Assembly (NCBI GenBank): GCA_039096225.1
Contig: JBBPEB010000024.1
Location: 62,001 to 126,000 of the forward strand
DNA from: Blastocystis sp. Blastoise
Taxonomy: Eukaryota > Sar > Bigyra > Opalinata > Blastocystidae
Direction: 5' to 3'
Length of the DNA stretch: 64,000 nt
Shown here one piece after another: positions 1-64,000 of the stretch. A program made the position numbers and the translations under genes. The notes under the pieces were generated by a model. That model was not told where the DNA came from. It made no database searches and saw only the letters and a list, made by a program, of their open reading frames with translations. Numbering within the stretch: position 1 is the first letter of the stretch; each line of letters starts with the position of its first letter.

Positions 1-2
1 TC

Positions 3-1080
<1,078 letters not shown>

Positions 1081-1757
1081 TTTATTATTTTTTATTGTTA
1101 TTCAAATGTCTTTATTTTATATACTATTTGTCTATTATATTTAATGCGATGATACTATTGTTTGGGTATATTAAATACACGTCTTTCTATAAATTTGCTA
1201 AATATTAATCATTTTTTTAAAGTTTTAATTAATAAACTTTATTAACAATATATAAAAAATATTATTATGAACAAAATATTATATGGCTTTTATGTATAGG
1301 TAGTAAAATATATATTTTTTAATTTTATTGAATAAACAGGAGATAATCTATTTGATCATTTATTACATAAAGTATTTATTTAAAAAATAGATTCTATAAA
1401 TTTATTAATAACAACAAAAAAATGGTTAACATTGGTTAATAATTATCATAAACAAATACATATATATATTCATCAGAATAAAAGACATGCTGAATATGAG
1501 TAGAATACATTAAACCTATTTTATTTATTTACCAATATAATTACGTTCATAACCGTATATTAAAAAAAATTTAAAAATAAAATAAATATTATCAATATGG
1601 CTATCTTTGCTAATCTAGAAATAATTAAACAGTTATATATAATATTTTTACATATAAAATCATAATAAGATACTTTGCTGAATCAAGCTGAAAGATATAT
1701 TAATCTAAATATTTTCGTTATATAATTAATCATAAAATCTAAACTATACACTATTAC
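1081..1757. other. AT-rich stretch without recognised content
   Basis: No reading frame, hairpin or repeat family was recognised. It separates the CACTA fragment from convergent exons on the minus strand and probably holds both 3' ends. Confidence 0.4.
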
Positions 1758-1857
1758 TTAACAAAATTTATGTATTTTTCTAAATATCAAAAGGATAATA
1801 ATAAGGATAATAATAAATATAATAATAAATAAAATAATAAATAATAAATAAAAAAAA

Positions 1858-3660
1858 TAAATAATTACAATAGTAATTCCAGGAGAGTTAATAATAACAT
1901 ATAATATTTGAGTATAAGAATTATATTGTCCATATTGTTCTTCTCCTTTCTTTAAGTGTATAAAATGAGTATGTAAGAAGATTGGTGTCTTATTCATTTC
2001 TCTTTCAGATATTATATCTTTTGTAGATTCAGATGTTTGAGGAGAAAGAGAAGAAACTGAATCTGTTGAAACTGAGAATGAAGTTAAATCAGGAAGAATA
2101 TAATATTTCAAATAATTCTTAGATATATATTTATGACACTTATAACTATATATATATAATTATATATAATTATATATAAATATAAATAATAATAATAATA
2201 ATAATAATTATTATTATTATTATTATTACTATTATATACTCATTCACTTTATAAATTTGGGATTGATTTTCTAGATCTAATATAGCTGTGGAGATAGCTC
2301 GATGGAAAGATACTATATCTTGTGGAATATAAGGAGAAATCGAATGATGTTCTATATATGCAGATACACTGTCATATATATCAGATATCTTAATACCATC
2401 CATACCACTAGAGTCTATAATATTATTTATACATATATATAATTTATATTGATCAATATATTTATATAATGTAATATCTTCATCAATATCTGGCTTATTC
2501 TATAAAATAATATATTATTATTTTAAATCAATTATATATATATATATATACATAATGAATAGGATCTAATATACACCAATATTCATTTTTATTTTTATAT
2601 ATATCTTTCTCTTCTTTATATATACATAATTGTCGACTATTTCCTTCATTTTCTAAGAATTGACTCATATTTCGTACTACATAAATATCTTTACTATTAT
2701 CTATATATCGATTACATCGCTTATTCTCTATTTTCTCTTCTTCTTCATCTTCTTCATCTTCATCTTCATCTTCTTTTGAATTTGATATAGTAAATAATTC
2801 TTTATCTATATCTATATCGGTATCTATATCTATATCTATATCGGTATCTGTGTCTATATCTATATCAGTATCTATATTCTCATCTCTCTCAATATTATTC
2901 ATATTCATAGTTTCTATTATTGATGTATCTGCTATTATATTATTATCATTAGATTGAATATTTATATCATTTGATAAACTTATATTATTAATCTTTAATA
3001 ATGATAATGGATCTTTATATAGAATTCGATATTCTCCACTGGCTATTGAATGAATATAAGAAGCTAAATCTGTTTCTAATTGAGATATACGATTGTTTAT
3101 AGAATAATATGGGAAATTCTATATATATATATTTATATATATATTAATATATATTAATATATATTAATATATTTATTACATATAAAATAAAATACTTTAT
3201 TTTGAATATAAATTTCTTTTGATTTACTACCAATAGCAAGGTATTGAGATAAAGAAAGCGGATATATAGGAAGTGTATCATTCTTCTATATATTATTAAT
3301 ATATTCAATTTTAATTATCAAGAAAACATTAATAAATACATTTTGTAAATAATAAGAATAATAAACTGGCTTTCCTTCTCCAAAAATTGCATGTTCACAT
3401 ATATATTTATAAAATACATTTTGTATATCTTCTTCTTTAAAACACTATATAATTATTAATATCATATATTATAATATAATCTAATTATTATATACATTAG
3501 TTAAAATAGAAAATAATTCTTTCTTTATATTTGTATAACATGATTCTTGATGTAAGAAGAATATAGTTAGGATTGTATAGATAAGTGGGTATATAGCTGG
3601 ATAAGGTGTAGGAAGAGACGCAGGATGTAAATATTCAGGGAATATATAATCATATAATGG
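1858..3660 (-). CDS. Multi-exon protein-coding exons, product unrecognised (downstream of the NOL6-like exons)
   Basis: At least six exons can be read on the minus strand, separated by 30-60 nt introns that start GTATAT or GTATTT and end in AG: about 3500-3655 (PLYDYIFPEYLHP...), 3340-3445 (CFKEEDIQ...), 3200-3285 (NDTLPIYPLSL...), 2545-3119 (NFPYYSINNRIS... with an acidic Asp/Glu-rich segment ending DPIHY), 2220-2498 (KPDIDEDITLY... GMDGIKISDIYDSV) and 1858-2133 (ending SPGITI). Most junctions are phase 0 and no in-frame stop interrupts them. The last two exons have a winged-helix flavour, but this is only an impression. They are in frame with the NOL6-like exons upstream and may be its divergent C-terminus. 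However, they do not resemble the usual C-terminal Nrap region, so a second gene is equally possible. No terminal stop codon was assigned. Confidence 0.5.
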
Positions 3661-3689
3661 AGCTATATATATATATATTAAATAAAATA

Positions 3690-3981
3690 GATAAATATTA
3701 TCTTTATATACAGAGTAAATTAATATTAAGAGTAAATAGAGTAGATGCTAATCCTTTAGGATGACGAAATAGTAAGAGGAATAATGTTTTACATTGTTCA
3801 ATAGATAGAGATACAGATTCAGATAATGAACTCCATCCAATATGTAACTATATTTATTAATATATAATATATAATCAGAATAATAAATCTATACTGTTCG
3901 TAATGGTCGATATTGAAATTGTTTGTTCGTTAAAACAACTGGAATAGCATGAAGACGAGTATTAGAATAAAACTATGATAT

Positions 3982-4015
<34 letters not shown>

Positions 4016-4026
4016 TTATATTAGAG

Positions 4027-4058
<32 letters not shown>

Positions 4059-5376
4059 TAACAATATATATACTATAATCATCTTCAACTGTATTATATT
4101 TATCGAATACATTATTTAAATATTCAGGGATATCAGTATACAAGGAAGATAAATATGATATATATAGGTCAAAATATTCACGGAAATTGTATAATAGCCA
4201 GAAGCATGTACAGTTCATACTATTTATAATAATAATAATAATAAAAATAACAATAATAAAAATATATATATCTACACGTAGTTTCAAGAACACTACCATC
4301 TTTATAACGTCTTAATTCTGATTTAGCACCACAGAAAGCGCGGTATTCAGCACACTATAATAATAATAATATTAATAAATAATGAAATATTAATATATAT
4401 ATACAGCTTGTTGATCTTCTGCTGATCGTCCTTTATTGATTGTTATAGAAAGAGATGAAGGATGAAGAGAGAGACATATATAGAAGAAGGAATGGTATTT
4501 ATGAGACTATATATATAATAAATGAAAAATAAAATATTATTCATGATAATAATAAATAAAAAAATAATACTGACGATGATGATGATATATATATATATAT
4601 ATAATATACTTTATTATCTTTTAATTTATTTTGTTTATTAATAAATACTATACACGATAATATTCTTTCTTTTAAAGCTTTTTCTGTTAGCAATATTAAT
4701 TATCTTTGCATATATATATAGGATAAGGAATATTATATAAAGACTCAGGATAAGAAGATTGAGAAGATAAAGGAGGCATTGAAATACTATATAATAATAA
4801 TAATAATAATAAATATATATATATATACCAATATATTCTAAAAATAATTTTAGCATTTGTGTAGGAGTCATGTGCGATGTAATAATATTTTGATCACATA
4901 GGGAACACAAAAGAACACTAAGATAAAATCCATTAATTGAATCACCATATTGAGAAATATTATGTTAAAAAAAGACAGCCCATATAATAAATAAAACAAA
5001 ATAATAATAAATACAATAAACAGAATTTAAATAATAAATATACTAATAATATACCTTTAATAACTGAATAGTTTTACCTATATTGGGGTATTTCTTCATA
5101 TATATATATATATAGTATGAACGGATAAGTATATATCCTCAAAAACCAAATTAGTATAATAAGAAGTAGATACAGTAGCTATATATATATATATATATAA
5201 AGATAATTAATAAATAATAATAAAATATTATAAATATATATCATATAATAGTAAAAAATATATACATGGTTTTCCATTAAAAATTTGTCTACAATTATTT
5301 CTCTCTTCATTTAAATGTTATATCAAAACGACAATAAGAGATAGAAGGAATCAGACGAGCTTTATACGTATATTTA
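3690..5376 (-). CDS. NOL6/UTP22 (Nrap)-like protein, ribosome biogenesis, possibly decayed at the 5' end
   Basis: Exons read 5' to 3' on the minus strand include a LIPSISYCRFD...NNCRQIF segment (5276-5376), a TSYYTNLVFEDIYLSVH...TIQLLK segment (5055-5178), a QYGDSINGFYLSVLL segment (about 4831-4975), a HPSSLSITINKGRSAEDQQA exon ending near 4405, CAEYRAFCGAKSELRRYKDG (4268-4357), MNCTCFWLL... (about 4065-4222), HAIPVVLTNKQFQYRPLRT (about 3900-3974) and a W-S-S-L-containing exon (3716-3850). The order FRAFxGxKSELRRxxDG preceded by NNxR, a YNxxILED-like block, and followed by a GSxxWP-like block is characteristic of Nrap proteins (human NOL6, yeast Utp22) of the small-subunit processome, which act in the nucleolus. 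Oddities: the 5276-5376 exon needs a one-base frameshift before LNEERNN, and no acceptor AG precedes the QYGDS segment, so the 5' part may be pseudogenic. Exon ends are approximate. Confidence 0.6.
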
Positions 5377-5423
5377 CTATAATAATTACATAAGTATAGT
5401 ATAATTAAGATATATATATTTAG

Positions 5424-5476
<53 letters not shown>

Positions 5477-5734
5477 ATTCTTTTTTCTATTTAAAAAAAA
5501 CCGAGAAGAATAAAATAAATACAAAAAGTTGGATCACTTAATTAAAGTTTTAATACTCTATATATATATATATATATATATAATTGATTATCATAAAAAT
5601 ATTATAAAAATAATATTAAGCAAAAAGATAAATAAGAAGAAAACAATTACTGAAATAGATAAATATAAAAATAAATAAATAAAATTAAAATAATAATAAA
5701 AAAAATAATTATAATATAATTAAAAAAATACTTT

Positions 5735-5950
5735 CCAAACTGACATAAAAGACACAAGAAAGACATTGAGGAGCCATCAATCATTCTATAATATAAAATA
5801 AAGATAGATCAAATAAATAAAACTAATTAGAAAAAATAATTATATACTGAAACTATTTCTAACCAAGCTAAACCATTTGGGATGACACAGAACACGATTC
5901 TACGACAGACTGATTTGTTTGATCTTTGAAAGGCCTGATTCCTAAATAAC
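5735..5950 (-). other. Coding-like minus-strand segments, unassigned
   Basis: Two short open stretches of higher GC than the surroundings, 5840-5950 (contains CRRIVFCVIPNGLAWLEIVS, followed by a GTATAT donor) and about 5740-5788 (preceded by TTATAG), look like exons but their phases do not join without a stop. They could be the decayed start of the NOL6-like gene or part of another gene. Confidence 0.25.
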
Positions 5951-5999
5951 AAATGAATTAACTAAAATGAAAATATAAAAAATACAACAAATTTGAAAC

Positions 6000-7640
6000 G
6001 CGAACATTGTGCATAAATAGAAACTAATATAATTAAATCAAATATATAATCGTACGTCAAGTTCAGCATAAAAAATAAATAAAAGACCCAGTTTCAAGTT
6101 TTGCTTTTTTTTTTAAATAAAAAAAAAACCGTGTTACTCAAAAAATGACTGTCTGAATTTTTGTTTTTGACTATTTTTTATAAACATCATAAAACAAGTT
6201 TTTTCCTTTATATTATGAGTTTAGATGGTCTATTGAAAACATATTGACAACTTTTTACTGAAAACAAGTCAACATTTCCAAACCACTGATGTTAAGAAAA
6301 CAAACATAAAAACTAGCTCTGTCTGTCAGATAAAGACTCTATTGACCAAATATAAACTTAAAAACCTGATACTAACTCTATATGAGAAGAATAAAGGAAA
6401 ATAGAAAAATAATATCGACTTAGAATTTATTTTTCTTGTTTTTTAGAAAAATTCCTTCTCTAAACAACTTTTTTAGAAGGTCAAATTTTTTAAGAAAAAT
6501 TATTGGACTATTTTAAAATTTTGCCAATCAAAACTCTTAAATAGGCCACCCTGCCTCATAGTGTATATGTATAGTCAAGGTCTGTGTATTTATAAATAAA
6601 ATCCATAGTTGATTCTATGAGGCTTAATCAAAAAGATATCAACTAATTCTTGTTTTAAATTAAAACTAACTTGCTATATGAGTGGTGTTTTTTGTGGAAA
6701 TATCAAATATTAAGTCCATAAATCTTTATTAATAGCTAAAAAATTTCAATATTTTTTCGACCATTTTATGTTTTAAATTTATTCATATATTTAGAAAGTG
6801 TAAAATTGTAAGATTAAAAAATGTAAAGTTTAGAATTTAATAAAATGAAAATTGTTGACAGAACGAGTAATTGAAGTTTTTTAGTCAATTTTTCGATTAT
6901 TTAAAAACAAATTTTAATAACTATTTGGATTGTTTTATGAATATATATGTTGATTCAGATAGTATTGATTAGAATCAAAGGATGTTAAAAATGAATATGT
7001 ACAATATCTCAATACTTTGTGGACCAATATTTTTAAAGGTTTCATATATTATAATAAAATGAGTAATTCTATGTATATAGTAATGAATTTAATCTATTGG
7101 ATTATTTTGAATACTGATTGCTTAACTAGATTGTCTTTTATGTTTAAAAGTTGTTTTTATGTGTGGTGAAAAATGTTATAAACTAAAAAAATAAAATTAT
7201 AAATATAAAATAATGAATACACAATATAAAATTATAGAATAAAAAATATAAATAATTTCCTGAAATTTCTTAAAAAATATAAGAGAAAAATAAATATTAA
7301 GTTTATATAATTTTGATGGAAACAAAAGAATTCTATAAAATATACGACAGTTTTTATTGGTTAAAAATACAAATTTGATCCTTTTAGCATATTTTAGTGG
7401 CCTAGTCGATTAAGTATTTTTTTGTGGGACTGTTTTAGGCCTTTAGACATGAAATTTTTGAAAATTAAAAAAAAGTATCATAATAGATTTTTTATATAGT
7501 ATCTTAATATATTATCAGTTTAACTTAGATACGTAACACAAAAAAGTAATCGGTCCATTTATATCAGTTCAATTTGTGTGCTATCAATCTTTCTTTATAT
7601 ACAAGATTTTAATTATCATTAAAATAACGATTAAATAAAT
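6000..7640 (-). repeat. R1 dispersed non-coding repeat, copy A
   Basis: Reverse-complemented, this stretch resembles 21,525-23,000 and 36,880-38,450. The head (about 7320-7640) is best conserved, sharing blocks such as CTGATATAAATGGACCGATT, a TTTTTTGTGTTACGTA block, CCTAAAACAGTCCCACAAA, and an ACCAATAAAAACTGTCGTA block. Homology fades over a further kilobase (for example AAAAAACTTCAATTACTCG near 6865). No ORF is shared between copies. It ends about 330 bp before the tRNA-Phe gene. Confidence 0.6.
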
Positions 7641-7971
7641 GAGAAAATGATGTTTTAAAAGGTAATGAACAAATAAAAACCCCAAAACATATCAGACACA
7701 AAACCATTTTTTTTTTTTTAAATTTTATTTTTTGTATCTAAAAAGGTCTGACTAAAAAATAAAAACTACTCATTAATGAAAATTATTAATCCAGTGAAAA
7801 TGTATATTAGTGCAGCTATTTTTATTTTTGAATAGAAAATTGATATATTTATATAAAATAATAATAAATTATATTTAATAAGTGATAAGTGAATAAGAAA
7901 AGAGAAATAAATTAACAAATAGAAGTGATATAAGTTAATAGTATATGTAAATAGGATACAACGAAATATAA

Positions 7972-8043
7972 GCCTCGATAGCTCAGTCGGGAGAGCGTAT
8001 GACTGAAGATCATAAGGTCCCTGGTTCGATCCCGGGTCAAGGC
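7972..8043 (+). tRNA. tRNA-Phe (anticodon GAA)
   Basis: A 72-nt cloverleaf. Acceptor strands GCCTCGA and TCAAGGC pair except one C-A mismatch at the fifth pair. The D-arm is AGCTCAGTCGGGAGAGC. The anticodon stem TATGA/TCATA encloses loop CTGAAGA, giving T33, anticodon GAA and G37. The T-arm CCTGGTTCGATCCCGGG carries a canonical B-box. A T-run follows within 15 nt (GTAATTTTATTTTT), fitting a Pol III terminator. No intron and no encoded CCA. The 3' 21 nt recur at 18,020-18,040 at the start of a second copy of the neighbouring retrotransposon. Confidence 0.93.
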
Positions 8044-8076
8044 GTAATTTTATTTTTGTTTATTTTTATATAGTCT

Positions 8077-9974
8077 ATGATCGATAAGGATCACTTTGGA
8101 AGTGGTTTGGAGTTCAAACTCTACACCAAAAATATTTTTCCTAAATGGGAAAAATATCTTTATAGATTTCAAATTTGGAAATCTCAGTTCAGAGATGATG
8201 GTCTACAACAGCTGTATCAAAAGTCGTTGTCAAACTATCATTCTTCTTCACTGAGAAAACTGAGTTTAAAGAGATCTACTCATGTATTCAGCTGGAAGTT
8301 TACTCAAAATAAAAAGTTTCAAATTTACAGTCAAAATTCAAAAATAATTAGAAAAATGAAAAATTCAAATTTTTCATGTTCTTCTTCTACCCCTTTTTAT
8401 TTCTCTAATAGAGAAATTAAGAATTTCAAAGCTTCTAATAATGGAATCTACACGTCTTCCGCCATTGAATCTCAAGATCCAAACCACAAAAATTTTGCTC
8501 ATTTACTTAATCGGCGAAGTGAAGTGGTTCGAAAATTGGCTTCTAAGGTTCCATCTACTACTGATAAGGGTCCTCATTACAAAAAACCATGTTTTAGCTC
8601 AAAAGCTCAGAAACAAGAGAGAATGGTGAAATACATTATGAAAAAGGTCCTTTCCAAAAATATCAAAATTGGTATCCGTGATGGTTCTTCTTACTCTACA
8701 TCAGATAATGGTCTTCGTTTAGATTCTTCTATGGTTTCCAAAAACAGAGAGAATGGTGACTTTAAAGAAGTTTCAAAAAATGATGAAAATGGTGTGGAAA
8801 GCAAGATAATGATGAATACGAATGGCTGTGATGATATTAATACTTCAATGGTTCCTAATGAGAGAAAAGAAGCCAAGAATGATGATGAAAATAATATATA
8901 TATAGATGTTATTAATGAGAATACTAATATGAATAATAATATAATAGATATCAATAATGATGAAAATAATATAAATATTAATTATATAGATAATAATAAT
9001 GACGAAAATAATATAGTCCATAATTATGTAAAGAATAATAAGAATATAGATAATAAGAATATGGATAAGAATACTAATGAAATTGGTACTAATATGGAAG
9101 ATAATGATAATAATTATATAGAAAGTGATGATTCTTCATATGTTCCAGATTCTGAAATGGATGATGTTGATAGTTATACCTCTTCTAGTTATTATACATC
9201 AGATATGGATGAAAGTGAAGATATGAATGAATTAGAAAAACATGAAATAGTGAAGATAGATGATATAAGTAATGAAAATAATAATATAAATAATCCTCTA
9301 AATATACTTATGAATGATCTTCTTAATGATGTTAATAATTATATAGATAAAAATGAATATATAGATAAATATAAATATGAAAATGAAATATCAAATGATA
9401 TAGATAATAAAAATATGAATAATATTTCTAATACTCCTATTACTCCTAATAACACTATAACTCCTATAACTCCTATAACTCCTTCTATTCCTATAACTCC
9501 TTCTACTCCTAATACTTCTATAACTCCTTCTACTACTATATCTCCTAATACTCCTATAATTCCTTCTACTCTTATAACTCTTATAACTCCTTCTACTGCT
9601 AATACTTCTATAACTCCTAATACTCCTATAAATGTTTCTACTCCTATAACTTCTTCTACCCCTATAACTTCTGGTACTTCAATAACTCCTATAACCCATA
9701 TTACTTCTATAACTCCTATTACTCCTATAACTCCTCTTGATCCTATAACTCCTATAACTTCTTCTACTTCTATAACTTCTATAAACCCAATAACTCCTAT
9801 TACTCCTATTACTCCTATTACTCCTATAATTCCAATAACTACAATAACTCCTATAAATCCTATTACTCCTATAACTCCTATAACTCCTTCTACTCCTATA
9901 ACTCCTATTATTCCTATTACTCCTGTAACTACTATTAACCATTTATATATTAATTCTCATCTAAATGTTAATAC

Positions 9975-10008
<34 letters not shown>

Positions 10009-10312
10009 ATTAACAGAGATACTGACATAAATAGATTTAATAATATTAATAAATTGTCTAACAATAATAATAATAATAATAATAATAATTCTTTAGATAT
10101 TAATTCCTCAACTAATATAAATGAATCTACTAATATTAATAATAATATGATAATAGATTCTTCTTCTTCTGATAATAATAATAATAATTCTACAGATATC
10201 GATATTAATAATACTAGTATATATGATAATGATATTGATTCTACTGATATTAATATTATAGATATTACAGAAGATGAAACAGATGCTATGAATACCTTTG
10301 ATGATCATGAAG

Positions 10313-10393
<81 letters not shown>

Positions 10394-12442
10394 GAAGAAA
10401 TAGATCTGATTCAATTTCCTCTTCTTCCTCTTCCTCTTCCTCTTCCTCTTCATCTTCTTCTTCATCTGGAATGGATATAGAAGAATCAAATATTAATAAT
10501 AATAATAATGATATTGATATTGATAATATGCCTTCTATTATTCCTTCTATTATCAGAAATTTAAATAGAAATACAAATTCTATTCAACAAACTAATAATA
10601 ATAATAATACTTCTCCTCCAAATAATAATCAAACTATAAATCAATCAATTCCTAATAATAATATTAATAATACTATAAATAACATTGATCTAGATTTATC
10701 TCTTAATAATCATATTAATAATCCTATTATTCCTAATCAATTAAATGTTCCTATTCGTGATAGAATATATCCTTATAATTTAGATAATCTTGATTTACCT
10801 ACTGGAATAATAGAAAACAATATGATGAATACATTATTTAATTCTAATAGAAGAGTATTAACATTAGATTCTTCTATTTATTCTATAAATTCTATTCCTA
10901 ATAATATTCCTAATTTTCCTACAGAATGTAATTGGATATTTCCTTGTAAACCAGATTTCTTTATTGGTTATAATGAAATACGAAATCATGAGAAAGGAAA
11001 AGTATGGAAATATTTAAATGAAATACGTGAATGTTTTAATCATATAATATTAATGTTATCTTGGAATAGATCTATTAATCATTCTAATTTAACAAGATTA
11101 GATGCATTCACTTTATTCTTTCCTAATATAGAAAAGAATGCTATAGATTCATTATTACGTAAGATAAGGAGTAATTATAGACAAATAAATAGAGATACTA
11201 ATATTCCTACTTTAGGCAATAGAAATAATAATCGTATTCCAAATAATCAAAGATTAAGAAATAATCAAATACAAAATGGTTATATTAATATTAATAATAC
11301 TAATAATAATAATAATATTGATATTAATATAAATAACTCTGATATTAATTCTAATAATAATAATAATAATAATTCCAATAATAATGAATCAAATGAAATG
11401 GAAATAGATAATGAAATAAATAATTCTAATAATACTAATATTATTAATAATATTTCTAATTCTAATAATATTAATTCTACTTCTAATAATTCTAATAATA
11501 ATAATTCTAATAATAATAATAATAATAATAATAATCATAATAATATATCCTCTCAATCTTCACTAGATTCTGATATTGATATAGATATGAATTTAAATAA
11601 TTCTAATTCTAATAATAATAATTCTAATAATAATAGAAGAAATAATAATAGAAATAATACAAGACCTTCTAATATTCCTACTTTACAAACTAGAATAAAT
11701 CATAATCCTAGAACAGTTCAAGGTAGAAGAACAAGAGAATTAGAATCAAATAATAATAATGATAATATGAATAATGATAATGAAATGGAAATAGAAAATG
11801 AAGAAGAAAGAAATAATAATAATAATACTAGAAATACTAATGATAATAATAATCCTAATAATAATAATACAGAAATAGATTTAATATCAACTTATTCAGA
11901 AAATAATATTAATAATATTATTAATAGATCAAATAATCTTCATTATACTTCAAATGTGAAAAGAAGATTATCTAGATTAGCTTTAAAGCGTTGGTCTAAT
12001 AATAAAACAATAAATCGATTTAATAGATTTGTAGAAGAGAGATTATATGATCATATTCGATGTTATCCTATAGAAGATTCAAATCATAATCCTACTATGA
12101 CTCCTGAATTAATAGAATCATTTAATAAAAGTTGTGAATATGTATTTAATGAAATATATAGATGGATATCACAATGTGATAGAGGAAGAATAAATCATAA
12201 TGATAGATATAATAATAATAATAGAGATGTAGGTAGTTCAGCTAATGAAGATCGTAATTATCACAATGAAACTAGAAATAGAAATCATCATTTTCATGAT
12301 AATAATAGATTTAATAATAATAATAATAATAATAGAAGATATATTAGAAGATATAATAATAATAGAAATCAAAGAAGATATAATAATAATAATAGAAATA
12401 CTAGAAGATATAATAATAATAATAATAATAATAATAGAAATC

Positions 12443-12484
<42 letters not shown>

Positions 12485-15400
12485 GAAATACTAGAAATTT
12501 AAATACAAATAGAAATGAAAGAAGAATGAATAATGAAATGGAAATTGAAATTGAATCTGAAAATACTAATAATACTAATACTAATTCTAATCAAATTAAT
12601 TCTTCTAATTCCAATATTTCTAATAATGATACTCAATCAGAAAGAGAATCTAATATTAATAATTCTAATAATAATTCTAATACTCATTCTAATAATAATA
12701 CTCATAATAATAATAGATATAATAGAAATAGAAATAATAATACTACAAGAAATAATAATAATAATAGATTTAATTATAATATAAATGATGAGAATGAATT
12801 GAATGAAGAATTAATAAATTCAGAAATTCAATATTATAAGAAAGTATCTAAACTTCTTAATGAATGTATTCAATCTATAAATACATTTACTTCTCAAATA
12901 TCGATGAATAATAATAATTCTATTTCTATTCAATCTTCTATAAATATATTTATAGGTAAATTAGTAGAAATATATGAAATGAATACAGAAGAACCTATAT
13001 TAGGTACTATATTAGAAAATCTAAATATATCAAATATTAATGAATCTATTAATATAATGAATATAGATTTATGGAATGATAGTAAGAATTCATTAAATCA
13101 TTTTTATGATAATTCAAAAAGAATGATTGAAGATTTATTAAAGAATAAAGAAAATATAAAGAATCATAGAGAAGCATCTAAAATAAGGAAAGATTTTGAA
13201 ATTAATTCTAAATCTACTCTTCGTTCTCAAATATGGAATAATAATACTGGAGAACATTGTACTATTCCTCCTGATACTCTTACTCAATTATATTCTGAGT
13301 TATATTCTTCTCATGAATCTAATACTAATTCTACTTCTACTTCTCCTCCTTTATGGTTATCTTCTAATATTTCTACTATACCTGAAAATTCTTCTTCTTT
13401 CAATATTATTAAATTTAAAGATGTTACTAGAATTTTAAGGAAACTTCCTAATAATAGTACTCCTGGTGCTAATGGAATTCCTTATGAAATCTATAAAAGA
13501 AGTACTTCTGCTAGATTATTATTAACCTATATCTTAGAAGTATGTAGATATAATGAAATTACTTTAAATAGTTGGAATGAATCTATTACTTGGTTATTAG
13601 ATAAAGGAAAAGATGATAAATCTTCTTTAAATAATTGGAGACCTTTATGTCTTCAAAATGTAGAATCAAAAATATTTTCTTCTCTTATAGTAGATTATAT
13701 TAATAACATTAATAATTCTTATCATATTATATCTTCTTATCAAAAAGGATTTACTCCTAATGTAGCTGGTTGTGAAGATCTTAATTATATTCTTAGTAAT
13801 ATCATAGCTGATTTTAAATTAAAAAGACTAAGAAATTCTAATTTATTAATTAATTTCTTAGATTTAGAAAAAGCTTATGATACTGTTCCTCATAAGATAT
13901 TATTAAATATTCTTCATATGATGAATTTTCCTAATAATATTATTAATATAATAAAGAGTTGGTATGATAATGCTTCTACTAAAATTAGATATGATAATCA
14001 TCAATATACTTCTTCTATTCATCTTCATAGAGGTATTCGTCAAGGTGATCCTCTTTCTCCTCTATTATTTAATATTATTATAGATCCTCTTCTTAAATAT
14101 ATTAATAATAATAATAATATGAAAGTACAAATAAAAGATAATGATACTATAATATTAGAATCAAATGCATATGCTTATGCTGATGATATAGTATTATTAT
14201 CAAATTGTACTAATGATAATAATATTTTATTAGAAAGAGTAGGTGAAGTATTAGATTATTATTCTATGAAATTGAGTGTTTCAAAATGTAAATGTATGGG
14301 AATGAAGATGAGTGATGATAGAAATAGAAAATTAGAATATACTATTACTCCTCCTATTTATAAGAATGAATCAATTCCTATAATGAATGAAGAAGAAACT
14401 GTAAGATATCTTGGTTGTCCTATTTCTTATATATATACAAAGAGAAGAGAATTTTGGGTAGATAATATAAAGAAAGTAAGTGAACGATTATCTTGTTTAA
14501 ATAATAGTTTATTAACTCCTTGTCAAAAAATTAATGTAGTAAAACAATATATCTTACCTTGTTTAGAATTCTTATTTAGAAATGGTGATATGAATAAGAA
14601 TGATATTACTCTTATTGATACTACTATAAAACAATATATAATGAATTGGTTAGGAACTGGTACTAATCTACCTTCTCACTTCTTTAGTACTCCTATTAAT
14701 AATGGTGGTTTAGGTATTATGCAATTAATTGATAGATATTATATAGGAAAGATATCTTTAATTGCTAGAATGGCTGTTTCTGATGATCCTCAAATTAGAA
14801 ATATTCTTCAATATACTATTAATAAATCTTCATTAACTAATGATTTATTTATGATACCTAATCCTATTGATTACTTAGATAATAATAATAATAATATTAA
14901 TAATATTCCTGAAAATCATAAGAATGATTTATTATTCTTTCAATGGTTAATTAATGATAATCATAAAATAGTAAAAGGAAGAATAGAAAATGGTAATATA
15001 ATAATACATGATACTCCTTATGAATCATTAACAAATTTCTTTCCTTATCTTCGTAAAGCTGTAGATGCTGCTTATAAACTTGGTGTTAATATAGCTTATA
15101 TAGATCCTAATAATATATCTTTAGGTATTAAAATAAAATTAATAGATAAAGATATTCCTGAATTAAATACTACTATTCCTTATGAGAAAGTAAGAAGAAC
15201 GATATGTAAAGAAATTAATAATTTATTGAAGAAGAAACATTCAAAACAATTATTAAATAATTATGAGAATACTTATTATTATAAATATTTAGATAATAAC
15301 ATAGAAAGTAATAGATGGTTATTTAATGGTAAGAGATGTCATCCTATGAAATATTCTGCTTTAATCAATATAAGAATGAGAACAGCATTTACTGGTTCTC

Positions 15401-16131
15401 AATCTTTCTTATATAATAAGAAGAGATCTCCTAAGATTAATGATACTGAAGCTCTTTGTCCTTATTGTTTAGAACATAATAAAAGAGCTATTCATAATTT
15501 GAATCATATTCTTACTACATGTGATAGAATCACAGATAATAATGGAATAGGTGGATTAATTACAAATAGACATAATCAAATATTAAATAATTTATATAAG
15601 AAATTAATAAGAAAATATAAATTAGGAGAATATAGAATAAGTATAGATAAATCATTATCAACTTCCTTTGGTAATGATATATTTAATAGAAATATGAATA
15701 ATCTTCGTCCTGATATAGTAATTATTCCTACAAATCCAAATAACAAAGATATAATAATAGCAGATGTAGGTATAGCATATGAAGGATCTTCTAATCAAAT
15801 AGATCCTCTTCAAACAATGAAACAGAAGAAAGATCATGATTATGATAATGTAATAGAAATATTGAATAATAATGGTTATAGAGTGAGTAATTATTCTTTA
15901 ATCTTTGGTTCTTCTGGAGTTATTCCTAAAGATACTTTAAATAATCTTAGAAAGATATTAGATATTTCTAAGAAGAATGTATCTTATTATGCTTCTATAT
16001 TAAATAATATTATCTTAGATTGGTCATATAAATTCTGGTTAAAATCTCTTCCTGATAGTCATACTATCTCTACTCATTTAAGAAATTCTAATAATAATAT
16101 TAATAATAATAATCAAAATATATCTCAATAA
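8077..16131 (+). CDS. Retrotransposon polyprotein: low-complexity N-terminus, reverse transcriptase, restriction-like endonuclease
   Basis: A 2,684-residue ORF, ATG 34 bp after the tRNA 3' end. Residues 1-220 are basic and not repetitive. Roughly 270-1700 are Asn-rich, with Ile-Thr-Pro repeats at about 450-625, a long poly-Asn run near 745-770 and a poly-Ser run. Reverse transcriptase motifs follow: TPGANGIPYEIYK, NWRPLCLQNVESKIFSSLI, FLDLEKAYDTVPH, RGIRQGDPLSPLLFN, the catalytic AYADDIVLL (about residue 2032) and a thumb-like VRYLGCP. Near residue 2460 is CPYC...H...C, and RPDIVII...IIADVG at about 2543 matches the PD-(D/E)XK-like core of restriction-like endonucleases. In this family the endonuclease nicks a specific target and the reverse transcriptase primes on the nick. 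I see no N-terminal Myb or C2H2 finger, so the target-recognition part is unclear. No stop or frameshift interrupts it, so the copy may be functional. Microsatellite-like shadow ORFs in other frames are disregarded. Confidence 0.88.
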
Positions 16132-18019
16132 TTTAAATTAATATATCATATTAATTTATCTTTTATTGATATTTTATTCATTTATTTTCTTTTATTTTCA
16201 ATTTTTTTTTTCTACTATTCATTCTATATTATTTTAATACTTCATATTTCTATATATACTCAAAATCAATCATTTTCTTCTTATTTCTTCATTATATTCT
16301 TCTATTATCAATTCTATTCAAATATCTACGATTTATATGTAATTATCTTTATGTTAAATGAAGTCTTCAATTTTACTAGATTTTATATATATACCTTATA
16401 TATAGTATTAATTATCAATTTTATTCAAAATTTTATGATTGTGTCCCAAAACACAATTAATAGTTGATATTATATTTATATATATATAATCAATTGAAAT
16501 TTTCAAATTTAGAACTCTAATGGAATCAGGAAATCAATTTATGTTTTGGAATATATATATACTTTTATATATACATTTTCACATAGACGTCCTCTCTAAA
16601 ATCGATTTTTCATTACCTTCTAGATGGTCTTATAGGCTCTATTATACCTCAAACATCTTGTATTGAGCTATATTTGGTTTATTTATCATTCAAATTTTGA
16701 TTCTGAAAATTTCATTTTTTATGACATTTTTCACTTTTTCAAAATTTTGACTAAGTTACCCAAAAAATTAATTTCCTTATTTGTGTTCCAAAACACAATA
16801 AAATTCAACTAGGATATCTATCAACTACAAATAAGTTGTTTTCTTCGAATTTAGAATTCTAATAGAGTCAAGAGAACTAATTTAATGTTTTCATATTATC
16901 TCTCCTATTACCAAGTCAAGCCGAAATTAACTTAAAAATATCGAGTTTTCCAAAATTTTAAAATTTCATTATATACTACTCCTTCCTCTTCATATTAATA
17001 TATATTCCAATTTTCGTAAGTCTCTCTACTTTACTACTTATACATCATTTTATACTAAAATTTTCAATATACTTCTCATTATTATCGTTTTTTCTCAGTA
17101 TTCAAAGCGCACATGATTGTGTTCCTTGGCAATAATATTGTTCATTATTTCCATTATTACATTTCTTATTAAATAAATATTCTCATATTTCTTATTTTTC
17201 ATCATCATTTTTATACTTTTATCAAAATCATGATTCTCATTTTTACTCATATACTCTATATTCTATTAACTGATTCTCTCTTAAATATTTTTCATCCAAA
17301 ACTTATTTATTCTCATATGATGAATTATTTCATCTCATTATTAAATCCATCTTTTTTATTCTATTTTGATCTCTCTTTCTCTCTATTATCACTTTTTAAT
17401 ACAATTCATTTTTTTTATATACATATTGTATATATATATATATATAGATTCCTCTCCTCTATATATATATATATAAACCATATTTTATTTTTCTTTTATA
17501 TATTTATCTTATAATTTATTTAATTTAAAATAGGACATATTTTAATATAATATTAATTAATTTTAATAATAAAATTAAAATATTTTTTTATAATATTTTT
17601 TTATATAATATATTACTATGCCTTATATTTATATATATATACATATATATAAATATAATATTATGACCTTTGTTTTATTAATAATATAAGATTTCTTTAA
17701 TTTTATTATCATAAATTTTATATTATCTAAAGATATATATATATATAGATATCTTATCATATATATAGTTAGGAACTATATAGATCAAAAACTCCTACCT
17801 ATCCTGTCCTATAGGCAAAAAATTAAAAAACTAAAACTTTTTTTATATAATTCTTGTTTTTGACGTCCCTCTTTGGATGTCTTTTTCTCCATGATGACAT
17901 GGAGTTTTTGTTTAGTTTTTGATCTTAAAATAAAGTTGACTTTCTCAATTTTATTATTATTTTATTTTTATTTGTGTTTCTCTGTTCCTTATCTTTCTTT
18001 TCTCTTGTTTAAATTAATT
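16132..18019 (+). other. Probable 3' untranslated region of the retrotransposon
   Basis: No convincing ORF. Two diverged copies of a segment are visible: one at about 16,440-16,555 and one at about 16,785-16,890, both with CCAAAACACAAT followed by AATTTAGAA(C/T)TCTAAT. Beyond 17,450 the sequence is TA-rich, and about 17,780-18,000 regains mixed composition (TTTTTGACGTCCCTCTTTGG). It is probably 3' UTR up to the junction with the second element copy at 18,020. Confidence 0.45.
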
Positions 18020-18161
18020 GGTTCGATCCCGGGTCAAGGCGTAATTTTATTTTTATTTATTTTTTTAGATTCTATGAAACATAAGGATCATAATGGTGGT
18101 CCTTTGGAGTTCAAACTCTACACCAAAAATATTTTTCCTAAATGGGAAAAATATCTTTATA
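18020..18161 (+). mobile_element. Second retrotransposon copy: 5' end only, with tRNA-Phe 3' fragment
   Basis: Positions 18,020-18,040 equal the last 21 nt of tRNA-Phe, followed by the same GTAATTTTATTTTT leader and an ORF start whose product (MKHKDHNGGPLEFKLYTKN) aligns with the start of the long ORF (MIDKDHFGSGLEFKLYTKN). The two copies differ at several bases, so this is not a fresh target duplication. The sequence is cut at the TA of 18,160-18,161 by the Tc1/mariner element. Sequence beyond that element (20,604 on) no longer resembles the retrotransposon. Confidence 0.7.
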
Positions 18162-18660
18162 CAGTGTTTTGCAATTTACAATTGCACTGTTTGCAAAATA
18201 CTTTGGCTTCAAATTTTTAAAAAAATCGTGAAATTTTTTTTTTGCAAAATACTTTGGAAGCCAATTTTTTTTTGCAAAATACTTTGGCATCATGAAAAAA
18301 TTTTGCAAAATACTTTGGATTTGACTTTTTGCAAAATACTTTGGCTTTGACTATTTGCAAAAAACAATGGATTTTTTTCAAAAAACAATGGATAATTTTG
18401 CAAAAAACAATGGATTTACATATATATATATTAATAAAAATTTTTATTGGGAGACTACTATAAGGTCAACCAAAATTGCCCTAAAAGCCGATTCAATTTT
18501 TCTTTGATTTTTTATAGTCGGCTTTTAGGGCAATTTTGGTTGACTTTATATGACTTTGGGAATATTTTTTTTATTTTTTTATTTTACTTTTAAATGACGT
18601 TTTTAATAAGATTCGTGTTCTAAAAGAACATTATTTGTGTTTTTTATGTTACAATAAACA
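18162..18660 (+). repeat. Left terminal inverted repeat of the Tc1/mariner element
   Basis: About 499 bp matching 20,104-20,603 inverted. It holds five copies of TTTGCAAAATACTTTGG, three of the related AAAAAACAATGG, and a 27-bp internal stem (GTCAACCAAAATTGCCCTAA and its complement, about 18,467-18,545). The outermost 28 bp, CAGTG...CACTG, is itself an imperfect palindrome. Confidence 0.9.
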
Positions 18661-18812
18661 AAACAAAATATTAAAAAACTGAACAGATTTATATATAATA
18701 TATATATAAAGTATATATAAATAACTGTTTATATATCATCTCTGTTCATAACCTTAGGCCAAACGTTTCGGATAGTTCCTTGGATAGTTGCACGAACTTC
18801 CATTGGATTAAT

Positions 18813-20010
18813 CTAACGAAAATGATTTCCAATCTTATTAACCAAATCTTCAAGATTTGTAAAGATCTTCAAATCATTTTCAGCACGAGTTTTCCAGAAT
18901 CCAAAGACTTTTTCTATTGGATTAAGTTCAGGACTATAAGGAGCTCCAAAAACTAGTTGATGACCAGCTTCACTAACCTTAGCAGCAACACCAGGATCGT
19001 GATGAATGGATGCATTATCCAAATAAATCACGTGACTACCAGTACCATTGAGGGAGTTCAACAATCCACTTAAATAGGATTGAAAGATTTCAGCATTAAC
19101 GGATCCATGAATTAACTCAGTATAACCAACACCTAAAGTAGAAATAGAAGTAAGAGCAGTTATACTTAAAGCACGAGAGTTACAATTATCAAATGCTTTT
19201 TCACCTCTTGGAGAACGCAAATGACGATGAACTAAACCAACTTCCCAATGACTTTCATCAACATACACTATCATATGACCACGAGATTCTAATAGGTTCA
19301 ATTTTTGAATAACTTCTATTCTCTTTTCTTTATTAGCAGCAGTATTACTAGCAGGTTCTCTATGAGAAGCAAGTTTAATAGTAAAAGCAGGTTGACCATC
19401 TTTTTCCATACCAAAACGAAGATGTCTAGAAATAGTAGAAATAGAAGCATCAATAACACCATTATCTTCTTCTTCTTCTTCTCCTTGATTATCTTCTTCT
19501 TCATTTATTGGTTCAGGAGTAGCTAATTTCGTAGACATTTCAGTAAGTGTTATCTTATTGTTTTCTCTAATCATCTCAGTTAATCTTATAGAACCATTAA
19601 CAGTAATTAACTTCTTTCTTCCTTTCTTCACACTTGATAAATCAATAGAACCACCATCACGAAGTATCTTAATGAAAGCAGATGTTTGTTTCGGTTTAAT
19701 ACCAGTTTTAGTCGAATAAGTAAGAACAGACCATGTTTCACCATGTTCAGAATAGTATCTTCTTAACGCATCACGTTGAATTTGAGTGACTTTAACATAA
19801 ATACGTTTAGGAGCAATAGGAACAGTAGGAATTGTAGCAACAGGGTTATTAGCAGTTTGAATAGGAGGAAGAGCTTCAAAAATCATTGGAACAGATGGAG
19901 CAAGTTCAAAATCAACAGATTCTATTGGCTGAGGAATAATAGGAGGAACGGAAAGCAAGTAATCAGCACGTGAATCAGGGTTAGTAACGTCAGCGAAAAA
20001 GAGAGACATG
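18813..20010 (-). CDS. Tc1/mariner (IS630-Tc1) DD34E transposase
   Basis: From ATG 20,008-20,010 the frame runs to a TAG at 18,813-18,815. An upstream TTG extension is not needed. The N-terminus has a helix-turn-helix-like segment (RDALRRYYSEHGETWSVLTY, then SSVKKGRKK) and an acidic linker (EEEEEDNG). The catalytic triad is clear: D in VYVDESHW, D in VIYLDNASIHH, and E in SPELNPIEKVF, with 34 residues between the second D and E. The product cuts and pastes the element at TA sites in the nucleus. The TAG looks premature: the same frame continues for 27 codons (INPMEVRATIQ...KVMNRDDI) to a TAA at 18,729-18,731, so a CAG-to-TAG change probably removed the C-terminal tail. Whether the truncated enzyme works is not known. 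Confidence 0.88.
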
Positions 20011-20103
20011 TTTAATAAACAAGTAAGCAATAGTATGAAGTGTTAATATAGGATATAGTACAAAATTCCTTTTAAACAATGAATAGAATTAATGATTAGA
20101 AGT

Positions 20104-20603
20104 TGTTTATTGTAACATAAAAAACACAAATAATGTTCTTTTAGAACACGAATCTTATTAAAAACGTCATTTAAAAGTAAAATAAAAAAAAAAAAAAAAA
20201 TATTCCCAAAGTCATATAAGGTCAACCAAAATTGCCCTAAAAGCCGACTATAAAAAATCAAAGAAAAATTGAATCGGCTTTTAGGGCAATTTTGGTTGAC
20301 CTTATAGTAGTCTCTCAATAAAAATTTTTATTAATATATATATATGTAAATCCATTGTTTTTTGCAAAATTATCCATTGTTTTTTGAAAAAAATCCATTG
20401 TTTTTTGCAAATAGTCAAAGCCAAAGTATTTTGCAAAAAGTCAAATCCAAAGTATTTTGCAAAATTTTTTCATGATGCCAAAGTATTTTGCAAAAAAAAA
20501 TTGGCTTCCAAAGTATTTTGCAAAAAAAAAATTTCACGATTTTTTTAAAAATTTTAAGCCAAAGTATTTTGCAAACAGTGCAATTGTAAATTGCAAAACA
20601 CTG
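20104..20603 (-). repeat. Right terminal inverted repeat of the Tc1/mariner element
   Basis: Inverted match to 18,162-18,660 with the same internal repeats (CCAAAGTATTTTGCAAA units) and the same 27-bp stem. Small indels in the poly-A/T runs separate the arms. Confidence 0.9.
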
Positions 20604-20984
20604 TACAATTGAATTCAAATAGTTTCTGTTTAAATGATTTTGGTAACGTGTATATTTCAATTTCTCTGTATTTGATATACCAAAACAGGTGATCACAAAT
20701 CGATTCTGTGGTTGAGCAATAAGAAAAAGAAAAAATACTTCCATTATGAGTTATAGATCCAACCATTTCAGTATAGCATAATTATATAAAATTTTATATA
20801 TAATATGTTCATAATTTTCTAGTTTTTATTTATTTATATTAATAGCATGATATCTCATTTATAAGGCAGGAGTTAGTTTACTTTCCATCATATTCTTTTC
20901 ATTGTATTTCTCAATTATTGATCTGAAAAATTTATTATAAAAGAAAAGAAATAATGAAATTATGCTTCTTCTTATTGCAGGACT

Positions 20985-21375
20985 TCATAAACTATGTATT
21001 TGATCTGTAGGGATGTTTGTTAGAGTTTTCATTTCCATAGGATACGCATATTTTGAAATGTCATCAACATTATTTAATAAATATTCAGCAACTAAATTAC
21101 AGGAGCCATACACTTCTTTAGTTATAGAAGATTCATTATATTGCTCATGAATAGATACAATTGTTTCTGCTAATGTTTTTTTGCTTCTTCAAGAGAATTT
21201 GAGTAAATATATGAACGATATAGGCCATTTGCTGACTTATTTTTTGTTTTAATAGGAAATTTTTATGCATTGTCTGTTTGGCATGATAAAACAAAGAGCA
21301 TGAAATCAATGGAACAACCTCTTTCAAAGCTTTTCTAAGACCTTTTAATCCATCAGTATGTATAATATATATAAG
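20985..21375 (-). pseudogene. MULE-type transposase fragment, frameshifted
   Basis: Minus-strand translation gives SDGLKGLRKALKEVVPLISC...HAKQTMHKN, which matches the D-G-x-K-A-L...C-L-F-H pattern around the second catalytic region of Mutator-like (MULE) transposases. A frameshift in a run of A (about 21,175-21,185) is needed to continue into KTLAETIVSIHEQYNESSIT and YAYPMEMKTLTNIPTDQ. The frame is broken and both ends are missing. Another open stretch (20,610-20,766 minus, GSITHNGSIFSFSYC) may be from the same gene, but I could not place it. Confidence 0.5.
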
Positions 21376-21388
21376 TTTTCAGCAGGGT

Positions 21389-21500
21389 TCGTTATCGAAG
21401 AAAATCGATTTTTTTTCCGACTTTTGTCGATTAATCTAGAATATTTTATACTAAACGAATAAATAATTAAATTATTGTTCGATTATCGATTATATTCGAT
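21389..21500. other. Possible hAT-type element terminus
   Basis: CAGGGTTCGTTATCGAAGAA at 21,388 resembles hAT termini (CAGGG...) and is followed by short inverted TCGATTA/TAATCGA motifs. A related start, TAGGGGTTGTTGTCGAA, lies at about 34,371. The matching second end and an 8-bp duplication were not found. Confidence 0.25.
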
Positions 21501-21524
21501 TATTCATAATACAATACATATGTT

Positions 21525-23000
21525 GTTTCTATATATCTTATATATAAAAGGGATAAGTAAGCACGAAATTGTACTGATATAAATAGACCGATTACTTTTT
21601 TGTGTTACATATCTATGTTACACTGATAAAAGATTTATAATCTATATCAAAAACGTATTATGACGCGCTTTTAAAATTTTCAAAAATTCCACGTCTAAGG
21701 GCTTAAAACGGTCCCACAAAGAAGTGACTTAACCGACTGGGCCACTAAAATGCGATAAAAGGCTCTAATTTGAATTTTTATCCAATAAAAACTGTCGTAC
21801 ACTTCATAGAATTCTTTAATTCTTTATAGAATTCTAAGTTGTTTCTAAAAATTTACTTTTTCTTATAAATTTTATTTTATAGAAAATTTCTTTTTTTATA
21901 ATAATTTTACAAAAGGAATTTCTTTTATATTATGAATTTTATTTATTTTTTGTATTTATTTTATTTTATTTGTTTGTTTATATAATAACATATATATTTT
22001 TAATAAAATAATTTTTATATATTTTAAATATCAGGTTAAACAAATAAACTACTTTTAGATTTTAAAAAGACAATTAAACAAATAATCATTTTTTCAAGTG
22101 ACTTTAACGACATATAATCAACCTATATGCATAGAATAAGTCCTGTAATCAATAAATATAAGAAGTTTAAAAAATTTCATCCACACAGTTTGGAAATATC
22201 GAACACATTCTCTTTTGACCCCTTTCAAATTTTATAGAAACAACTCCAGTCATCATTATTAGTCATGAAAACATCCTAAAAGTGATTAAAACCTGTTTTT
22301 GACATGTTGAAAAAGTGACAAAAAACTTCAATTGCGTGTTCTGCCAACAATTTTCATTTATTTAAACATTAGACTTCAGTTATCTTTATTACTACATATC
22401 CCGTCTCAAAATATATGAAAAAATTACAAAATGATTGAAGTCAGAAACATATCGAAATCATTTAACTCTTTCCAAAGACTATCTGACTTTATATTTTACA
22501 TTTAGATAAAAATCGCCACTCATACAACACATTTTTATAACTCTGAAGCAAAAATGACTGGATATGTATCCAGTGAAGTATCAATAAATTAAATTCTTTC
22601 TTTAGTTTATAGTTCAGTGTCCTCAACTATGCATAAATATGTGATTCTTACACTTTGAAAGAAAGAATGTTGGTTTATCAACAGTTTTTGACCCTTTAAA
22701 TTTTGACTCTTGACTTCATATTTGACATATATATGTACTGTAAACAATACTATCATATTTAGTTTCTTTAAACGAGTTTTAAAAAAAGGTTAAAAAAAGT
22801 TAATTGCGACTTTACGCCAAGAAATGTTTTCCTAACACACTTTTTAACACTTATATGGATACACAATGTACTATTACATACATATATCAACTCAAATTGT
22901 AAAACATAGTTGAATCTTGGGGTCAAAAATGAAATAGTAATTTCATAGTTTTTCAAAAATTGTATTTTTATTGTTTTAACTAAGGCCGATTTCGGTCATC
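21525..23000 (+). repeat. R1 dispersed non-coding repeat, copy B
   Basis: The head begins TATATATAAAAGGGATAAG, contains TTGTACTGATATAAAT, GACGCGCTTTTAAAATTTTC, CCACGTCTAAGGGC and TTATCCAATAAAAACTGTCG, and matches copy C at 36,880 closely and copy A (inverted) less closely. Homology continues beyond the head (TTTAAAAAGACAATTA at 22,054; AAAAAACTTCAATTGCG near 22,320). The conserved TATAAAAGG near the start could be a promoter, but this is a guess. Confidence 0.65.
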
Positions 23001-24539
23001 AATTTATAATATATATATAAAATATAATAGAATTTATATATATTATGCTATTCTTATTAAAAGTATATGAAAAATATTTTTATTAAGTCAAAATTGAAAG
23101 AGTTATTAAATAAATAATTATTACGTCTTTTTTAGAGTTTTTTGTTTTTGTTTTTTGTTTTTTTATTTAATTTTGAGTTGAATGAGAATGTTCTAAATTA
23201 TACAACTAATATTTACAAATATATTAAGCCTTTAGACATACAATTTGTGAATATTGACTTTTTAAAAGACAATTAACAAACAGATTGGCTGATGTAAAGA
23301 TACTTTGACGAGTTGTTTGACAAATTAACATTCAATTACTGAATACATGTATAATATAAGACTTTAAACAAGTGTTGGTTATATTTATATTGAAAAGTTG
23401 AAAACAGTATAATTGTGACTTATCACTATTAATTTTAAACATAAAGTGTAAAAATGAGTTGGATACTGTTATATAGATGTTTATGAGTAAAAAATAGTTT
23501 TAAAATAGTTTTGTATTTTGAAGATATGTCTCCATTCTGACTCTATGTTTTTTACTTTCAATAGAAAATGATAAAATATAGTTTTATAATGAAATATAAA
23601 TAAAGAAATTAAACCTATTTTTCAATATTTTGTTTTGAAGAGTGAATTCATTTACAATTAATTTTTACATAGTAGAGATTCAAGTCAATTTTGATTATTA
23701 GTAACTGTGTATGACACATATTAACGAATGACAAAATTATAGACGATTTTATTTTGATGCAAAACATTTCAAAATGGTAAAGTCTTTCAAAAGTCTTTCA
23801 TAACTGGATGATTCTAAACAAAACCATAATAATTCATTAAACTGTTGATAGTTAGTTTTAAAAATTATTTTAAAGAGTCAACTTGAAATGTTTTTTTAAT
23901 TGTTGAGTTATAAAGCAATAGTAATAAATTTTTTTTACTGAATGTTTTTTAAATAACGTATATATTAAATATATATATTCAATTCAATTAAAAAATAAAA
24001 AAAGTTTGATATTTTGACCCATTCTTTGTAATATGTTTTGCAAATATATCACTAAAGTGTTTTTCTAATAATGGTAAGTATTCTAAACATGCTTGTAGTT
24101 AAAAAAATAAAAATGAATAGTATCAAAAAAATGAGTGAATTACATTGTTGTGTTCAATCTTTCAAACGGTTGCTGTTTTCGTGAGTGAAATGGCCACTGA
24201 TATGTTTTTAAGCCATTATTAAAAGTCTATTAAAAACATTTTTGTCAATTTGTTGTCAGAATCCTTTTAAATAAAAATTTGATAGTCAAAAAAGAATATT
24301 TATTTTATTTATACGTTTATTAAAAAACTGTTGTGTTTATATATAAAAATAGAAAGGTAATATATAAAGTATAAATAAAACACAAACTTCTGTTTTTAAT
24401 TATTTTTTTTTAAATAGAAAATACAAAGAAATAAAGCAATTGGTTTATTTTATCAACCAATAGAATTATTTATAATTTTTTTATATTTTATTTTTTAGAA
24501 ACACAAATAAAAAAGTCAAAATATGAAAAGAATAATAAT
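23001..24539. other. Non-coding AT-rich stretch
   Basis: No supported gene. It may continue the R1 copy: a GAGATTCAAG motif like that of the 244-bp repeats farther right occurs at 23,675. A short inverted repeat ATTGGTT/AACCAAT lies at about 24,440-24,462. Confidence 0.35.
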
Positions 24540-24700
24540 TGGCTGTTCATTTTTTGTGTCCCATAAAATCTCAAAAAATCTCAAAAATCTCAAAATATCT
24601 CGAAGATTCAGAATTTTGAAGATTCTTGAGACAAAAGTCATAATGGGAATGGTCTCATTTTTATTTTATTTCCTGTTATAGAGTTGCTTCTCAAAAAAGG

Positions 24701-25397
24701 ATGACTAGATCCAAAAGAAATTATAATAGTCACGATGGTATATTATTAATTTTATTGAGATTTTTTTAATTATTTAGACTCAAGTTTAGATATGGAATGC
24801 CCGTTATTGTCTTTGTTGTCACAATACAATCAAGAAGGTAGATATACATTTATATTATTATTATATTTAGTAATATAATATATTTTTATTAATAATTGGT
24901 TTATCTTTTAATTGATTAAAAATTAATATTTCTTTTTCTATTATTATATAATTCTTTATTTTAACACAAGATAATTGAATTTTTAAACAGTTTATATTTT
25001 CTAAATTAAATATATATATTATTTTTGATTTTCGTTTTCAACTCTTTAAAATATAATATTATTACAATATTAAATTATTATTTTTGTACATAATTTGAGT
25101 AAGAATCTATATATGAATAATGTTAATCAAACATATATATACTATATATATTATATATACTATTCTATATTTCTATAGACTCCAGTTCGATTCCGAATTC
25201 CATGAATAGTACATATACATATTATATATATTATATCTTATGAGTAATAATTATTTTATATATGTAGATTATTCAAATATTCCTTCTTTTTTTGGGAGGT
25301 ATATATATATTATAAATATTATTTAAATATTATTTTATAATATATAATGATATCTTTCTTTTATAGATTCTTTATCGACAATATATTCTATAAACTG

Positions 25398-25428
<31 letters not shown>

Positions 25429-26272
25429 ATTCATTACTACAAATATGTTCTTTAAATAACCTTTTTTCCTTAATAGTACATATATATATAATTTATATAT
25501 ATATTTAATATTACGTTATAATGTATATATTATTATATATATAGACCCTTCATCGAGCGCTTCTTCATTAAATAGTATATATAAAATATTATATTTTATA
25601 TATTATAAAATATTTATTAAATATTATACTGCAATATCTTATCTCATTTATATATAGACTTCTCATCGATACCTAATTCCACAAACAGTAATTATACATT
25701 TTATATACATATTATATGTATACTATATATACTAATTTATTATTTATTTATAGACTCCTCATTGATACCTAATTCTATGAATAGTACATATACATATTAT
25801 ATATATTATATATGCTATATATATACTTATTCTTTTTCTATTTATAGACTCCTCATTGATCCCTAATTCATTAAACAGTAAATATATATTATATATATAG
25901 TTTTTATATTATAATATGTATTAAAATATAATATAAAATAAAAATTCTTTTATCTAGGTACTTCTTCTATTCAATCAATACCAAATGGTATGATTTTTTA
26001 TTATATTATATATTTTTGGTACAAATATTATAATATATGCCGTAATATATAATAATCATTACATATATAGTTGCTTCTTCTATTCTTTCAAATCCAGTTG
26101 GTACATATCATATCATTCTAAATTATATTACTTATATATTTATATATTATGATTATATTATAATACATATATATATATATAGATGTTGATTTATCAATAA
26201 TGAATAGTATATAATCATTTTATTTACTAATATACAATATAGACGATATAGCAGATACTGAAATCTGTTCAA

Positions 26273-26320
<48 letters not shown>

Positions 26321-27439
26321 GATTCTAAAAGGTCAAAACATTATTTAAATCAAAGTATGTATTAATATTACTTATAATTATATATTTAGAAATTCGTTCT
26401 ATGAAAAATAGAAATAATTCAAATGAAACTGCATTAGTAAAAAGTATATAGTACTAAATTCAATTATATCTATATATATATTAGGTAAAGAAGAGGATGA
26501 ATGTTGTCTCACTAAGTGTGAAAAATGCAGGAAAGAATCTGCAATGTTTAATATAAATTGTAAAAGTATTTTATTTAATTTTATTTTTGTTTTACTTGAG
26601 TTTTTTAATTTTTTTCTGTTTTTAAATATATAATAATTTGTTATACTTGATATCATTTATTTATTTATTATTTTGTGTTATGTATTAAATATTAACCTAT
26701 ATAATAAGAATCTCATCTATTTATAATATTGAGTATTCAGTATAGTCTAAGGTTAGAAAAATTTAATATATATCAACGATATAAATAAATATTTATTTGA
26801 TATTGATTAGAAACTTATTATTATATATTTTGTTTCTTTTCCATAATAGCATATCACTAAGAGTGATGCTATGCTATTATTATTTTTTGTATTATGTTTG
26901 TTTCAATTTGACTAAACGTTTTATATTTTCTTATATACATAGAGTACAAGAGAATAGAGAACATATTCGAATTTCACTCTTCTTGCTTTTGTTTAAATTA
27001 TAAAGGAAGCGAAGGTACATTTTAATATTAACTATTTTTAATATATTTTTATTTAGAAAATAGTCATTTTAGTAATAATATTGAAAAACAATTCTTTGAG
27101 AGTAAACTATTCTCGGTTAATTGTGATAGTATGATTTTTAATAGAAATAGTTTATATAAATAGGTAACGATGACTCAGAAGTTATTAATAGATTTATATT
27201 CAAAGATAATACAACTCTATTTGCAAATAAAACTAAAGAATTATCCAGTAATAAAGAAAAACACTCAGGTATGTAATATATATATAAATTAAAATATTAT
27301 AATAGTTCTTTTATCAAATAATAATAAAAATGATAAAGAAGAGGATGAAGAGGATCTATCAAGTCCTCCTTATAGTGATAGAGAGGTTTCACCTCCTACT
27401 TCACCTATTTGTCCTTTATCTCCTCTTGATTATTATTAA
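24701..27439 (+). CDS. Helitron-encoded ORF1, many phase-1 mini-exons, product unknown
   Basis: ATG at 24,701 opens exon 1 (24,701-24,737, basic MTRSKRNYNSHD). Exon 2 (24,778-24,837) encodes SSLDMECPLLSLLSQYNQE. A series of mini-exons follows to about 26,340, then longer exons: one with a Cys cluster (ECCLTKCEKCRK, near 26,485-26,570), one ending SVNCD (near 27,135), one at about 27,165-27,268, and a last one (27,306-27,439) ending SPLSPLDYY and TAA. Nearly every junction is phase 1, so internal exons can be skipped without losing frame. I do not recognise the protein. The Cys cluster might bind zinc. The exon near 25,272 does not keep the phase and may be non-functional. The exon at 27,217-27,268 could alternatively splice to 27,643 and join the helicase frame (also phase 1). 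Confidence 0.6.
25179..26336 (+). repeat. Array of about ten mini-exons encoding a decapeptide-like repeat
   Basis: Exons of about 24-36 nt, most exactly 30 nt, are separated by short TA-rich introns. Their products read D-S-S-S-I-P-N-S-M-N, D-P-S-S-S-A-S-S-L-N, D-F-S-S-I-P-N-S-T-N, D-S-S-L-I-P-N-S-M-N, D-S-S-L-I-P-N-S-L-N and then diverge (TSSIQSIPN, ASSILSNPV, DLSIMN, NDIADTEICS). Each starts after AG and ends at GT in phase 1, so exon and intron appear to have been duplicated together. Confidence 0.65.
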
Positions 27440-27642
27440 GAGCTTTGTTTTGTTATTTTATATTTTGTTAGATTTGTATTGTTATTTACTTTTTTTTTCT
27501 TTTTAAACTTACTTTTTGTTTGGTTAAATATTTTTTTATATAAATATAATGAAAATAATAATTTAAATATGTATATATTTTTAAGATAATAATACATATT
27601 TAATTACATTCTTATATAAACTAATTATATGTAATACTATAG

Positions 27643-30600
27643 GGATAAAACGAAAACAATCTAATTCTCTTAAAAGAAGAGATATATTTGGAAATTTTTT
27701 GAATACTCACAAATCAAAAAAGAGAAATAATCAAATATTAGACGAAAGTCAAAATGATTTAAATCAAGATAATTCATTATTCAATACAAATAATTCATTA
27801 AATAATGTATATCAAATAAGTGAACAACATCAAATACAACAAAACTATATAGAAACTATATCTTCTTCTTCTCTAATTTCAAGTGTTACTTCAACTCAAA
27901 ATAATTATACAAACTTATCTATTAATAATGCAATCGGCACATTAATTAGTGAAACAAATTTTATTGAATCAAATTTAAATAATTATACAAATTTAAATAA
28001 TGAAAATATTGCTCAAACATTAATTAATGAAACAGATTTTATAGAAACTGACATAAATAATAACAACAATGAAAATATGTCTCAATCAATAGTTGATGAT
28101 AGTTTTAATTCTACTTTTGTTTTTGAAAATAATGATACAAATGATAATACACAACCTACTATATTAAATAATCCTATAACTCCTTTACATAATCAACACA
28201 ATAATGATATTCTATCAGATAATAATAGCAATAATAATCATACTCCATCTATACATAATACACCAAATTCTAATACAAATAATCAAATAGTATTTCCTTC
28301 TACTTCTCTCATTATAACACCTCCTAGATTATCACCTATTATAACACCTCCTAGATTATCTCCTCTTGATTCAAGAATTATTAATTCTTCTTCTTCTTCT
28401 CATAATAATAATAATAATAATTCTATTATTCCTCCTCTACCAAGATCATCAATATTAGATATATTAAATTATTATCAAATATCTCCTATTCAAAATCCTA
28501 ATAATAATAATTTATTATCAGCAAAAATAAATAATCATAGAAGAAGAATTAATTTTGATTCTTCTACTTCAGATAATGATTCAAGTTCAGATAGTGATTT
28601 CACACCTATTATTCCTCCTAATACTACTAATAATCCTATTTTGCAAATACAGCCAATAAACTCTACAAATAATAACGATATAGATATAGATAATCAAAAT
28701 GAAAATAATAATGGAGAAAATAATAACAATATTCCTATTGTAATAAGATTTGAAAATTGTGAAGCATGTATTAAATTAAGTATGCTTAATATTATATTAT
28801 CATTATAATTCTTTCATTATGATAATAAAACTATTATTATATTATGTATAGGAAATGGAGAACAAATAATAGAAGAGAATGAAAGAGATATTCATAGAAA
28901 TAATAAATATGAATATTATAATATAGGTAAAATGAATCATGTTTGTATTCATTGTGAAGCTATTCATTTTGAAGCAGAAAGAGCAAACTATAATTTTAAT
29001 AAATATGTTTCACACTTACAGTATAATACAGAGTCTTCTAGAGCACGAAATTCATTTTATTTTTATGAAGGAGATCATGATTATATCATTACAAGAAATT
29101 CAAATTATACAATGTGTTGTAATAATGGGAAAGTGAAAGTAGAATCACCTATAAATCTTCCAAATGAATTATTAAATCAATTAAAGAGTCAGACAACAAA
29201 TAATAAATTATTTAGAAATGAGATAAGAAGATATAATAATGCTTTTGCTTTTGCTTCTATGTCATGTTCTAATGTAGTAACAAGAATGAATGGTCCATGA
29301 CCATATTTTTATAGAGTTCATGGTAATGTATATCATTCTATGAGTGATTTATATCCTTCTGATAATTCTCCTCCTTCTTTTAATCAAATATATATTTATG
29401 ATGAAGAAGAAGCTCTTCATATTCGAAATGGAAATAGTATGTTTTCAGAATTATCTTCTGATTTATTATTAAGTATTGATTCTATGATAAGAAATAATAA
29501 TAAAATTTATGAATCTTTTAAAACATTACATGAACAAGTAACAGAATCAAGAAGAATAAATAATACTACTTATTCACAAGTAAATTTAAAATTACAATTT
29601 AAAATAAGTAATTATGATGATAGGAGAAGATTTAATGCTCCTACTACAACAAATGAAATAGCTATGATTATACCAAAACAAAATGATGAAGGTTTACCAA
29701 ATATTAATCTTTCATGTTATCCAAGAAGAAGAAGAAGAAATGATAATAATAATGAAAATAATAATGAAAATAATAATGAAAATGAAAATAATAATGAAAA
29801 TATATCAGAACAACAAATAACAAATCTTAGCTATAATAATCCTTTTTGTGATCCTTTAATATATCCATTAATGTTTCCTTATGGATTACCATTATGGAGT
29901 TTAGAATCTACTTCTAATATTATACATAATTCTGAATTACATTTAAATCGTCAAAATAATAATAATAATAATAATAGAAATATTTCTACAAGAACAACAA
30001 CTAATAATAATAATAATGAGAATGAAATAATAAAAGAAGTAGAAAATGAATTAAATAATAGAAATAATTATAGAATAAATAGTAATCATACAGAGAATAA
30101 TGATAGTAATGGAGATGATTCAAAATCTATGAGAATTATTCCAATTTTTAGAAATAGATCAGAAAGAGGATTTCCATTAGATATTTTAGGAAATGAATTT
30201 TATACTATACCTACTATTTCATTAAGAGAATTCTATTCTTATTTATTATATGCAAGACATCCTAATCATAAGAATTATTTATTATTATTTGAAAAATTAT
30301 TATTACAATTTATGGTTGATGCAGCTACAAAAATAGAATATTCAAGATTATTATTTATAGCAAATAATCAAACAAAATTAAGATCAGAGAAATATTCTGT
30401 ATTTCGAGATACAGTGAATGAGATGATACGAAATGGATTTAGTGATGAATATATAAGAAGTAGAATGGGAAAAGCAGTTATTATTCCATCAAGTTTTGTA
30501 GGTGGTCCTCGATATATGAAGAATTCTTACTTAGAAACAATGGCTATTGTAAGAGCTTATGGTAAACCAGATTTATTTATAACAATGACTTGCAATCCAA

Positions 30601-33600
30601 ATTGGCCAGAAATCTTAGAATCATTAGAAGAAGGTCAACAACCTTGGATGAGACCTGATATAGTAGATAGAGTATTTTATATAAAATTGAAAATCTTAAC
30701 TCATTTGATAACAAACTTTAAAGTATTTGGAGAAGTTAAATGTTTATGTTATTCAATAGAATATCAGAAGAGAGGAATGCCTCATGCACATATTTTAATT
30801 ACTTTAGAGAATGAATATAAATTAAGAACTCCTGAAGATATAGATTCCTATATATGTGCAGAAATTCCTGATCCTATAAAGAATCCAAGATTATATGAAA
30901 TTATTACTTCAATGAATATGCATGGTCCTCATACAAGAACATCTCAATGTATGAAAGAAATAAATGGTCAACAATATTGTTCAAAGAAATTTCCAAAAGA
31001 TTATAGAAATGAAACTACAATAAATGAAGATGGATATCCAAATTATAGAAGAAGAGATAATGGTAGAGTATATGTAATAGGTAGACAATCAAATGTAAAT
31101 AATACTTTAGATAATAGATGGGTAGTTCCATATAATCCATATTTATCATTAAGAATAGGTTGCCATATTAATGTAGAAGTATGTTCTTCAGTAAGAAGTC
31201 CTAAATATATATTTAAATATGCTTTTAAAGGACATGATTCTATTAATGCAGAAATAGCAAGAGAAGATACTAATAATAATACTAATAATAATAATCCAAA
31301 TAATTCAAATATAAATGAAATAGAAATACCAAATGAAATGAAATCTTATTTAAAAGGAAGATATTTATCAGCTCCTGAAGCTATGTGGAGAATATATGGC
31401 TTTCCAATAAAATATTGTAATGTGAGTGTAATTACTTTAGATATTCATGATGAGAATGATAGAACTATATATTATGTAGAAGGAGATGAAGAAAGAGCTT
31501 TAGATAGAATAATGAATCAAGATACAATGTTAACATCATATTTTAAAATGAATGATTTATATATAAATGAAGAATCAAGAGGAACAATGGATGAACCCTC
31601 TATTTTAACTTATATAGAATTTCCTAAATATTATACATATGATTCAAAATTAAAGAAATGGAATCATAGAAGAAGAAATAATAAAGTAATAGGAAGACTT
31701 CCTTATATGGATCCTACAAATGATAATTTATTTTGTTTAAGAATACTTTTATTACATGTAAGTCGTCCATTAAGTTTTGATGATTTAAAATGTTATGAAG
31801 GTCAAATATATAATACATATAGAGAATCCTGTATAGCAAGAGGATTATTAGTAGATGATACAGAATATTATGATATTCTTGCAAATGAAGTAATAGATGC
31901 TACTCCTTGGCAATTAAGACAATTATTTGGTTTACTTTGTTCTTATTATCCTATTACTGATCCATTATCTATTTGGAATACTTATAGGAATGATATGATA
32001 GATGATTTCTTTCATCAATATATAAATGAATATATAAGTATAGATAGACAAGATGCATATGTATTAGATTCAGAAGATAATGAAGTGAATAGAATAATAG
32101 AAGAATATTGTATACCTAGAGCATTAAATCATATAAGAAGTGTTATAGATACAAATAAACATAATGGAGGATATCAAAGTACTAATTTACCACAATTTGA
32201 TAATAATACTAATATGATAGATTATGAATCCGAAGGAATTAATTTTGAAGAAGATCATAGAATAGCAGAAAGAAATATAAGTTTATTGAATGAAGGACAA
32301 AGAAGAGTATATGAATCAATAATGGAATCAGTGAATAATAATGAACCTCATAGAAATAATATGTTTTTTATAGATGGACCAGGAGGAACTGGAAAAACAT
32401 TTCTTTATAATACAATAATTAAATCAATAAGAAATAATATAGATGATGTGATAGCAGTTGCATGGACAGGTATTGCAGCTACTTTATTATGTGGAGGAAA
32501 AACATCTCATTCACAATTTGGATTACCTTTTGAATTAAATGAATCTTCTTCTTCTTCTATTTCAAGAGGATCTCCAAGAGCAGAACAAATTAAGAAATGT
32601 AAAATAATAATATGGGATGAAGCTCCTATGGCTTCTAAATATGCTTTAAAAGTAGTTGATCGATTATTAAGATTCTTATATAATGATGAGATAGATATTC
32701 CATTTGCAGGTAAAACAATAGTATTAGGTGGAGATTTTAGACAATGTTTACCAGTAGTAGCTCATGGAAAAGAAGCTGATATAGTTCCTTTATGTATTAA
32801 ATATTTAGATATTTGGAATGAATTTAATCAATTTCAATTGACAGAAAATATGAGAGCAAATGCAAATGAAATAGAATTTAAAGAATTCTTATTGAAGATA
32901 GGAAATGGTGAGAGATGTAATAATAAATTAAGATTATTATCAAAAGATAAAGTACATATTCCAAGAGAATGTATTTGTGATGAGAATATAGGTGAAGAGA
33001 TATTTCATGAATTTATTAATGATTCAAATACAGATATATATAGACAGAAATTAGCTTCAAATTGTATATTATGTGCAACAAATGAACAAGCATATTTAAT
33101 TAATGAAAGAATTCAAAATATGATAAGATCAAGTTCTCATCATTATTATAGTCATGATGAATTAGCAGAAGAAGTAGAAGATATAGATGAAAGAGATGCT
33201 TATAGTACAGAATATTTAAATAGTTTAATTCCTCAAGGATGTCCACCTCATAATTTAGAATTGAAAAGAGGTTCAGTTATTATGTTATTAAGAAATTTAG
33301 ATATAAAGAGAGGATTATGTAATGGAACGAGATTAGTAGTATTAGATACAAAACCAAATGTAATAAGAAGTCAATTATTAGTAAGAACTGATAATATGTT
33401 AGAAGGACAAGATATAGTATTGATTCCAAGAATTAAATTTATAGTAGATGATAGTGATTTACCATGTAAGTTAAGTAGAAAACAATTTCCTGTCAGATTA
33501 GCTTTTGCTATGACTATTAATAAATCACAAGGTCAAACATTTCAAAATGTAGGTATTTATTTAGAAAGACCTGTATTTAGTCATGGTCAATTATATGTTG

Positions 33601-33731
33601 CTTTAAGTAGAGTACGTTCTTTTCATGGTATAAAAATGTTTATAAAGAATGATAATATTAATCAAGGTCAATTAATCAGAAATAGTAATGAATGGTATAC
33701 TAAAAATTGTGGATTTAATGGAGTATTATAA
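27643..33731 (+). CDS. Helitron Rep-PIF1 helicase, with one in-frame TGA
   Basis: Acceptor TATAG at 27,638-27,642 opens a basic exon (KRKQSNSLKRRD) that runs through an Asn-rich region to 28,779. An intron (28,780-28,851) and a second exon continue in phase 1. Helitron-like N-terminal motifs follow (MNHVCIHCEAIHF, CCNNGK, RRYNNAFAFAS). A TGA at 29,298-29,300 interrupts the conserved GP-x-FYRVHG block; the frame then runs to 33,731. Rep motifs are GMPHAHILITL (HUH, about 30,783) and the tyrosine motif KYIFKYAFKG (about 31,205). The helicase has Walker A GPGGTGKT (32,376), Walker B DEAP (32,617), LGGDFRQ, and the C-terminal INKSQGQTF and YVALSRV motifs of PIF1/RecD-like enzymes. It nicks, unwinds and replicates the element by rolling circle. 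The TGA fits TGG or CGA changed by one transition. A downstream ATG (29,340) could give a nearly complete protein. Confidence 0.85.
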
Positions 33732-34017
33732 TTTATTTTGATACTTTCGTATTTTTGTTATGTTTTTTTCGATTTTCTAATTTTTCTTATTTTTCTTATG
33801 TTTTATGAATATTTTTTTGTTATTTTTCTGTTTTCAATGATTTATTTGTTTATTTATTATTTGTTAATAATTAATTCTTAAAATTTATATTGTTTAGTTT
33901 ATAATTCTTTATCATAATTCAAAAATAAATAAATAAATAACAAAGGACAAGAAACAATCTAGTAAATAATAAATATCAGCAAAAACAATTAAATAAAATA
34001 GACTTAATAGACACATA

Positions 34018-34046
34018 GCATCGGCGAAGCCGATGCCACCCGCTAG
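34018..34046 (+). other. Helitron 3' terminus: hairpin plus CTAG
   Basis: 8-bp perfect stem with a GAA loop, 6 nt spacer, CTAG end, and T as the next base. This is the textbook Helitron end and stands out by GC content. Confidence 0.85.
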
Positions 34047-36157
34047 TTAATATAATATAGCAAATAATAAATTGTATGCTTAAAAAGCATTTGAAAATGA
34101 AAGTTCCTATAATAAAATCACATTACAGTGTACTCTTTATGATATTTATTGCCATTTCAGTATTTATATATGCATATAAAGTCATTACTTTAGAATTTGT
34201 TTTTAACAATGTAATTAATCATACTTTAAAAAGTAATAAAATATTGGTAACCATGCTTAAACAATTCGTTTAATTGTGTTTGAAAAGATATAGTATTAAA
34301 TAAATATTTATTGAATTACTATGTATATATTTTATGATGTTGATTTTAATTTTAAATAGTATTTGTGCTAGGGGTTGTTGTCGAAAATATTCGACTCATT
34401 TTTGGATTTATAAATGAATAATCGAGAATTTTGTTTATATGTCGACAAAAACCATCATATAAAGTCGACAGTCGACTTAAGTCGACAAACACATAGAAAG
34501 CTCTCGTTGCATTTTTAAAAAAACTTATGTTAGGGTATCTTATCTCTACTCAAAACGTTATAAATTTTTTGAGTATATTATGTTATTCTATATTTATTAG
34601 CTTCTTTTAATGGAAAGTGAGTTGATTCTTAAAAACAAATGACTACTAATATCCTATAATATTCAAAACCTGTTTTATAATTATATTCGAGGACATAAAA
34701 ATAAAAATTAAGGTAAATTGCAACCTAAACATAGAGATTCATAACTTTACTACTTTCATATGGTACATAGAAAGAATAACTCTCCAATATTGCAAAAGAA
34801 CAGAAAAAAATGTTTATAGACAAATGAATGAGCAAAGTATTATACCAGATATAAAGCATAATGGATTTATTAATATGCTCAGAATAATAGATATGGTAGA
34901 CTGTAAACATTTTAGTACTAAATGATAAGTCTAAAAGGGTTAATCATGAAAAATATTAAAAAAAGCGTTTTAAACAACGAGAATCATTTTTTCCCCTTAT
35001 GCATGTTAAACTACATCTAATATACCCTTATATATCTAAAGTTATAACGAATTAGTTTTTTCAAAGTAAATGAGCAAATATATATATTTTTTGTTAAGTG
35101 ATAAAGAGGTGACTATTATGTTTATAAGGTTAATCTAGATATACTGTAGAAAAAATGTATTCTAAAAACAAGTATTATGATCAAAAGTCTTCATAATGTG
35201 TTAATGAGTATCTTTTTGTCAATAATTAAGCTAAAAATACCTTTTAATTAATAGAACTTCCGAACATCAATACTATATGAATATACATTCAAAATATTTT
35301 TATATCATGAATTGAGAAATGGTTTAGTTTTTTTCAAAAGTCCTTTTCTTGAATTATTGTCTTAGGTAAATGGTATATAAGATAGTTAAACATAATAAAC
35401 TGTTTAGTAATGTTTTTATATTAAGGTGAGAGTGAGATATGACTCAATTGTGTTAGAAATATTATAATTTTACATAAACGATACACACAAGTTTAAATTA
35501 ATTAAATCATCTAGAATCAATTTTTTAAATATTTTATTACTTAATAATATGTCCACAATTAGATTAATTCCGCAGTTTACTAATTATAAAAACTTAAATA
35601 ATTATTACTAAAAATTATTTCGATATTGATAATGATGGAAATACACCTTAAAGATTGAAAAATTAAAATATAATAAAATTATTTTTAAAACACACATTTT
35701 TTTTTGAAATGCATCAAAATAGTCTGAATGATACATGTTATATTTTAAATATAATTAAGAATGATATTTAACATTTTTCCATTTATATTTCAAATAAAAA
35801 CATATAAATAAGTAATTAATGACAACATGATAACTATGTATATACTAACTATTAGAAATAGGCCTATAAAAAACACAATACTATATAACTAAAAGAATAT
35901 TAAAAATATGAAGAGTCATATTGTTTTATAAATATTGGAAATTTAATTAGAATATATATAACATATATTAATATTGGAATATTATTTTTAAAAAACGGTG
36001 TATAAACAATACAATAAAAAATATCATAATAATATAACATGAACATTACATAGTTTAACAATAAAAAACTGAGACAGAATATAGAGTATAATGAATAGAA
36101 TATATTTAAAAATGCCTCAAGATAAAATATAGAAATAATAACCTAATAATCGTATAA
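34047..36157. other. AT-rich stretch, possibly the inside of a decayed hAT element
   Basis: No gene supported. About 34,371-34,500 has a hAT-like start (TAGGGGTTGTTGTCGAA) followed by several GTCGAC palindromes. If this is the terminus belonging to the hAT transposase remnant at 36.2-36.8 kb, the element would span about 2.4 kb. Confidence 0.3.
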
Positions 36158-36754
36158 TCATAATTTAAAACTGTCATGAGACTCTGATAGAAATGATTCA
36201 CATTTATAGAAGCTTTTCATAACTTCAAGAGCCTCAACAGTTCTTTGTGCCAGTCTACATCTTAATTTCGTTAAAGAATTATTAACTTGACTAAATGCCT
36301 GTTCTACAGGTACACTTGAACCAGGTGTCATAAATATATCTTCAGCAAATAGACTTAACTTACCATATATTTTTTCCTATGATTTCCACCACTGAAGTAT
36401 AGTAAGTCCATCAATACTTTCTCTACTACTACAAATGAAAGTCTCTAATGAAGAAGTTTCAAGTTCTTTAGTATATGGATGATATGTATCAAGAAAATTG
36501 TTAATAAAATTTGAAGTAGTTTCTTTCTTTCTCATTGATGAAGATTGAATTAAAGACGTATCAGAAGTGCATGCATTATTTACACGATCAACGTTAATCT
36601 CATTTGATATTTCAAGCAGGCTGTCATTTGACGGTAATGTAATAGAATCCATATTGTTTTTCGACACTGGTAGAATCACAATTGTATCTTTATTAACATC
36701 ATAGTATTGCTTATAGTACATTTTCATACTATATAATACAACAAAACATAGCAT
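36158..36754 (-). pseudogene. hAT transposase remnant (C-terminal dimerisation domain)
   Basis: The minus-strand frame from 36,754 reaches TILQWWKS and a TAG (36,377-36,379). Directly after the stop the same frame continues with EKIYGKLSLFAEDIF, then GSSVPVEQAFSQVNNSLTKL, ending with TGA at 36,158-36,160. L-x-W-W-K...LS..A.DI...P.SS...E..FS is the hAT C-terminal dimerisation signature. The TAG would be Gln if one base changed. No catalytic N-terminal part was found, so this is a non-functional fragment. Confidence 0.7.
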
Positions 36755-36879
36755 TTAATAATATAATATATATGATTCAGAATATATAATAATATAATAA
36801 TATATAATATAATAATATATAATATAATAATATATAATATAATGAAATATAATAATAATCATAGTATATAATATAGCAT

Positions 36880-38450
36880 ATTATATCTTATATATAAAAG
36901 GGATAAGCTCGCACAAAATTGTACTGATATAAATGGACCGATTATTTTTTTGTGTTACGTAGTTATGTTACACTGATAACATATTAAGATACTACATGAA
37001 AAACGTATTCTGACGCGCTTTTAAAATTTTCAAAAACTCCACGTCTAAGGGCCTAAAACGGTAAGACAAAAAAAATTAACGGAAATGCACCAAATAATTG
37101 GCTGAAATTCAAAATTTGAGTTTTTATCCAATAAACATATTTCGTACACAAAATTTCTATTTATTTTTCATTTTCTCAGAAATTCCTTCATTTTTTACAT
37201 TTTTCTACTTAAAAATTTCTATTTATATTATTTCATTAAATAATTTTTATATATTTTTTTTGACTTTTATTTTTCTTTATGATGTATTTTATATTTGTTA
37301 TTAATTATTAATATATTTTATTTTAAATACATAACATTTTTCGCCACACCTATAAACTATTTTTAAATTATAAAAAGACAATTAGACAAGAATCACTGTT
37401 ATTCTGGTTTCGTTTTTTTAAAGTATATGATTGGATAGTTTCAGTTCAGAATTTGTTCAGCCACTAAAAATAGAGTAGTTTTAGAGACTTAGGCAAAAAT
37501 CGTGAATTTTGACAAAATTTTGACACTTTTTTTCAGTTGACTTTTTATTAGACTCTAAAATTCATGTTTAGCAGATGTTATCAAAGAATTGACAATATTT
37601 TCTTGTTTTATAAGGTCACATAATATCCAAAACGTTTTTCTTTTGTTTTAAGTCGCAATTCTGACAAATAATGGGGTCAATATTTTAAAACGTTTTATAG
37701 TTGGGTTTGAAGTGAAGACCGTCTCAGTGTCATAGATGCGACTGAAAGTGAATAAGCTGACCTCTATGGGTCAAAACCAAAATTCAGCCAAAAAGTCAAA
37801 AAATTATATTTTCTTTACACTGAAAAATTTAACCGAGCATATTTGTATCATGGGCAGTTAGACCAGAGTTTTGAATTTTAAAAATAATTACGGGAATATT
37901 TTTTTTGTTCAAAACTGAGTCTATTTATATTTTAATATATATCAGAGGACATAAGAGTTTTAAAAGACTTTTTTCATTTTATTCTATCATGACTTAAAGT
38001 TCCGCATACAAAAAGTATGTCAAAACTTATAAAAAAACTAGTTTTTCACAGGATCAAAGAAAAGTCCTTCTATTTGCTGTATTTTGAAATGATTCTGTAA
38101 TAAATAGGTATTTAAAGTTAGAAACAGTAGTTTTAAAACATTTAAAAAAACAGATCAGAGAGTCAAAGAAAATGAGTAGTTTGTTTATAAGTTATGATTA
38201 GTGGGATTCAAGAGTATTTAATAATAGTGTAGTATGTGACTTGTCACAGGTTATAATACTATTAAAATACCTAAAAAAACAACAGAACAATAAAACTGAA
38301 TTTTTATGTAATTTTTTTTTTTGACTAATAAATTTAAATTTAAACGTGAATTCGCATTAATTTTTTATTTGACGTCTGTATTTAGAACTTGAGCTTATTA
38401 AAAGGTTTTTGTATGTTTCTATGATAAGGGCATGCTATTTTAGTATTTAA
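36880..38450 (+). repeat. R1 dispersed non-coding repeat, copy C
   Basis: Starts TATATATAAAAGGGATAAG like copy B and shares TTGTACTGATATAAAT, GACGCGCTTTTAAAATTTTC, CCACGTCTAAGGGC and TTTTTATCCAATAAA in the same order. After the head it keeps an ATAAACTATTTTTAAATTAT block equivalent to copy B. No ORF of note. Confidence 0.65.
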
Positions 38451-38832
38451 TTATAAAATATTTTATATATTTTTTCGTAATTCTTTAAGATTTTGCATTC
38501 TGGATTCCCTCTTTCTACCTGGTAGTCTTTGTATTCTTTTTTAAGATGGTTTGTGATGTACACATGTTGACTTATTTCTTATGAGGTATTTTTTTAGATT
38601 CATTTTTAATTCATTTAGGTTTTTGGTTACTCTTGTCTACCTTCTTTCAAACAACAACTCAAGCACTGTTGAAGATATAAATATATTATATATATTTTTA
38701 TTTTTGTGCATTAGTACTTTTCCATTTTTCTCTTTTCGTATATAAATATTATTTTTATTATTGTTTATTCTTAATCATTTTATGCTTCTTATTTTATATA
38801 TTATTTAGAGTATTAATTTTTTGCCTCCATTT

Positions 38833-39098
38833 ATGAATCCAGTTGATCGTTATATTCTTTTAAAGAAAAATGTAGGTTTATATATTATTATTATTATTTA
38901 TAACAATAATTATTATTATCTCTAGCCATTAAATGAATGTATAAAAAATGTATAAGAATCAGTGAATCATAATTATATAAGAAGAGATTAGAAGAAGCTA
39001 TGAAAAAAATTGAAGTGAACATACAACATAATGATTTAAAGAGTAAAGAAAGGGAATTAACTCAACAATTGAATTGTAATTATCCTACGATTATTTAA
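38833..39098 (+). CDS. Small three-exon gene, 59-residue product of unknown function
   Basis: Exon 1 38,833-38,871 (MNPVDRYILLKKN), exon 2 38,926-38,949 (PLNECIKN), exon 3 38,982-39,098 (KRLEEAMKKIEVNIQHND... then TAA). Introns are 54 and 32 nt, start GTAGGT and GTATAAG, and end CTAG and TAAG. All junctions are phase 0. The third exon looks like a charged helix or coiled coil. The product is not recognised and might be the start of a longer gene if exon 3 is spliced further. Support comes from clean splice phases and higher GC than the flanks. Confidence 0.5.
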
Positions 39099-39324
39099 CT
39101 TTATAATAGTTGTAATGTTCCTTCTATTATTATATCTGATACTGTATATTATTATTTTATTATATATTTACTATATTATACTGGATTCCGTATTCTGTTT
39201 TATGTAATGATTTTGTTATATTATTCTATATTATCAACTTATTAGTAGCTATTTATTATTGATTCATATTTGTTTTCTATATAATAATAATAAAAGAATA
39301 AGAATGACTATATATATATATATA

Positions 39325-39690
39325 TAGGCACCTTTTTATTATTAGTACCTTATGTTTGTACTATTATGAACATTATTACTGCAAATAATCATGAATATGC
39401 TAAGAAGCAATGTATTCTTGAAAGAAAAATTGTAAAAGAATCATTAGTGAATGAAACATTATTTATTTGTATAAAAATTCATCATCCTCTTAAATATGTA
39501 TATACATATATTATTATTATTATTATAGAGAAGAATTTGATTATTTTTATTTTTATTTTATTTTATTCTAATTATTATTTTATATATATATATATATTTT
39601 TATTTATTTATTTATTATTTTATATATAGATAGTGAACAGATAATTCTTTATAATGTCAAAATTTCTATTTTAGAGATTAAAAAAGGTAT
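39325..39690 (+). CDS. Coding-like exons, unidentified
   Basis: After a TATATAG acceptor near 39,327 a frame reads FLLLVPYVCTIMNIITANNH...KESLVNETLFICIKIHHPLKY up to a GTATAT donor at about 39,497. A later segment near 39,628-39,684 reads DSEQIILYNVKISILEIKK between TATATAG and GTATAT. Composition and splice signals suggest exons of one gene, perhaps continuing the small gene upstream. No family recognised. Confidence 0.35.
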
Positions 39691-39699
39691 ATAAATATT

Positions 39700-42276
39700 T
39701 ATTACCTAATTATTCATATAATAGTTTGTTTGATAATTATTTAATGTTGAAAATTTTAGCATTTATATACTATGAGATATTTTTATAGTATTTCTTCTTG
39801 TACTTCTTGATTAGAAAATATCATATAAAACTAGAATTACTAATCAGAATATATATTTTTGTATGTTTATGTCACTACATTTTATGTAGACTATTTGAAA
39901 GCTAAATTGATTTCTTTGAAGCTTCTAATTGTAATATAATTCTTTTCAACGAACTTATTGGATAAATATATATTACATATTAAGATTTGAATTAATGTAT
40001 TACCATGTTCATTGTTATATATATTTTGGTTACTTTTATTCCTGTATTACTACTACCTCTTTTTCCATTAGACAAATCTATATTTGGAATTAATTTATCT
40101 TCTTCTGACATTTTTTTTGTCTCCTATATTCTATTCATATATCTATCTTCATATTCTTATATTCTTTTTAAATAAATAAAAGAATTGAATTACTATAAAA
40201 TTCAATTATACTCTTCCTTCGTTTAGAATTATCAATATATATTTTGAATTTTTTCTTCATCTACTCATAATCCTTTTATTTTTATATACTCATTTAAGTG
40301 CTTCTATAAATATATATACTGATTCTATTTAGTAAGAGTAGCCTTTCTATATTGATAACTCAATTCTACCTTCTAAACTATTTACTTGTTACTATACATT
40401 TATCTTTCTGAAAAAAGAAATATTATTTCTAAGAATTTAAAATCAGCATTTATGTCTCTTATTCTTTTTCTATTTATACGTTAGAAAACACATATTTTCA
40501 TTTCAGTCTTTATATAAATATTTATTCACAATTAATATTTGATTTACAGAATTAGTCTATTATAATGTAAATATATTTTTACTACTATTTTTATTTTCTT
40601 AAATATCTCAATAATATTCAAGATGTCTATCCTAGATTCAAAACATATCCATTTTATTGTTATAATACTTCTTATGCTATTAGTCTTTCCGTTATTATAA
40701 TGAATCCTACTGAACATTATCATAAAGATCTACATATACTTATTTATATTTTACATATAATGAAAACGATATTATCAAACTTATTAATAATTCTATTATA
40801 CTAATTTTTATATAAAAATAATACTAAGCTCATATTATTCATTTATTGATACGAGTGCTTTAAAGCTAAATATCTTCCAAATATTGAGTTATATAATAAT
40901 AATATTGTTATTAATGATGTTTATTCAAAAATTACTTTTGCTCTATTCCTGTATTTAGAATTAAATTTAAAGAACTAAAATTTCATTATAATACTCTTAC
41001 TATTCCTATTATATTAATTATGAAAAAGAAATGATAATAGCTATAATGCAAATATTATATATATATACTATCTTTATTCCTCCTGTGACTACTACTCATA
41101 TTCCTGATACTATTATACTTTTATCAAATTATGTTACATACAAATAATGGCTCAAAACTGAGTATTTTCTTGTTTTAATAGTACTACTGATATTCATACT
41201 CCTTCTATATTATAGAATGTTACAATTACTCATATTAATGTATACTTATTATGTCTATGTTCATTTTTTTTAATGATATTGGTCATGATCACTCCAGGAT
41301 ATTATAAACATTTCATATTATTATTATTTTCCATTATTATTACTTTATGTCATTATTATAATCATATAAGTATTCTAGTTTTTATTCTACTGTTGTGGTG
41401 AATCTTGATTACATGAATCTTCATATTTCTATTTTCTAACTATTGTTTATCCTCTGAGAGTATTGAATCAACTAATAATGATTCACATAAAAATAATGAT
41501 ATCAAAATTCTATTAATTTTATTAATTATCATATCATTATGTTTCATCAATATTATTTCTTCCTTATCTAAGCTTTTTATTATTTATATTTCCCTTATAT
41601 CTGAGTCAATGTAACATATATTCGAATTACAAATGTTACTACAAAATGGAGTATTCCATATTATTTAAAAGTTAATATATATATAGATTATTAAAAACAT
41701 GTCCTTTTATTTTTAATTAATGTAACCTAACAAAATTATACATATTTCTTCTTATTCATGTAATTATACATTTTCTACCAATAATACTACTAGTAATAAT
41801 GATAGTTATCCTCATTTTATTCATATTCATACTACATGTTTCCATTGATTACTATGATTATACTGTTTATAGTTTTCTTAATACTCTTACTATTATGTAA
41901 TTATTTATACTTTAATTTGTACATCACCATATATTGATTTCATTGATTAATGAAATTATCATATAATTTTAATACTATATGTAAATAATGATTCTATTTT
42001 TAGAAATTCGAGAAACACTTATATTATATTACATACGTATCACCTAATAATTATATTAATAATTATATTATGTTGTATTAAAATGATAAATCTCATGCTA
42101 TTAATATATTGTTAAGCAACTTAATTCCATTTTACTACAATTTATTTTCATTCGATTACTTTTATTTCCAAATGCTAATTATTATCTTCTTAAGTAATTC
42201 CTTTTTCTGCTTAAAACTCCTTATAATAAGTCTCTTTTATTATCTTCTTCTATTCTTGTTGTTAAATAAGACTTTG

Positions 42277-42317
<41 letters not shown>

Positions 42318-44660
42318 CTTGTTGATCATGATATTATTAAGTTTTATTGACTACTTTTTTTTTCGGAAAGTAGTTAACTTATAAGAAATATTCTATTTTG
42401 AATTTGATAAATGTAAGAATTTTTAATAAGAATTATTTAATTATTTTTAATTGAATATAAAATTGAAAACTAAATATGTTCAAGGAGAATATAAAACATT
42501 TTTCGGCACAATCATTTATAAAAGAAGACAATTCCTTTATGTTTGAAGTTTTATATAATCTCTTTCATGGAATCATTATTAAAAAGTTTCTTTGTTTTCT
42601 AATTAGTTTTCATATCTTTAAATATCTATATATATATATATTTATAATGATTCTATTAATTACTATATGTGAGGATTATTTCATACATTTAACTATGATT
42701 ATAATTTATTTCTTTTTGAATATATAAATCAAAAATGGCATATGTTCTATTTCTTTCTGTTTTTATTCTTAATTTCAAATGAATTATATTATAAGAAAAC
42801 AGTCATTAATCTTATCAATAAAATTAATCATTTTTTATATATAGAAAATGTTAAACTATATCATTATCTGATTAAAATGAATAGATAATAATAATAATAA
42901 TAATAATAATTGTTATTAAAGATACTGTTTAAAACGATATGATTCTCACACATTGAATACGGAACATAGAAATTATATTTTGTAATAACAAATAGTATAT
43001 AGAAGATATCATTTTCAACTTACTTAATATTTTTCATTTTGAACACATTACTTTATTTTAATTATAATAAAATTGTTTCATAATTCGAAATATATATCAT
43101 ATATTATTAGTATTTATCAGAATATATTATGTAATCTCTTCTCGAATTCTATTATATAAGAATCTATTTTTGATACTGTTATCAATTTAGCGAAGTGAAA
43201 ATAATTATTTAACCTATCATACTATTTCTTAGTATTATTTATCATAACTGGTATTACTAGGTGCACTTTATTCTGAATATAAATTAATTTATTTGAAAGA
43301 AAATAATTTGCATTATTGAAACACTTCTTGATTATTTATAACTAATATATTTCTTTTCCTTGATTTGACCTTGAATTTAAATCTCAATCTTCTATTTATA
43401 ATTGAATCATCAAGTTTCTAATTATGTAGTTAGTAATCAGAAATGGATATTCTTTCTATTTAGTTCTTCTTCTTTTTAATGGTTTTATATAACATTAATT
43501 TTTGTTTTAATTATTTAAATTTCTTTTTAGTATTCAATAAAGAATCAGAATTCTTATGTCATATTATTAAATTGACTAATGATACTTATACTTAATACAG
43601 ATATTTCGTATTATTATTTGGTTTATCATATCATCAGCCATTAATGTTCTTCTTCATACGTAATTTCTTTATTATTTAATACTATTCTGATTAATTTTTC
43701 TTTTGTAAAGAATAACATTAATTATTTATGATTAAAATTAATAGAATTTAATTATACTATACTTTCTATTATACTACTGTGACTCTTTATTTTTACAGTT
43801 ATGATTACTTATAAAAACAATTTGATCATTAATTATACATTCTCCATATTTATTATGTTCTGTTATGATCTTATTTATAGATAAAAAAAGAAATGTATAT
43901 CTTTTTCCTATTATTAGTTATATATATTATGCTTTTATTTTAATTCAATTTTTCGTTGAAACCTTATTCGAATCAATATGAATTATTTCTTTTAAGCCTT
44001 AAAGATAAAGATTTTTTGCAAATATCTTTAAATAAAAATATCTAGAGTATATATTATTAAAATGAGAAATATCAATGTTTATCTTTACATAAATCTTCAT
44101 TGATTCATATTACTATGATTATTGCATGTTATTGAATAGTTTGATATTATAACTATCAAACTAATTAGAATAGTTGAATTAAATAAAATGGATACCAATT
44201 ATCTAATTAAAAATAATATATTATGAAGAATATTGTATTTCAAAGTGTCTTAAAATGTCATTTATATATAACTTTAACATCATACATATTTTAAAATATA
44301 ATTAAAAGATTATTATGAATATTATCTCCTAATGATAAACCATGATCTTTGTATCAAATCTTTTAGGATGTTATTTATATAAACAATATGGAAATATATG
44401 AAAGATGATAATATATATAAAAATAAATAAGATAAATAAATATATATGTATACCGTTATATCCTAATATATTAAATAATATATATAAAAAAAATAAGATA
44501 AATAAACATATATGTATACCGTTGAATCTTTTGTATCTTAATATATTAAATACTAATGAAAGAAAATAAGAATTAATAAGAATTACATGAAATCAATCAT
44601 TTTTAATATAAATTAATAAATAAAATTAAATAAATAAAATAATTATTATATATGGGAAAA
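39700..44660. other. Long decayed T-rich region, no intact gene
   Basis: Many short codon-like stretches with stops in every frame. A plus-strand segment near 40,840-41,035 (FIDTSALKLNIF ... ELKFHYNTLTIPIILI) faintly recalls a retropepsin of Ty3/gypsy type, but no reverse transcriptase motif was found. TA repeats lie at 42,281-42,314. Two near-duplicate segments occur at about 44,440-44,480 and 44,500-44,540 (ATATATGTATACCGTT). Confidence 0.35.
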
Positions 44661-44667
44661 TGTATTT

Positions 44668-46889
44668 TTATGACCATAAAGATTTTAAGTATCGTGTAGT
44701 AAAAACAGTATTAGTTTGAATATCGCTTGAATTGTATGCTCTTCTATTTGAATTCTTAGAATGTATATCTTCCTATAATAATTTAATATAGAAAAATATA
44801 TATAATAATTATATACTTGATTATATTCTTCATCCTCATCTTCACCCTTCCTTTTTATATGTATATCTGAAATAATAATATTATCAGGAATAATCTTATT
44901 GATTATTAAGAATGGAGATCCATATTTAGATTCTATTGGAACAGAATCATTTGAATTATTTATTATATAATATAATCTGCTAACTGATGGTTGTGAAACA
45001 GGGTATTCATGTTTTCTTATAAATACTATATCATTTATTTGAATATAATATAATGACTTTATTAGATGAATTGTATTCACATTTGATATATCTGTTGCAT
45101 TATATGCAATATAGGAGTTATCTAGTGACTCTATTCCTTCGTCTTCCTCTGTACTTGTAAACACTAATGATTCATTGATAAGAATTTCGGAATAATAAAA
45201 AATGGATAATAATTTCAAGTTTTCTTTTAGTTTATTATAAGATGAATTATGATCTAGTAAATCTATATTATTTGTGAGCAAATCCATATTAATATCTTTA
45301 AATAATAGTTGATTTATGGTAGTATCATTAAGTAAAATCAATTCTTTTATAAGATAATATATTTCTTGTTCATTAAGATCTTTCTCCTCTGACTCTCTTA
45401 AACCCTTTACAGAATGAATAAAGCTATTCTCAGCATATCTAATTGTTTTAAATTGTTTATGGGATTGATATTCATTATCATGAATGATATTGGTTTCAAC
45501 ATTATTCTCTAAATCAGCTAACATAGGTGAAGAAATATTTCTATTATTTATATTAGAAAAATCATTAATAAAACAAACTTCTTCTTGTATAAGTTTTTTT
45601 ATACTTGATTCATTAAAACATCTTCTTCCAAATGTTATCCGCTTTATTTTGGAGTAAAAACGTTCTGATTCATATGTACAACCATATAAATATGACCCTA
45701 CTGATTGTATAGAATCAGCTAAATGAAGATGTAGATGTATTTGTGAATTGATAATCTCTCGAGGCAATAAAACTTCACATAAGAAATTAAAAAGATAACA
45801 TTGTTTTCGTAGTATTTCTATATTGTTATTTAACATAAATAATTTATCATATTCAACTTCTCTAATTATTGTAGCTAAAGGATCAATAAGGAGAATAATT
45901 GAAGAATCTTCTATATTGAAATCATGAGTAATAAGAGGTAATATAACTGAAAAGAAGAATATTCTTGTATGCGAAGAAACACATGATATTTTCTTTTTAT
46001 TCATGATTAATCTAAACTCATATTCATATTTATTATATAAAGTATTAAGATTGATTATTCTTGTATTCAAAATATTCATGTTTTCTTTAGACAAACAATA
46101 TTTATTAACTACTTCAACTCCTTCAGTATTACTATCTTTTGAAACTAGTGAAGAGTAATGCTCAGTGTTAAAACCAAATAATAAGGATAGAAATAGAGTT
46201 ACAATATTATTAAATAGGTGCATTGTATCAATGCTGAAACTAGCTGAAATATCAAATAAGGGAATACTTTCAAATGGGCAACATTTCTTTTTGACACCCA
46301 TATATGATTCGTTCTCTTCACATAGACTTCTTTGAGTTCTTATAGTATCCATTGTCCTTTGATTATATTGCTTCATTTCAAACGCATCATTATATATATA
46401 TTCCAGTGGTATTGATTTAATTATTCTTGGTAGAAGACAAGATGTATCTTCTATATAATATGTATATATAGTAACATTTACTATTATATAAAAATGTATA
46501 TAAATGAAACAAAAATAGATATAAATATAGAAGAAACTAATACTAGAAATATATATAAAAATGTTTTTATTATGGATCATGAATATTAAGGAAATATGAA
46601 TTTAAATAATTATAATATCAATAATGGTATACTATACCAACTATTTAAAATATAGAGGCGATATAAGAAAAATTATATGAATAGTAATAACTATAAGATA
46701 TTGAACTACATATGATATTAATACAGATACTAAGGATAATAGTAGTACTAATAATAATATCAGTATAAAGAAGAATAAAGAATAATATATATACTATTAT
46801 GGATAATCAATGGAATATTGAAATAATGATAAAAGTAATATAATATAAATATAATAATATATATTTATAAAAAATATACTAATATAATT

Positions 46890-46959
<70 letters not shown>

Positions 46960-47947
46960 GGATTCTTGATAATTATTGGAAATTTTATTTCATTAATTTG
47001 ATTATTATCATTACTTTTGTCAATAAGATTAGATACACTTCCAAATGAGCATTTAATTCCTTCATGAAAATGTTCGTCTGTTCTTCCTATTTCTAATTCG
47101 CAACATCTACATGGGAAAATAGAAGATGGTCCACTGAAACAACCAATTGCTGTCATAGCGGCATAGTCTCCATATACATTTAATAATATTCCAACAACCT
47201 TTCTTTTTTGTATAGTGTTGTTTATCATTATATCCATTTCTATCCCCTTTGAAAGTTGTTTAAACTCTTCAACTATTATTGACATTATAGGCCAACTATG
47301 ATACTCTGAAGTAATTGCATAAGTCCAAAAAGATCTCTTATCATAATTTCTTTTAATATTATAGTTTAATAGCTTTATTAATAGAGGAAAGGAGGATCTA
47401 TTATAATCTGAAGAAGAATGCGAAAATACTGATATCCCATCACAAGTAAAACTAAAGGCTAAGAAAATATCGCCATTTTCTAGTAATCCTTCAATATACT
47501 TCTTATATGTAATACTTCTTAAAAAAAGAGGAATATCATCTGGAATACTATTTTGATCTGAATTAATTATTGATAATATATCTTCTTTTTTATAAAGAGA
47601 AATATCTTGGATCATTGTTTTTGATTTTAGCATTTGTCTTATCCTTGGTATTATAGGTACAATTGTTATTCTTCTACCTAAATAAACAATAATGCATATC
47701 TTATATATTAAAAATATAATATTATTGTCATACTTGATTTTACCTCACAAATACTATTTGAACAAGTCCTTTTTTCTATTTCAATTGATTCTTTACCTTT
47801 ATTATATCCAAGAATAGTATTACAACAATCTGATACATATATGTTAAGAGTAGAAACTTTATTAGGTACTAATCTTATTAATTTTTGTACTGCCTGTTGA
47901 CCATAAAGAGGAATATCAAATTTATTTATTGATGGATTTATTATCAT
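44668..47947 (-). CDS. CACTA (EnSpm) transposase, Tnp2-type, complete four-exon gene
   Basis: Exons on the minus strand: 47,947-47,734, 47,677-46,958, 46,450-44,817 and 44,772-44,668. Their summed length is 2,673 nt, exactly 891 codons, with phases 1, 1 and 0 at the junctions and a TAA at 44,668-44,670. Exon 1 holds a Cys-rich segment (SDCCNTILG ... CSNSICEVKS). Exon 2 matches Transposase_21: FSFTCDGISVFSHSS (first Asp), PIMSIIVEEFKQL, LLNVYGDYAAMTAIGCFSG (second Asp) and CRCCELEIGR. Exon 3 has PLFDISASFSIDTMHLFNN and, later, REIINSQIHLHLHLADSI and TYESERFYSKIKR, as in the downstream part of animal and fungal CACTA transposases. No stop or frameshift occurs, so this copy may be active. It is the reference for the fragments at 1 kb and 54.5 kb. 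CACTA-type inverted ends were not located. The start codon is the first ATG in frame; upstream exons are possible. Confidence 0.8.
46888..46957. repeat. TA microsatellite inside a CACTA gene intron
   Basis: About 70 bp of pure TA immediately follows the GT donor of the second intron (46,451-46,957) of the transposase gene. It is part of the intron and not coding. Confidence 0.8.
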
Positions 47948-47983
47948 TACTATATATATGAGAATAGGCAAAAAAATTCCCAT

Positions 47984-49389
47984 TGGTCAGTTTTTGGAAA
48001 ATGCATTTGATTGGCTAATGTATACTCAAGTTTGTGTACACAACTCCTCTAAACTTACGGGGAGTTAACTTTTGGTTGAAACACAGTTCAATACGATATA
48101 ACGTGTAGTTTTGCACCGTATATTTGGTTAAGCGATATTATTAATAATTAAAAAGTTATTAATAAAAGAACAGAAAACATGATTTTTGAGTCGTTTTTGA
48201 TTGGCTCTTTGGGATCATAAAGATAAAAATTGTTGACCAGACAATTGAAAAATAAACATGGGGTAAACTTGATTTTTTCTCAATCCCACAATATACGTTA
48301 TCCATGTTTATTCTTTATATTTATCTACTTTTTAATACTTTTTCATATTGAACACGTGAGGCCTTAACGGTCAAATTTAGATTCTCAATTTGACATCATA
48401 TTCTGATTCAGGAGGTCCAAAAACCTAGGTGTAGCGATTTTGAGCTCCTGAGGACGATTTTTGAGTGATCGATATTTTCTTTGATCTTCTTATAATTGAC
48501 TAATATTGTAGTATTGTAATCAATAGGTCATAAAACTACTATAGTAGAAACAAAGTTTTTAAATAACGAGTTTAAAAGTGACAATTTTGAAAAATGTGAA
48601 TTAAGTGGTCTTAGAGTGAGAGATTCAATATAATGACTTTTATTTAATAAACTATAGTTATAACTCCATACTATGTTAAAAGGAGAGTCAAAATTATGAA
48701 GGTCAAAGTGTATGGGCAAATGACAAAATGTGTCTTAAAATGTTTAAGATGTTGACTGTTGTGTTTATTGATCCAGATCAAGTCTACTCTACAAATATTA
48801 ACTTTAACTAACAAGTTAAAGGTTGCCAATTTGTCAAAATGTTTTAAAGGCTGTCTTAAACAAAGAGATTCAAAAAGCGGACTTTCATTTTATACATAGC
48901 ATGTGTATATAAATACTTTATTTAAATAGCTTTAGAAAATATTGTGGATGAGTGTTTTGTCAAATGGTAAAGTTGTATCAAGAGTTGATTGTTTTCATTC
49001 CTTTTTATTTAAATCAATGTTTCATGTCCACTCTATAAAAATAACCTTTTAATGATATGTTTAACACCTCAAAGTCAACATGTGTGTTTGGTTTGTTTAC
49101 TTTTAATAGTTGAAAATCAGTTTAAATCAATAAATCATGTTTTACACATGTACTCTTATTGATTCAAACAATTTAGAGATAATTTATTTGTTTGAGTATA
49201 AATAGATTTGTTCTCATTGTGACTGTTGTTAAGAAGAGGAAGTCTAAAAAAGCTATAAAAAGTTAGATATATATGTTTAAGGTCAAAATTGAAAAGTATA
49301 AATTAAAATGGTTTAAAATAAATTTAAAAAAGAGAATATATATATATATATAATATGTGAATAAAATATTAAAAAATAAAAAAATAACA
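47984..49389 (-). repeat. Degenerate ~244-bp tandem repeat block 1
   Basis: GAGATTCAA occurs at 48,620 and 48,865 (245 bp apart), each in a similar context (AATAT... AAACTAT...). The block ends about 525 bp before tRNA-like copy 1. No coding potential. Confidence 0.5.
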
Positions 49390-49455
49390 CTTTATGTCAG
49401 GAATTGAACCTGAAAACAATCTATATGATTGTTTCTCTCCTTCTAGAGCATAAAA
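49390..49455 (-). ncRNA. tRNA-like sequence, copy 1
   Basis: Minus strand, 66 nt. Acceptor TTTTATG/CATAAAG, D-like arm CTCT-AGAAGG-AGAG, an 8-bp anticodon-like stem AAACAATC/GATTGTTT with a 5-nt loop, and a canonical T-arm TCAGG-TTCAATT-CCTGA (B-box GGTTCAATTCC). The stems abut with no linker nucleotides, unlike a standard tRNA. A T7 run follows within 12 nt. Confidence 0.55.
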
Positions 49456-49496
49456 GGAGTTTAAAGAATAATAATAATTATTATATATATATATAT

Positions 49497-49655
49497 AATA
49501 GGAATGAAGAAGGAAGAAGTAAGAATGAGGAAGAAGTAAGAAGGAAAAGAAAGAAGGCAGAAAGAAGAAGGAAGGATGAGGAAGAAGGAAGAATAAAGGA
49601 TGAGGAAGAAAAAGGAAGAAAGAAGAAAAAAACTAAGAAGATTATTAAACCTATA
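49497..49655 (+). repeat. Short polypurine GAAGAAGG tract
   Basis: Almost all purine on the plus strand over about 150 bp. The open frames on both strands here reflect composition only. Confidence 0.6.
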
Positions 49656-49689
49656 TACAATAGAAAACATATAATAAATAAATAATGAA

Positions 49690-49724
<35 letters not shown>

Positions 49725-49725
49725 A

Positions 49726-49907
49726 CAGCCCCTTCCCTGAGGCCATTTTTTTTTGCTGCGCAGCAATTGTCACAAAAAAATGTGACACTTTTGCTATTTT
49801 TTGACAGTGTAAAAATTTCTTTTTCGTATTCATCAATATTAAGTCTGACTTAAAGTGTCTTTTTGTGACAGTCACAGCAAGTGTCACAGAAGTGAGGGAA
49901 GGCACTG
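49726..49907. mobile_element. hAT-type MITE, copy 1
   Basis: 182 bp with ends CAGCCCCTTCCC and GGGAAGGCACTG, flanked by TAAATAAA on both sides (the flank is itself a TAAA repeat, so the duplication alone is weak evidence). It shares AATGTGACACTTTTG, TTAAGTCTGACTTAAAGTG and GTGTCACA with the copy at 53,489. Confidence 0.75.
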
Positions 49908-49970
<63 letters not shown>

Positions 49971-49999
49971 ATTAATTAATTAATTAATTAATTAATTAA

Positions 50000-50038
<39 letters not shown>

Positions 50039-50040
50039 AC
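49908..50040. repeat. AAAT / TTAA microsatellite
   Basis: Tetranucleotide AAAT repeats on both sides of a TTAA repeat core (about 49,970-50,000). Together with 49,690-49,725 this is one microsatellite into which the MITE inserted. Confidence 0.9.
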
Positions 50041-50749
50041 ATCAAAATAATAAAAATAATAAATAAAATATAAATATATACCTATAAATTAACCTGAAAC
50101 CACAGATTAAAAAGAAAGACATGAAAAAACGAAGACCACAACACATCAACAACATTTTCTTTTCTATAGAATAAAAATAATAATAATATATTGAATAAAT
50201 GATATATAAGCACAAAATAAACAAAATGGATAATAAAAAAAAATAAATAATAAAAGAAACAAATGAATTAAAAAAGAAATACTAAAAAGAAATATATATT
50301 TATATACCTGAAACAAAGTAATCCATTACACACAACCAAGACCACTTCAAGAATCCTTCACTACCACAACCAAGACAAATACAAAAGAATCCTATAGAAA
50401 AGTGTATTATTTTAAATAAATAAATATATACATACAAATATATATAAAAATAATAACTAAACAATATCAAATAAATAAATAAAACATACTCAGTCAATCA
50501 ATATAATTAAATATTTAAAAAAAGAGTAAAGAACTATGTTTTTTGGGTACCCAAAATGATTTTAAATAAGAATGACCCAATTATTACTTTAGTAACAAAA
50601 TCAATGAAAAATTAAGGTTTTTTTTGATTTCTATTATGTTTAAAGAAGCATATTTTGAAAATAGACCCTATTATATTTATTAATACAAATGAAATAGAAT
50701 TCTTAAATACATATTCAAATACTTAATTGTATATTATATTATTAAATAA
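50041..50749 (-). other. Possible minus-strand mini-exons, otherwise AT-rich
   Basis: About 50,308-50,395 on the minus strand reads GFFCICLGCGSEGFLKWSW... between AG and a GTATATA donor in phase 1, and about 50,080-50,160 has a similar exon-like stretch. Both resemble the mini-exon style of the plus-strand locus to the right. Weak evidence. Confidence 0.25.
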
Positions 50750-52280
50750 GATGTCTAAAAACAACAAAATGTCATCCAGGAGGAGGTCTGGAAATAAAAA
50801 ATAATTTATATTTCAAAGAAAATCAGGTATATTATATCTATTTGTTATTATTATTCATATTTAGATTCTTCTACTCAATAAAATCCAGTTATGTATGCTC
50901 TTGGTCTTGGTGGTACTTGCTATGATGGTCTTTAAGGTATATATTTTTCCATTTCTTTTTTTTTTAATTATTTATTATATTATTTTAGGTTCTTCTATGT
51001 TATTTGTATCATACAGAGGTGGTGGTGTTGCCTGTTATGCTAACTGTGAAGGTATGTTGTCAATGATTTGTTTTTATTTTTTTAACTTTTCTTTATTTAT
51101 AGGTTCTTCTGTTGTTTTAAATAATGCTAATGATTCTAATGATGTAGATGTAGGTTCTTCTTATTGTATTGAAGGTATGTTACCAATCATTTATTTTATT
51201 ATATTTTTCTTTTATTATTTCTTTGTATATATAGGTTCATTAGTTGTTGTGCATGTTAACAGTGATGCTGATGATAGAAGTTTGTGTGATGTTAAAGGTA
51301 TGTTGTCATTCATTTATTCTTAATTTTTTACTTTTATATATATAGGTTGTTTTATTGATGTAACTACTGCTGTTGATGTTGTTGGTGATCAGGTAGACTG
51401 CTACTATGGTATTAAAGGTATATATATATTGTCATTCATTTATTATTATTATTTTTTATTATTATTTGTCTATTACTTTTTCTTTATAGGTTCTTTTATT
51501 GCTGTGAGTGTGGTTTCTGAAGGTGTTAATAATTAAGGTAAGTCTTTTTTTAATTTAATTTAGTTTATTATTATTTTTTATTTATATATAGGTGCTTCTA
51601 TTCTGATAGAGTCTTCTATTATAGGTTATGATATAGGTATATTCTTATTTCTTTATTTCTTTCTTTTTAATTTTATTTTAATTTATTAATACTATCTTTT
51701 TCATATATAGGTTGTTCAACTCTGTTATGATATGATGGTTATTCTTTTGTTCTTCTTTAGAAGGTATATATATGTATTTATTCTTTATTCATATATATAT
51801 ATCATTATTATTATCTATATCATTTATTATATGTAGGTGTACCATCTAATTTAGGATACTATCATCATGTGATGATGTGTATTCTTATAAATAGAAATAT
51901 ATCTAAAGGTATACATATATATACATATTATTATTATTATGTATTTTTTAATATATATATCTATATCTTTATCTATATAGGTGATAGTGCTAATAATTCT
52001 TTAATACTTAAAGGTATATATATATATATATATTACATATATTTATTATTGTATCTCTTATATATGTATATATATATGTTTTTTATTTCTATAGGTTCTT
52101 CTGATGTGATAGTATGTAGAAAATGTTTTTTTTTTTTTATTTTTCTTCTTTTTATTTTGCTTATTATTTTTTATTATTATTTACTTTCTTTATATATCTA
52201 TTTATTTAATAGAATACTTTGTTTTGTATATTTTGTTTTGTTCGTATTATTATTTTTATTTTTTATGTGTTGACTATTAA
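50750..52280 (+). pseudogene. Second phase-1 mini-exon gene, decayed
   Basis: ATG near 50,751 starts a basic exon (MSKNNKMSSRRRSGNKK). Exons of 30-75 nt follow, each beginning G|GT after AG and ending at G|GTATRT: for example 50,991-51,052, 51,103-51,175, 51,236-51,298, 51,347-51,418, 51,490-51,537, 51,592-51,637, 51,838-51,908 and 51,982-52,014. All junctions are phase 1. Products include SSVVLNNANDSNDVDVGSSY, SLVVVHVNSDADDRSLCDVK and ASILIESSIIGYDI. In-frame stops occur (TAA in the first exons and in the fifth full exon, TGA near 51,728), so it is probably a pseudogene. The layout of a short basic first exon followed by D-S-S resembles the Helitron ORF1 at 24.7 kb and may be the remains of a related Helitron. 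Confidence 0.5.
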
Positions 52281-52319
52281 GATAATTGTTGAATTACTTA
52301 ATGTTAATAGTATGTATCC

Positions 52320-53480
52320 TTTTAATTTTTATATTTAATTTAATTAAAACATCTATTGTTCGAATTTATTTCGATTAACCAAACCAATGTAATGATATCA
52401 ATGATTTAGTTATTGTTAAGTGTTGAAATTTTCCAATTACTCATATTGCATATACATATTATTGTGTAAATATCAACTCATAACAGTAAGTTTAAGGTTG
52501 TAAATTAAAAAAGTATTATCTTAAAATAGGAGATTCAAAATTCTAAAAAATGTTTAATATACGCTAAGCTGAATTCTAAAACATATTAAAAAATAAGAGA
52601 ATTCTATTTTTCACAAGTGAATTAACAATGTGTTTGAGTTGTTCAGAAATTTTAAAGAGTTAGTCTATTTGTTCAAAATTATGTTTTGGTTAGACTATGA
52701 AAATTATGACTTTTAAAAACAAGTTTAAAGGGGTTGATCTTTTTAAATGTAGAAATGAATTACCCAAAGGACGAGATTCAATATAAAACATTTTGTTTAT
52801 CAAACTATGGTTTATAGTCTAAATTATGTTAAATAGAGGGACAAATATACTCTTGACAAAGTGAATGAGCAAGTGCAAATGATTCATAAAGAGTATTAAA
52901 ATTATTGTTATTGTGTAGATAGAGTTATGTTGAGTATAGTGTTTAAATATTAGGTTTTGAAACTAACTATAAGTGGGTCCACTTTTCAAAATGTGTTAAA
53001 AATAGTCTTTAGCTCAGAGATTCAAAACATTAAATACTAATTAATAAATAACACGATGAGATCTATACTGTGTGAAAGTTATGTCTAAAACTATTTTGAT
53101 ACACTGGATATCGAAATTGTTAAGTCTCTCTAAAAGTAATATTGTTGATACTTTTGTGTATAAGAATGCTATTTAGAATGACTCTAATATTAATTTAAAA
53201 CTATGTGTTTAAGTCGTTAAAATTAAAATGAATGTTAACTTTGTTGTGTTAAAATATGTTTTAGTTTTATGAAATGGTTAAAGAAAGTTTAAGCTATTTT
53301 ATTCTAATCTATTTAAAATGATTTTACGCATAAAAATCTTTTTCAATACTTAACATTCTAATCCATTTCTAAATTTATTAGCTTTAAAAATCGCATAATG
53401 ACTAAAACAGTAAGTTAACTATTTATAAATACAAAATATATTTTAAAAATAATAGATAACAAATATAATGATTCAAAAAA
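52320..53480 (-). repeat. Degenerate ~244-bp tandem repeat block 2
   Basis: GAGATTCAA recurs at 52,530, 52,773 and 53,017, i.e. 243 and 244 bp apart. Context around 52,773 (GACGAGATTCAATATAAAAC) matches 48,620 and 56,286. After removing the MITE the distance to tRNA-like copy 2 is about 530 bp, as in block 1. Confidence 0.55.
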
Positions 53481-53488
53481 GATTTATA

Positions 53489-53680
53489 CAGTGACTTCCA
53501 AAAGGCCCTTTTTTTTGCGGTGCCGCAATTGTCACAGAAAAATGTGACACTTTTGTTAATTTTTGACACTGTAAAAATATTTATTATTATATTAAGTCAT
53601 ATTAAGTCTGACTTAAAGTGACTTTATGTGACTGTCAAAAAAAGTCACCGCAAGTGTCACAAAAAGTCGGGAAGGCACTG
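53489..53680. mobile_element. hAT-type MITE, copy 2
   Basis: 192 bp, ends CAGTGACTTCC and GGGAAGGCACTG, with a perfect 8-bp target duplication GATTTATA at 53,481-53,488 and 53,681-53,688. Internal sequence matches the copy at 49,726. The size, 8-bp duplication and CAGTG-type end place it with hAT non-autonomous elements. Confidence 0.9.
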
Positions 53681-53744
53681 GATTTATATTTAAAAAAATA
53701 TTGTTTTTAGTTTTTCAGATATTATTCAAATAACATATTTTATT

Positions 53745-53810
53745 CTTATATCAGGAATTGAACCTGATTACAATCAATAAATGATTGTTTCTTTCCATAT
53801 AGAGTATAAG
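53745..53810 (-). ncRNA. tRNA-like sequence, copy 2
   Basis: 66 nt. Acceptor CTTATA/TATAAG, D-like arm weak, stem ACAATC/GATTGT with a 7-nt loop ATTTATT, T-arm TCAGG-TTCAATT-CCTGA. If the loop is numbered as in a tRNA, the anticodon would be UUA. Confidence 0.5.
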
Positions 53811-53978
53811 AAGTGCTATTAAAATAATATATAATATATAATATTTAATATATAATAGATAACATATAATAAATAATAGATAATGGATAATAAATAATAT
53901 ATAATATATAATACATAATACATAATATATAATAAGGAAAGAACGTGAATAAAAATCAAACACTTATTATTCATTGCA

Positions 53979-54025
53979 GCCGCGGTCCGGTGCCGTTAGG
54001 CCCCGGACCTGCGGCGTGACCCTAG
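53979..54025 (+). other. Helitron-like 3' terminus A: GC hairpin plus CTAG
   Basis: GCCGC and GCGGC flank a stem GGTCCGGTGCC / GGCCCCGGACC with loop GTTA, then GTGACC and CTAG (54,022-54,025) followed by T. The same layout as the end of the autonomous Helitron at 34,046, and very GC-rich for this region. Confidence 0.6.
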
Positions 54026-54268
54026 TGCTTATTAAAATGAATTTTATAAATTAAAAATACTCAAGAGTACTTCACATTGTGACTCATTTCTGAAGTTATT
54101 GACTTTAAAAACTCACAAAATGTTTAAAACAGTTGTTTAATTATTTATAAATACAAAATATATATTTAAAAATAAATTGTTGTGATGAATATAACTCAAG
54201 ATGTTATTTTTTATTAATAAATAACTTTTTTTCTTTTTTCATTTCTTATTTAAAAAGTCTAAAATAAT

Positions 54269-54334
54269 CTTATATCAGGAATTGAACCTGATCACAATCA
54301 CTTACTGATTGTAACTCTCCATATAGACTATAAG
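54269..54334 (-). ncRNA. tRNA-like sequence, copy 3
   Basis: 66 nt. Acceptor CTTATA/TATAAG, stem TTACAATC/GATTGTGA (8 bp, one T-G pair) with loop AGTAAGT, T-arm as in the other copies. TTTT follows at about 10 nt. Confidence 0.5.
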
Positions 54335-54475
54335 AAATTTATAATATATAATATATAATATAAAATAGATAATTGATAATAAATAATACATAATAAATCA
54401 TAAATAATAAAAATATATAATATATAATATATAATATATAAGATAATAAAAAACTCTTTATATACTCTTTATGCA

Positions 54476-54522
54476 GCCGTGGTCTAGTGCCGTTAGGCAC
54501 TGGACCTGTGACGTGACCCTAG
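54476..54522 (+). other. Helitron-like 3' terminus B: hairpin plus CTAG
   Basis: Stem GGTCTAGTGCC (54,481-54,491), loop GTTA, GGCACTGGACC (54,496-54,506), then CTAG at 54,519-54,522 and T. Compared with terminus A, two stem pairs changed on both strands (TA versus CG), keeping the fold. CACTA coding sequence starts at the very next base. Confidence 0.65.
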
Positions 54523-55476
54523 TATAATAAAAATGAATATGAGTTCAGATATATATTAGATGAAAAGAAATATTATAATATGTCATCACATTCAAGAATC
54601 TTCTTCGTATCATATATACTGCCACTAATAACCCTAGACTTTAGTAATGTTGATTCACCAATAATATTATTAATAGATCCTCTAGCTACAATAATGTATC
54701 AGACATTTTCATATAATGGTAATACTCCCAGCGTTTTATTAAACATATTTAAAGATCAATGTTCTCTGTTCTGTTTTCTTTGTGAACTATTGTTACCAAG
54801 AGAAATTATAAACTCTCAAATTCATCTTATGAAACACTTACATGAAAACAATTATAAATTCAGGATCTTTAATATACTCTTCCACCTATGAATCTGAACG
54901 TTTCTACTCATTTCTTAAACTATCTACTTACGGAAGAAAAAGATTTAATGAATTATGTATTAGAGTAATAATAGAAAAGGAGGTCACTGATATTAACTTA
55001 ACTGAAAATTTAGAGGATATAAATGAAGATAATATAGTAAATAATATATTAATTTCTGAATATAATAATGATAATGAAAATGATTTTATTTTTCGAGAGA
55101 ATATATTTGAATGTTTTAATAATATTTACATTAATCGAGGAGAAATAAATGTAGTAAAGTGTTTGCGTGCTTCTCCAAATATTGATAAATCTGAATCACA
55201 AATAAAGGAAATAATTTATATTCTATTATCATCACCTAATGACTTTGTTAATATGGCACTTCTCCCTAATGTAGATATAAACAGTTATATAAATATTTCA
55301 AGTTGTCTTGAAGATCATTCTGCTTTTCAAATATTGCTTCTAAACTTCAAAAAGATACCTATTGTATTTTACTCAGAAGTATTAATTAATGAAACCAAAG
55401 TATTTTCTTCTTCAGGAGTTGATGAATGTATTGAACGACAAGATAATTCATATATAATGTATAATGGAAAAATGTT
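54523..55476 (+). pseudogene. CACTA transposase fragment, frameshifted and truncated
   Basis: From 54,523 the frame reads YNKNEYEFRYIL, matching YNKYEYEFRLIM in the complete copy, then SSHSRIFFVSYILPLIT, LIDPLATIM, LLPREIINSQIHL. A frameshift near 54,845-54,860 is needed to continue into SGSLIYSSTYESERFYS and on to YYSE-like VFYSEVLINE and ERQDNSYIMYN. The homology stops at about 55,476, where unrelated sequence (GTTAGAAATACCCA, repeated at about 55,529) takes over. The 5' part is missing and not found nearby. Confidence 0.75.
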
Positions 55477-55509
55477 AGAAATACCCAGATTTCCCTATTG
55501 ATTTGTATA

Positions 55510-56769
55510 CATACCCAATTTTTTGTATGATTTGTTAGAAATACCCAAAAATTTCTGTTAACATTTTGATTTCGTTGTCCAATCGTATTAATTTATATAA
55601 TAACCGTGTTTATTAGATGTATTTCAAGAATTTAAATTAATAAAAAATGAAAAGAATAATTCATATTATGACGTTAGGATTTGACTATTTGATCCAATCA
55701 ATCGATTTTTAAGTTTCTATTAGAAGTTCGTCTATTGTACTATATAATTCTAAGAATTTGCTTTTTGGCAATTTTATCTATTTTTATTTATTTATATTCA
55801 TTCCTTATTTTAATCAATATATACATTTATTTTGTTATATAACTTTTATTTATACTATTAATTCAATAAAATAACTTAATAGACAAGGATCATAATATAA
55901 TTGTCTGTAATTGTTTTAAAAAATAAGATTAACAGACAAATAAACCATAAATAGCTATGAAATAAATCTGATTAAAAAGAGTAACCTAAAATTACGTTAT
56001 ATAACATACTTTTAATTTACTTACAAATAAACTAATTCAGCCAATACTTTATATAAGAGCTATGTTTTTATATGGTATAAGTTTATAAATCTTATAAATA
56101 TGATTTTAGTAAATAGAACTTATTTTTTGATAATTAACAGATTTCTTGACTCTTTTAATTTTCATATATATTATTACAGTGTCATGAAAATATTGTATAA
56201 GGACAAATACATAAATATTAATCTTAAATAACTGTTTTAAGAGTATGAACTGTGAATTGATTAAGAAAAATATTTAATAGATGACGAGATTCAAGTTAAA
56301 ACGTTTTGTTTGGTATATGGTATTCGTTTTTCTTTACTATATCAAAAGGACAAATAGTTTTATAATGGATCAAGTAAATGTCGAAATGGAAAATGTTGTT
56401 TAAAAATCATGAATACGTATGTATTGTACTTAGTTGTTTGTATTGAGTATACTGACCAGAATTCAGTTAAAAATAATAAACTACAGTCGTTAAAGTATTA
56501 ATGATTGCTGAATATACTCTGTATTTGAGTATATTTTGAAAATAAAAAATGAATCTAAGTTTTAAAACTGTATTTAACTCAATTCAAACATATTTTGAAT
56601 AAGCTACACTTTTGAGAATAAAACAGATTACAACTCATTTCAGAAACTATGAAGTTTTGAAGGATGAAGAGCTATAAATAATTTAATAAATACATTAATA
56701 AGTGTAAAAAGAACATATAATTAAAACGTTTATTAAATAAAAAAAAATATATATATATATATAGAATGA
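55510..56769 (-). repeat. Non-coding stretch with ~244-bp repeat block 3
   Basis: 55,510-55,950 shows nothing recognisable. From about 55,960 the sequence resembles the other blocks: GACGAGATTCAAGTTAAAAC at 56,283 aligns with 52,770, and the distance from that motif to tRNA-like copy 4 is about 490 bp. Confidence 0.45.
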
Positions 56770-56835
56770 CTTATGTCAGGAGTTGAACCTGATTGTTATC
56801 GAATTATGATAGCCTCTCACCTTATAGAGCATAAG
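56770..56835 (-). ncRNA. tRNA-like sequence, copy 4
   Basis: 66 nt. Acceptor CTTATG/CATAAG, D-like arm CTCT-ATAAGGTG-AGAG, stem GCTATC/GATAAC (one C-A mismatch) with loop ATAATTC, T-arm TCAGG-TTCAACT-CCTGA. Two stem pairs differ from copy 1 with both partners changed. Confidence 0.5.
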
Positions 56836-56969
56836 AGTAATAATAAATAATAATAAAATACAATATTTAATATATATATCTAAAAAAGATGAATCAATAA
56901 TATAGATATATAAATATATACTTATCTCTTTCATATATATTTATCAAATAGAATACATATTACTGTTGC

Positions 56970-57013
<44 letters not shown>

Positions 57014-57239
57014 GAAAAAATTATTTTAATATATAAATTAAATATATAAACAAGAAACATATAAAATAATAAGTATAAATAAGAAATAAAAAGGATAAAA
57101 TCTTTTTATTAATAAAAATAAATACTATATTAATTAGTATAGTAGATAGAAATAGTTTAAATATGGAGAGAAGTATATATATAGATATAAGATGATAAAA
57201 GATAGGAATTGAATATAAAAAAATGAAAACATGAATATG

Positions 57240-58960
57240 AAGAATATAGGAAAATAAATTAGGAAAAAGAAAAATATTAAGTAAATGAGAAGAAGAAGAA
57301 GGAGGAGTTAGTTAATAGGATAGAGAATAAAAAGCATATATATAAAGAAGAAGAATAAGAATAGGAAGCGAGTAAAAAATAAGATAAGAAGGTAAGAAGA
57401 AAAGAAAGATAGATGGATAATAAAAAGTCATGTATAGGAGAAGAAGAGAAAACAGATAGAGAAGAGAGTTAGAAGAAGAACAAGGGAGAATAAATTAAGA
57501 AGGAAATAAAAATATAAGTAGAGTACACATAGGAAGTACAAGTGTAAATGTAGGAAAAAAGATAGTATATGATGAAAGAAAAAGAGTATAAAAGATTATA
57601 TATATATATATATATAATTGATATTATGTGTAATAAATCGAGAGAATATTGAGATAAAGAGGAAATAGATGAAAAGGAATAAAATTAGAATAATATAAAG
57701 AGTAAAGAAGGAGAAGACGAAGGAGAAAAATGATATATAGAGATATCGAAATCGAAGAAGGAAATGATAGAAGAAGTAGAAGAATGATGATAAAAGAAGA
57801 AGGAAGAGTAGGAGGAGGAGGAAAATAATGATATATAGAAGAAGAAGAAGAAAAAGTACATATAGAAGATATAGAAATAGAAAGAGATAGAGATAGAGAG
57901 AAAGAGAATGATAAAATGAAGAGAAGGAGACTGAGAAGGAAAAGAAGGAAAAGAAAGATATATAGAAGGAGAATAAAGAGAAGCATAAAAAGAAGAAGAA
58001 GATACGGAAGAATATGGAGAATAAAGATATATAGAGAAATAATGAACATCAAAATATATAGATAAAGAAAGGTATATTGAAGATATAGAAGAAAAGAAGG
58101 AGAAGAAGGAGATATTTAAGAAGAAGAAAGAGACAAGAAGAAGATACAGTAGAAGAATACTATGGAAAATAATGATAAATAGAGGATACAGAAGAATAAG
58201 AACAATAAATAGAAGAAGAAGAAAGATATATAGAAGAAGAAGCAAAAATAAGATATATAGAAGAAAAACGATATATAGAAGAGGAAAGATAAGAATAAGG
58301 ATATATAGAAAAAATAGAAAACATAGGAGGAGAATGATATAGATAAAATGTATAAGAAGAATAATGGCAAATAGAAGAAGGAATGCAGAGGAAGGATATA
58401 TAGAGAGAAAAAGAATATATATACGAAGGATATATAGAGAGAAAAAGAATATAAAGACGAAGGATATATAGAAGATGAAGGATATATATAAGATATAGAA
58501 GAAGAATAAAGATATATATAAGATATAGAAGGGGAATAAGGATATATAGAAGAAGAGGAAGAAGAAGAGATACAGAAGAGATTGAGAGAAGGAGATTGAG
58601 ATTGAGAAGCAAAAGAATGGTATATACAAGATATAGAAGCATAAGGATAAATAGATGAAGAAGAACGAGTAGGAAAAGAATATTGGAGACAGAAAAGGAG
58701 AAGGGGAATAAGGATATATAAAAGAAAAAGGAATATAGAAAGAACGTCTAGATGAAGAATTAAAAGGAATAGCGAATAGAAAAGTAGAAGTGGAAAGATA
58801 TGAAAAGGAAGTAATGACATAAGAAGAAAATGAAGAAGAACAAGAAGATTAAGATATAGAGGTGGAAATGAAGAGAAGATGTAATTATAGAAGGAGAACA
58901 CAAAAAGGAAAGATAAGAAGAATGTAAGGAGAATGATAAGTAAGAACTAAAGAAAAAAGG
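57240..58960 (+). repeat. 1.7-kb polypurine (GA-rich) tract
   Basis: The plus strand is almost only A and G with scattered T, built from degenerate GAAGAAGAAGG and GATATATAGAAGA units. The long Ser/Ile/Phe/Leu/Tyr-rich frames on the minus strand are composition artefacts: they overlap in all three frames and have no start context or domain. Confidence 0.75.
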
Positions 58961-59125
58961 TATATTATATAATGAAATGTGATATTGAGTAGTATTAATA
59001 GTAGTAACAATTACCCGAATCAACACGATGACTATAAGAAAAATATAAAGTATAACAAAGAAATTAATAAGAATAAAATGGAAAAGAAGGCAAATATAGA
59101 CAAAAAGAAAACCAAATATATATAG

Positions 59126-59167
<42 letters not shown>

Positions 59168-59322
59168 ATATAATTAAAAAAAAAGAAAAAAGTGCATAAA
59201 TTAATATTAATAAAAACTTCAAATAAGTACATAGAAGAAACTAATAATATGTATAAATAGAAATAATTTTCAAAAATTAAGAAATTTATATTATAAAATC
59301 AAAACATAAGAAGTTAATAATA

Positions 59323-59353
<31 letters not shown>

Positions 59354-59470
59354 CATAAAAGAGAAGAACCAAGAATTTAGTGACAAGAAAAGCAAGAACT
59401 AGATTTAATAGCTATATAACAACCTATATAAACATTAATATAATTATATAATTATATTTATATAAAAAAA
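58961..59470. other. AT-rich, nothing recognised
   Basis: Contains TA repeats near 59,132-59,162 and 59,325-59,352. No gene supported. Confidence 0.4.
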
Positions 59471-59479
59471 ATGTAGAAA

Positions 59480-59875
59480 ATATATACATCTAGAATCAGA
59501 ATATGAGTTAAACCAAGTAACTTCAAATATGAATATTTGAATTGTAGATGTAGTGATTATGTGAATAGATCATGATTCTGTATGATTCAAGACAAATCTG
59601 TTTAGACATTTGACCAATTGATTTTTTGAAAGTTTCAAGCAACGCTCAGTTAACATAGCCAAGCATTTCCCACTCATTGATAAAACCTAAAGAAATAGTT
59701 TTATATGGTGACGTCACATCATCCCATTTATAACCACGACACAATAGCTGACCATCTAGTACAACCACTTTACATCACCTAGATTAGCTCATAATAGAGA
59801 AAGAGAACATACCAGTTTAGATCAATCTGCCAATGGAGACTGGAAGGTACTCTAATATACTCCTAGGGACTATAT
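59480..59875 (-). pseudogene. Coding-like minus-strand segment with one TGA, unidentified
   Basis: GC is clearly higher than in the flanks. One frame reads VVVLDGQLLCRGYKWDDV, then TSPYKTISLGFINEWEMLGY and VN, a TGA, then ALLETFKKSIGQMSKQICL and further to about 59,490. Upstream, after an AG, a short piece reads VPSSLHWQIDLN before a GTATGT donor. A CGA-to-TGA change would explain the stop. No family recognised. Confidence 0.35.
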
Positions 59876-60875
59876 ATAGATAGATATATGCTTAGAACAT
59901 ACAAAAGCTAAATTAATCATATTTTTTATATGATTATTGAAACTTCACTATAAATTAACTTATTAAAAATTATTAAAATCCTAATATTTCTACTTTTTAT
60001 TATTAATTATTTTATTTAAATAGTTTAATCAGTTATTCTCACTCCTGATGTCTTGTTGTTGTTATTGGAGTATGTATTTAAGTAAATAAAATTAGTTAAT
60101 TGATTAATTATTTATAGAGTGTTGAATAAAATAAAATTGATGCTTCTTGTCATAAGGAAATCGTTAGACTTGATGAAGACAACAAGAATTAGTTGATTAT
60201 GTGATACTCACTAGATTGTCTAAATGTGTAAAATTGTCAGAAATGATGAGTTTATGTGTGTTTGAATTTGAATTCTACATTAATTAAAATACGTCTTTTA
60301 GTAATTAATTTAATTTTAGGGAAGTTACAAACATAATTGATTTCTCTTGGTGATATGTTGAGATAGAATGCCTTTATTATGAATTTCTATTAATAATTTA
60401 AATTTAATCATGACTCGTATAAGCCAAAGTTGATTATAATAGTTTTTTAGGTAATGTAAATTTGTTAAGGTTCTTCAAAAGTTTTTAAAGTTGGTTAGAA
60501 ATGATTCTTAGTGTCAATCATATTAATATAAACAGTAGAAATGCCTTTTAAGAGTATAAACAAATAATGTATTGCGTGTTTATAGACTTCAAGATATTAT
60601 TGATGAATATTTATTTTTTATTTGTGTGTAAAATTGATGAATAGGATACATAACTCAACAAAATAATGACTAGATAATTTTGGGTGATTGTAATTAATGA
60701 ATGTGTTTGGTTTTAAGTAAAGGTATCTAAAATTATTATAAAAGAGCGACTAACGACGTATAGAGTTGATTCAATTGCATGAAACTCAATGTATTTATTC
60801 ATATTGGTTCTAATGAATGAGAATACCTATAGGGAAAAAACATTTAAATTTTTTTATAAAAAATATAGTATACAA
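59876..60875. other. Non-coding stretch before tRNA-like copy 5
   Basis: Composition and word use resemble the 244-bp repeat blocks, but the diagnostic GAGATTCAA motif is not preserved (nearest GTTGAGATAGAATG at about 60,358). No gene supported. Confidence 0.3.
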
Positions 60876-60943
60876 CCTTAGATCAGGAATTGAACCTGAT
60901 AGCAATCTATTAATGATTGCTACTGACCATATTCAGTCTAAGG
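60876..60943 (-). ncRNA. tRNA-like sequence, copy 5
   Basis: 68 nt and the best-folding copy: acceptor CCTTAGA/TCTAAGG (7 perfect pairs), D-like arm CTGA-ATATGG-TCAG, 8-bp stem TAGCAATC/GATTGCTA with loop ATTAATA (T33, apparent anticodon UAA), T-arm TCAGG-TTCAATT-CCTGA. A T6 run follows about 12 nt on. Confidence 0.6.
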
Positions 60944-60962
60944 AATATTAATTATATGAATA

Positions 60963-60995
<33 letters not shown>

Positions 60996-61713
60996 TTGAA
61001 GAAAAGAGACTATAAAAATATTGTAATTATATATATATATACTCTATTACACCTATTAATACTAACCTAAATAATAAAAACATGTAGAATAAAAAGATTA
61101 TTTCAATATACAATAGAATATAATGTAATTAAGAATAAAGTTAAAAATAGAATATTAGCAAACAATATATATAATAAATATATACAATATATACTATCTA
61201 TATTAAGTTGTATACGAACATAGAAGATAAGCTAAAGATACGTTCTATATATAGATTAAAAAAAAATTAATATATATATAAATAAAATAAACACATTATA
61301 TTGTTATAATAGAAAATACTACATAGCAAGCTATATAAATATAAATAAAATACATACAAAAGGATTGTATACATTATTTGTAATAATTCATAAAAGCTGA
61401 TTATAGACTATATATATAAAATGAATGAATAAGACGGCATGAATTAATTAAGGGAATACCAAGTCTATATATATATATATATGAATATATACATATATGT
61501 AATTATGAGAAAAATATATATATAAAGTAAAAAATATATATATTTAAATATAACATAGGAACATATTATGTATATGTATTAAAACAATTAAAATACATAC
61601 TCTTTACGTAGAATCTATTTAATATCTTCACAAACTATATATATTAATAATAGTACACTATAGTGAGTATAAATGTATATAATAGAAAAGAAAGCTGGAA
61701 AATATAAAGAAAA

Positions 61714-61756
<43 letters not shown>

Positions 61757-62639
61757 AGAAAATAAGGTTTAACATAATACAAAAGTAAATCATTCAAAAC
61801 AATTATATATATCCTTAATCCTATATATAATAAAAATGATATTAGTATAGTATTATAAACAAAAAGAAAATGTAGTATACATAACACTAAGTGTATATAT
61901 AATTAGTATCAAAATAAATAGATAATATATATAAAAGGAGATAAATACAAAGTATATATATTATCATAGAAAATATACTAGTATAATTGAACAAAAGAGA
62001 TAAAAAGAAGAGTTATTACTGTTACTACATATATATACATAATTAACTATAAACAAATTATATTATAAAATGATAATACATAATATAGTTATAGAAAGAA
62101 AAAGTGATATAAAAGAATAAAATAGAAGAATAGTTGAGATAAAATTATATATACAAATAATATTACCTTTTGTGTCAATTATAAAAAATGTATTATATAT
62201 ATAATAAGATAAAAAGACTATATACTTAAAAACTCATGAGAAAAATAAAAGGATAACTGATATATTACTATATATAAGTCTATAAGTTTATATTTATATA
62301 ATAAGTATATATAAAAGTATATATATAATATATTTATATATACCTTAAATACATAAAAATAATGTAGTAATAGAACTAAAGACCACTATATATAGATAAT
62401 TCTTCATTATTCTATTTATATATAACTTTGACTTTGATAAATAATATATATATATATATATAAAGTTTAAGAATAAACAATTGATATGAACTGATTCTAG
62501 TATATATTATCAACTTCCAAAATAAAACATATATCAATTTTCTAAAGAGTATATATTTGGTAAATATATCTGTGAATATGTTATATAGAGAGAAAAATGT
62601 ATAAAATAATAATATAAAAAGAATACAATAAAAGTCTAT

Positions 62640-62726
<87 letters not shown>

Positions 62727-63760
62727 TTCTTCAACTAAAGCAACATTCGTATATTTATATAACACCTATATAATATATATATGTAATTACAGTTTTACTA
62801 GTTATATTTTTATATAACTAATAAAACTATAGAGACATGAATAACAGAAATATAAACAATAGGATATTATTAGTAATTATAGGTACATAATATAAATTAT
62901 ATAAAAAAAATAAAAAATTATTGTACGGAAAATAGAATAATATATAAAAATAATGTGAAACAATATACTACAATAAAACAATTACTTACATATAAAAACT
63001 ATATACCTTAGATATAAAAATTGATGACCATGAAGTTTATAACATAAGGGAAACGTCACATTCTCTATATAAAAATACTAGTTAATATATAAATATATAT
63101 ATATATATATTAAGAAGTAATAGAAAATAATATGCTAATAATTAAATATATATATAATATACCTAGTCACATAATAGTATTGATGTAGAGAAGCTAATGA
63201 GTACATAGCTTAATAATACTATATATATGAATAAGAATAAAATATATCGAAAATAAATAATACATATATATATATATAAACTATAATAAAAGAATGATAA
63301 TTAATAGTCCTATATAGAAAAATAATATAATAAATTAATAAAATATTAAGAATTTATAAATAATAAAAATATATATATATATATTTGAACCATATATCAA
63401 TGTTAGAGCCTCAGTTATAACAAAAATAAATAACTACAATATACAAATTTAATTAAACAAATATATATAATTTTAATAATATAAAAATAAAAAAATATAT
63501 ACTTTTTAGCCATATTCTTCTAGTATTTTTTTTTGTATATATAACCATATCAATTTACTCCATATATCTATAGAAAAAAATAATTATTTAATATATTTAT
63601 ATACTTTTAAGGACTCGATAATTGTGCTGAAATCGAAAAGTTACAAAAATTCCAAAACAATAATCACTTGCCATTTCTATATAATTAGATACAATATAGC
63701 ATTAATAACATAAATATATACTTCTGATAAAAAAATAAAATAATAAAAATCAAAAGAAGG
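60944..63760. other. Very AT-rich non-coding stretch with TA microsatellites
   Basis: No gene supported. Long TA runs at 61,720-61,754 and 62,643-62,723. Frames here translate to Ile/Tyr repeats only. Confidence 0.5.
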
Positions 63761-63764
63761 ACCT

Positions 63765-63985
63765 AGACATCAATTTTCTTAGTAGATGGAGACCAATTAC
63801 TTTTTTCTTTTGAATTTCCTAAATAAATAATTAAATATACAAACAAAAAACAAAATAATATACCACTAGAACATACACCAAAGAATATTCTTAAAGAGAG
63901 AAATTCCGATCATTGCGTTTTCTTCCAATATTGTAGCCAACTCCACCGGGCTCTCTAAATCATGTTTCTAAACCTATATAAATAA
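63765..63985 (-). other. Coding-like exons at the right edge
   Basis: GC rises. A minus-strand segment ends CCSSTKK-like: reading after a TTTAG acceptor gives NSKEKSNWSPSTKKIDV and TAG (stop at about 63,767), preceded across an intron (about 63,821-63,863) by SLRIFFGVCSS. Farther right, FREPGGVGYNIGRKRNDRNF is open in a different frame. The pieces do not join cleanly, so gene structure is uncertain. Confidence 0.25.
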
Positions 63986-64000
63986 TGGTAAATCAAATAA

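Follow-up and report, generated by a model that had tools for sequence, protein, structure and literature searches.

Five short cloverleaf-like sequences in a 64,000-nucleotide stretch of DNA of the gut protist Blastocystis sp. Blastoise (hereafter, the window) raise the question of why a tRNA shape is kept in sequences that are not ordinary tRNA genes, and of what carries them. The original prediction described five such folds with compensatory changes; all were confirmed, each on the minus strand and above chance (Table 1). The T-arm, said to be almost unchanged, was exact in four of the five and had a single mismatch in the remaining one, against a mean of 0.15 and a maximum of 2 matches in 100 shuffles. 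A covariance model, whose training set consisted partly of the five copies themselves, recovered them from the window at 73–92 bits; besides these it gave four matches, one of 24 bits in the reverse complement of copy 3 and the others of 9–12 bits.

The described variation in the stems was also found. The D-stem reads CTCT/AGAG or, in copy 5, CTGA/TCAG; in the anticodon-like stem, A-U is replaced by G-C in copies 4 and 5 and by U-A in copy 4; and the acceptor ends TATG/CATA, TATA/TATA, and TAGA/TCTA are all present. The length of 66 nt given for four copies holds for copies 2–5, with copy 1 at 64 nt (a 6-bp acceptor being assumed), and the stems abut as predicted, nucleotides 8–9 and 26 and the variable loop being absent. 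The anticodon-like stem has 8 bp and, in copies 1–5, a loop of 5 or 7 nt. ARAGORN called copy 3 tRNA-Leu and copy 4 tRNA-Ile and made no call for the other three. Even with E relaxed to 5, no copy matched the Rfam tRNA model, and the only tRNA match in the window at the Rfam gathering score was a tRNA-Phe at 7972–8044. Weak Rfam matches to the plastid ycf2 5'UTR, mir-297, and STnc130 families were taken as chance; those of the plastid ycf2 family lay on the opposite strand at copies 2 and 5.

Table 1. Features of the tRNA-like copies and their carriers (window positions).
Feature	Position	Strand	Remarks
Non-autonomous Helitron, 6.1 kb, with copies 1 and 2 antisense	47944..54025	+	Many genomic copies share these boundaries, with abrupt divergence of the flanks beyond them
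Helitron 5' terminus (TCATTACTAT...AATAGGCAAA)	47944..47972	+	Identity 36% outside, 95% inside
Sequence adjoining copy 1, with ~245-nt repeat	48583..49300	+	GAGATTCAA at 48620 and 48865
tRNA-like copy 1, A type	49389..49456	-	84.4 bits (covariance model); T-arm 49397-49413; 1.45 kb from Helitron 5' end
tRNA-like copy 2, B type	53743..53812	-	88.2 bits; T-arm 53751-53767; ~0.2 kb from 3' hairpin
Helitron 3' GC-rich terminal hairpin, then CTAG followed by T	53976..54025	+	DNA fold -19 kcal/mol, z -5.8
tRNA-like copy 3, within second Helitron fragment	54267..54336	-	84.8 bits; T-arm 54275-54291
Second Helitron fragment, 3' hairpin and CTAG	54473..54522	+	Stem differs from that of the first Helitron by compensatory changes
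Repeated element with copies 4 and 5	55448..64000	+	Begins somewhere in 55448-55466; continues past the window
tRNA-like copy 4, A position, in another repeated element	56768..56837	-	73.2 bits; T-arm 56776-56792; middle stem partly degenerate
tRNA-like copy 5, B position	60875..60944	-	92 bits; T-arm 60883-60899; fold z -5.0; 4107 bases from copy 4

Transposons carrying the tRNA-like modules

The carrier of at least copies 1–3, which the original prediction had missed, is almost certainly a group of Helitron transposons. Among the loci read, the boundary falls between A and TC at all 22 distinct left flanks and between CTAG and T at all 25 distinct right flanks. The 3' terminal hairpin was found at 112 sites in the genome (up to 2 mismatches), and its three variants, located 9–10 nt before the element end, fold as DNA with z of -3.5 to -5.8. 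In the fragment with copy 3, the 3' end alone of the two Helitron ends was found. The ~245-nt repeat with GAGATTCAA adjoins copy 2 as well (52530, 52773, and 53017) and occurs once near copy 4 (56286). Since copies 1–3 are internal to Helitrons, part of their similarity is due to recent shared ancestry. Pairs 4.2 kb apart had suggested long terminal repeats ending in tRNA-like sequence; this reading was dropped because the members of a pair differ in type and because Helitron ends appeared.

The element with copies 4 and 5 has a possible TC within its left boundary. At least five more near-identical copies of it, over query positions 921/937–9471, and another in two pieces were found when 20 of 1379 candidates were scored.

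Throughout the 33.3-Mb Blastocystis sp. Blastoise genome, at least 327 occurrences of the T-arm (up to 2 mismatches) were counted. The beta-tubulin of this genome matches that of Blastocystis exactly, which ruled out a fungal host first suspected from the same protein. Identical cores mark many of the module copies as recent. In the A/B family the modules are antisense to the transposon and occupy regular places: the 5' module lies 1.45–2.4 kb inside the 5' end (about 1.95 kb in most cases), the 3' module 0.2–0.7 kb from the 3' hairpin, and the two are about 4.1–4.6 kb apart. Of the 44 3' hairpins listed on contigs C1–C13, 38 have an exact antisense T-arm inside the element within 1 kb; an exact module within that distance is absent from the remaining six.

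An autonomous Helitron lineage of about 12 kb, recognized by its Rep match, has members that carry the 5' module. The open reading frame in the window itself contains Helitron_like_N and PIF1 domains, and 21 matches with 45–49% identity to its Rep region have open frames of 1165–1571 aa; a sister 3' end lies 2.76–2.87 kb downstream in all 21. For 12 of these autonomous elements, namely those on contigs where exact T-arms were fully listed, an antisense module was present up to 12 kb upstream of the Rep in ten (at 5.7–6.3 kb in seven) and absent in two. For two more autonomous elements, on contigs C6 and C7, the nearest module probably belongs to a neighbor. The module is rare in the two remaining Rep lineages, being present in 1 of 7 and 0 of 2 on the fully listed contigs; thus, Helitrons in general do not need it. 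Elsewhere, two Reps of about 51% identity are preceded on their own strand by a TGATC-class site, at 6.4 and 7.2 kb.

Constraint on the cloverleaf fold

The proposal that selection acts on an RNA fold other than that of an ordinary tRNA was supported by a wider alignment of 18 distinct copies, in which 94.9% of the 430 pair cells were paired. With shuffles and slid alignments as the controls for this modest set, double (compensatory) changes were found at 13 of the 24 base pairs, compared with 6.5 in shuffles and 0–3 in slid controls, and further pair types numbered 22, compared with 15.1 in shuffles; none of 500 shuffles reached any of the pairing measures. On the tRNA-sense strand, wobble cells comprised 10 G.U and 3 A.C, a small excess that we read as about 7 versus 3 independent changes. 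Shared ancestry inside subfamilies inflates the covariation counts.

Single-sequence folding was significant for copies 1, 2, 3, and 5 (z -2.8 to -5.0) but was matched by many shuffles for copy 4 (z -0.8), the middle stem of which has several mismatches, and for the two further copies L011 (z -1.7) and L013 (z -1.6). The GG of the D-loop and the TTCAA of the T-loop are invariant in all 18 copies. A stable anticodon identity is absent: the anticodon-like loops have 4–7 nt, and their letters vary among copies. An ochre-suppressor tRNA was considered for the B types, which can be read with a UUA anticodon, and was ruled out because the loop varies.

Comparison of cores with flanks gave 88% identity between the cores of copies 1 and 2 (shuffled null 66%), with their flanks at or near the null. 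More distant cores were close to it (72% versus 68% for L011 and L013; 68% versus 69% for copy 4 and L011). In some pairs the first 100 nt upstream, an AT-rich stretch aligned with many gaps, reached 81–88% (null 73–75%). Flanking DNA alone was used to find 25 relatives of copy 5; all 25 have an exact 17-mer that includes the T-loop, even though 18 of them were 15–24% diverged; random decay of the T-arm was therefore not seen where it could be tested. The constraint keeps the acceptor/T-arm stack, the D-arm, the long middle hairpin, and the GG and TTC letters of the D- and T-loops.

Proposed role of the modules and alternative explanations

A tRNA shape kept in sequences that are not normal tRNA genes suggests that these Helitrons use a tRNA-mimicking RNA for some purpose. 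Selection on the modules very probably acts at the RNA level. We slightly favor the reading that the cloverleafs are tRNA-mimic RNA modules integral to the Helitrons of Blastocystis sp. Blastoise and would recruit tRNA-processing enzymes; processing as their mechanism is a more tentative suggestion, somewhat less likely than not. The modules would act as RNA transcribed from the strand antisense to the Helitron, and the transcript would fold into a tRNA-like elbow containing a 12-bp acceptor/T-arm stack. RNase P and RNase Z may recognize the folded module, and their cuts would release a small tRNA-like RNA and give the antisense transcript of the Helitron defined ends. In MALAT1, the tRNA-like mascRNA provides analogous processing of a transcript.

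Alternatively, the DNA sequence itself could be functional, as a Pol III control element with A and B boxes that bind TFIIIC and yield a short transcript or act as an anti-silencing insulator. The B box (GGTTCRANTCC) is indeed complete, with 10 of 10 positions matched in 18 of 18 copies, and the A-box matches 7 of 8 positions in four copies (1, 3, L007, and L014), a value reached by 2.4% of shuffles. However, eleven copies match only 6 of 8, as do 25% of shuffles, and copy 5, L011, and L013 match 5 of 8, which is the chance level (shuffled mean 5.1). Among 17 representatives, 11 have a run of at least five T in the next 40 nt, all four A types tested being among them, but A-runs of the same length, used as a control, occur in 9 of 17 of these stretches; five B types and L013 have no downstream T-run, and A types, L011, and L013 contain internal T4–T5 runs. 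Moreover, promoter boxes do not require compensatory changes in the acceptor and middle stems, and we regard this explanation as possible but doubtful. Retroposons derived from tRNA, i.e., SINEs, are common, and a passenger of this type that entered Helitrons and multiplied along with them, its constraint reflecting its own past activity, would account for modules in several unrelated contexts, for between-family flanks that are mostly at or near the shuffled null, and for 41 further dispersed T-arms of the form ACAGG..CCTGT/G. It is nevertheless quite unlikely: inspection of copies 4 and 5 by eye showed neither a SINE body nor a tail or target-site duplication, the modules of two element families in the window are alike in spacing (4354 bases between copies 1 and 2, 4107 between copies 4 and 5) and in orientation, and the exact 17-mer persists in diverged copies that multiply within a larger element.

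The position of the 3' module near the terminal hairpin would suit a structure in single-stranded DNA, in which a cloverleaf in the displaced strand aids end recognition or termination during rolling-circle transposition; a similar role for a tRNA in a plant Helitron-like repeat is the subject of speculation in PMC10701932. The invariance, however, covers loops besides stems, and the 5' module lies far inside the element. The excess of G.U over A.C also favors the complement of the strand that Helitrons are presumed to transfer. Taken as DNA, the structure is thus a very unlikely explanation. Functionless, decayed tRNA genes recently copied by transposition would agree with the two ARAGORN calls and the recent, identical cores, but are hardly credible in view of the covariation, the 17-mer exact in 25 of 25, and the absence of an Rfam tRNA match.

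Relation to known systems and significance

The Blastoise elements of the A/B family share with Helitrons the 5' end at A-TC, the 3' end at CTAG-T, the terminal hairpin, and, in the autonomous lineage, the Rep with its presumed helicase; members of this family also bear one or two antisense structured tRNA-like modules. Helitrons are known to capture pieces of protein genes. Among the matches listed in the open-licence literature, there was neither a published Helitron with a tRNA-like module nor a report of such a module in a Blastocystis Helitron or transposon. With tRNA-derived SINEs the modules share a B box, a tRNA-like head, and many genomic copies, but they are without a noticed body or tail and lie antisense at regular positions within a DNA transposon. 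The mascRNA of MALAT1 has a tRNA-like fold with an acceptor/T-arm stack and elbow letters and plays no role in translation. The modules resemble it in fold and elbow letters; they sit, however, in a protist transposon, and their processing is a proposal.

In PMC10701932, a cluster of tRNA-Cys-GCA genes in Arabidopsis overlaps annotated Helitrons, and three Helitron predictors gave no reliable Helitron overlapping these tRNA genes. There, too, a tRNA sequence lies inside a repeat annotated as a Helitron, but the Blastoise family has two recognizable ends and an autonomous partner, and its RNA differs from a normal tRNA.

There is an even chance, in our estimation, that these elements represent a eukaryotic rolling-circle lineage with an obligate, often paired tRNA-mimic RNA serving processing, protection, or control of transposition, this RNA being the first structured non-coding one shown to be an integral, selected part of a Helitron. 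If so, a structured RNA would be in use by a DNA transposon, as an antisense module kept at regular places and selected for its fold in several diverged element lineages. The assembled genome makes the idea testable, as it offers T-arm copies by the hundred, a number of subfamilies, and a 12-kb autonomous element.

The five tRNA-like cloverleafs and their genomic family

The original prediction placed five tRNA-like cloverleafs in the window. All five were recovered on the minus strand (copies 1–5, left to right), and their T-arm was far above the 100 shuffled windows, in which chance matches had a mean of 0.15 and a maximum of two. The window is part of contig C23 in a genome of 34 contigs and 33.3 Mb, which contains at least 327 T-arm matches at up to two mismatches and one match to the reversed pattern. 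The beta-tubulin encoded by this genome shows full identity to a protein of Blastocystis sp. Blastoise. The genome stretches read base by base amounted to ~0.3 Mb in total.

Coordinates of the tRNA-like copies (window) and of the autonomous elements (contigs of the same genome)
Feature	Position	Strand	Basis
tRNA-like copy 1	49389-49456	minus	
tRNA-like copy 2	53743-53812	minus	
tRNA-like copy 3	54267-54336	minus	
tRNA-like copy 4	56768-56837	minus	
tRNA-like copy 5	60875-60944	minus	
autonomous element	about C10:16538-28612		ends, module, Rep by coordinates
autonomous element	about C1:398857-410936		ends, module, Rep by coordinates
autonomous element	about C1:140590-151980		ends, module, Rep by coordinates

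Scattered over the same genome are 41 T-arms with the pattern ACAGG..CCTGT (36) or ACAGG..CCTGG (5); they may belong to normal tRNA genes or to a further tRNA-like family. On contigs C9 and C12, tRNA genes form mirrored clusters, probably parts of an organelle genome present twice. In the window, 29 bases separate the end of a normal tRNA-Phe gene from a stop-to-stop frame of 2685 codons that contains a reverse transcriptase domain (7972-16131) and looks like a retroelement adjoining that gene; the DDE_3 transposase gene at 18813-20042 (minus strand) is probably of the Tc1/mariner kind.

Carrier, place and strand of the modules

Copies 1 and 2 lie within one Helitron (47944-54025), nearer its 5' end (A type) and its 3' hairpin (B type), respectively. 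Homologous units start with TCATTACTAT..AATAGGCAAA and end with CTAG preceded by a GC-rich hairpin, whose stem likewise shows compensatory changes between element variants. Divergence outside the ends was immediate, with a mean identity of distinct flanks of 36% and 42%, compared with 95% and 84% inside (a control in which overlapping loci were counted more than once). Left flanks ended in A in 22 of 22 distinct cases and right flanks started with T in 25 of 25, counts that cover the window and the loci retrieved via T-arm, hairpin or tubulin, a part of the genome. Copy 3 belongs to a second Helitron fragment whose own hairpin-CTAG ends at 54522; the 5' end of this fragment was not found.

In the loci read, the first module was 1.45–2.4 kb, mostly ~1.95 kb, from the Helitron 5' end. 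Among the matches listed on contigs C1–C13, an exact antisense T-arm (opposite in orientation to the transposon) lay inside the element within 1 kb of 38 of 44 hairpins and was absent from that distance in six; this tally rests on 100 listed of 112 genome-wide sites. The 89 exact T-arms listed on these contigs included 23 same-strand pairs 4075–4566 bases apart and three opposite-strand pairs in the 3.9–4.6 kb range.

Several further features adjoin these modules. A ~244-base repeat with GAGATTCAA occurs beside copies 1 and 2 (48620, 48865, 52530, 52773, and 53017), and GAGATTCAA recurs once close to copy 4 (56286); the shared repeat suggests joint duplication of the module and adjoining DNA. 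On the Helitron sense strand, a chain of small exon-like units at 50865-52340, several starting with GTTCTTC and separated by GT..AG spacers, may encode a repeated-peptide protein as Helitron cargo. Judged by eye, two short, mutually related elements with CAGTGCCTTCC-like ends (~49727-49908 and 53489-53680), inserted near the Helitron's two modules, are probably MITEs. The open frames flanking the Helitrons, 44685-46601 (minus) and 54523-54891 (plus), share motifs such as LLIDPLAT and LPREIINSQIHL, and neither matched a Pfam family.

The window's own Helitron protein (29301-33731) represents a lineage separate from that of the module-carrying Helitron; 27585-34046 is assigned to its element, which has its own 3' hairpin (34020-34046) ending in CTAG, followed by T. 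Searching the genome with the replication protein (Rep) region gave 51 matches: 16 at 97–100% identity, several in an open frame of >1600 codons, 13 at 50–51%, and 22 at 39–49%. In all 21 used from the last group, taken as the autonomous partner of the module-carrying Helitrons (one 61-residue fragment was dropped), a sister hairpin ending in ACCCTAGT was located 2.76–2.87 kb downstream of Rep. For the 12 elements on contigs with a complete exact T-arm listing, an antisense module occurred within 12 kb upstream of Rep in 10, seven of them at 5.7–6.3 kb, and was absent upstream in two, which had same-strand modules only. The modules of the C6 and C7 elements are probably a neighbour's, since a first-type hairpin adjoins them. 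Among the matches listed, three further Rep elements had a TGACT-class site at 4.4–4.5 kb, antisense in two. On contigs with a complete listing, the two other Rep lineages had an antisense module within 12 kb in 1 of 7 and 0 of 2 cases. Three autonomous elements of 11.4–12.1 kb contain, by coordinates, the 5' end, module, Rep, and 3' end in this order.

Copies 4 and 5, spaced 4107 bases apart, belong to a second repeated element: their neighbouring DNA recurs jointly, at similar spacing, in many genomic copies. With 54530-64000 as query, copies start at 55448-55466 and continue to the window end. The DNA beside copy 5 had 28 genome matches and that beside copy 4 had 40, many of them short. The 25 matches beside copy 5 that reach the module end were kept and three dropped; in 25 of 25, retrieved without use of the T-arm, the exact 17-mer AGGTTCAATTCCTGATC adjoined, and in 18 of these body identity was just 76–85%. 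The 25 copies form few subfamilies and so represent perhaps three or four independent lineages. Among the sites listed, 6 of 31 17-mer sites had no body match. A very long purine-rich tract lies on the plus strand to the right of copy 4 (57200-59000; GC skew up to 0.5), and a shorter one to the right of copy 1 (49500-49650).

Fold constraint and its possible basis

Eighteen distinct cores (the tRNA-like module itself) from 20 distinct 79-nt stretches, the two omitted differing only in flank, were aligned to a linker-free cloverleaf with an acceptor of 7 bp, a D stem of 4 bp, a middle stem of 8 bp, and a T stem of 5 bp, and covariation was assessed against shuffled and slid controls. Of 430 cells, 94.9% were paired, with 10 G.U and 3 A.C cells on the tRNA-sense strand. 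The predicted compensatory stem changes were borne out, as both-sided changes occurred at 13 of 24 pairs (6.5 in shuffles, 0–3 in slid versions). The count of further pair types, 22 against 15.1 and 5–11, is the safer measure because inherited copies are not counted in it. The T-arm was as nearly unchanged as had been claimed: its five pairs were unvarying, and are therefore uninformative on pairing, and TTCAA in the T-loop, like GG in the D-loop, was invariant in 18 of 18 cores.

Single-copy folding gave z of −2.8 to −5.0 in four of seven copies and weak values in copy 4 (−0.8) and two copies elsewhere in the genome, L011 (−1.7) and L013 (−1.6). Core identity between copies 1 and 2 was 88% (null 66%), with flanks at or near null. 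More distant pairs showed a smaller advantage (68–82% vs 66–70%), and some upstream stretches, in gappy AT-rich alignments, exceeded null (81–88% vs 73–75%); on its own, this comparison therefore carries less weight than the tests based on covariation and on the 17-mer.

With the carrier, place, strand, and fold constraint of the modules established, the main rival explanation is that Pol III or TFIIIC binding accounts for the constraint. The B box, perfect in all 18 cores, fits such binding; however, the A box matched at 7 of 8 positions in four copies, at 6 in eleven, and at 5 in three, against a shuffled mean of 5.1 (25% of shuffles reach 6 and 2.4% reach 7), and a downstream T-run of five or more, found in 11 of 17 representatives, was little above the A-run control (9 of 17). 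Internal T4–T5 runs occurred in A types, L011, and L013. These results indicate that the surviving letters are those common to the B box and the tRNA elbow, while elsewhere pairing survives. We therefore uphold the predicted selection on an RNA fold as our reading of these sequences.

Among the matches listed from open-licence papers, none describes a Helitron with an integral tRNA-like module. The closest of them concerns an Arabidopsis tRNA-Cys repeat, which according to its authors would be the first non-coding RNA captured by a Helitron, provided that such an element had moved it; none of three predictors placed a reliable Helitron there (PMC10701932).

If selection does act on an RNA, the modules would be transcribed, and the product may be recognised by tRNA-processing enzymes. 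RNase P and RNase Z recognise the acceptor/T-arm stack with its elbow.
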